The position numbers and the translations under genes were made by a program. 35,697 nucleotides of DNA, from contig JAFDDR010000007.1 of assembly GCA_019310785.1 (NCBI GenBank), positions 1 through 35,697 of the forward strand, in the 5' to 3' direction. Each line of letters starts with the position of its first letter. Positions within the stretch are counted from its first letter, which is position 1. Origin of the DNA: Deltaproteobacteria bacterium (GTDB lineage: Bacteria; Desulfobacterota; DSM-4660; Desulfatiglandales; Desulfatiglandaceae). Below the pieces are notes generated by a model, which saw only the letters and a program-made list of their open reading frames with translations, searched no databases and had not been told where the DNA came from. Below are positions 1 to 35,697 of the stretch, in pieces.

Positions 1-3000
1 GCCCGGGCGCTTGCAGCGGTCTCGGCCTGGCGGATTGATGATTGATGATTGATGATTGTTGATTGTATTGATTGGGCCTTGGGCCTCGTGCCTTCCGCCT
101 TACGCGTTTCAGTTATCTCTGCCTCCCTTTTTTGAGGCACTGGAACCTGAAAGGGCTTTCCCCCGATTGGGATCAGGAGGGATGCCGAATGCTTATAATC
201 ATGTTCCTGGATGGCTGATGTTCCCTTGTCGTAAAGCGCGTTCAGGTCCACGGGAACCCGTTCTGCAATCAACTGTCCTAAAAGGCGCAAGACCGTGGAT
301 ACGGAGTCCTGGCCCGAAAAGCATGCCGCCCTTGCCACATGGGGCCTGTCTTGAAGAATGTTACGGACCATGCGGGTGCATGAATTTCCAGGTCCCATCT
401 CAAGGAAGATACGGACTCCATCTTTATAGGCTGTATTTATTACTTCAGGAAAATTGATCCCGTGCAATGCCTGGGCTAAAATGGAATCGGCAGCGTTTTC
501 GCGATTGACTTCATAGGACCTTCCCCATGTAGAACTGTAGAAACGGATTCCCGAAGGGGGTGTTGTCTCGAAAAGGTGCAGGTCTCGGTAGGCCTTTTCC
601 ACCTGCCGGACAACTTCACAATGGACCGTGGTTACACCGGACAACGGGAAAAACCGGCAGGCAAGGGCCTCCACTAACTCCTCAACGGCCATGCGGTTCC
701 CGCCTACAAGGCACTCTTCGGGGGTGTTGACGATTAAAAGATAAACTCTCCTCCTGCCTTTGAGGGCCTTTCGGACTATATCCTCTTTACGATTGATCAC
801 CCCAAGCACCCAATCCACTTTTTCGTTATCGGAAAGGTTCCATGCCTTGCGTGCCGCATTGCACGGTCCTGCAAGGTCATCGGTAAAAAGCTTAGAGGAA
901 TTCATACGCACAAGCATCGCATCGCGGTCGGTCCAGAACCCCAATGAAAACAGGGCCGCCGATTCTCCGAGGCTGTAGCCTATGGCCGCGTCAGGCCTCA
1001 CCCCGAAGCCCCGAATGAGATCGCTTATGACGGTGCCTAATGCTACCTGGCCCAAAATTGCAGACTTGGGGTCCTGGTTGATTGCATCTGTGGATTCCGT
1101 ATTCCAGAAAAGGTCAGGCAGGAACTGGTTGAAAAGATAACCGTTTTCATGGTCCTGTTTTCGGAAGATCTCCGGCCAGTGGACGGAAAGCTCACGGCCC
1201 ATTTCTGAGTAGTGGTTTCCCGAACCTGGAAAGACGAATGCCACCTTTCCGCTTCCGCCCATGGGGTCCGGAGAAAAGAAGATACGGTCTACTTCGAAGG
1301 GTTGTAAGGAATTATTGCCGTTCCCGGAAAGCCTTTTGTCAGGGGAGGTTTTAAGGGACTCAATTGAGGAATTAATTTGTGTCAGGAGTTCCTCCCGGCT
1401 GCGAGAGATGAGAGCAATGCCTAATCTGTATTGGGAATCCGTCCGGTTTTGTTTCCACCAGCCACTTGCCAATTGTTCAATAGCTTGTCCCGGCAATTGT
1501 TCCGCATGAGCAAGCAACCGGTTCAACCCTTCTATTATCTCGCTCACATGGTTTCCTTCGATACTGAAAAGGGCTTCGTTTCTCAGGCCCAATGGCTTAC
1601 TCCTCTCTTGCATGCCGGAAGGGCCCTTTGGATTTTCGTATGCTTCCAGGATGACGTGGGTGCAGTTTCCGTCAACACTGAAGGAACTCAGTGCCGCCTT
1701 TCGAGGTCCTTCCGCCCGATTGCGCATCCAGTATTGAGGACCTTGAGGGGAGAAAAACCCGGGTTGCGGGTTGCGGGTTGCGGGTTTCGGGTTGCGAGTT
1801 TCGAGTTGCGGGTTTCGGGTTTCGGGTTGCGAGGTTTGAGTTTCCAGTTTCCAGTTTCCAGTTTCCAGCTTAAGGTTTCTTACGGGTGGCAATATTTCGT
1901 TGTAAAGGCACAGGCAGACTTTCACCAGGGAGGCAAGGCCTGAGGCAGCGCCGGTGTGCCCGATGTCTGCCTTGACGCTTCCCAGGGCGCAACGGGAAGA
2001 TAAGAAAAACTCGGACAGGGCACGGAATTCCATGAGGTCTTCATCCGGGTGCCCGCTGCCGTGGGTCTCTAAATAACTGACCGAGACCGGGTCTATTCCT
2101 GCATCCTCATAGGCCCGTTTCATTGCGGTCTGGTAGGTTTTTATGTCGGGAATATGGGTTTCCACGCCGCCACCTGCGGCCGCGCCCATTCCCTTTATCA
2201 CCGCATAGACCTTATCGCCGGCACGAAGGGCGTGATCTAAAGGCTTGAGAATAACGGCCGAGGCGCCTTCCCCCGTAATCGTGCCGTCGGCCCTCGTGTC
2301 AAAGGGCCGGATATTTCCGGTTCTGGAAAACTCCCGTCCTGCATGTGCCCCGAGGACCGAACGAATATCCCCGGCCAGATCCACGGCCCCAACCACTGCC
2401 TGGTCAATGTCACGGTTTTGCAGCATGCACACTGCGGCATCGAGGGCTCGAATACCCGAGCTTTCCTCGCTTGAGATGGTAAAGCTGGGTCCGCCAATCC
2501 GGAATTCACGGGCAATGCGACTCGCCACAATGCCACCTAAGGCGCCCATGGTCCGGTTGGCGGAAAGTGGTGGACCAGAAGCGTCACGAAGGGATTCAAT
2601 CCAGTCCTTAATATCTTTACCAGACAGATTCAGCCCTAATTGTTTTGACCAGGCCTTGGCCTTTTCGGGAAGCCACCAGCGGAGCTGAAAGTTGGTGGTA
2701 TTCAGGTCGAGGCCGGTCCCGATAAAGACGCCGGTATTCAGCAGGTTCTTCCGGGAGAGGTCCGCGTCGTCTATTGCCCCTTTGACTACATGAAGCATCA
2801 GCAGTTGCTGGGGCAGCATCTCCTCAAGTTCCTTGGGCGGGATGCGATATTGATCTAACGGTATGGAAAACTTATCGATCGTGAAACCTTTAAAGGGAAA
2901 CCTGTCAAGGCCCCGGTCCTTGAACCATTTAGTCTCCTCAGCCCCCCACCAATTGCGGCAGGAACCGGGTTTCACAGAGTCCTTTCCACCAAGCACCCGC

Positions 3001-4535
3001 TCCTGGAATTCCTTAAGAGTATGCCACGGGCCGAAATAAGCCTCCATCCCTACAACGGCAATTTCTGGTTGCTGGTTGCTCGTTTTTGGTTGCTCGTTTC
3101 CAGTTCCAATTTTCAGGTTTTCCCCTGCGCCTTCTGACCTCTGTCCCCCGTCCTCTGACCTCTGATTTCTGACTTCTGTCTTGGAATTCCATTCCTCGAT
3201 GAGGACATGTGCATTGATTCCACCAAACCCGAATGCGCTGACAGCCGCTCGCCTTGGGGTATCATCACCACGCTTTTTCCAGGGCTCGGCCTTTGTCAGG
3301 ACCCTGAAGGGACTGGAATCCATTTTCAGGTCAGGGTGCGGGGTTTTGAAGTTTGCGGTGGGAGGAAGGGTTTTATTTTTGAGCGCTAACAGGACCTTCA
3401 TAAGGGCCGCAGAGCCGGCGGCAGTGAGGAGGTGGCCGATATTGGACTTGACGGAACCGATCACGCATTGTCCGGTTTTCCACCCGTCCTTTCCCCAGAA
3501 GGTTTGAAGGCTTTCAAACTCAACCGCATCGCCTACGGGGGTGCCGGTGGCATGACATTCAATGATATCCACGTCCTTATGGGACCAGTCGGCCTTTTCG
3601 TAGGCCGGGCCCATGGCCCGCAACTGGCCCTCGGACATGGGAGCTAACAGGCTGCCTCCCACGTCGTTTGAAAGCCCGATACCGGCAATCACGGCATAGA
3701 TATGGTCCCCATGACGCAGGGCATCTTCGGTGCGCTTAAGGACAAACATGCCCGCGCCTTCCCCCACCACGAGGCCGTCTCCATTGACCTCAAAAGGGGA
3801 ACATATCCCGGTGGGTGAAAGCGCCCTGAGCTGGGAAAAACCCATCTGGGTATAAAGACAATCAGGCCGGGATAAACCTCCGGTGAGCATGGCGTCTGCC
3901 GTGCCCGAAAGGAGTTGGTCGGCAGCGAGTTTGATGGCGTAGAGGGATGAAGCGCACGCAGCGTCCAAGGTATAGCTTCCAAGGCCGAGCCCTAATGCCC
4001 TGGCAATGATACCACCGGGAAGCCCTGCCACATAACGGTTCACGGGATGGGTTGATCTCTCGCTTTCTCCCTTGATTTCCCCTAAGACCTTTTCCTCAAA
4101 GGTCCTGCCCAAGTACTCGCGGGCAAGGGCCGAAGATTTGTCAGTGGGTAAGGCAATATTACCTATGATCACGCCCACGCGGCTCAAATCCAGATCTTCA
4201 GTAACAGCGTCGCGGAATGCCTGATGTCCGGCGTAAAGGGCTAAATGAAACATAGGGTCGAGTTCTTCGACTAAGGCCCGGCTGATATCGAGTTCCTCTG
4301 AAATGAGTTCAGGGGAAAACCCTTCGACAAAGCAGCCCCGTGTGGAGTAAACCTTGTCGGCCGCGCCTTTTCCGGAATTATATGCATCTTCGGCAGAAAG
4401 CAGCCACCGCCCGTCCGGGACTTGCTTGGTGGAATTGACTCCATTAAGGACATTGGCCCAGAATTGGTCCAGGTCCCGTGCGCCGGGAAATATCCCGCCG
4501 ATTCCAACGATTGCAATTGATTGTGAGTTGTTCAT
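1..4535 (-). CDS. pfaC: Pfa-type megasynthase, KS-CLF-AT (PfaC/Pfa3-like), 3' end beyond window
   Basis: The minus-strand frame is open from ATG 4533-4535 to the left edge, giving 1511 codons with no stop. Residues ~5-470 are a ketosynthase with Cys194 (DAACASS), His328 (CHATGT) and His368 (NIGH). Residues ~510-960 are a second KS fold whose active-site Cys position is Glu691 (SSEESS), while His825 (THGSG) and His860 (IGHT) remain; this is a chain-length-factor domain. Residues ~1092-1400 are an acyltransferase (FPGSG near 1100, GYSLGES with Ser1188). In marine Pfa systems the AT is a separate protein (PfaB); fusion of KS-CLF-AT is known from myxobacterial Pfa3 and thraustochytrid synthases. 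Dehydratase domains probably lie beyond the edge (inference). The start is fixed because the KS motif IAIVGIGG begins six codons later. No Shine-Dalgarno is visible; a terminator-like hairpin precedes it. The linkers are repeat-derived. The cognate pfaA and pfaD lie upstream beyond an opposite-strand insertion. Confidence 0.88.
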   Translation of the reverse strand, partial: MNNSQSIAIVGIGGIFPGARDLDQFWANVLNGVNSTKQVPDGRWLLSAEDAYNSGKGAADKVYSTRGCFVEGFSPELISEELDISRALVEELDPMFHLALYAGHQAFRDAVTEDLDLSRVGVIIGNIALPTDKSSALAREYLGRTFEEKVLGEIKGESERSTHPVNRYVAGLPGGIIARALGLGLGSYTLDAACASSLYAIKLAADQLLSGTADAMLTGGLSRPDCLYTQMGFSQLRALSPTGICSPFEVNGDGLVVGEGAGMFVLKRTEDALRHGDHIYAVIAGIGLSNDVGGSLLAPMSEGQLRAMGPAYEKADWSHKDVDIIECHATGTPVGDAVEFESLQTFWGKDGWKTGQCVIGSVKSNIGHLLTAAGSAALMKVLLALKNKTLPPTANFKTPHPDLKMDSSPFRVLTKAEPWKKRGDDTPRRAAVSAFGFGGINAHVLIEEWNSKTEVRNQRSEDGGQRSEGAGENLKIGTGNEQPKTSNQQPEIAVVGMEAYFGPWHTLKEFQERVLGGKDSVKPGSCRNWWGAEETKWFKDRGLDRFPFKGFTIDKFSIPLDQYRIPPKELEEMLPQQLLMLHVVKGAIDDADLSRKNLLNTGVFIGTGLDLNTTNFQLRWWLPEKAKAWSKQLGLNLSGKDIKDWIESLRDASGPPLSANRTMGALGGIVASRIAREFRIGGPSFTISSEESSGIRALDAAVCMLQNRDIDQAVVGAVDLAGDIRSVLGAHAGREFSRTGNIRPFDTRADGTITGEGASAVILKPLDHALRAGDKVYAVIKGMGAAAGGGVETHIPDIKTYQTAMKRAYEDAGIDPVSVSYLETHGSGHPDEDLMEFRALSEFFLSSRCALGSVKADIGHTGAASGLASLVKVCLCLYNEILPPVRNLKLETGNWKLETQTSQPETRNPQLETRNPKPATRNPQPGFFSPQGPQYWMRNRAEGPRKAALSSFSVDGNCTHVILEAYENPKGPSGMQERSKPLGLRNEALFSIEGNHVSEIIEGLNRLLAHAEQLPGQAIEQLASGWWKQNRTDSQYRLGIALISRSREELLTQINSSIESLKTSPDKRLSGNGNNSLQPFEVDRIFFSPDPMGGSGKVAFVFPGSGNHYSEMGRELSVHWPEIFRKQDHENGYLFNQFLPDLFWNTESTDAINQDPKSAILGQVALGTVISDLIRGFGVRPDAAIGYSLGESAALFSLGFWTDRDAMLVRMNSSKLFTDDLAGPCNAARKAWNLSDNEKVDWVLGVINRKEDIVRKALKGRRRVYLLIVNTPEECLVGGNRMAVEELVEALACRFFPLSGVTTVHCEVVRQVEKAYRDLHLFETTPPSGIRFYSSTWGRSYEVNRENAADSILAQALHGINFPEVINTAYKDGVRIFLEMGPGNSCTRMVRNILQDRPHVARAACFSGQDSVSTVLRLLGQLIAERVPVDLNALYDKGTSAIQEHDYKHSASLLIPIGGKPFQVPVPQKREAEITETRKAEGTRPKAQSIQSTIINHQSSIRQAETAASAR
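34..75. repeat. ATTGATG-type short tandem repeat inside coding sequence
   Basis: Tandem copies of attgatg/attgttg lie in the frame of the minus-strand megasynthase and encode a polar Ile-Asn-His-Gln-Ser segment after the AT domain. The array is out of character with the flanking codons but causes no stop in that frame. Confidence 0.75.
1761..1869. repeat. GCGGGTT / TTTCCAG short tandem repeats in the CLF-AT linker
   Basis: About 110 bp of degenerate heptamers (gcgggtt, tcgggtt) run into four copies of tttccag. In the minus-strand reading frame they encode alternating LETGNWK- and TRNPQP-like residues between the CLF and AT domains. The reading frame stays open on both sides. Confidence 0.8.
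3061..3181. repeat. Low-complexity repeats in the KS-CLF linker
   Basis: The tract contains ggttgct repeats followed by repeated tctgacctctg / tctgacttctg units. In the minus-strand frame it encodes a Gln/Ser/Asn/Glu-rich linker between the first KS and the CLF domain. It resembles intergenic repeat DNA, but the frame is intact. Confidence 0.75.
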
Positions 4536-4539
4536 TATG

Positions 4540-4590
4540 AAAAAAATTGCCGTTTCAGACCCCGGGTTTAAATCCGGGGAAAAAAACGGC
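4540..4590 (-). terminator. Terminator/attenuator-like hairpin immediately before the KS-CLF-AT start codon
   Basis: Reading the minus strand, GCCGTTT (4590-4584) pairs with AAACGGC (4555-4549). Inside it CCCCGG (4579-4574) pairs with CCGGGG (4565-4560) around an 8-nt loop. The stem is followed by AA and seven T (4546-4540). The ATG begins at 4535, so the U tract ends four bases before the start codon, where a ribosome-binding site should be. The geometry is that of an intrinsic terminator; an attenuator or translation-blocking role is inference. The plus strand lacks a U tail after the stem. Confidence 0.6.
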
Positions 4591-4653
4591 TGTCTCCCAA
4601 AAAAATAACTTCTCAGTTCGGGGGCTCCGACCTGCCATGTTTCTTTAAGGCGC

Positions 4654-4691
4654 TCTGTAACCCTGAACGGTGAACCTTGAGCCTGTGAACG
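4654..4691. repeat. TGAAC-rich short repeat tract
   Basis: Degenerate tandem units of ccctgaac / ggtgaacc / tgtgaac lie upstream of the KS-CLF-AT gene. A similar tract occurs at 16645-16680, so related repeat DNA flanks both ends of the region between the third pfa gene's start and the pfaD promoter. Confidence 0.55.
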
Positions 4692-4780
4692 CCTGTCTTT
4701 TAACATGTATCATATCAAGTTGCAAGCCGAGGCATCTGCGTTTTGCCGGCAATCAACCTAAACCTATTCATATCAACAGT

Positions 4781-4809
4781 TTGACTTTCCAATGCTGAGT
4801 GTGTAGCAT
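4781..4809 (+). promoter_or_regulatory. Putative sigma-70 promoter of vapBC
   Basis: TTGACT (4781-4786) and TAGCAT (4804-4809) are separated by 17 nt, just before the antitoxin ribosome-binding site GGAGGTG (4821-4827). The short inverted element CATA-G-TATG overlaps the -10 region and could be an antitoxin operator; that role is inferred from VapB autoregulation. Confidence 0.45.
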
Positions 4810-4831
4810 AGTATGTATATGGAGGTGTATT

Positions 4832-5032
4832 ATGAGAACAAATATCGTGCTTGACGATGATCTGGTTAAAGAAGCCTTTAAATATTCCGGGGCAAAGACA
4901 AAGAAGGAGCTTATCCACCTGGCATTGCAGGAGCTTGTTGAAAATAAGCAGAGGTTAAATCTCCTCGATCTGGAGGGTGAAATCGAATTTGACGCAGATT
5001 ACGATTACAAGCGGTTACGCGAGGGGAAATGA
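4832..5032 (+). CDS. vapB: VapB-family antitoxin
   Basis: This 66-aa protein starts MRTNIVLDDDLVKEAF, the short beta-strand plus helix expected of a ribbon-helix-helix DNA-binding antitoxin (type II VapB/DUF2191-like). Its acidic, aromatic C-terminal tail (about residues 45-66) would wrap the toxin. The ATG at 4832 is preferred over an upstream start because GGAGGTG lies five bases before it and homologues begin at this motif. It overlaps the toxin gene by four bases (ATGA), indicating translational coupling. Antitoxin and toxin-antitoxin complex usually repress their own promoter. The pair sits on the plus strand between minus-strand pfa genes, suggesting acquired DNA. Confidence 0.85.
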   Translation: MRTNIVLDDDLVKEAFKYSGAKTKKELIHLALQELVENKQRLNLLDLEGEIEFDADYDYKRLREGK

Positions 5033-5424
5033 TCTTAACAGACACATCTGTGCTCATCGACTACTTCAGGGGCGTGAAAAATAAAGGCGTTACAAAATTC
5101 AAGAAAGTCCTGGAGCACGATATTCCTTTCGGGATCACCTCCTTCATATTTCAGGAATTACTGCAAGGGGCAAAAACAGAAAAAGAATACAGGCTGTTAA
5201 AAAAATACCTTTCCAGCCAGCGTCTTTTTCAACCTAAAGATCCTGTTGACTCCTCTGCTCAAGCAGCAAGAATTTACTTTGATTGCCGTAAAAGGGGGAT
5301 AACGATAAGAAGCTCGGTTGATTGCCTTATTGCTCAAATTTCAATAGAACATAACCTGCTTCTCCTTCATAATGGCCGTGATTTTGTTCTGATGAAGGAA
5401 CTTATTGATCTGAAATTCTATTAG
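5029..5424 (+). CDS. vapC: VapC-family PIN-domain toxin ribonuclease
   Basis: This 131-aa PIN-domain protein should act as a Mg-dependent endoribonuclease that blocks translation when not bound by VapB. The acidic catalytic set is visible: Asp5 (TDTSVLID), Glu43 (FQELLQG), Asp98 (SVDCLIA) and Asp118 (GRDF). Length is typical of the family. The ATG overlaps the vapB stop as ATGA. All expected catalytic residues are present, so it looks active rather than decayed. The RNA target cannot be read from sequence; initiator tRNA or rRNA are known targets of relatives. Confidence 0.9.
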   Translation: MILTDTSVLIDYFRGVKNKGVTKFKKVLEHDIPFGITSFIFQELLQGAKTEKEYRLLKKYLSSQRLFQPKDPVDSSAQAARIYFDCRKRGITIRSSVDCLIAQISIEHNLLLLHNGRDFVLMKELIDLKFY

Positions 5425-5667
5425 AAGGCCATTTATGTGATGGATCCCATCAGGGTGTCAGATAAAATGCCTGGCTGTGCCGGATTGCATTCCGGCACGT
5501 TAGGTTGATCTTTCATAGCCGGTCACTTGCGTATATGATAGAGTGAAAAATCCGACTGACATTGGAACCCATTGATATTGCAAGTCAAGATATAACATAT
5601 TAGATTGCGTGTTACTCCTATTGGATCATGGGTCACCCTCAATAAATGATTCTCGATTACTTTCTGT
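5425..5667. other. Non-coding gap with one perfect hairpin
   Basis: No gene is supported here. GTGCCGGA (5477-5484) and TCCGGCAC (5491-5498) form a perfect 8-bp stem with a 6-nt loop shortly after vapC. There is no T run on either side, so it may be a REP-like hairpin or a weak terminator. Confidence 0.45.
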
Positions 5668-5695
5668 TTGACGCCAAATTAACTTTTTTTATGGT
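5668..5695 (+). promoter_or_regulatory. Putative promoter of the aconitase X genes
   Basis: TTGACG (5668-5673) and TATGGT (5690-5695) are spaced by 16 nt. They lie about 75 nt before the ATG, which has a purine-rich site GAGAGG (5757-5762) at suitable distance. The match is moderate and based on consensus only. Confidence 0.4.
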
Positions 5696-5770
5696 ACAAC
5701 ATTTGGAAAGCGGATCGGACAACCTCATAGAAATAACCATCCAAACGTGGAATAGAGAGAGGCAAACATA

Positions 5771-7030
5771 ATGCAACTGACTGATGGAGAAAAAAGGATG
5801 TTGAATGGGGAATGTGCCCCCGGTATTCAAAAGGCCGTTGAACTGTTGGTTAAATTGGGGGATTCATTTGACGCAGAAAGACTTGTTCCCATTTCATACG
5901 GTCATATTAGTTATGACCTGTGTCCTGAAGGCTTTTGGAACCTTATGACTGAAGGGGTTCCCCCGACCCCACATCGGGTGACGACCCATCCTTCCTCGCA
6001 GCCCGAAACCTTTAAAGCATGGGGGCTACCCGTGACAGATCAGTGCGTCGAAGAGCATGAAAGGAAGTTGAAAAGGTTCAAACAATTGGGATGGCTGCGG
6101 ACCGAGACCTGTGCCGAATATCTTATCGGTATTATGCCACAGAAAGGGGATATTGTCTCCATGGGGGGCAGTTGCATGCAGGTTGCCAACAACAGCCTGT
6201 TCGGCGCAAGGGTGGATAGGATGGGGGTTTTGGTCTCCTTGGCTGCGGCGGTCAGCGGACGCTGCCCTCTGATGGGCCTGCTCTTACAGGAGAACAGATA
6301 TGCCAGTCACCTGGTGGAGCTGGATGACCTGGATGTGACCGATTGGACCCTTTCCCATTATCATTGTCTGGGTTACTACATCGGCGACCAGATCCCGGGA
6401 TTCAAGCCCGTGGCTGTGAATGGCCTGCCATCCAATCTTTCCTTTGATTTTGTCCGTGCATTGGTGATTTCAATGCCCACATCAGGGGCTGTGACCCTGG
6501 GTCACGTAGTTGGATCTACACCGGAGGCCCCAACCCTTGAGGCAGCCCTGGGAAACAGGAAGCCGGAACAGGTTATCAGGGTGGGAAAGCAGGATATGTC
6601 TGAGACCTGGGAAAGGCTTAATGTCTGGGATGACGATATTGTGGAGCATGTATCCTTTGGCTGCCCCCATGCCACAATTGACGAAATAGGTCGCATCTCC
6701 GCCTTGTTGGAGGGCAAAAAATTAAAGGCATCCCTCCTGATAGGGGCATCAGTGTCTGTTGAGGCCCTGGCGAGACACCAGGGATATGCCGGTATTATCG
6801 AAGAGGCAGGTGGGCATTTTCTGCCTGTCTGTCCTTCCATTGGCAACCCCTTTACCCGCCGGGATATTGCCGGGCACAAGCAGGCAAAGAGTGCAGCTAC
6901 GAACTCGGCCCGAAATGCCCACTATTTGGCCACGGTCAGTGGCGTCAAGGTCTTTTTCGGAACGGAAGAAGAATGCGTCAAAGCAGCTATAACGGGAAGA
7001 TGGAAAGGAGAGATGCCGAAATGGAAATAA
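5771..7030 (+). CDS. Aconitase X catalytic (large) subunit
   Basis: This 419-aa protein belongs to the aconitase X family (DUF521), which dehydrates hydroxy acids using an Fe-S or metal site. Known activities are cis-3-hydroxy-L-proline dehydratase (bacteria) and phosphomevalonate dehydratase (archaea). Candidate metal-ligand cysteines are Cys114 (ETCAEYLIG), Cys298 (SFGCPHA) and Cys354 (PVCPSIGNP). The usual ESSAV-type segment before the NS-LGAR motif reads GGSCMQVANNSLFGAR here, so this member is divergent and its substrate is uncertain. Its last 10 bases overlap the small-subunit gene, as expected for a heteromeric (type II) enzyme. No hydroxyproline or mevalonate gene is adjacent. It lies on the strand opposite to the surrounding pfa genes. 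Confidence 0.85.
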   Translation: MQLTDGEKRMLNGECAPGIQKAVELLVKLGDSFDAERLVPISYGHISYDLCPEGFWNLMTEGVPPTPHRVTTHPSSQPETFKAWGLPVTDQCVEEHERKLKRFKQLGWLRTETCAEYLIGIMPQKGDIVSMGGSCMQVANNSLFGARVDRMGVLVSLAAAVSGRCPLMGLLLQENRYASHLVELDDLDVTDWTLSHYHCLGYYIGDQIPGFKPVAVNGLPSNLSFDFVRALVISMPTSGAVTLGHVVGSTPEAPTLEAALGNRKPEQVIRVGKQDMSETWERLNVWDDDIVEHVSFGCPHATIDEIGRISALLEGKKLKASLLIGASVSVEALARHQGYAGIIEEAGGHFLPVCPSIGNPFTRRDIAGHKQAKSAATNSARNAHYLATVSGVKVFFGTEEECVKAAITGRWKGEMPKWK

Positions 7031-7425
7031 GCGCCCATATGGTAAGCGCCGGCAAGGCGAAAGGGCAGGCCCTGGTCTATAAGGGACCATTTTCTTTCAT
7101 GGGGGATCTGGATCCGAACACGGGAAGGATCCCCGTTCCAAGGCACCTGTTGGAGGGGGAAAACATAGCGAATAAGGTTTTTGTTTTCACGACGGGTAAG
7201 GGATCAAGCGGGGGTGATTGTATTGCATGGATGGCCAAGGAGAATGGAAATGCGCCTTCAGCCATCATCTGCCTGGACAGTGAACCAGTATTGTCGGGAG
7301 CCGTTATCATTACCGGCATCCCGACCGTGGATCGTCCGGATAAGGATATATTCGAGCTGATTCAGACGGGAGATTACGTAAAAGTCGATGCGACAGCAGG
7401 CATTATTGAAATCGTTGGCAAATAG
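7021..7425 (+). CDS. Aconitase X small (swivelling-domain) subunit
   Basis: This 134-aa protein is the DUF126 swivelling domain that completes aconitase X. It shows the family core KVFVFTTGKGSSGG, where the serine loop contacts substrate, then a nucleotide-free beta/alpha layer ending EIVGK. ATG 7021 is chosen because AGGAG (7006-7010) lies 10 nt upstream and homologues start near here; a longer start at 6973 would run through the large subunit. The 10-bp overlap implies coupled translation and a fixed ratio of subunits. The specific substrate is unknown. Confidence 0.85.
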   Translation: MEISAHMVSAGKAKGQALVYKGPFSFMGDLDPNTGRIPVPRHLLEGENIANKVFVFTTGKGSSGGDCIAWMAKENGNAPSAIICLDSEPVLSGAVIITGIPTVDRPDKDIFELIQTGDYVKVDATAGIIEIVGK

Positions 7426-7956
7426 ACGTATCAGGTCAATATTTGGGGGAACTCGAATTTATGAAGACATCTCTTGCATAGCGACCGGCCTCGATCGAGG
7501 CATGCGGATTTCTTTTCAAAGAGCCGCATAACCTTGCTGTGGCTCGAATCACGGCGGTCCACTTTAAAACTCGGCCCTGGACAGCCCCTTCGATGATAGC
7601 ACCTATTATGTTTGGCTGTCCCACCTGTCGGAAGCCGGCTGGTTAATGTATTTGGGGCGTTAAAGATGCGTTGTAGAGATAAAAATGCGCCTCTTTGAAA
7701 AGAGATCCGCATGCCTCACCAATATGGACTAATGCCGCTAAATATTGAGCTGATACAAATAGACCAATGATAAAGCCAAATAACATATTGCGTTGCATTT
7801 GCCTTTTCATTAACAAGTCCGATGGGGTCGCCTATAAGGAAAAAGGGGACTATAATGGAACACCTGTAAGGTCAAATATGATTAAAGCCTTGCGGCTTTT
7901 CTGGTGGTGAGCTTAGGCGCAATTAGATCTGTTAATTTGATGAAAAAGGTAAAACC
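7426..7956. other. Intergenic region between convergent acnX and pfaA
   Basis: About 530 bp separate two convergent transcription units. A short stem AAAGCC-TTGC-GGCTTT (7884-7899) could be a weak bidirectional terminator. A 62-codon minus-strand frame (7436-7624, GTG start) shows no recognisable domain and no good ribosome-binding site, so I do not call it. It could be gene debris from whatever event placed the plus-strand block here. Confidence 0.4.
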
Positions 7957-10900
7957 TCAGGCCGAGGCCTTGATCTCATTTTGCAGGGGCAACCGGTTAC
8001 ACTTGAATGCGCAGTTGAGTGATGCATCCATAACGCACTCATAGTCTTCCATTCGGGCAATCAATTTTCCGGTGACAGGATCGATAAACTCTATATCGGC
8101 TAATGCGCGATGTTCACTGTCTCTGGTAACACTGATTACAATACGTACACCCTGCTTGGGAAATACGGGTTGAAACCGGCGAAATCTTCCGGCAAAGCAG
8201 GGCAGGGCCCCGACGCCGTTGTTCTCGAAACTCCACAGGATCATCATCTGGAAGGCGCTGTCTAAGACGAGTGGGTCGGCTAACCAGGTATTGCGCAGGG
8301 GGTTTTTAATCCACTCTGCCGGGATAGGGGCAGTGGAGACGGAAGCGACAATCCCCTTGCGGGAGCAACCTTCCACCTGCCGAATACCCTGAAAATGAGG
8401 CCCGTGAAATAGGAGATCGGTGTTGTATATTTCCGTTTCATTCCGGTTGTAAGGTGCAAGAGAAACCCCGGTGATGGATGCATCCCCTTTGGGGAGCGTT
8501 GACCCTAATACGATCTCGGCACTTGCATGGATGTATTCCCTGCCGTTTCCTCCGGCGCTTATAAGCTTGACTGGCGACATCCGAAATCCATCCTTTTTCA
8601 CGGTCCTGCCCGCCATGACCCGGATAGTGCAGGGCTTTTCCTCGTCAAGAATAACCCCTTTTAACATCCGAAGATTGTCAAACCCGATGAACCGCAAGCC
8701 AGGGTTGCCGTGCAGGGCGCCGTGGGCCATCCACTCAATCATAACGGCCATGGGAAGGACAGGCCTGCCGTTCAATACGTGGGACTGTAAAAACGGGTAA
8801 TTCTCTATATCCAATTGTCGTTCAAAGGCCATTGAAAGAGGGGAGGTTTCGGGGATAACCTCTGCCCGTGTATCGCGTGCGGAAAGGGATGCCTCTTTAT
8901 TATGTTCATCGAGATTTCTTCCCATGATCACCACTTCAACGGGCCGGTCCGAGTTGGCACTGATCTCCCTTACCAGATAATTGGCCCCGGCTTTAAGGTC
9001 GATCAGGGCCACGCCCTCTTTTTCAAAGACTTTCCTGAGGGAAGAGGTGACCATGCCCCCATTCCAGGGCCCCCAGTTCACTGAGACCACGCGGCAGTTC
9101 GGAAGGAGCCGTGATTGCTGTTGGGCGAATTTATTCAAGACTTCATTGGCTGCCGCATAGTCCGCTTGGCCTGACCGGCCGTGCCGTCCCGTAAAGGATG
9201 AGAACAGGACCATAACCTTGAGATCCTCCAACTCCAGGACATCGAGCAAGGCACGCAGTCCTGTGACCTTAGTGGAATAGACCAGATCGAATTGTTCGTC
9301 CGTCTTTTCTTCAATGAGACGGTCTGCAAGCACACCCGCACCATGAATAAGACCCTTGACGGGACCCACATGATCGCGGACCTCTTTAATCACGGAGCGA
9401 ACGTTTTCGGTGTCCCGGATATCCACTGAACGGTAAATGACCTTAGCGCCTGCCGCTTCAATCCGTGCGATATTGCGAAGCAGTTCCCGGTTGGCAATGA
9501 TTGATCTGTGCTGTTTTGCGATCTCTTTGAGCGATGGTCTTTCTCCTGCACGCTCAACAAGCGCTTTTTTGATTTCGGCTTCCGTGCTCAGTGTGGCAAG
9601 CCAGTCCGGTTCAGGACCGGGCTCATTACTGCGACCCAATAGGACCAGGGTCGGCTTAAATGCCCTGGAAAGCTCCGTGGCTATTTCGGCAGTTATCCCG
9701 CGGGCACCGCCCGTAATTACAACAGCATCGCCCGTGCTCAGGGGAATTTTAGTAGAGGGTAATAACAGGGCTTCTTCAAGTGGTGCGGGTAACAATTGCA
9801 GATTGTATCGACCTTTGTTCGAAAGGCCCACCTCCAGAGGTCCTTTCAAGAACATTTCATCCACAATGGCCGCGGATGCCTGGGCGGGATTTTCAAAGTC
9901 GCCGGATAAATCGAGTGCCTTGCAATGCACCTCGGACCATTCGTGCCGGGCAGTCTTCAATAGTCCCGCGAGCCCGCCGGAAGCGGGATCGTTTCCTCCG
10001 TTGAGGCTTGTCAGGCCAAAAGCGCCGTCTAAACGCGAGACCGTAAGGAGAACGGAACCGCCGTTCATACCGGCTTTTCTCAGCCCCGAACCGGCAAGGC
10101 GCAGGAGTTTAAAACTGTCTTTTAAGAACGTGTCTCCCGCATTTTTAGCCGGAGATAGAATAATCAATCCCCCGAGGTTCGAGGGCCTTTCCATGTCACG
10201 CAGGTCCTTGAAGGAGATCAACTCGGGCCGGTAATTCAAGGAATGCAGTTTATCCTTTATCAAAAGAGCAAGTCCGGAATCTTCTTCCGTGATCCAGATT
10301 CGGGATCCTTGTGAAACGGAAAGTTTTTGCCGGGTCTCGTTTTCGTCTAATCTGATCAGGGAAAGAACAAATCTTTCAATGGTATTCTCCCGGAGTGCGG
10401 GTTCTTCTGATATCTGCTCGGGAAAAACCTCACCTGTTTCTGTTTCGCCAGCGGACGAAAGGCCCTTGGAAACCGGGAGTTTTTCTTCCGGGAATGCTCC
10501 CGAAGTTCCGGAAAGGAATTCAACGATCTGGTGAAGGGTCTTCAAAGAACCTAAGTGTTCGGGTTTGACTGCCGGGGCTTCAGGCAATTTCTCTTGGAGC
10601 ACGGAAAGGATCTCAACACGTTTGATGGAGTCTATGCCCAGATCGGAATCCAATTCCATGTCCATTTCGAGCATCTCTGAAGGATAACCGGTCTTATCCG
10701 AGACCACTTCCAGGAGAATCGTCCCGATATTTGAATGAGCCTGTGCCGTCATAGACCGGGGCTTGGTTTTTGAATCGGCTTTTTCCGGTGAAATATTCTT
10801 GGGTTGTTCTTCAATATTTTTCCCTTCGGAAAGGAATTCTACGATCTGCCCAAGGGTCTTCAAAGAACCTAAATGTTCGGGTTTGACGGCCGGGGCTTCA

Positions 10901-13900
10901 GGCAATTTTTCGTGGAGTACGGAAAGTATCTCCACGCGCTTGATGGAATCGATACCCAGGTCGGAATCCAATTCCATGTCCATTTCAAGCATGTCCACGG
11001 GATAACCGGTCTTGTCTGAGACCACTTTTAAAAGGATTCTTTCGACTGCCCCGGAACCGGGATCAGGAACGGAAGGTTCAGATGTCAAGAACTGCTCATC
11101 AGCAGGAGTGACCGGTTGATTTTGAGGTTGGATTGGAGCGGTATCAATTCGGGGCGCATGTTCCGGAATTACTAACTCACTCGTCTCTTTTGTCATCCCT
11201 AAAGAGGCCTGCAAGAGTTTGCGCTGCTGTTCCATGAGGCCCTGAATGGTGCGCTGGGCCGTGTCCTGGCCCTCGAGAAACTGCTGGTGAAGTTGTGCGG
11301 TCTGCTCCTGGATTTTCTGTAAATACGCCAAGTTCTCCTGGGTCGTGCGAAGGGCCTCTGTTAGGGAATCAAAACCTGCATGTGGAGAAGCAGGCATTTT
11401 ACCGATCGGTTGATGGGAAGTAACTGAAACAGGAACCGTCCCGGATGAACCGGGCGGAACTGAAACTTTTGGGGGTGACAGAGGGGGTCTCGAAGGTTTA
11501 GGCTTCCTATAATTAGCACCGCAAATGGGGACCGTCATTTGTCCCTTTTTCCTTTGGGCCGGCACTTCTCTGTTATCAGGAAGCGGACTCCACAGGGATA
11601 AATTTGTATGATGTCCCTGTGCGGACAGAGAGGCGAGGGCGCAGGCTAAGTCAAAAACGCCGGAACGTTTCCCTGAGGATATGTCCAAAGAGAGCGCATT
11701 ATGTTCGCGCTTTTCTAATATGGCATTTACCAGTCCGGTGAGCCTGGCCCCGGGACCGACTTCAAGAAAAGTCCTTACCCCGGAACGGTACATGTTTTCT
11801 ATTTCTTCGATGAACTCAACCGGATTGACCAATTGAGCGGCAAGAACTCGCCGTGCCTCTTCCGGATCCTCAGGGTACTCCTTTGCAGTACTATTTGCAA
11901 AGACCGGGATACCGTTCCCGGAAAATTCAATATCCCGGAGTATTGATAAAAAAGGCTTTTCCAAATGTCCGACCAAGGAACTATGAAATGCCGCTGAAAC
12001 AGGGAGACGTATGTTACGTATCTCACGCTTAGCAAGGGCCTGAGCAGCCCTTTTGATCTCCTCCGTGAAGCCGGAGAGGACCGCCTGATTGGGGGCGTTC
12101 TTGTTTGCAACTATAATATTCAGCTTTTCTTCGCTGATTATTCTTTCAACAGAGGATAGCGGGGCCTGGGCCGCAAGCATGGCGCCCTTGTCACCGTTTC
12201 CTCGAGACATCAAAAGACCGCGTAAAACTGAAAGGGAATGAAGGGCCTTTGTGCTGATACGGCCGGATACGCAGAGTGCCGTGAGTTCTCCGTAACTGTG
12301 CCCTGCAACGGCTTCTGGTCGAACCTCGAAATGATTGAGTACCTTGAGCGCTCCGAGGCTGACCGCACCGATTGCGGGTTGAGCAACCTGGGTTGCGCGC
12401 AGTGCGCTTTCGTTATTTTCTTCAGCCTCTTCATTAAAGACCGGGTGCGGATATATGTAATCCGTCAGGGGCTTGCAGTCTCCCGAATCCTGACGGTCTT
12501 GTATCTCTTTGTTGCGAAGCTTCAGAATGCCGTCCGTAAAGGATTGATCCGCTTCAACAAGTACTTGCTGCATTTGAGGAAACCGGCAGGCAAGGTCCCG
12601 AAGCATGCCCACGTACTGCGACCCCTGTCCTGGAAATATAAGGCCGAGCTTACCGGGTACTGAACCGGCACCAAAATAGGCGCCGTCCGGGGTGTTCCAT
12701 GATTTCTTTTGATGGTATTGGTTTAACATGGCAAGGGCATTGCCAATGGCCCCGGATATATCGGTCCTGTCTTTTTCGACGACCATAACCAGGCGGAAGT
12801 CATGCTTTTTATTGAACTTAGCGCGGGACCTCTCTGCCTTTTCCCGGAATACGTCCCAGGAGAGGTCTGCGGGCCATGCCTCGATCGCCGATTTGAGTTC
12901 ATCCGCGCTTTTGGCTGAAAAGGGAAGGATCTGCACATGGCCGTCCCAGACAATCTCTGATTTTTCAGACCTGGATTCCTCGAGAACACAATGAAAATTG
13001 CTTCCGCCAAAACCAAAGGCACTTACAACCGCACGCCGCGGGTGGTCCTTTTTAGGCATCCAGGGTCTTTTTTCGGTGTTGACATAGAAAGGCGATCGGC
13101 CATTTGAAATCTCTTTCGGCGGTTGGGTAACTTTGATGGTCGGCGGGAGCACTTTGTGGTGCAGTGCCATTGCGGTCTTTATGATACCTGCCACTCCGGC
13201 CGCGGCCTTGGTGTGGCCCATCTGGGACTTTACCGATCCCAGAGCACACCATGTCCTGTCTTTATTAGCGGAGCCGTAAACCTGAATGAGGGCGGAAAGT
13301 TCTGTGGCATCCCCTGCCCTGGTGCCGGTCCCGTGCGCCTCTACGAGCTCAATAGTGTCTGCAGAGATACCGGTTGATTCATATGCCTGTGTCAATGCAG
13401 CGGTCTGCCCGGCAATGCTGGGGGCATAGATGGCCTGGCCCTTTCCATCACTCGATGTTCCCATGCCCCGGATGACCGCATAGATCCTGTCTTGATCGCG
13501 CCGGGCATCCTCAAGCCTTTTAAGAAGCATTATTCCAAGGCCCTCGCCGAGGATGGTTCCATCGGCCGTTATATCAAAAGGCCTGGCGTCCCCTGTGGGA
13601 GAGAGGGCCTGGGTCTGGCTGAAGCAGGTGTACATAAAAATATCGTTGAATGTGTCAACACCGCCTGTTATCACCATGTCGGAGCGGCCGGAAGAAAGTT
13701 CCATCCCGGCTAAGTGCAGAGCGCCCATGGAGCTGGCGCAGGCAGCATCTATGACGCAGTTGGTCCCGCCAAGATTGAAGGTCTTTGCAACACGTCCTGC
13801 CACCACGTTGCCCAGAAGTCCGGGGAAGGAGTTTTCCTGCCAGGAAACATAGGAATCGGAGATCCTTTTGACCGCGTCTTCGGCCACGGAATCCTCCACA

Positions 13901-14388
13901 CCCGACTCTTTCAGGCATTTTCGCCAGATGGGATGGCCGAGACGGGCACCCAATGGAAGCACTAACTCCAGGGTGCCGGTTACACCCAAAATTACGCTGA
14001 CCCGATCTCGATCAAAGTCTCGGTCCGGCCCGTAGCCGGCATCTTTGAGGGCCTGCTGCGTAACCACCAATGCAAGGAGTTGCGATGTGTCAATGGCCTC
14101 GATGGCGTTGGGCGGGATGCCGAACTCCATGGGGTTGAATTGGACAGGAGAAATGAACCCGCCACGGGAAGCACTGATACTCTCTGGCGCCGGGGAGTCT
14201 TTTGCACAATAATCTTCGGCCCTCCAGTGGGTCTTGGGGACCCCTGTGATGGCATCGACACGGTTTGTTATGTTTGCCCAATAGGCGTCAAGATCGTCGG
14301 CCTTTGGGAACAGGCAGCCAATGCCGATGATGGCAAGGGGTGACTGTTTAAAGGAATTCTTTGATTTTATATCTTTGTCCATATTCAA
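7957..14388 (-). CDS. pfaA: Pfa synthase subunit PfaA: KS-AT-ACP-ACP-KR-DH
   Basis: This 2143-aa multidomain synthase would build a fatty-acyl or polyene chain in the cytosol from malonyl units. The ketosynthase (~12-470) has Cys217 (DAACASS), His352 (HGTGT) and His392. The acyltransferase (~575-880) has Ser698 (GHSYGE) and an AFHS motif typical of malonyl selection. A Gln-rich coiled coil (~1005-1075) precedes two ACPs with phosphopantetheine serines Ser1148 and Ser1254 (LGIDS). The ketoreductase has TGGARGI near 1560 and Tyr1744 (DYAAAN). A C-terminal hot-dog dehydratase has His1870 (HVLNGRPVLP). Marine PfaA usually carries five or more ACPs, so two is low. The TTG at 14388 overlaps the pfaD stop (TTGA) with AAGGA 9 nt upstream; ATG 14382 is the alternative start (numbering uses the TTG). 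The exact lipid product is unknown. Confidence 0.93.
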   Translation of the reverse strand: MNMDKDIKSKNSFKQSPLAIIGIGCLFPKADDLDAYWANITNRVDAITGVPKTHWRAEDYCAKDSPAPESISASRGGFISPVQFNPMEFGIPPNAIEAIDTSQLLALVVTQQALKDAGYGPDRDFDRDRVSVILGVTGTLELVLPLGARLGHPIWRKCLKESGVEDSVAEDAVKRISDSYVSWQENSFPGLLGNVVAGRVAKTFNLGGTNCVIDAACASSMGALHLAGMELSSGRSDMVITGGVDTFNDIFMYTCFSQTQALSPTGDARPFDITADGTILGEGLGIMLLKRLEDARRDQDRIYAVIRGMGTSSDGKGQAIYAPSIAGQTAALTQAYESTGISADTIELVEAHGTGTRAGDATELSALIQVYGSANKDRTWCALGSVKSQMGHTKAAAGVAGIIKTAMALHHKVLPPTIKVTQPPKEISNGRSPFYVNTEKRPWMPKKDHPRRAVVSAFGFGGSNFHCVLEESRSEKSEIVWDGHVQILPFSAKSADELKSAIEAWPADLSWDVFREKAERSRAKFNKKHDFRLVMVVEKDRTDISGAIGNALAMLNQYHQKKSWNTPDGAYFGAGSVPGKLGLIFPGQGSQYVGMLRDLACRFPQMQQVLVEADQSFTDGILKLRNKEIQDRQDSGDCKPLTDYIYPHPVFNEEAEENNESALRATQVAQPAIGAVSLGALKVLNHFEVRPEAVAGHSYGELTALCVSGRISTKALHSLSVLRGLLMSRGNGDKGAMLAAQAPLSSVERIISEEKLNIIVANKNAPNQAVLSGFTEEIKRAAQALAKREIRNIRLPVSAAFHSSLVGHLEKPFLSILRDIEFSGNGIPVFANSTAKEYPEDPEEARRVLAAQLVNPVEFIEEIENMYRSGVRTFLEVGPGARLTGLVNAILEKREHNALSLDISSGKRSGVFDLACALASLSAQGHHTNLSLWSPLPDNREVPAQRKKGQMTVPICGANYRKPKPSRPPLSPPKVSVPPGSSGTVPVSVTSHQPIGKMPASPHAGFDSLTEALRTTQENLAYLQKIQEQTAQLHQQFLEGQDTAQRTIQGLMEQQRKLLQASLGMTKETSELVIPEHAPRIDTAPIQPQNQPVTPADEQFLTSEPSVPDPGSGAVERILLKVVSDKTGYPVDMLEMDMELDSDLGIDSIKRVEILSVLHEKLPEAPAVKPEHLGSLKTLGQIVEFLSEGKNIEEQPKNISPEKADSKTKPRSMTAQAHSNIGTILLEVVSDKTGYPSEMLEMDMELDSDLGIDSIKRVEILSVLQEKLPEAPAVKPEHLGSLKTLHQIVEFLSGTSGAFPEEKLPVSKGLSSAGETETGEVFPEQISEEPALRENTIERFVLSLIRLDENETRQKLSVSQGSRIWITEEDSGLALLIKDKLHSLNYRPELISFKDLRDMERPSNLGGLIILSPAKNAGDTFLKDSFKLLRLAGSGLRKAGMNGGSVLLTVSRLDGAFGLTSLNGGNDPASGGLAGLLKTARHEWSEVHCKALDLSGDFENPAQASAAIVDEMFLKGPLEVGLSNKGRYNLQLLPAPLEEALLLPSTKIPLSTGDAVVITGGARGITAEIATELSRAFKPTLVLLGRSNEPGPEPDWLATLSTEAEIKKALVERAGERPSLKEIAKQHRSIIANRELLRNIARIEAAGAKVIYRSVDIRDTENVRSVIKEVRDHVGPVKGLIHGAGVLADRLIEEKTDEQFDLVYSTKVTGLRALLDVLELEDLKVMVLFSSFTGRHGRSGQADYAAANEVLNKFAQQQSRLLPNCRVVSVNWGPWNGGMVTSSLRKVFEKEGVALIDLKAGANYLVREISANSDRPVEVVIMGRNLDEHNKEASLSARDTRAEVIPETSPLSMAFERQLDIENYPFLQSHVLNGRPVLPMAVMIEWMAHGALHGNPGLRFIGFDNLRMLKGVILDEEKPCTIRVMAGRTVKKDGFRMSPVKLISAGGNGREYIHASAEIVLGSTLPKGDASITGVSLAPYNRNETEIYNTDLLFHGPHFQGIRQVEGCSRKGIVASVSTAPIPAEWIKNPLRNTWLADPLVLDSAFQMMILWSFENNGVGALPCFAGRFRRFQPVFPKQGVRIVISVTRDSEHRALADIEFIDPVTGKLIARMEDYECVMDASLNCAFKCNRLPLQNEIKASA
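10507..10710 (-). repeat. ACP-encoding repeat unit 2
   Basis: This is the downstream copy of a direct duplication encoding the second ACP of pfaA. It matches the unit at 10825-11028 closely at the DNA level, including the MDMELDSDLGIDSIKRVEIL region. The offset between the two phosphopantetheine serine codons is exactly 318 bp (106 codons). Confidence 0.75.
10825..11028 (-). repeat. ACP-encoding repeat unit 1
   Basis: This is the upstream copy of the tandem ACP duplication in pfaA, carrying Ser1148. The high nucleotide identity with the second unit suggests recent duplication or ongoing gene conversion. Confidence 0.75.
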
Positions 14389-16040
14389 CTTAGATATTCC
14401 TTAATCTGTTCCTGCTTTATAGGGACAACACGAAGTAAATGTGGAGAAAACATAATCCCCTGGGAGCGAAGATTGTTGATACGCATGATAACAGCGGCCC
14501 CGTAAAGAAGGTTGAGGGCCACGGTTACGACCTTTCTTTGATCGAGATGTGCTAAGAAGGAGTCCTTTACCCATTCATTGAATGCGGCCATGGCCGGCCC
14601 GCACCAGATCTGATAGTCGATCCTCCGGGAAGCCTCTCCCGAAGTTGCCCAGCGGGATGTCTTGCCGAGATACCAGCGAAATATGAGGGCCATGAGGTGT
14701 TTCGGGTCAGCTTCAGCACGTTCTACCTGGGTCGGATCGGAATTTAAGAAATACCCGCGCGTCTCGTTCCAGATGGTTTCAAAGGAATCGTGGAATATAT
14801 TTTTTTCTATCATGGAGCGGACGCTTGCCGGGATTTCCTGAATGCTGTTAAAGGCACAATAGGCCTCATAAAGTTTTGATGCGCGCATTGCGAACATGGT
14901 GCCGCGCTTGAGTACCTGGACCGTTACGCCCATCTCAAACATGTCTGCTGCCGGGGCCATGGTGACATCGCCCTGCTGTGCCTGGGCAAGCATTTCCTTC
15001 ACGTCTATTGATGTTCCGGATTCAACGCAGGCCTGGTTGATGGATCCGGTCATCACGTAGGCCGCTCCCATTGCAAAGGCGGCTGCGGCCGAGGGGGGGG
15101 TGGAAATTCCCCCTGCCGTGCCCACTCGAAGTGTCTGTTTAAAGCGGAACCTATCCTGCATTCGGTCACGGAGGGCCAATATTGTGGGCAAAAGGGCGGT
15201 AGCGGGCCGCTTGTCCGTATGTCCCCCGGAATCGGCTTCAGCCGTCAGGTCCTGGGCCATGGGGATTTGCGCAGCTAAACGGGCCTGCTCTTGGGTTAGA
15301 TTCCCCTGTGAAATAAGCTCGCCTAAGAAGCGGTCCGGCGGCGGGGCAAAAAATTTGGAGGCCACTTCCACGCGGGATATCTTTGCAATGATCCGGTTCG
15401 GAGTTACGATGTCACCTGAACTGTTGCAGTGAATACCGTGAACACGATATCGGACCACCGGCAGGGTCAGGTCCATGTAAGCGGATGCCTCCACGAGTTT
15501 AACCCCGCGGCGGAGATATAGATCCACGAGGGACGCTTCAAGGTCCGGGTCATTGGGACTGTGGATAAGATCGAAACCATAAGGGCCGTCCGTAAGATGG
15601 CCGGAGATACGATCAATGGCGGATTCCACGGATTCGATGGGCAACCCGGCCGAGCCGAAAAAGCCTAACATGCCATTTTGTCCCATAGCCTCGACCATGT
15701 CACATGAACTGATGCCGTTTGCCATGGATCCGGCAACATAAGGGTAAAGCATGCCGTGTTCCGCGCAAAACGAAGGATCCCCTAAACTCTTAATCCGGCA
15801 GGCGGGAACATATGCGGCGATTGGGAGTGAATTGGCCGATTCTGTTCGTTTTCCAAAGACTCCCGTGCCCCCGACTCCGATCGCTAACTTACGGTCATTT
15901 CTAACAATGTAGAAAGGATTATGGATATTGAAGACCGCTTCTTTCTGGTCTCGTTCGTTTGAGGATGGCTCAACCCCGTCTGCGCTCCACCAGCCCAAAT
16001 TTGTTTCCAATTGCCCGAATATTTGGAACAGATCACTCAC
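14385..16040 (-). CDS. pfaD: Pfa synthase enoyl reductase PfaD
   Basis: This 551-aa protein is the trans-acting FMN-dependent enoyl reductase of Pfa systems (nitronate monooxygenase/TIM-barrel fold, PfaD subfamily). Visible family signatures include the N-terminal GWWSADG segment, VPACRIKSLGDPSFC, LGFFGSAGLP, ANDP-like LIHSPNDP, the SGGHTDKRP phosphate-binding loop, VGTAGGISTPP and GAAYVMTGSINQ. It would reduce enoyl-ACP intermediates at selected cycles, so its use decides which double bonds remain. The GTG start at 16040 has GGAGGAG about 8 nt upstream. It is the first gene of the minus-strand transcript and its stop overlaps the pfaA start. Length is normal for PfaD (about 530-550). Confidence 0.94.
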   Translation of the reverse strand: MSDLFQIFGQLETNLGWWSADGVEPSSNERDQKEAVFNIHNPFYIVRNDRKLAIGVGGTGVFGKRTESANSLPIAAYVPACRIKSLGDPSFCAEHGMLYPYVAGSMANGISSCDMVEAMGQNGMLGFFGSAGLPIESVESAIDRISGHLTDGPYGFDLIHSPNDPDLEASLVDLYLRRGVKLVEASAYMDLTLPVVRYRVHGIHCNSSGDIVTPNRIIAKISRVEVASKFFAPPPDRFLGELISQGNLTQEQARLAAQIPMAQDLTAEADSGGHTDKRPATALLPTILALRDRMQDRFRFKQTLRVGTAGGISTPPSAAAAFAMGAAYVMTGSINQACVESGTSIDVKEMLAQAQQGDVTMAPAADMFEMGVTVQVLKRGTMFAMRASKLYEAYCAFNSIQEIPASVRSMIEKNIFHDSFETIWNETRGYFLNSDPTQVERAEADPKHLMALIFRWYLGKTSRWATSGEASRRIDYQIWCGPAMAAFNEWVKDSFLAHLDQRKVVTVALNLLYGAAVIMRINNLRSQGIMFSPHLLRVVPIKQEQIKEYLS

Positions 16041-16139
16041 GCAGGGATCTCCTCCGCGCGGGACATTGATTCAGTCATGTGTAGGCCCATAATAGAACGC
16101 AAAGGCATTAACTCAACCCCAATCCCCTCATCATGTCTT

Positions 16140-16280
16140 GAGACCTTTGCAAAACGCCCCCTTTTGCTCAATTTCGGCGTCAGGCTCAGATTTTAATCCT
16201 CGAAATATTCAATATATTCCTTTGGTCAAATCATCGCCTTCCTTGAACTTGACCATAATTGAGCATTTTTCAAAGGTCTC
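16140..16280. mobile_element. 141-bp inverted-repeat element (MITE-like) in the pfaD leader
   Basis: Terminal arms gagacctttgcaaaa (16140-16154) and tttttcaaaggtctc (16266-16280) are inverted repeats with one mismatch. A second inner pair tgctcaatt (16165-16173) and aattgagca (16257-16265) is perfect. There is no coding potential between them. The ends look like insertion-sequence termini, so a non-autonomous miniature element is likely; it sits between the pfaD promoter and start codon. Confidence 0.65.
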
Positions 16281-16365
16281 GTCTTCATCCCCACCTTAAA
16301 CTTCAACCTCAAGGGGGAGGACTATAAAATGAAACATATGATTAATGATACTACCAGAATCAAAT

Positions 16366-16394
16366 AATATAAGAAAAATGGCCTTTTGTGTCAA
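16366..16394 (-). promoter_or_regulatory. Strong sigma-70-like promoter of the pfaD-pfaA transcript
   Basis: On the minus strand TTGACA (16394-16389) is followed after exactly 17 nt by TATATT (16371-16366), a near-consensus promoter. The predicted start gives a leader of roughly 320 nt before pfaD, containing the MITE-like inverted repeat. Confidence 0.65.
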
Positions 16395-16644
16395 GATATT
16401 GATTTCCTTTTACCACGGTAATTCTGATCATCAGTAAAAATCATATATATTGAAGCATTAAAATAAAAACTGACATCTTGGTTGATAAAAAGTAGTTAAA
16501 AGACAGTTTTTAGTCATTCCCCGCACACAGAAACGGGAAATCCAGTAGGTTCAATTAGTTAGCGAGAAACTGGACCTCGGCTTTCGTCCACCCTCCATAG
16601 CATTGCGGAGGACGGGCCGGGGTGACGACTTTTTACGAGTGCAT

Positions 16645-16680
16645 CAACCTTGAACCCTGAACCTCTGAACGTTGAACCTG
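16645..16680. repeat. TGAAC-rich short repeat tract (second copy)
   Basis: Degenerate units cttgaaccc / tgaacctc / tgaacgt / tgaacct follow each other. It is the same kind of tract as 4654-4691 on the far side of the pfaD-pfaA region. Confidence 0.55.
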
Positions 16681-16783
16681 ACCAGTTACGAAAAAACATT
16701 TGCCAATTATCCTACAATTTTGTATTTTTGTAATATATCCCGCTCTCAAAAAAAATGTAACTTCTTAAAAGGTCCCCAAGTTC

Positions 16784-16809
16784 GTCACTCCGGCTTTCGC
16801 CGGAATGAC
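16784..16809. repeat. REP-like hairpin
   Basis: GTCACTCCGGC and GCCGGAATGAC pair with one mismatch around a TTTC loop. This gtcattccggc-type palindrome is a common dispersed repeat in deltaproteobacterial and related genomes (general knowledge). Confidence 0.6.
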
Positions 16810-16894
16810 GCCAAAATGGAATTTTTGCTTTTTACGAGTTCGTCAATAAGTGGGAGTTGCTTTTTCGGACAAGCGGTTAGGGGAATTATTTCTT

Positions 16895-18436
16895 ATGCTT
16901 GAAAAAAAAATTACATCAAGCCTGGATGGCATTGCATGCCTTTATGAAATCACCCAGGCCATTCACGTCACTTTAGACCTGAGAAAGTCTCTTTATAAGG
17001 TCCTTGATCTGTTGTCCGACCATTTAGGCATGAACCGGGGTTCCATTACCCTTTTGAATCCTGATACTTCTGAAATACATATTGAGGTGGCCCATGGTAT
17101 TTCACCTGCCGAACACACAAGAGGGCGTTACAAATTAGGCGAAGGGATAACCGGGCGTGTAATAAAATCCGGCCGGCCGATGGCCGTGCCGCATATTGAT
17201 AATGAACCCCTTTTTTTAGACAAGACAAGGGCCAGGAGTCGAATCGACAAATCCAAAATCTCATTTATCTGCGTGCCCGTAAAAGATGGTCAAAGGGTGA
17301 TAGGCGCACTCAGTGTTGATCGGGTCTTTGAGGGTTCATCACCGCTGGATGAAGATGTGAGGCTTTTGACCGTTATCAGCAGCCTGATAGCCCAGAAGGT
17401 GGCACTTCTGGAGAGGATCAACAGGGAGAAGAACCAGCTCAGAGAAGAAAATGTGAGGCTAAAGAGGGAACTCAACAAAAAATACAGCTTTACCAGTATC
17501 ATCGGTAACAGCCGCAAGATGCAGGAAGTATTCTATCTGATCACACAGGTGGCCAAGAGCAATGCCAATGTCCTTTTATTAGGAGAGAGCGGCACGGGAA
17601 AAGAACTGGTGGCCAATGCCATCCATTACAACAGTCTGCGCTCCACCAGACCGCTGGTCAAGGTCAATTGCGCCGCACTTCCGGCAAATCTTGTGGAGGC
17701 GGAGCTGTTCGGCCATGAAAAGGGGGCCTTTACCGGGGCCAATCGTGAGAAAGCGGGCAAATTCGAATTAGCCGATATGGGCACCATTTTCTTAGATGAA
17801 ATCGGGTCTCTTGCCCTGGAAAGCCAGGGGAAATTGCTTCGTGTCCTCCAGGAAAGGGAGATTGAAAGGTTGGGAGGGACTAAGACCACGAAGGTCAACA
17901 TCCGCCTCATCGCGGCTACCAATAAAGACTTGGCCGGCGCGGTTGAGGCTGGTACTTTTCGCGAAGATTTATTCTACCGGTTGAACGTCTACCCCATTTA
18001 TTTGCCTGCCTTGAGGGAAAGGGAAGCGGACCTGCTCTTATTGGCCGACTATTTTTTAGAAAAATATGCCTCTGAGTATGATAAGGATATAAAAAGAATT
18101 TCCACACCTGCAATCGACGCCTTGACCCAGTACCACTGGCCGGGAAATGTCAGGGAACTGGAAAATTGTATGGAAAGGGCTGTCTTGCTTTGTGATGACC
18201 AGGTTATTCACAGCTATCACCTGCCCCCAACCCTGCAAACGGCGGAAGACACCGGCACACAGCAATCCCAATCCTTAAACCATGCAGTAGAACGATTCGA
18301 AAGGGAGTTGCTCATTGACGCCTTAAAGACCAGCAGGGGAAACATGAGGAAGGCGGCACAGGCACTTAAGACCACGGAAAGGATTTTTGGGTATAAGATC
18401 AGTAAATACGGTATAAACCCGAAACAGTACAGGTAG
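16895..18436 (+). CDS. NifA-type sigma-54-dependent activator (GAF-AAA+-Fis)
   Basis: This 513-aa regulator has an N-terminal GAF sensor domain (~18-175), a short coiled linker rich in Lys/Glu/Arg (~180-200), a sigma-54 interaction AAA+ domain and a Fis-type helix-turn-helix at ~470-508. Walker A is GESGTGKE at 230-237, the sigma-54 contact loop GAFTGA is at 277-282, and Walker B is FLDEIG near 297. It would remodel RNA polymerase-sigma-54 at distant promoters in response to an unknown small ligand or redox cue. ATG 16895 is preferred because AGGGGA (16879-16884) precedes it; a GTG at 16850 has no site. It is divergent from the pfa genes, but no clear -24/-12 element was seen before pfaD, so regulation of pfa is only a possibility. 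Confidence 0.88.
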
Positions 18437-18555
18437 ATATTCGTAATTATTACAAAAGGATAGGCCTTTTTGTTGCATGAAAACGGGAGCTGTGTTAATA
18501 ATTGGTCCTTGCGAATAAGGATGTGGCTTTAATTTAGATCGAGAGAGGCTTGGCG

Positions 18556-18912
18556 ATGTCTGTTCAGAACCAACAGCTTTTCGTTCAGGGTACGGGGCGG
18601 ACCGATATTATTGATCTCACGGAGCAGGTATCAAGAGCGTTAAGGGATTCGTCTGTTCAAAATGGCTCTGTCACGCTGTTTATCCCGGGTTCTACTGCCG
18701 CTCTTACTACCATTGAATTTGAGGGTGGGGTGGTCAATGACCTGAAAAAGGCCATAGACAGGATTGCGCCGGAAGATATTTATTACGAGCACAACGAAAG
18801 GTGGGGAGACGGTAACGGTTATTCCCATGTGCGTGCAGCGTTAATCGGGCCATCATTATTGCTAAATTATTACCAGGAGAATAATTGGCTTGGAAAGCCC
18901 TGTTTCTACTAA
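18556..18912 (+). CDS. YjbQ/UPF0047 family protein, C-terminally truncated
   Basis: This 118-aa protein matches the YjbQ (secondary thiamine-phosphate synthase-like) fold in GSTAALTTIEFEGG, YYEHNERWGDGNGYSHVRAALIGPSL. Family members are usually about 130-140 aa and continue with an LGTWQ-type strand; here the chain diverges after GPSLLL and stops eight residues after the ENN segment. Neither other forward frame restores the motif. The 3' end overlaps phoH by 23 bp. ATG 18556 lies after a GAGAGAGG site (18541-18548); TTG 18550 is an alternative. The gene may be a degraded or altered allele; activity is uncertain. Confidence 0.75.
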   Translation: MSVQNQQLFVQGTGRTDIIDLTEQVSRALRDSSVQNGSVTLFIPGSTAALTTIEFEGGVVNDLKKAIDRIAPEDIYYEHNERWGDGNGYSHVRAALIGPSLLLNYYQENNWLGKPCFY

Positions 18913-19897
18913 TACCGCTGTGAGCAAGAAGCTGACTTTTCCTGACACCGACCTGATGCGAACCCTGTGTGGTGAGCACAATGCCCATTTGGAGACATTG
19001 GAGAAAAAGATCGGGGTTTCCGTGAATGTCAGGGGAAATGTCTTGACACTTGTGGGCGGGGATTGGGAGGTAGACTTAGCTGATAAGGTCTTGAACCAAC
19101 TCTATGAACTTTTAAAGGTTGGTTATCCTCTCTACCTCAATGATGTGGACTATGCCGTGAGGATCCTGAGCGGGGACCCATCTCTCGACCTGAAAAAAAT
19201 ATTCAGGGACGAGGTCTTTATATCCTCCAAGAAAAAGGTCATAACACCCAAGACTGTTAACCAGAAAGAATATATAGACAGCATTAGAAAATTTGATATT
19301 GTTTTTGGTATAGGTCCTGCCGGGACAGGAAAGACCTATCTTGCCATGGCCATGGCCATATCATCATTAGTCAAGAAAGAGGTCAACAGGGTGGTCCTGG
19401 CAAGACCGGCCGTGGAGGCGGGAGAACACTTAGGTTTTCTGCCGGGAGACCTTTATGAAAAGGTGAATCCCTACCTCAGACCTTTGTATGACGCGCTGCA
19501 CAATATGATGGATTTTGAACATGGGTCCCGCTTGCTCAAGCAGGGCGTGATAGAAGTGGCGCCTCTTGCCTTTATGCGGGGCAGAACACTGAATGATTCC
19601 TTCGTGATCTTAGATGAGGCCCAGAATGCCACTCCCGAGCAGATGAAAATGTTTTTGACCCGTCTCGGTTTCAGCTCAAAATGTGTTGTTACGGGAGATG
19701 TGACCCAGACGGACCTGCCGGACGGAAAAAAGTCAGGGCTCATTGAAGCCAAAAATATTTTACAAGGGGTCAAGGGGATTCAATTCGTATATTTTTCCAG
19801 GGAGGATGTCATAAGGCACCCGTTGGTCCAGGAGATAATAGACGCATACGAAAAACTGGAGACTAAAAAGCGGTTCGATAATGGACAAACCCGATAA
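18890..19897 (+). CDS. phoH: PhoH-family ATPase
   Basis: This 335-aa protein is a PhoH-like P-loop ATPase, commonly linked to RNA metabolism next to YbeY. Walker A is GPAGTGKT at 142-149, followed by family signatures ARPAVEAGEHLGFLPGD, the Walker B-like FVILDEAQNATPEQMKMFLTR and the sensor VVTGDVTQTDLP. The N-terminal region (~20-90) is the usual KH-like extension. Start is TTG 18890, with AGGAGA (18875-18880) 9 nt upstream; no ATG fits. Its end overlaps pgpH by 17 bp. The phoH-pgpH-ybeY order is conserved in many deltaproteobacteria and Firmicutes. Confidence 0.93.
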   Translation: MESPVSTNTAVSKKLTFPDTDLMRTLCGEHNAHLETLEKKIGVSVNVRGNVLTLVGGDWEVDLADKVLNQLYELLKVGYPLYLNDVDYAVRILSGDPSLDLKKIFRDEVFISSKKKVITPKTVNQKEYIDSIRKFDIVFGIGPAGTGKTYLAMAMAISSLVKKEVNRVVLARPAVEAGEHLGFLPGDLYEKVNPYLRPLYDALHNMMDFEHGSRLLKQGVIEVAPLAFMRGRTLNDSFVILDEAQNATPEQMKMFLTRLGFSSKCVVTGDVTQTDLPDGKKSGLIEAKNILQGVKGIQFVYFSREDVIRHPLVQEIIDAYEKLETKKRFDNGQTR

Positions 19898-22361
19898 GGC
19901 AAAAATAAGACATCTTGGAAAGAGCAAACCCGTCAAGAGAGGCGACAGGGATTCTCTTACCAAAGGCAAGCTCAGGTCAGAAAACGGCCATTGGTTTGGT
20001 GAGGAGGCAAAGAAGTGGTATATTCTGATCTGTTTGAGCCTGATTGTCTCCATCCTTCTGTTCCCCAACATCCTGACGCGCCCCAAAACCTACAAACTTG
20101 GAGATGTGGCTGACAGGGACATAAAGGCCTCCCAGGAATTCCTGGTCGAGAATTACAATTTGACCGAACAGAACAGACAGGAAGCTGTCAAGGCAGTGCT
20201 TTTCGTCTATGACTTTGACCCTACTGCCACAAATCTTATCTCCCGGATAAGGGAGGCATTCAAAAGAGGGCGGGAATACCTGTCTGAGTCCCTTTTTGTT
20301 CCGCATGACCGGGAAGATATTTCATCTGAGGCCGAAAAGACGGCTATGTCCCAGCCTAATGAAAGTGATGTTTTGAAAGACAGCTTTTTTGAGATCCTTG
20401 ACATTTCCCCCCAGACCGGGGTTTTTGATGTGCTTTTTTTAAGCCGGTTTCCCTCGGAAGTGGAAGAAACGACCATTCATCTGGTAAGCCAGGTCTTGAA
20501 GAAGGGGATTGTCGGCAATAAAATGATGCTGATGAACCAGAGCGCAAAAGGGATTACGCTGCACAATATCCTTACGGAAAGAGAGATCAAGGTGACGGAT
20601 GTGGATCGTTTTTATGACCTGAAAGCGGCTAAAGATTTTGTAAAGGCGCTGGGTAAAGGACAAAAAAGGTCAACGATCCCTACGGAATTGGTTGATGTTT
20701 CATTGAATCTGGCCATCAGCCTGATCAAGCCGAATTTCACTTTCAATAAAAGGGAAACTGAATGGAGAAAAGACCTGGCGCGTAAATCGGTCACACCCTT
20801 CTATTTTAAGGTTAAAAAGGGTGAAATGCTTGTAAGGGAAGGGGAAAGGGTTAAACACGAGCATATAATCAAGCTGACAGAGCAAAACAAGTTACTTAAA
20901 CGGAAAGAGATGATCAGCCGGGTCCCTGCCATGGCCGTCCTGATCGGTTTTCTTATCTCTGCCCTGTATCTTACAGGATTGATGACTGGTCGAGCTTCAA
21001 GGAATAAAACTAAGGACCTCCTGTTTAACGCGATAATGTTGCTGGCCATTTTCTTGTTAGTCATGGCTTCCAATTTTGTGTCCGAGGAAACTGCACGCGG
21101 CTTTAACTATTTTACTCCCAGGGCACTGCTTTTTGCCGTGCCGCTGGCCAGCGGCGCCATGTTAGCGGCCATTTTTCATGGTATAGGTGTGGCTGCGAGT
21201 TTTTCTCTTATCATTTCCGTCCTTGCCTGCCTTGTCGTAGGGGGCCGGGTGGAATTTTTTATGTATTTTTTTATCAGCTCGCTTGTGGCGGCACATGGTG
21301 TGAGACACTGCCGGGACAGGAGTGTCTTCATCAAGACAGGACTTAAGGTGAGCGCGTTTAATGTGCTCATGGCCCTTTCCATAGAGGCATTATATGGTTC
21401 CTTTTATACAATGGAGGCAATTATCGCGGTTGCGGCGGCCTTTATTGGAGGGTTCCTCATCGCAGTGATTGCAACCGGTATCCTGCCGTTGATCGAGATG
21501 TCCTTTGGCTATACCACGGATATCAAACTCCTTGAATTAGCCAATATGGACCAGCCGCTCCTGCGGGAGCTCATGGTCCAGTGCCCGGGGACCCATCACC
21601 ACAGCGTCATCGTAAGCAATATGGTGGAAGCCACGGCAGAGGCGATCAATGCAAACCCTCTCCTCGCAAAAGTGGCTGCCTATTATCATGACATAGGAAA
21701 GATGAAAAAGCCTCTCTACTTTATCGAGAATCAGGGTCGCGAAAATAAGCATGAAAAATTGGCCCCGTCCATGAGCAGCCTGATCCTCATATCACACATC
21801 AAGGATGGCGTGGAATTGGCCGAAAAACACAAATTGGGCAGTGAGATAATCGACATTATCAGACAACATCACGGCACCAGCCTGATTTCCTTCTTTTATG
21901 AGAAGGCAAAGGAGCAGTCGGAAAAGAAAGGTGAAAAAGCCCTTCAGATCAAGGATGAGGATTTTCGTTATCCGGGGCCCAAACCCCAGACCAAGGAGGC
22001 AGGCCTTGTTATGTTGGCGGACGTTGTGGCGGCCGCTTCCAAAACACTTGTGGATCCCACTGCCGCACGCATTCAGGGAATGGTCCAGAAGATTATAAAC
22101 AAAATTTTTTCCGACGGGCAGCTTGATGAGTGCGAACTCACATTAAAGGACCTGAATGAGATCGCAAAGAGTTTCAACAAGACCTTGAGCGGCATTTTTC
22201 ATCACCGTATTGACTATCCTGAACCGGTAGTAAAAACCGCACAGGGTAAAAAAGGAGAAAATGGAGATACAGATCAGTTCCCAACAGAGGATTCCAAGGG
22301 TAAAAAACCGGACGATAAAACAAAAGCTCACGAAAGTCTTAAAAGACTTGGCCTGTCATGA
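19881..22361 (+). CDS. pgpH: 7TM receptor with intracellular HD hydrolase (PgpH, c-di-AMP phosphodiesterase family)
   Basis: This 826-aa membrane protein has a first membrane segment at ~45-66, an extracytoplasmic 7TMR-HDED domain (~70-340), a bundle of about seven membrane helices (~350-560) and a cytoplasmic HD domain. The HD catalytic pair is His603-Asp604 (YYHDIGK), with upstream HHHS and downstream RQHHGTS metal ligands. Relatives such as Listeria PgpH hydrolyse cyclic di-AMP. The C-terminal ~45 residues are charged and low-complexity. It overlaps phoH by 17 bp and ybeY by 101 bp, an unusually long overlap that implies coupled expression. Confidence 0.92.
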   Translation: MDKPDKAKIRHLGKSKPVKRGDRDSLTKGKLRSENGHWFGEEAKKWYILICLSLIVSILLFPNILTRPKTYKLGDVADRDIKASQEFLVENYNLTEQNRQEAVKAVLFVYDFDPTATNLISRIREAFKRGREYLSESLFVPHDREDISSEAEKTAMSQPNESDVLKDSFFEILDISPQTGVFDVLFLSRFPSEVEETTIHLVSQVLKKGIVGNKMMLMNQSAKGITLHNILTEREIKVTDVDRFYDLKAAKDFVKALGKGQKRSTIPTELVDVSLNLAISLIKPNFTFNKRETEWRKDLARKSVTPFYFKVKKGEMLVREGERVKHEHIIKLTEQNKLLKRKEMISRVPAMAVLIGFLISALYLTGLMTGRASRNKTKDLLFNAIMLLAIFLLVMASNFVSEETARGFNYFTPRALLFAVPLASGAMLAAIFHGIGVAASFSLIISVLACLVVGGRVEFFMYFFISSLVAAHGVRHCRDRSVFIKTGLKVSAFNVLMALSIEALYGSFYTMEAIIAVAAAFIGGFLIAVIATGILPLIEMSFGYTTDIKLLELANMDQPLLRELMVQCPGTHHHSVIVSNMVEATAEAINANPLLAKVAAYYHDIGKMKKPLYFIENQGRENKHEKLAPSMSSLILISHIKDGVELAEKHKLGSEIIDIIRQHHGTSLISFFYEKAKEQSEKKGEKALQIKDEDFRYPGPKPQTKEAGLVMLADVVAAASKTLVDPTAARIQGMVQKIINKIFSDGQLDECELTLKDLNEIAKSFNKTLSGIFHHRIDYPEPVVKTAQGKKGENGDTDQFPTEDSKGKKPDDKTKAHESLKRLGLS

Positions 22362-22698
22362 AAAAGAACTAAGCATCCTGTTTACCGACAATGAAAGCAT
22401 CGCACGGTTAAACGATCGTTACTTGGGTAGAAAGGGACCCACCAATGTGCTGGCCTTTCCCATGTCAGGCGGCCCGGAACCGGAATTTGAATCGGCCATG
22501 TTAGGGGATGTAGTCATTTCCGTGGATACGGCCATCAATGAATCGAAGGATCTCGATGAGCCCCTTGAGTACATAATCGATCGGCTAATCATTCACGGTA
22601 TTTTGCACCTCTTGGGCTATGACCACGAGAAATCGGAAGCGGAAGCCAGGCGGATGGAAAAAGAAGAAGAGAGGTTGATGGCCTTGATTCGAGAGTGA
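22261..22698 (+). CDS. ybeY: Endoribonuclease YbeY
   Basis: This 145-aa protein is the zinc-dependent YbeY RNase, required for 16S rRNA 3'-end maturation and ribosome quality control. The metal site is H112-GILH-116-LLGYD-H122, the canonical HGxLHLxGYDH motif. NDRYLGRKGPTNVLAFP is also characteristic. ATG 22261 lies inside the 3' end of pgpH (101-bp overlap) and has AGGAG at 22253-22257. The conserved domain begins within the first residues, so the overlap is probably real. Confidence 0.95.
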   Translation: MEIQISSQQRIPRVKNRTIKQKLTKVLKDLACHEKELSILFTDNESIARLNDRYLGRKGPTNVLAFPMSGGPEPEFESAMLGDVVISVDTAINESKDLDEPLEYIIDRLIIHGILHLLGYDHEKSEAEARRMEKEEERLMALIRE

Positions 22699-22728
22699 AG
22701 TTCACGATGTTTGGCCATGGTTAGAGAC

Positions 22729-22945
22729 AAATAAGCACCAAATTACAAATGGTTCGACAGGCTCACCATCCTGAGCAAAGTCGAAGGATAAATCTCAAAT
22801 TACAATATCCAATTACCAAAACCGGATTAAAAAACGAACGTCCAACATTGAGTTCGACGTTCATCTTTTTTCTGTTTGCTATTTCGAATTTTGGTAATTG
22901 TGGTTTATTTGTTATTTGTGATTTGATATTTGGAATTTCCAGTAA
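22729..22945. repeat. Interspersed imperfect palindrome, copy 1
   Basis: This AT-rich element between ybeY and pdxJ contains a perfect inverted pair caattaccaaaa (22810-22821) / ttttggtaattg (22889-22900). It also contains an inner pair GAACGTC (22836-22842) / GACGTTC (22856-22862) and a split hairpin TTCGAC...GTCGAA (22753-22786). The word aagcaccaaattacaaat (22733-22750) recurs in inverted orientation in the element at 29690-29886. No gene is supported here. Confidence 0.65.
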
Positions 22946-23046
22946 TCCAGTACACCAGGGAACGGATGGAATACAGACAGACCCCGTCTGGTGTAACAAA
23001 AGCTAAGTTCTCTGTGTCTGGATTTCTGGTTATGGAGGTATAAAAT

Positions 23047-23769
23047 ATGGCACGTTTAGCGATTAACGTAGATCATGTAGCAACGGTGCGCCAGGCAAGG
23101 GGGATTGATGAACCTGATCCCGTCCTTGCAGCGGGTCTTGCAGAGTTAGCGGGAGCAGAAGGTATCATCTGCCACCTGAGAGAAGACAGACGTCATATTA
23201 ATGACCGGGACCTCAGACTTTTGCGTGAGACCGTTAAAACCAAGCTCAATATGGAAATGGCCGCCGTGGATGAGATGGTGGAGATTGCCATTAAGACCGG
23301 ACCTGATCTTGTTACCCTGGTTCCCGAAAAAAGGGAGGAACTGACCACGGAAGGCGGCCTTGATGTTAAGGCTAAGGAGGATCATTACAAACGCTCTGTG
23401 GAGCACCTGAAGGGCGCGGGTATTGAGGTCAGCTTTTTTGTGGACCCGGATCCGGGCCAGATAAAGGCCTCTCACCAATGTGGCGCCGATATCGTTGAGA
23501 TTCACACGGGACATTATGCTGATGCCCGGTCAGAATCCGAGGCCATTGAACAATTCGGCCGTATTGTAACTGCGGCGGAATCTGCGGCGGAATTTGATCT
23601 GAGAATCAGTGCCGGGCACGGGTTGAATTATGTGAATGTCAAACGATTCAGGACCCTCCTGCCACGGGTCGAGGAATACAGCATAGGGCACTCTATTGTG
23701 GCGAGGGCGGTCCTGGTCGGGTTTGAAAGGGCCGTGCGCGAAATGATTGAACTGGTCAAGGATTTTTGA
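23047..23769 (+). CDS. pdxJ: Pyridoxine 5'-phosphate synthase
   Basis: This 240-aa TIM-barrel enzyme condenses 1-deoxyxylulose 5-phosphate with 3-amino-2-oxopropyl phosphate in the DXP-dependent vitamin B6 pathway. Family motifs are INVDHVATVRQARG (Asn7, Asp9, His10), ICHLREDRRHI (His43, Arg45), LNMEMA (Glu70), LVPEKREELTTEGG and the C-terminal SAGHGLNY. GGAGGT precedes the ATG by about six bases. Length is normal. The stop overlaps the acpS start (TGATG), the widespread pdxJ-acpS arrangement. Confidence 0.97.
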   Translation: MARLAINVDHVATVRQARGIDEPDPVLAAGLAELAGAEGIICHLREDRRHINDRDLRLLRETVKTKLNMEMAAVDEMVEIAIKTGPDLVTLVPEKREELTTEGGLDVKAKEDHYKRSVEHLKGAGIEVSFFVDPDPGQIKASHQCGADIVEIHTGHYADARSESEAIEQFGRIVTAAESAAEFDLRISAGHGLNYVNVKRFRTLLPRVEEYSIGHSIVARAVLVGFERAVREMIELVKDF

Positions 23770-24077
23770 TGATATACGGGATCGGCGTAGACCTTGTCAG
23801 TGTCAGTAGAATCGAGAGGGTGGTACGGAGATGGGGAGATAGATTTGTTGAGAGGGTGTTTACTCCTGATGAAATCGGATTCTGTTCTAACCGGGCATCT
23901 CCCTCCCATGCCTTTGCCTTGCGGTTTGCGGCCAAAGAGGCATTTTCCAAGGCCTTGGGACTGGGCATGAGAAAGGGCATTCAATGGCGAGACATCGAGG
24001 TCTTCAATTATCCTGAAGGTAAACCGGGTTTGAAACTCCACGGAACATCGTTTGAAATTTGCCGGAGGAGGGTGTAA
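23769..24077 (+). CDS. acpS: Holo-ACP synthase, 5' part of a frameshifted gene
   Basis: This 102-residue frame carries the N-terminal four-fifths of holo-[acyl-carrier-protein] synthase, which transfers 4'-phosphopantetheine from CoA to ACP. The metal/CoA motifs GVDLVSVSRIE (Asp8) and RFAAKEAFSKALG (Glu57) are present. The frame ends CRRRV-stop, but family members are about 125 aa. The missing C-terminal strand is readable in the -1 frame from 24074 to 24166. Thus the gene is disrupted by a single-base change, a sequencing error or recoding. It overlaps pdxJ by one base. Whether it could load the PfaA ACPs is unknown; those normally need an Sfp-type PPTase (PfaE), and none is in this window. 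Confidence 0.85.
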   Translation: MIYGIGVDLVSVSRIERVVRRWGDRFVERVFTPDEIGFCSNRASPSHAFALRFAAKEAFSKALGLGMRKGIQWRDIEVFNYPEGKPGLKLHGTSFEICRRRV

Positions 24078-24166
24078 CCAGGATACATCTAAGCCTTTCG
24101 GACGAAGGAGAAAATGGCGTAGCCATGGTTGTGCTGGAGAAAAGACCTCAAGACCCTTTCGGGTAG
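24074..24166 (+). pseudogene. acpS: Out-of-frame C-terminal remainder of acpS
   Basis: Read from 24074 this frame gives VTRIHLSLSDEGENGVAMV, followed by VLEKRPQDPFG and a stop. It fits the C-terminal HLSLSHDG..AVA..V strand conserved in AcpS. It has no start codon of its own and joins the 23769 frame by a -1 shift near the gtg/taa at 24072-24077. No classical X-XXY-YYZ slippery heptamer was noticed at the junction. Confidence 0.8.
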
Positions 24167-24235
24167 CAAAGATATTGGTGCGTTTTGGTCATTTATGGTA
24201 AGGGAATGTACAACTTGAAACGGAGATGATTACGT

Positions 24236-24685
24236 ATGCTGAATGCCAGTGACATTATGACCACCGAGGTTATTACCGTAAAAAAGGAGACAAACCTTAA
24301 GGATTTGGCGGGGCTGTTGTACCGGAACCATATAAACGGGGTGCCCGTAGTGGACGACGATGGCCTGCTTATCGGAATTATCTGTGAGAGCGACCTGATC
24401 CGAAAGAACAAGAAACTTCATATCCCCACAGTGGTGGCTATTTTTGACTGGGTCCTTTATCTTGAAAGCCCGAAAAAAATTGAAAAAGAGATCCAGCGGA
24501 TTAGTGCCACGACCGTGGAAGACCTCTACATAAAGGAGGTCGTTATGGTAGATGAAAAAACGCCTGTAGATGAAATTGCCACTATCATGGAAGAAAAAAA
24601 GGTTTATACGATTCCGGTTATGGATGGAAATCGTTTGGTGGGAATTGTGGGGCAGGCAGACCTCATAAGGACTCTTGTTCATTGA
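24236..24685 (+). CDS. CBS-domain pair protein
   Basis: This 149-aa protein consists of two CBS modules (~7-56 and ~95-149): ASDIMTTEVITV...VPVVDDDGLLIGIICESDLI and KEVVMVDEKTPVDEIA...IPVMDGNRLVGIVGQADLI. Such pairs bind adenosyl nucleotides and act as energy sensors, alone or with partners. A GGAG site precedes the ATG by about 10 nt. The last base triplet overlaps the tsaE TTG start (TTGA). The position between acpS and tsaE is usually near nnr in other bacteria; nnr is absent here. The specific role is unknown. Confidence 0.88.
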   Translation: MLNASDIMTTEVITVKKETNLKDLAGLLYRNHINGVPVVDDDGLLIGIICESDLIRKNKKLHIPTVVAIFDWVLYLESPKKIEKEIQRISATTVEDLYIKEVVMVDEKTPVDEIATIMEEKKVYTIPVMDGNRLVGIVGQADLIRTLVH

Positions 24686-25164
24686 AAGAGGAATGTGTTA
24701 TATACCACACAACTTCTGCAGGGGAGACGGTTGATTTAGGCCGGCAATTGGGAGAATGCCTCACCAGGGGTGATGTAATTTCATTGGCCGGGGAATTAGG
24801 GAGCGGAAAGACCTGGTTTACCAAGGGAGTGGGGCTGGGCCTGGGAATCGCCTGGGATATGGTTATCACAAGCCCTTCTTTTTCTCTTGTCAATGAGTAT
24901 GAAGGGCGGCACACACTGTTTCATTTAGATGCCTACCGGCTGGAAAGCCTGGCTGATTTTCTGGCTGCCGGGCTTGATGAATATTTTTATCAAGATGGCG
25001 TCGTGGTAATGGAATGGGCCGATCGCTGGCCCGAAATCTTGCCGGATTACAGGCTTAAGTGTGAGTTCGTCATCACGGACGACCACACGCGAAAAATTAC
25101 CATGTCAGGTTATCATCCCCGGTCCGTGGAGATTCTGAAACATATGGAGAAAGTGGGAAGGTGA
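24682..25164 (+). CDS. tsaE: tRNA threonylcarbamoyladenosine biosynthesis ATPase TsaE
   Basis: This 160-aa P-loop ATPase assists TsaB-TsaD in the N6-threonylcarbamoyl modification of tRNA A37. Walker A is GELGSGKT at 37-44; ITSPSFSLVNEYEG, LFHLDAYRL and VVMEWADRWPEILP are family signatures. TTG 24682 overlaps the previous stop and has AAGGAC about 10 nt upstream. The conserved N-terminal helix begins near it and no ATG is available. The partner tsaD lies 5 kb downstream on the same strand; tsaB was not seen in the window. Confidence 0.94.
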   Translation: MKEECVIYHTTSAGETVDLGRQLGECLTRGDVISLAGELGSGKTWFTKGVGLGLGIAWDMVITSPSFSLVNEYEGRHTLFHLDAYRLESLADFLAAGLDEYFYQDGVVVMEWADRWPEILPDYRLKCEFVITDDHTRKITMSGYHPRSVEILKHMEKVGR

Positions 25165-25173
25165 AATTGAGGT

Positions 25174-26406
25174 ATGGCCTTAATTGTTCAAAAATACGGC
25201 GGCACATCGGTCGGTAGTATTGAAAAGATAAAGGCGGTTGCCGAGCGGGTTATAGAGGACTACAGACAGGGAAATCAGATGGTGGTTGTTCTGTCTGCCA
25301 TGGCCGGCCGGACCGACGGCCTGATTCAATTGGCCGAAGAAATGGCCCCCAATCCTGATCCCAGGGAGCTTGACGTCCTTATGTCCACGGGCGAGCAGGT
25401 CAGCGTTGCCCTTTTTTCCATGGCCGTAAAATCAATGGGGCATGATGCCCGCTCCCTGCTCGGTTTCCAGGCGGCTATTCATACGAGTCATTTGTATGGA
25501 AAGGCCAGGATTCACGACATTGACACAGAGCGCATCACAAAGGAGCTGAATCGGCAGAGGATTATTGCCGTGGCAGGTTTTCAGGGTCTTGACGACCACG
25601 GCGATATCACTACTTTGGGAAGGGGCGGGTCCGATACAACCGCCGTTGCCTTGGCCGCGGCCCTGAAGGCCGATGTATGCGAGATTTTTACCGATGTGGA
25701 TGGCGTTTATACTACCGATCCCAATATCTGCCCAAGGGCCAAAAAAATGGAGTTTATCTCATATGATGAGATGCTAGAGATGGCCAGCTTAGGGGCCAAA
25801 GTTCTGGAGATTCGCTCAGTTGAATTTGCCAAAAAATTTAATGTGCCGATACATGTGAGGTCAACTTTTACAAGGGAGAGGGGTACTATGGTGGTCGCTG
25901 AAACAGAAGATATGGAAAAGGTCCTGGTATCAGGAGTGGCCTATAACAAGAACGAGGCCAGGGTAACCATTAAAAAAGTGCCGGATCAACCGGGGATTGC
26001 CTCCCGGATATTTGAGCCCGTTTTTGAGTCCGGTATCGTGGTCGATATGATTGTCCAGAACACAAGCGAAGACGGTCTTACGGATCTGACCTTCACGGTG
26101 CCCAAGCCCGATTTTTACAAGACCATGAAGTTAGTGAGCGATACTGCAGAAAAGGTCGGGGCAGAAAAGGTTCTCGGTGATCAGGACATTGCCAAGGTCT
26201 CCGTCATTGGCGTTGGCATGAGAAGCCACGCCGGTGTGGCGAGGAAGACGTTCAGTACCTTAGCCAAAGAGAATATAAATATTATGATGATCAGCACCTC
26301 TGAAATAAAGGTTTCATGCGTTATCGAGGAAAAATACACCGAATTGGCCGTGCGTGTCCTTCACAATGCCTTTGGGTTGGATGATGAGGAGAAGAAAGAC
26401 CAATAA
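25174..26406 (+). CDS. lysC: Aspartate kinase
   Basis: This 410-aa enzyme phosphorylates aspartate, the first step to lysine, threonine and methionine. The N-terminal kinase core shows KYGGTSVG (from Lys7), [31 protein letters not shown] and [12 protein letters not shown]. Two ACT domains fill residues ~265-410 (e.g. [20 protein letters not shown] and [20 protein letters not shown]), so allosteric control by lysine and/or threonine is expected from the family. It follows tsaE by 9 bp and overlaps the next gene's start by 26 bp. Length is normal for a monofunctional kinase. Confidence 0.97.
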
Positions 26407-26941
26407 CAGCACCGGAGGATTTTTGCTGCTGCTCCTCCTGCTTGTTGCCCTTACCGTTATGAAAGGCAATTTCAGTTTGGCAGGAACTGACAGCACTCGT
26501 TGTGAGGAAAAGGTCTTTGTGCGGATTTCGGGCCATGTTGTGCGCCCCGGTGTTTATGGCTTCTGCAAATCGCCTGATTTGAAAAAATTGCTGGTTCGGG
26601 CCGGGGGATTAATCTCAGGGAGTGAGACGACCCGGACGCCAACAGGCGTTTTGTTCAATTCCGGCGCAGATATTGATGTGCGTTGCCGGGGAAAAGTATT
26701 AGAGGTTTTTCAGGGTGAAATGTCCGCATTTTACAGGATCACATTCGGGATGCCCGTTTCACTTAACAGGGAAACTCAGGAGGGACTGACAGCGATTCCC
26801 GGCATCGGGTCCGGGCTTGCGAGAGCGATTGTTCGTGAGAGGACCGAAAAGGGCGGCTTTCAGTCAATAGATGATATCCTGTACATTCGAGGGATTGGTC
26901 CGTCGCTTTACGGAAAAATAAGCCCTTATCTGGTTCTATGA
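26381..26941 (+). CDS. ComEA-like exported helix-hairpin-helix protein
   Basis: This 186-aa protein starts with MMRRRKTNN followed by a hydrophobic run (~12-28), a signal peptide or anchor. Residues ~45-70 resemble the SLBB-like unit of ComEA ([15 protein letters not shown]). The C-terminal ~60 residues are a double helix-hairpin-helix ([39 protein letters not shown]), a DNA-binding fold of competence protein ComEA. It may bind DNA outside the membrane, but no comEC or pilus gene is nearby. ATG 26381 is chosen so that the positively charged signal-peptide start is kept; an upstream GTG at 26354 is possible. It overlaps lysC by 26 bp. Confidence 0.75.
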
Positions 26942-26986
26942 TAGTTTAAGAAAATGATTTTGTAGGGCGCAAAAACACTTCTTTGA

Positions 26987-26998
26987 ACACTATAGTGT
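26987..26998. promoter_or_regulatory. Perfect 12-bp palindrome ACACTATAGTGT
   Basis: This perfect inverted repeat lies 34 bp before the CHASE2-kinase ATG in the only gap between it and the ComEA-like gene. It could be an operator; there is no second copy nearby and no clear promoter boxes were identified. Confidence 0.3.
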
Positions 26999-27032
26999 AG
27001 GACTAAAGCATTAACAGAAAAGAGGCAATGCT

Positions 27033-29609
27033 ATGGGAATGAAGCAAAAAGTTCCGGGCTGGTTGATTGGTGTGATCGTGACCCTGTTTTTTCTGTTCAT
27101 TACCTTTACAGGGATATTTGATTTTACGGACCCCATTGAAATGAAAACATTTGATTTCAGGGTGCGCATGGCGGCTCCGGGTGACAGGAATCCTGATATT
27201 GAATTGGTGGTGATTACGGACGATGATCTATCCGAATTGGGGCGTTTTCCCTGGCCGAGAAATATAATTGCACAGGGCATCAATAACCTTGCGCTTGCCG
27301 GTGCCAAAGTGATCGCAATGAATATATTGTTTACCGAACCGGAAGAAAGCGCAGGGTTGAAGACTGTCGCCCATTTGAGGCGAAGATATGAGAAGTCCGG
27401 ACTTGGCCAGCAGGGGGCCGGGCTCGTCTATTACAAGGAATTATCAAAGGCATTGGCCGATCTTGATAATGATGCCAAGTTATACAAGGCCCTTGAGAAG
27501 GCAGGAAACGTTGTACTGCCCGTTTACTTTGATACCCTCAGTACCGGCCGCGATACACAGGTCCCTGATTTTATTGCCAAGAACAGTTTTAAACGGGTAA
27601 ACGGCGTGGAAGAGGATTGGGCCGTGTCATCCTTAATATGGCTTTCCAAGCTAAAACCCGTTTTACCTTCCTTTGCCGAGGTTGCCGGCGGCATAGGCCA
27701 TATAAACCTTTTCCCGGACAGTGACGGATCTGTCAGGAATCAGTTCCATGTGTTGGGCTACCTGAAGGACACATATTTTCCGTCATTCCCCTTGGCCATA
27801 GTCAAATCTTACAAGGGCCTTAAAGATGATGACGTGGCGGTCGTCTTAGGTGAAGGGATCGATTTAAAGGTCAGCCCTTCATCGGTTATTAGGGTTCCGG
27901 TGGTTGACGCCCAGATGGCGACTCTTATCAACTGGAATCAGGGGCCTGACCTGGCCTTTCATCAAACGCCTTTCAGCAAGGTCTTTCGGAATCAGGTTAA
28001 GACCAGCCTGTTCAGGGATAAGATCGTTATTATCGGGGCTATTGCACCCGGCATCGGGGATCGATACGTTACGCCTGTCTCGGGAAATCTGCCGGGAGTG
28101 GAGGTGATTGCAAATTCCGTGGCCAACATCCTGAATCAAAGGTTTTTTTCACGGCCTTCGTGGACGTTTTTAACGGAACTGGCCGTGCTGATTCTTTTCG
28201 GCCTTTTTATTTCATTTGTACTTCCTAAAATGAAGGCCGGGACCGGAGCTTTAAGTACATTGGGTCTGCTGGTCGGTTATGGTGGTGCGGGCACATTTCT
28301 CTTTTTCTCCTCAAACATCTGGTTGAGGATTACGCCGCCTATATTGCTTTTGATCTTGGGATATGTCCTGGTCATTTCCATGCGCTTTTTGGTCACCGAG
28401 AGGGCCAAAGACAAGGTGGAGGCAGATTCCGTGGAGACCAACAAGATGTTAGGTGTCTCTTTCCAGCAGCAGGGCATGCTTGATCTGGCCCTTGAAAAAT
28501 TTCGACGGCTTCCCCTTGAGGAGGAAGGGGTCAAAGATCTTCTCTATAACCTTGCCCTGGACTATGAGAGAAAGAGACAATTTGCAAAGGCCTTGTCCAC
28601 CTATAACCTGATACTCGAGGATGGCGAGGAATTCAAGGACCTGGCGGAACGTATTCCCAAACTCAAGAGTGCGGAGTCCACCATGATTTTCGGGACATCT
28701 GCGGGAGCATCTCATCCCGGGGATATCGGAACTTTAGGAGGAGACACAAAGCCGACCCTTGGCCGTTATGAAATAATTGGAGAACTGGGCCGGGGGGCCA
28801 TGGGTGTTGTCTACAAGGGTGAAGACCCCAAAATTCACAGGACTGTTGCCATCAAAACGATCATGCTGTCGCAGTTCGACGAAGAAGCCCTGGATGACAT
28901 GAAGGAACGCTTCTTCCGCGAGGCCGAGTCCGCGGGATTGCTTGCCCATCCTAATATCGTTACAATTTATGACTGCGGGGAAGAACACGACTTGGCGTAT
29001 ATTGCCATGGAATTCTTAGACGGGGAAGACCTGGAAGATTACACGAAACCGGACCACCTGTTTCCAATCCGGCAGGCCATGAAGATCGTGGCCGACGTGG
29101 CAGGTGCCCTCGATTATGCCCATACAAAAAACATCGTGCACCGGGATATCAAGCCTGCCAATATCATGATGCTCAAGGAGACCAAGGAAGTTAAAGTGAC
29201 GGATTTCGGAATTGCCCGGATTACTTCTTCCTCCCAGACCAAGACGGGTGTTGTCTTAGGGACACCCTCTTATATGTCCCCGGAGCAGGTATCAGGCAAG
29301 AAAGTAGATGGTCGTTCGGATATCTTTTCGCTTGGCGTAGTTCTTTTTGAGATGCTGACCGGACAGAAGCCGTTCACCGGCGAAGATATCACCTCCCTTA
29401 TGTTTAAGATTGCCAAGGAACCACATCCCTCACCCAGGGAATTCAACCCGAAAATCCCGCCTGTGATCGAAAAGATTATTGACAAGGCCCTTGAGAAGGA
29501 TCTCGAGAAGAGGTATCAGAAGGGCGGGCAAATGGCATCACACCTCAAACAGGTGATTGCCCGAATGGATCAGGTGCTGGCTAAGAAGAAGGCCAAGGCC
29601 GGGCAATAG
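27033..29609 (+). CDS. CHASE2-domain membrane Ser/Thr protein kinase
   Basis: This 858-aa receptor kinase has a membrane segment at ~9-30 and an extracytoplasmic CHASE2 sensor (~30-365, including FDFRVRMAAPGDRNPDIELVVI and IGAIAPGIGDRYVTP). Three membrane helices follow (~375-455), then a TPR-like helical stretch (~465-545) and a cytoplasmic Hanks-type kinase (~576-845). Kinase landmarks are GELGRGAMGVVY, Lys608 (VAIK), Asp705 (HRDIKPAN), Asp724 (DFG) and the SPE motif (SYMSPEQ), so it appears catalytically complete. AGAGG (27021-27025) lies 7 nt before the ATG. The ligand and targets are unknown. No phosphatase or FHA protein is next to it. Confidence 0.92.
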   Translation: MGMKQKVPGWLIGVIVTLFFLFITFTGIFDFTDPIEMKTFDFRVRMAAPGDRNPDIELVVITDDDLSELGRFPWPRNIIAQGINNLALAGAKVIAMNILFTEPEESAGLKTVAHLRRRYEKSGLGQQGAGLVYYKELSKALADLDNDAKLYKALEKAGNVVLPVYFDTLSTGRDTQVPDFIAKNSFKRVNGVEEDWAVSSLIWLSKLKPVLPSFAEVAGGIGHINLFPDSDGSVRNQFHVLGYLKDTYFPSFPLAIVKSYKGLKDDDVAVVLGEGIDLKVSPSSVIRVPVVDAQMATLINWNQGPDLAFHQTPFSKVFRNQVKTSLFRDKIVIIGAIAPGIGDRYVTPVSGNLPGVEVIANSVANILNQRFFSRPSWTFLTELAVLILFGLFISFVLPKMKAGTGALSTLGLLVGYGGAGTFLFFSSNIWLRITPPILLLILGYVLVISMRFLVTERAKDKVEADSVETNKMLGVSFQQQGMLDLALEKFRRLPLEEEGVKDLLYNLALDYERKRQFAKALSTYNLILEDGEEFKDLAERIPKLKSAESTMIFGTSAGASHPGDIGTLGGDTKPTLGRYEIIGELGRGAMGVVYKGEDPKIHRTVAIKTIMLSQFDEEALDDMKERFFREAESAGLLAHPNIVTIYDCGEEHDLAYIAMEFLDGEDLEDYTKPDHLFPIRQAMKIVADVAGALDYAHTKNIVHRDIKPANIMMLKETKEVKVTDFGIARITSSSQTKTGVVLGTPSYMSPEQVSGKKVDGRSDIFSLGVVLFEMLTGQKPFTGEDITSLMFKIAKEPHPSPREFNPKIPPVIEKIIDKALEKDLEKRYQKGGQMASHLKQVIARMDQVLAKKKAKAGQ

Positions 29610-29689
29610 CCTGGATTTTAAATTCGTTGCGAGTTACGGGTTAAGAATTTTTATGTCCGTTTACGGAGTAGTTCAGTTAGCGGAAATCC

Positions 29690-29886
29690 CAAACAACAAA
29701 TCCCAAATAACAATCAAATTCCAATGACCGAAATTCAAAACTCCAAACCAGATATGATCTCGAGGAAAGAGGCAAATAAATTGAGAAAGATATTTTCATC
29801 AATTCTGGAAAAATCGAAGTAGTTTAGGTCATTGGTATTTGGGATTTATTTGTAATTTGGTGCTTGGTATTTGGGATTTTGAAATT
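29690..29886. repeat. Interspersed imperfect palindrome, copy 2
   Basis: This AT-rich element between the kinase gene and tsaD has inverted arms CCAATGACC (29721-29729) / GGTCATTGG (29827-29835), and aaatcccaaataa near 29698 opposite tatttgggattt near 29837. Its right arm, read on the minus strand, contains aagcaccaaattacaaat, shared with the element at 22729-22945. No gene is supported in 29610-29942. Confidence 0.65.
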
Positions 29887-29942
29887 TCCGCGAAGGTTAA
29901 GAAATTTCATACTTCAAAGGCACAACAGTTAACGGGTTTTGA

Positions 29943-30983
29943 ATGATTATATTGGGAATAGACACGTCCTGTGACGACACTTCCGCCGGGGTGGTGGAGG
30001 GTGGGACACGAGTCCTGTCCAATGTGGTCCACTCTCAGGTCAAGATTCATCATCCTCACGGGGGCGTTGTTCCTGAACTCGCGTCCAGAGAACACCTCAA
30101 AAATATCATGCCTGTGGTCCGGACGGCTCTTCAAAAGGCCCATGTCCGGATGAGCGATTTAGACGGGATTGCCGTAACCGTTGGTCCGGGGTTAGTGGGC
30201 TCCCTATTAGTGGGACTTTATTATGCCAAGAGCCTGTCCTACGTTCATGACATTCCCTTAGCCGCTATAAACCATCTGGAGGGGCATATACTTTCTATCT
30301 TTTTGGAGGAGGAAGTCCCGTCATTTCCCTTTGTTGCATTGACCGTGTCGGGAGGGCACACCAGCCTGTACCATGTTAAGGGGTACGGATCATACACCCA
30401 GATGGGACAGACTATTGATGATGCTGCCGGGGAAGCATTCGACAAGGTGGCAAAAATATTTGGCCTTGGTTATCCGGGAGGTGTAGTCATCGAAGATCTG
30501 GCCCGGGACGGCAGGAGCGATATTATCAAGTTTCCCAGGGCATATTTGTCAAAGGGTTCTCTTGACTTTAGTTTCAGCGGTCTGAAGACCTCAGTCTCCT
30601 TATACACGAAGAAATGGCGAGAGATAGAGACGGAAAATGGTGGTGTGGCGCTGGCCGATATCGCGGCCTCGTTTCAGGAATCGGTAGTGGATGTTCTTAT
30701 TCACAAGGTTATGAAAGCACGAGAAAAAAAGGGGGTTGAGGCGGTGGTTGTGGCAGGCGGCGTGGCCTGTAACAAAAGACTTCGATTAAAGCTGTCAGAA
30801 GCCGCTTCAAGTAAAGACGTCGGAGTTTATTATCCCAGACCTGAATATTGCACGGATAACGGGGCCATGATTGCCTTAGCAGGCTATCACAGGCTCATTA
30901 AAGGTGAAAGGGCCGATTTATCCATGGATGTGAGATCCAAGTATCCTGTTTCGGATCTTTTACCATTCGTGTCCAAACCCTAA
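29943..30983 (+). CDS. tsaD: tRNA N6-adenosine threonylcarbamoyltransferase TsaD
   Basis: This 346-aa ASKHA-fold enzyme transfers the threonylcarbamoyl group to A37 of ANN-decoding tRNAs with TsaB and TsaE. Motifs include ILGIDTSCDDTSAGVV at the N terminus, the metal-binding INHLEGH, LTVSGGHTSLYHV, GEAFDKVAKIFGLGYPGG and VVAGGVACNKRLR. Length and start are typical. No clear Shine-Dalgarno precedes the ATG, and upstream DNA is the repeat element; a promoter could not be recognised. Confidence 0.96.
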   Translation: MIILGIDTSCDDTSAGVVEGGTRVLSNVVHSQVKIHHPHGGVVPELASREHLKNIMPVVRTALQKAHVRMSDLDGIAVTVGPGLVGSLLVGLYYAKSLSYVHDIPLAAINHLEGHILSIFLEEEVPSFPFVALTVSGGHTSLYHVKGYGSYTQMGQTIDDAAGEAFDKVAKIFGLGYPGGVVIEDLARDGRSDIIKFPRAYLSKGSLDFSFSGLKTSVSLYTKKWREIETENGGVALADIAASFQESVVDVLIHKVMKAREKKGVEAVVVAGGVACNKRLRLKLSEAASSKDVGVYYPRPEYCTDNGAMIALAGYHRLIKGERADLSMDVRSKYPVSDLLPFVSKP

Positions 30984-30989
30984 TGTTCT

Positions 30990-31123
30990 AGGAGGCTGTC
31001 CGACAATTCAGCAAAGCTGTCATTTCGAGCGTAGCGAGAAATCTTATTGTATTGAAAATACATAAGTTTTGATTTCTCCCTGCGGTCGAAATGACATAAA
31101 AACCTATTCTCGGACAGCCTCCT
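30990..31123. mobile_element. 134-bp nested inverted repeat (MITE-like)
   Basis: Perfect 14-bp terminal arms AGGAGGCTGTCCGA (30990-31003) and TCGGACAGCCTCCT (31110-31123) enclose further inverted pairs: GTCATTTCGA (31019-31028) / TCGAAATGAC (31086-31095) and GAGAAATC (31036-31043) / GATTTCTC (31071-31078). It has no coding potential. It follows the tsaD stop by seven bases and could fold into a long cruciform or transcript hairpin. No convincing target-site duplication was seen. Confidence 0.7.
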
Positions 31124-31193
31124 ATGTCTGAACCGAGGAAAAAACCAGGTGGATTGAAATTGTGAGACGCCAAATAATCCGGGTACAAGAATT

Positions 31194-31712
31194 TTGGAAT
31201 TAAGAAGACAGATCAGATACTACTACCTGAAGTTTATTCGCCTTAAAGGCGAACCCCATGAGCTGGCCCTTGGCATGGCGATCGGGATATTTGCCGGTAT
31301 GATGCCCATTGTTCCCTTTCAGACCGCCTTGGCCGTGACCATTGCCCTTTTCTTTAAATCAAGCAAAATTACGGCTGCATTGGGCACATGGGTCAGCAAC
31401 CCTCTGAACTGGTATTTCCTGTATCGTTACAGTTACAAACTGGGAGATTTTATATTAGGCATTCAAGAACAAAAGGAAGTGTTCAGATCAATTATTGCGG
31501 CCATGCGTGCAGGTGAGGAATCCATGGTCGTTGTGGGAAAGATCTTGGGGGGGGGCAGCACCTTCGTCTTTGCCCTGTTGCTTGGCGGATTTGTTATGGG
31601 GATCGTTTTCGCCATACCCGCCTATTTCATTTTCCTCAAGGTGTTCAGATCCATAAGGACCTGGCGCAGATCCAGGAAGGAGCGCAGGAATTGGCGCGTT
31701 CCGGACCAATAG
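31194..31712 (+). CDS. DUF2062 membrane protein
   Basis: This 172-aa protein belongs to the DUF2062 family of small inner-membrane proteins of unknown function. The family core is PHELALGMAIGIFAGMMPIVP, a first hydrophobic stretch through TALAVTIALFF, the conserved GTWVSNPLNWYFLY segment and a C-terminal membrane helix (~135-160). TTG 31194 is the first possible start after an in-frame stop at 31155-31157; no strong ribosome-binding site is visible. It overlaps rsmA by 22 bp, suggesting co-translation. Confidence 0.85.
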   Translation: MELRRQIRYYYLKFIRLKGEPHELALGMAIGIFAGMMPIVPFQTALAVTIALFFKSSKITAALGTWVSNPLNWYFLYRYSYKLGDFILGIQEQKEVFRSIIAAMRAGEESMVVVGKILGGGSTFVFALLLGGFVMGIVFAIPAYFIFLKVFRSIRTWRRSRKERRNWRVPDQ

Positions 31713-32539
31713 AACAGCGGACAGGACTTCGACCCAAGAAAAGGCTTGGACAGCATTTTCTTGTTGACCGTGGGATCATAGAAGGGATCATCAGCCGCGC
31801 CGGATTTCAGCCCTCTGATATGGTACTGGAAATAGGTCCCGGCCAGGGTGCCCTGACCTTTCCCCTTGCCCGATCGGTCGGTCATGTTTTTGCAGTTGAA
31901 AAGGATTCTCAGTTAACGGGGTTACTCAAAGAGAAATTGTCCCGGGCAGGGATTGCCAATGTAACCCTTGTCAACCAGGACATCCTCAAATGGGACTTCA
32001 ATGAAATCTCCACGCCCTCGTCAGTCAAGATTCAGGTAATTGGAAATCTGCCCTACAACATATCATCGCCTTTTTTGGAAAAACTGGTAGAAAATAGAAG
32101 CCTGGTCAGCAGGGCCGTGCTCATGTTTCAGTTGGAAGTTGCCGGAAGACTCACCGCTTCTCCCGGCAGCAAGGCATACGGCGCCATGACCCTGATGGTT
32201 CGTTACCATGCCAGACCAACGGCTTTCTTTGAAGTCTCCTCTGAGGCATTTTTCCCAAGGCCCAAAGTTAATTCAATGGTTTTGGAATTAGACTTTGAAC
32301 GGCCATATCCCAGGCGCGCAGCCCATGATACCGACTTGAAAAGGGTGGTAAAAGGGGCTTTTGCACATAGACGAAAAACGCTTTTAAATTCGCTTAAAGG
32401 CTTTTTCCCTTCCTGGAATCGGGAGATGGTTTTAGAGGCCATGAAAAAGTGCGGGATTGATCCCGGAACAAGGGCGGAGACCCTTGATATGGATGAGTTT
32501 TTGTGTCTCGGAACCGCCCTTGCATTGACAAATGAATGA
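31691..32539 (+). CDS. rsmA: 16S rRNA dimethyladenosine transferase RsmA (KsgA)
   Basis: This 282-aa S-adenosylmethionine-dependent enzyme dimethylates two adjacent adenosines (A1518/A1519, E. coli numbering) of 16S rRNA. Motif KKRLGQHFLVD starts the domain, EIGPGQG (47-53) binds SAM, and NLPYNI (from residue 119) is the catalytic motif IV. TTG 31691 is supported by AGGAAGGAG (31674-31682) eight bases upstream. It uses SAM, made by MetK two genes downstream. Resistance to kasugamycin follows from its loss in other bacteria (established). Confidence 0.95.
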   Translation: MARSGPIEQRTGLRPKKRLGQHFLVDRGIIEGIISRAGFQPSDMVLEIGPGQGALTFPLARSVGHVFAVEKDSQLTGLLKEKLSRAGIANVTLVNQDILKWDFNEISTPSSVKIQVIGNLPYNISSPFLEKLVENRSLVSRAVLMFQLEVAGRLTASPGSKAYGAMTLMVRYHARPTAFFEVSSEAFFPRPKVNSMVLELDFERPYPRRAAHDTDLKRVVKGAFAHRRKTLLNSLKGFFPSWNREMVLEAMKKCGIDPGTRAETLDMDEFLCLGTALALTNE

Positions 32540-32711
32540 GGCAGTGATAAATATAAATATTTTTCCATTAGCTGATAACGCTGATAGAGTCTGTTATGGT
32601 TTTCGACTGTCTTTGGATGGTAGCGGGTTACGGGTTGTGGCTCAATATAATTCAAGTGGCAAGTCGGATGGGTCGAACCCAGCGGGATGAAACCCCTCTC
32701 AAACAATACCC

Positions 32712-33560
32712 ATGGAACTAATAGAATTTATTGGAGACATGCAAAGAAGGGCCGATGAACTGAGGTCGGCAGGCCATACCATCTCCTTAGTTCCTACAAT
32801 GGGTTTTTTGCATGAAGGGCACATGGAGCTTATGCGGGTGGCGAAAAAGCATTCCGATAAATTGGTCATGAGCCTCTTTGTGAACCCCACACAATTCGGT
32901 CCCACAGAAGACTATGGCGAATACCCGAGAGACACGGAGGGCGATCTTGAAAAGGCCCGAAGGGTCGGCGTGGATCTGGTCTTTATGCCATCTGTTGAGG
33001 AAATGTACCCGGAAGGGAGTCAGACAAAAGTACAGGTGGAAAGGGTCACGCAGCATCTTTGCGGTATTTCCAGGCCCATTCACTTTGACGGTGTGGCCAC
33101 GGTGGTCGCCAAATTGTTCAATATTGTAAAACCGCACTTAGCGGTGTTCGGACAGAAGGACTTTCAGCAGTTGACCGTGATCAGTCGCATGGTCATGGAT
33201 CTCAACATGGACATAAAGATATTAGGGGTTCCCACTGTCAGGGAACCGGACGGGTTGGCCATGAGTTCCCGCAACAAGTACCTGAGTGATGATGAGAGAA
33301 AATCGGCGCTTTGCCTTAAGAAATCCCTGGATCTGGCCGATAAAATGTTTCAAGAAGGAGAAAGGGATGCAGGCATTGTTAGAGATGCCATTGAATCGTT
33401 GATAAGAGACCATCCTTTTACGGACATTGATTATGTCTCAATTTGTGATTCAACATCACTTGAAGATATCGAGACAATGCGGGATGAGAGCCTTGTGGCC
33501 TTAGCGGTGCGGGTCGGAAAGACCAGGTTGATCGATAATAGAGTGCTCCTCAAGGATTGA
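32712..33560 (+). CDS. panC: Pantothenate synthetase
   Basis: This 282-aa enzyme joins pantoate and beta-alanine with ATP to make pantothenate, the precursor of CoA and of the phosphopantetheine arm of ACPs. Signatures are LVPTMGFLHEGHMEL (the HIGH-like HEGH), SLFVNPTQFGPTEDYGEYPR, VFGQKDFQQL and the KMSKS-like GLAMSSRNKYL. Length is normal. No panB or panD is adjacent. No strong ribosome-binding site lies before ATG 32712. Confidence 0.97.
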   Translation: MELIEFIGDMQRRADELRSAGHTISLVPTMGFLHEGHMELMRVAKKHSDKLVMSLFVNPTQFGPTEDYGEYPRDTEGDLEKARRVGVDLVFMPSVEEMYPEGSQTKVQVERVTQHLCGISRPIHFDGVATVVAKLFNIVKPHLAVFGQKDFQQLTVISRMVMDLNMDIKILGVPTVREPDGLAMSSRNKYLSDDERKSALCLKKSLDLADKMFQEGERDAGIVRDAIESLIRDHPFTDIDYVSICDSTSLEDIETMRDESLVALAVRVGKTRLIDNRVLLKD

Positions 33561-33601
33561 ATCTTACCTCGTTTTGCAACATGACGGGGGACGGAGGAAC
33601 G

Positions 33602-33685
33602 AAGGTACATGGTTTTTCTCTCGTACCTTTGGCCGTTATTCCATGAGAATTTATAAATGGTACAGTTGCATTTAGCAGTGCCATT
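33602..33685 (+). promoter_or_regulatory. Structured leader before metK (two hairpins)
   Basis: AAGGTAC (33602-33608) pairs with GTACCTT (33623-33629). AATGGTAC (33656-33663) pairs with GTGCCATT (33678-33685), with an inner TGC/GCA helix. The ribosome-binding site AAAGGAG follows before ATG 33726. The sequence does not show the core of SAM-I, SAM-II or SAH riboswitches that I know. The first hairpin could also serve as a panC terminator, though it lacks a long T run. Confidence 0.4.
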
Positions 33686-33725
33686 AACTAACGATACAAC
33701 TCGTAATAAGTGAAAGGAGATATTT

Positions 33726-34892
33726 ATGAAAGCAGGAGATTTTTTATTTACCTCTGAGTCGGTTACCGAGGGACACCCCGATAAGGTGGCGGACCAGATT
33801 TCAGATCACGTCCTTGACAGGATCCTTGAACAGGATCCGCATGGACGTGTGGCCTGCGAAACTTTAGTAACCACCGGCATGGCCATTATTGCAGGTGAAA
33901 TTACTACAGATGCTTACGTGGATTTACCTGAGGTGGTTAGAGAAACCATCAAAGATATAGGTTACCATAACTCTTCCATGGGTTTTGACTGGGAGACATG
34001 CGCGGTGATTTCCACAATAGACAAGCAGTCCACGGATATTGCCGTTGGCGTGAATGAGGGAGACGGTCTTTTTAAGGAACAGGGCGCGGGCGATCAGGGC
34101 CTGATGTTCGGCTATGCATGCAGGGACACGGAAACCCTTATGCCTATGCCTATCTACTTAGCCCATGGGCTGACCAAGAGGTTGGCCCATGTCCGCAAGT
34201 CGGAGAAACTGCCCTGGTTGAGGCCTGACGGCAAATCCCAGGTAACCGTTGAGTATGTGGGTGGCAAACCCAGCAATGTGCATACTGTGGTTATAGCGGC
34301 ACAGCATGATCCCGATGTGGACTACGACACACTGCGTGAAGCAATTATTGAAGAGGTGATCAAGAAGGTTGTCCCTGCTGAAATGCTGAATGAAAAAACC
34401 CAGTTCTTTATCAATACAACGGGAAGATTTGTAGTAGGAGGGCCCTTGGGTGACTGTGGCTTGACTGGACGGAAAATCATTATGGACACCTACGGAGGTT
34501 TCGGCTACCACGGGGGAGGGGCCTTTTCAGGCAAGGACCCGTCTAAAGTGGACAGGAGCGCCTCTTATATGTGCCGTTATATCGTCAAAAACTTAGTAGC
34601 TGCCGGGTTAGCGGAAACATGCGAGATCCAGGTCGCCTATACCATTGGTCGAGCCGATCCCGTTTCAGTAATGGTGGGGGCCTATGGTACGGGCGTAGTT
34701 CCCAGCAGTGAATTGACCCGGATAGTAAAAAAAGAGTTTGACCTCCGGCCTGCCGCAATTATCGAAAGGTTGGATCTTTTAAGGCCCATATTTACAAAGA
34801 CATCCAATTATGGGCACTTCGGCAGGGAACGTCCCGAATTTGCATGGGAAAAGACAGACATGGTGGAAACTCTCAAGAAGGCGGTGAAATAG
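33726..34892 (+). CDS. metK: S-adenosylmethionine synthetase
   Basis: This 388-aa enzyme makes S-adenosylmethionine from methionine and ATP. Landmarks are [20 protein letters not shown], the flexible-loop [13 protein letters not shown] hexapeptide region, and [16 protein letters not shown] with the phosphate-binding lysines. AAAGGAG precedes the ATG by about seven bases. Length is full. It is followed after 98 bp by ahcY, so SAM production and SAH removal are neighbours, though a terminator-like hairpin separates them. Confidence 0.98.
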
Positions 34893-34918
34893 AAAACAGA
34901 TATTGAGAAACCTGTAGG

Positions 34919-34944
34919 AACGGCTTTCCAGCCGCGATTTTTTT
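34919..34944 (+). terminator. Intrinsic terminator-like hairpin between metK and ahcY
   Basis: CGGCT (34921-34925) and AGCCG (34930-34934) form a tight stem with a TTCC loop, followed by CGA and seven T (34938-34944). The unit gtaggaacggctttccagcc also resembles a widespread REP-type repeat, so it may be both. If it terminates, ahcY would need read-through or its own promoter in the remaining ~45 bp. Confidence 0.65.
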
Positions 34945-34954
34945 GAACAAATGA

Positions 34955-35697
<743 letters not shown>

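What the first reader, a model, noticed from the sequence alone, without database searches (positions are those of the whole stretch)
34..3181. In-frame simple repeats occupy all three visible interdomain linkers of the KS-CLF-AT protein
Three unrelated repeat tracts (3061-3181, 1761-1869, 34-75) sit exactly at KS/CLF, CLF/AT and post-AT boundaries, keep the frame open, and look like the intergenic repeat DNA of such genomes. This suggests linkers are tolerated sites where intergenic-type repeats expand, giving variable linker length and perhaps phase-variable expression if unit number changes frame (heptamers are not multiples of three).
Basis: partly seen in the sequence, partly recalled or inferred. 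Interest (0 to 1): 0.7.

Follow-up and report, generated by a model that had tools for sequence, protein, structure and literature searches.

The report
Heptamer repeats inside a lipid-synthase gene
In an uncultured sulfate-reducer-like bacterium, the seven-base tandem repeats that litter its intergenic DNA have also spread, in frame, into surface loops and linkers of a giant fatty-acid synthase gene, making those stretches the fastest-changing parts of the protein; nothing shows that they act as an on/off switch.

Summary
The repeats are real and far beyond chance. All three tracts (33-107, 1760-1870, 3062-3181, minus-strand gene) are one kind of thing: degenerate 7-bp tandem arrays. The gene is a PfaB-PfaC fusion (KS-CLF-AT-DH-DH in a congener) of a PUFA-type lipid synthase, beside pfaA and pfaD; it is cut by the contig end. 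Two placements hold: tract 1 is at KS/CLF and tract 3 lies between AT and the dehydratases. Tract 2 is misplaced: it lies inside the CLF fold, in the loop before the C-terminal hairpin; the true CLF/AT linker has no tract. A homologue has two more tracts, one between dehydratases and one inside a dehydratase domain. Three congeneric MAGs carry different heptamer peptides of different lengths at the same sites; ~49% identical homologues in a sister genus have the same domains with short, repeat-free linkers. Heptamer tracts are genome-wide and mostly intergenic. In-frame copies occur in other genes too (receiver and histidine-kinase loops, PilQ-like linker, PfaA linker). The 'tolerated site' reading is supported. 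Phase variation is not: tracts are degenerate, mid-gene, in frame in all four orthologues, with length differences mostly not three-unit steps. It is a new variant of a known phenomenon.

The parts
3..4706 (-). PfaB-PfaC fusion (KS-CLF-AT...), 1568 codons open, cut by the contig end at window position 1; likely start ATG at 4531-4533 (MNNS...)
   Evidence: Pfam ketoacyl-synt x2, Acyl_transf_1, TIGR02816 pfaB_fam; KS DAACASS and AT GYSLGES motifs present; dN/dS 0.17 outside the tracts
3062..3181 (-). Tract 1: heptamer mosaic (coding strand GGTCAGA-type then GCAACCA-type), residues 509-549, KS/CLF interdomain linker
   Evidence: 41 aa between EEW and EIAV here, 53 and 67 aa in congeners, 20 aa and repeat-free in G075/G076/G077
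1760..1870 (-). Tract 2: GCAACCC/GAAACCC units (c. 11) then GAAACTG units (4.3 exact), residues 946-983, in an internal loop of the CLF domain
   Evidence: 45 aa between LPP and PQGPQYW here, 30/34/20 in congeners, 19 in G075
33..107 (-). Tract 3: ATCAATC units running into AAGGCNN units, residues c. 1533-1559, AT-DH interdomain linker
   Evidence: repeat remnant at same site in L057, repeat-free in G075/G076
7957..14388 (-). pfaA-like gene (KS-AT-2xACP-KR-DH) of the same cluster; no heptamer tract
   Evidence: TIGR02813, 1492.7 bits, cut-off 1010.1
14385..16040 (-). pfaD-like enoyl reductase gene of the same cluster
   Evidence: TIGR02814, 628.1 bits, cut-off 449.25
22852..22937 (.). Intergenic period-7 tract (TATTTG.. 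family) of the same general kind
29827..29886 (.). Intergenic period-7 tract

Best explanation
These are in-gene members of a genome-wide population of degenerate heptanucleotide tandem repeats. Arrays grow, shrink and turn over by mutation and slippage-like events (inferred) in this lineage. Nearly all survive only between genes. Inside genes they persist only where the reading frame is kept, no stop arises and the encoded low-complexity hydrophilic peptide falls in a linker, a terminal extension or a solvent-side loop (position shown, selection inferred). Because 7 = 1 mod 3, a heptamer array on a given strand encodes the same seven-residue peptide repeat in every frame (shown by translation), so the peptide is indifferent to phase while the downstream frame is not; retained length changes are those whose net indel is a multiple of three. 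In this PfaBC synthase at least three such sites in this gene, and five seen across the genus, have been occupied. The result is fast-changing linker length without a demonstrated function.
For: Genome-wide excess of period 7 only, absent from a sampled closed genome of another genus (G034). Coding/noncoding density contrast of 1 per 218 kb against 11 per 62 kb. Same sites, different repeat families and lengths in congeners, and repeat-free shorter linkers in sister-genus homologues of the same architecture. Indels concentrated in tracts (35/35 residues own vs G001), identity 0.90 outside and 0.48 inside, dN/dS 0.17 against 0.62. Frame-independent peptide. Intergenic-type tracts of 60 nt or more have only 24% of frames open, while all in-gene ones are open with GRAVY -1.0 to -2.5. 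Recurrence in unrelated genes at loops or linkers: receiver loop (L092 and L185), HATPase_c loop (L185), Gfo/Idh-LbH linker (L059), PfaA linker next to an ACP (L139), an inferred AMIN-secretin linker of a PilQ-like protein (L223), and N-terminal extensions of RsmI-, QueG-, UvrC- and TPR-like proteins.
Against: Three to five tracts in one gene is far above the coding background (about 1 per 218 kb), so tolerance alone may not explain why this gene has so many. How arrays first enter a coding sequence (growth from a local seed or insertion of an array) is not resolved. Orientation bias of in-gene against intergenic tracts is not significant (9:2 against 24:15, p = 0.29). Gene calls for the density figures come from a home-made codon-score caller.
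Confidence: 0.78

Rival explanations
1. Translational phase variation: copy-number slippage in one or more tracts shifts the frame and switches the synthase off and on, as in neuO of E. coli K1.
For: Units of 7 shift the frame unless they change in threes; neuO is a proven in-gene heptanucleotide switch (PMC13001214); up to 4.3 exact units in tract 2.
Against: Tracts are degenerate (lag-7 identity 0.65-0.85, longest exact run 16-30 bp), lie mid-gene to late in the gene, and all four orthologues are in frame with no stops, whereas 65.6% of neuO alleles are out of frame. Only 2 of 9 pairwise length differences (6 units each) are multiples of 21 nt (from lengths), about what chance gives.
Confidence: 0.06
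2. Adaptive linkers: the repeat peptides are selected as flexible, extensible spacers that tune distances between KS, CLF, AT and DH domains.
For: Hydrophilic N/Q/P/S/T/R/E-rich peptides sit at linkers; NeuO activity is reported to rise with repeat-region length (cited in PMC13001214); tracts are concentrated in one multidomain gene.
Against: Sister-genus homologues work with 20-aa repeat-free linkers (activity assumed from intact frames); tract 2 and tract 5 are inside domains, not spacers; peptide sequence is poorly conserved (dN/dS 0.5-0.6).
Confidence: 0.1
3. Insertion of pre-formed arrays by a mobile-element-like process, in the manner of Rickettsia palindromic elements, rather than growth in place. 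(This concerns origin and is compatible with the best explanation of why tracts persist.)
For: The same unit families recur in unrelated genes and intergenic regions; the two-family order GGTCAGA-type then GCAACCA-type appears at tract 1 (own, G002), the DH-DH tract of L057 and the receiver loop of L185.
Against: No flanking terminal repeats or target duplications were sought systematically; graded unit numbers at the same site among congeners (tract 2: c. 4 to 16 units) fit growth in place after a first event.
Confidence: 0.2
4. Assembly or binning artefact.
For: The window's contig ends 32 bp beyond tract 3, and other contigs of the gene end early.
Against: Three independently named MAGs (L056, L057, L058) carry tracts at the same sites within open frames; tracts 1 and 2 are spanned inside long contigs.
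Confidence: 0.01

Closest known systems
TAACTGA heptamer direct repeats of marine Beggiatoaceae, cyanobacteria and others (MacGregor 2015, PMC4679880)
   Same: Heptanucleotide direct repeats, mostly intergenic, some inside ORFs; tolerance at protein periphery or between modules and dependence on stop codons by orientation were already proposed there
   Different: One fixed unit there, mainly upstream of start codons; here many drifting unit families, several sites in one gene including loops inside enzyme folds, and no significant orientation bias
neuO heptanucleotide tract (AAGACTC)n of E. coli K1 prophage CUS-3 (PMC13001214)
   Same: In-gene heptamer array encoding a heptapeptide repeat; frame depends on unit number modulo 3
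   Different: neuO tract is 5'-terminal, of one unit, 3-53 copies, variable within strains and proven phase-variable; here degenerate, internal, and in frame in all four orthologues
Rickettsia palindromic elements (Ogata et al. 2000, 2002; reviewed in PMC10969869)
   Same: Non-coding-type repeat DNA present in frame within unrelated protein-coding genes, apparently compatible with the protein fold
   Different: RPEs are c. 150-bp palindromic families; here 7-bp tandem units without palindromes
G-rich heptameric repeats GGGAATC (Xanthomonas) and GGGGA(C/T)T (Nostoc) (PMC4692102); heptanucleotide elements of Geobacter metallireducens (PMC2700814)
   Same: Lineage-wide heptamer arrays, mostly intergenic; G. 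metallireducens has 49 elements in intergenic and intragenic places
   Different: Different units; no comparison of orthologous proteins with and without tracts was found in the passages read
Type C pfaBC [KS-CLF-AT-DH2] of Desulfatibacillum alkenivorans and relatives (Shulse and Allen 2011, PMC3098273)
   Same: Same fused architecture and deltaproteobacterial setting
   Different: The passages read say nothing about repeats; the G075/G076 homologues have repeat-free linkers

Membership tests
Heptanucleotide tandem repeat (SSR) population | Period of exactly 7 dominating over other periods, at many loci in the genome | tested here: met
   38 lag-7 segments at score >=15 against 0-4 at other lags from 4 to 13 in 435 kb; 12 per 280 kb at score >=14 in unbiased contigs; null 0
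Heptanucleotide tandem repeat (SSR) population | Predominantly intergenic | tested here: met
   11 in 62 kb noncoding against 1 in 218 kb coding
Phase-variable contingency locus | Long, pure tract | tested here: not met
   lag-7 identity 0.65-0.85 in the own tracts, longest exact run 2.3-4.3 units
Phase-variable contingency locus | Out-of-frame alleles occur among strains | tested here: inconclusive
   4 of 4 species-level orthologues in frame; no strains or reads available
Phase-variable contingency locus | Length differs in whole units, ON when the number is a multiple of three | tested here: not met
   2 of 9 pairwise length differences are multiples of 21 nt
PfaBC fusion of PUFA-type secondary lipid synthases | KS-CLF-AT followed by FabA-type DH domains, beside pfaA and pfaD | tested here: met
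   the DH domains are seen only in homologue L057 because the window's gene is cut
PfaBC fusion of PUFA-type secondary lipid synthases | Makes a polyunsaturated or related secondary lipid | not testable with these tools
   needs lipid analysis
Rickettsia palindromic element-like insertion | Palindromic element of defined length | tested here: not met
   tandem 7-mers of varying copy number; no palindrome seen in the in-gene tracts
TAACTGA-type leader repeats | Fixed orientation toward a downstream start codon | tested here: not met
   24 sense and 15 antisense between co-directional genes, p = 0.20

The most novel reading that the evidence does not exclude
Heptamer arrays in this lineage disperse and colonise coding genes at structurally permissive loops as a regular source of new loop and linker sequence. 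Their phase-indifferent heptapeptide makes 7-mers specially suited to this, and large multidomain synthases accumulate them as length-tunable linkers.
Probability: 0.2. Interest if true: 0.65.

Novelty: new variant of a known kind. Interest (0 to 1): 0.42.

Why it matters
It gives a clean before/after comparison (sister-genus enzymes without tracts, own-genus enzymes with different tracts at the same sites) of non-coding-type repeat DNA becoming protein sequence. It also maps insertion-tolerant sites of a PUFA-type synthase, useful to protein engineers, and bears on the open question of why heptamers are so over-represented in bacterial genomes. It further warns that low-complexity peptides such as NPQPATR, TSNQQPA or RSEVRGQ in annotated proteins of this group can be translated repeat DNA.

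Tried and rejected
AlphaFold2 of KS-CLF from eight homologues gave an unusable model (mean pLDDT 32), so loop placement rests on sequence alignment to solved 6riw and on the KS/CLF comparison. A '5'-leader orientation' hypothesis (arrays oriented toward the next start codon) was tested and not supported (24:15, p = 0.20). Lineage-specific matching of in-gene and intergenic unit families was considered, but the counts do not support it once pfaBC itself is left out. Rfam found nothing in the window. No paper on heptamer arrays in this group was found with the searches used.

Full report
What is in the window. The window is the whole of contig C113 of a 4.02-Mb, 341-contig genome. The gene in question is the minus-strand ORF 3..4706 (1568 codons, cut by the contig end). 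Profile searches find two ketosynthase-fold domains and an acyltransferase of the PfaB type. The best solved relative is 6riw (a PfaC-like KS-CLF, deposited as 'ORF10'). A PfaD-like gene (14385-16040) and a PfaA-like gene (7957-14388) complete a PUFA-type cluster. A congeneric homologue (L057) shows that FabA-type dehydratases follow the AT, which is the pfaBC fusion architecture [KS-CLF-AT-DH2] described for deltaproteobacteria (PMC3098273).

The observation. TRF and a lag-7 scan find tracts at 33-107, 1760-1870 and 3062-3181, with lag-7 scores of 31, 73 and 34. Ten second-order Markov sequences of 280 kb reached at most 12. Autocorrelation of each tract peaks only at lags 7 and 14. They are therefore one kind of repeat, not three unrelated ones; tracts 1 and 2 share GGTTGC and GTTTCC units, and tract 3 runs on from GATTGAT into GGGCCTT-type units.

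Where they sit. Tract 1 (residues 509-549) fills the KS/CLF linker, between HVLIEEW (500-506) and EIAVVGM (548). Tract 3 (about 1533-1559) lies after the AT and before the dehydratases. Tract 2 (946-983) is not at the CLF/AT boundary. It is followed by the CLF C-terminal hairpin RKAALSSFSVDGNCTHVILEA (1002-1022), which aligns to residues 863-889 of 6riw, where the preceding helix ends at 853. So tract 2 is an internal loop of the CLF fold, and the true CLF/AT linker (about 1026-1150) has no tract. In L057 two further tracts occur, one between dehydratases (1287-1328) and one at 1620-1630, inside a FabA-like domain by comparison with G075 (FabA match 2167-2297, insertion at about 2237).

Relatives. 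Three congeneric MAGs (L056 = G001, L058 = G002, L057 = G003; 82-89% identical) carry tracts at the same sites with different units and lengths. Between conserved anchors tract 1 is 41, 53 and 67 residues (own, G001, G002) and tract 2 is 45, 30, 34 and 20 (own, G001, G002, G003). Own against G001 has 35 indel residues, all in tracts, none in 1284 other aligned positions; identity is 0.90 outside and 0.48 inside. Other pairs also show one non-repeat indel in a CLF loop. dN/dS is 0.17 outside the tracts and 0.62 inside (G001), so the enzyme is under ordinary purifying selection and the tract peptides much less so. The sister genus (G075, G076, G077; about 49% identical) has the same architecture with 20-residue repeat-free KS/CLF linkers and a 19-residue tract-2 loop in G075, although G075 does have heptamer tracts elsewhere in its genome.

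The genome-wide setting. In 435 kb sampled from the own genome, lag-7 segments at score >=15 number 38, against 0 to 4 at other lags from 4 to 13 (part of this sample was chosen because it held hits). In 280 kb of arbitrary contigs there are 12 at score >=14, of which one is coding (1 in 218 kb against 11 in 62 kb). Four hundred kb of a closed genome of another genus (G034) has none at score >=14. One unit family was found at three or more units in 14 of 61 related genomes, so the phenomenon is patchy by lineage.

Other genes. In-frame heptamer peptides recur in the same receiver-domain loop of two hybrid kinases (L092 in G000, L185 in G002), in the ATPase domain of L185 just before its GPGSTFHFTTRF motif, between Gfo/Idh and acyltransferase domains (L059), next to an ACP in a PfaA of G076 (L139), and in a PilQ-like protein of another genus (L223; family named from the sequence alone). 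They also form N-terminal extensions of proteins that look like RsmI, QueG, CbiO, UvrC and TPR proteins (several of these names are my reading of the sequence, not a profile match). Interdomain linkers are thus not the only tolerated sites; loops inside domains and N-termini are used too.

Why heptamers fit. Translation of pure heptamer arrays gives the same seven-residue repeat in all three frames of a strand, because 7 = 1 mod 3. Only stop codons, strand and the net length matter. Of intergenic-type tracts of 60 nt or more, 24% of frames are open, and open frames have a median GRAVY of -0.22; all tracts in the pfa genes are open with GRAVY -1.0 to -2.5. That fits selection for stop-free, hydrophilic readings, although orthologues are not independent and strand bias against intergenic tracts is not significant.

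Phase variation. It is not supported. The own tracts have lag-7 identities of 0.65-0.85 and exact runs of at most 4.3 units. They sit mid-gene or later. All four orthologues are in frame, whereas about two thirds of alleles of the proven heptanucleotide switch neuO are out of frame (PMC13001214). Only 2 of 9 pairwise tract-length differences are multiples of 21 nt, so off-register indels must have restored the frame. It is not excluded, since no within-population data were available.

What is shown and what is inferred. Shown: period, position, genome-wide distribution, replacement of linker content among congeners, repeat-free homologues in a sister genus, and conserved frame. Inferred: slippage-like turnover, selection as the filter, exposure of the loops (no usable structure model), and lack of function. 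Not resolved: how an array first enters a coding sequence, and why this one gene has so many.

Known or new. Heptamer arrays are known from Beggiatoaceae and cyanobacteria (PMC4679880), Xanthomonas and Nostoc (PMC4692102) and Geobacter (PMC2700814); in-ORF occurrence and tolerance at protein margins were discussed in the first. In-frame repeat DNA in unrelated genes is known from Rickettsia palindromic elements (PMC10969869). The present case adds drifting unit families, multiple sites in one megasynthase including intradomain loops, and a direct comparison with repeat-free homologues. I rate it a new variant of a known kind.

Noticed in passing
window 4800-7957: In congeners pfaA and pfaBC are adjacent (about 66-170 nt apart; L058, L056); here about 3.3 kb lies between them, with a PIN-toxin gene (5029-5424) preceded by a small ORF that looks like its antitoxin, an aconitase-X gene (5771-7030) and a 150-aa ORF (6973-7425), all on the opposite strand: an insertion into the synthase cluster.
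   Followed up: partly
window 1760-1830: The + strand (template for pfaBC) carries about ten GGG runs spaced by four bases (GGGTTGC/GGGTTTC), a possible G-quadruplex former, like the GGGAATC repeats described in PMC4692102.
   Followed up: no
L059:5502-5536: A heptamer tract in the opposite orientation seems to encode a hydrophobic stretch (TVLCLLSSIFSL) in a membrane protein that looks like an O-antigen ligase; array strand may be matched to the protein environment.
   Followed up: no
L065:17889-17961 and L065:18993-19103; L062:10003-10166: Intergenic heptamer arrays often occur as inverted pairs (for example TGATTGATGATT...TTTTTCTTTTTT...CAATCAACAATC), possibly promoter- or terminator-associated.
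   Followed up: partly
L166 and L167 (G075 contigs C2, C3): Contigs of the sister-genus genome with very long mosaic heptamer arrays (up to 250 bp) of quite different unit families (CTTTGAC, GCTCACG, TCCTCTG).
   Followed up: no
CLF loop before CALGSVKADIGH in L058 and L057 (own residues c. 905-910): A 6- to 23-residue insertion in a CLF loop of G002 and G003 (GNIGVHDVPPYEGPANVPIHTNQLIF in G002) that is not heptamer-derived; the only sizeable indel outside the tracts.
   Followed up: no
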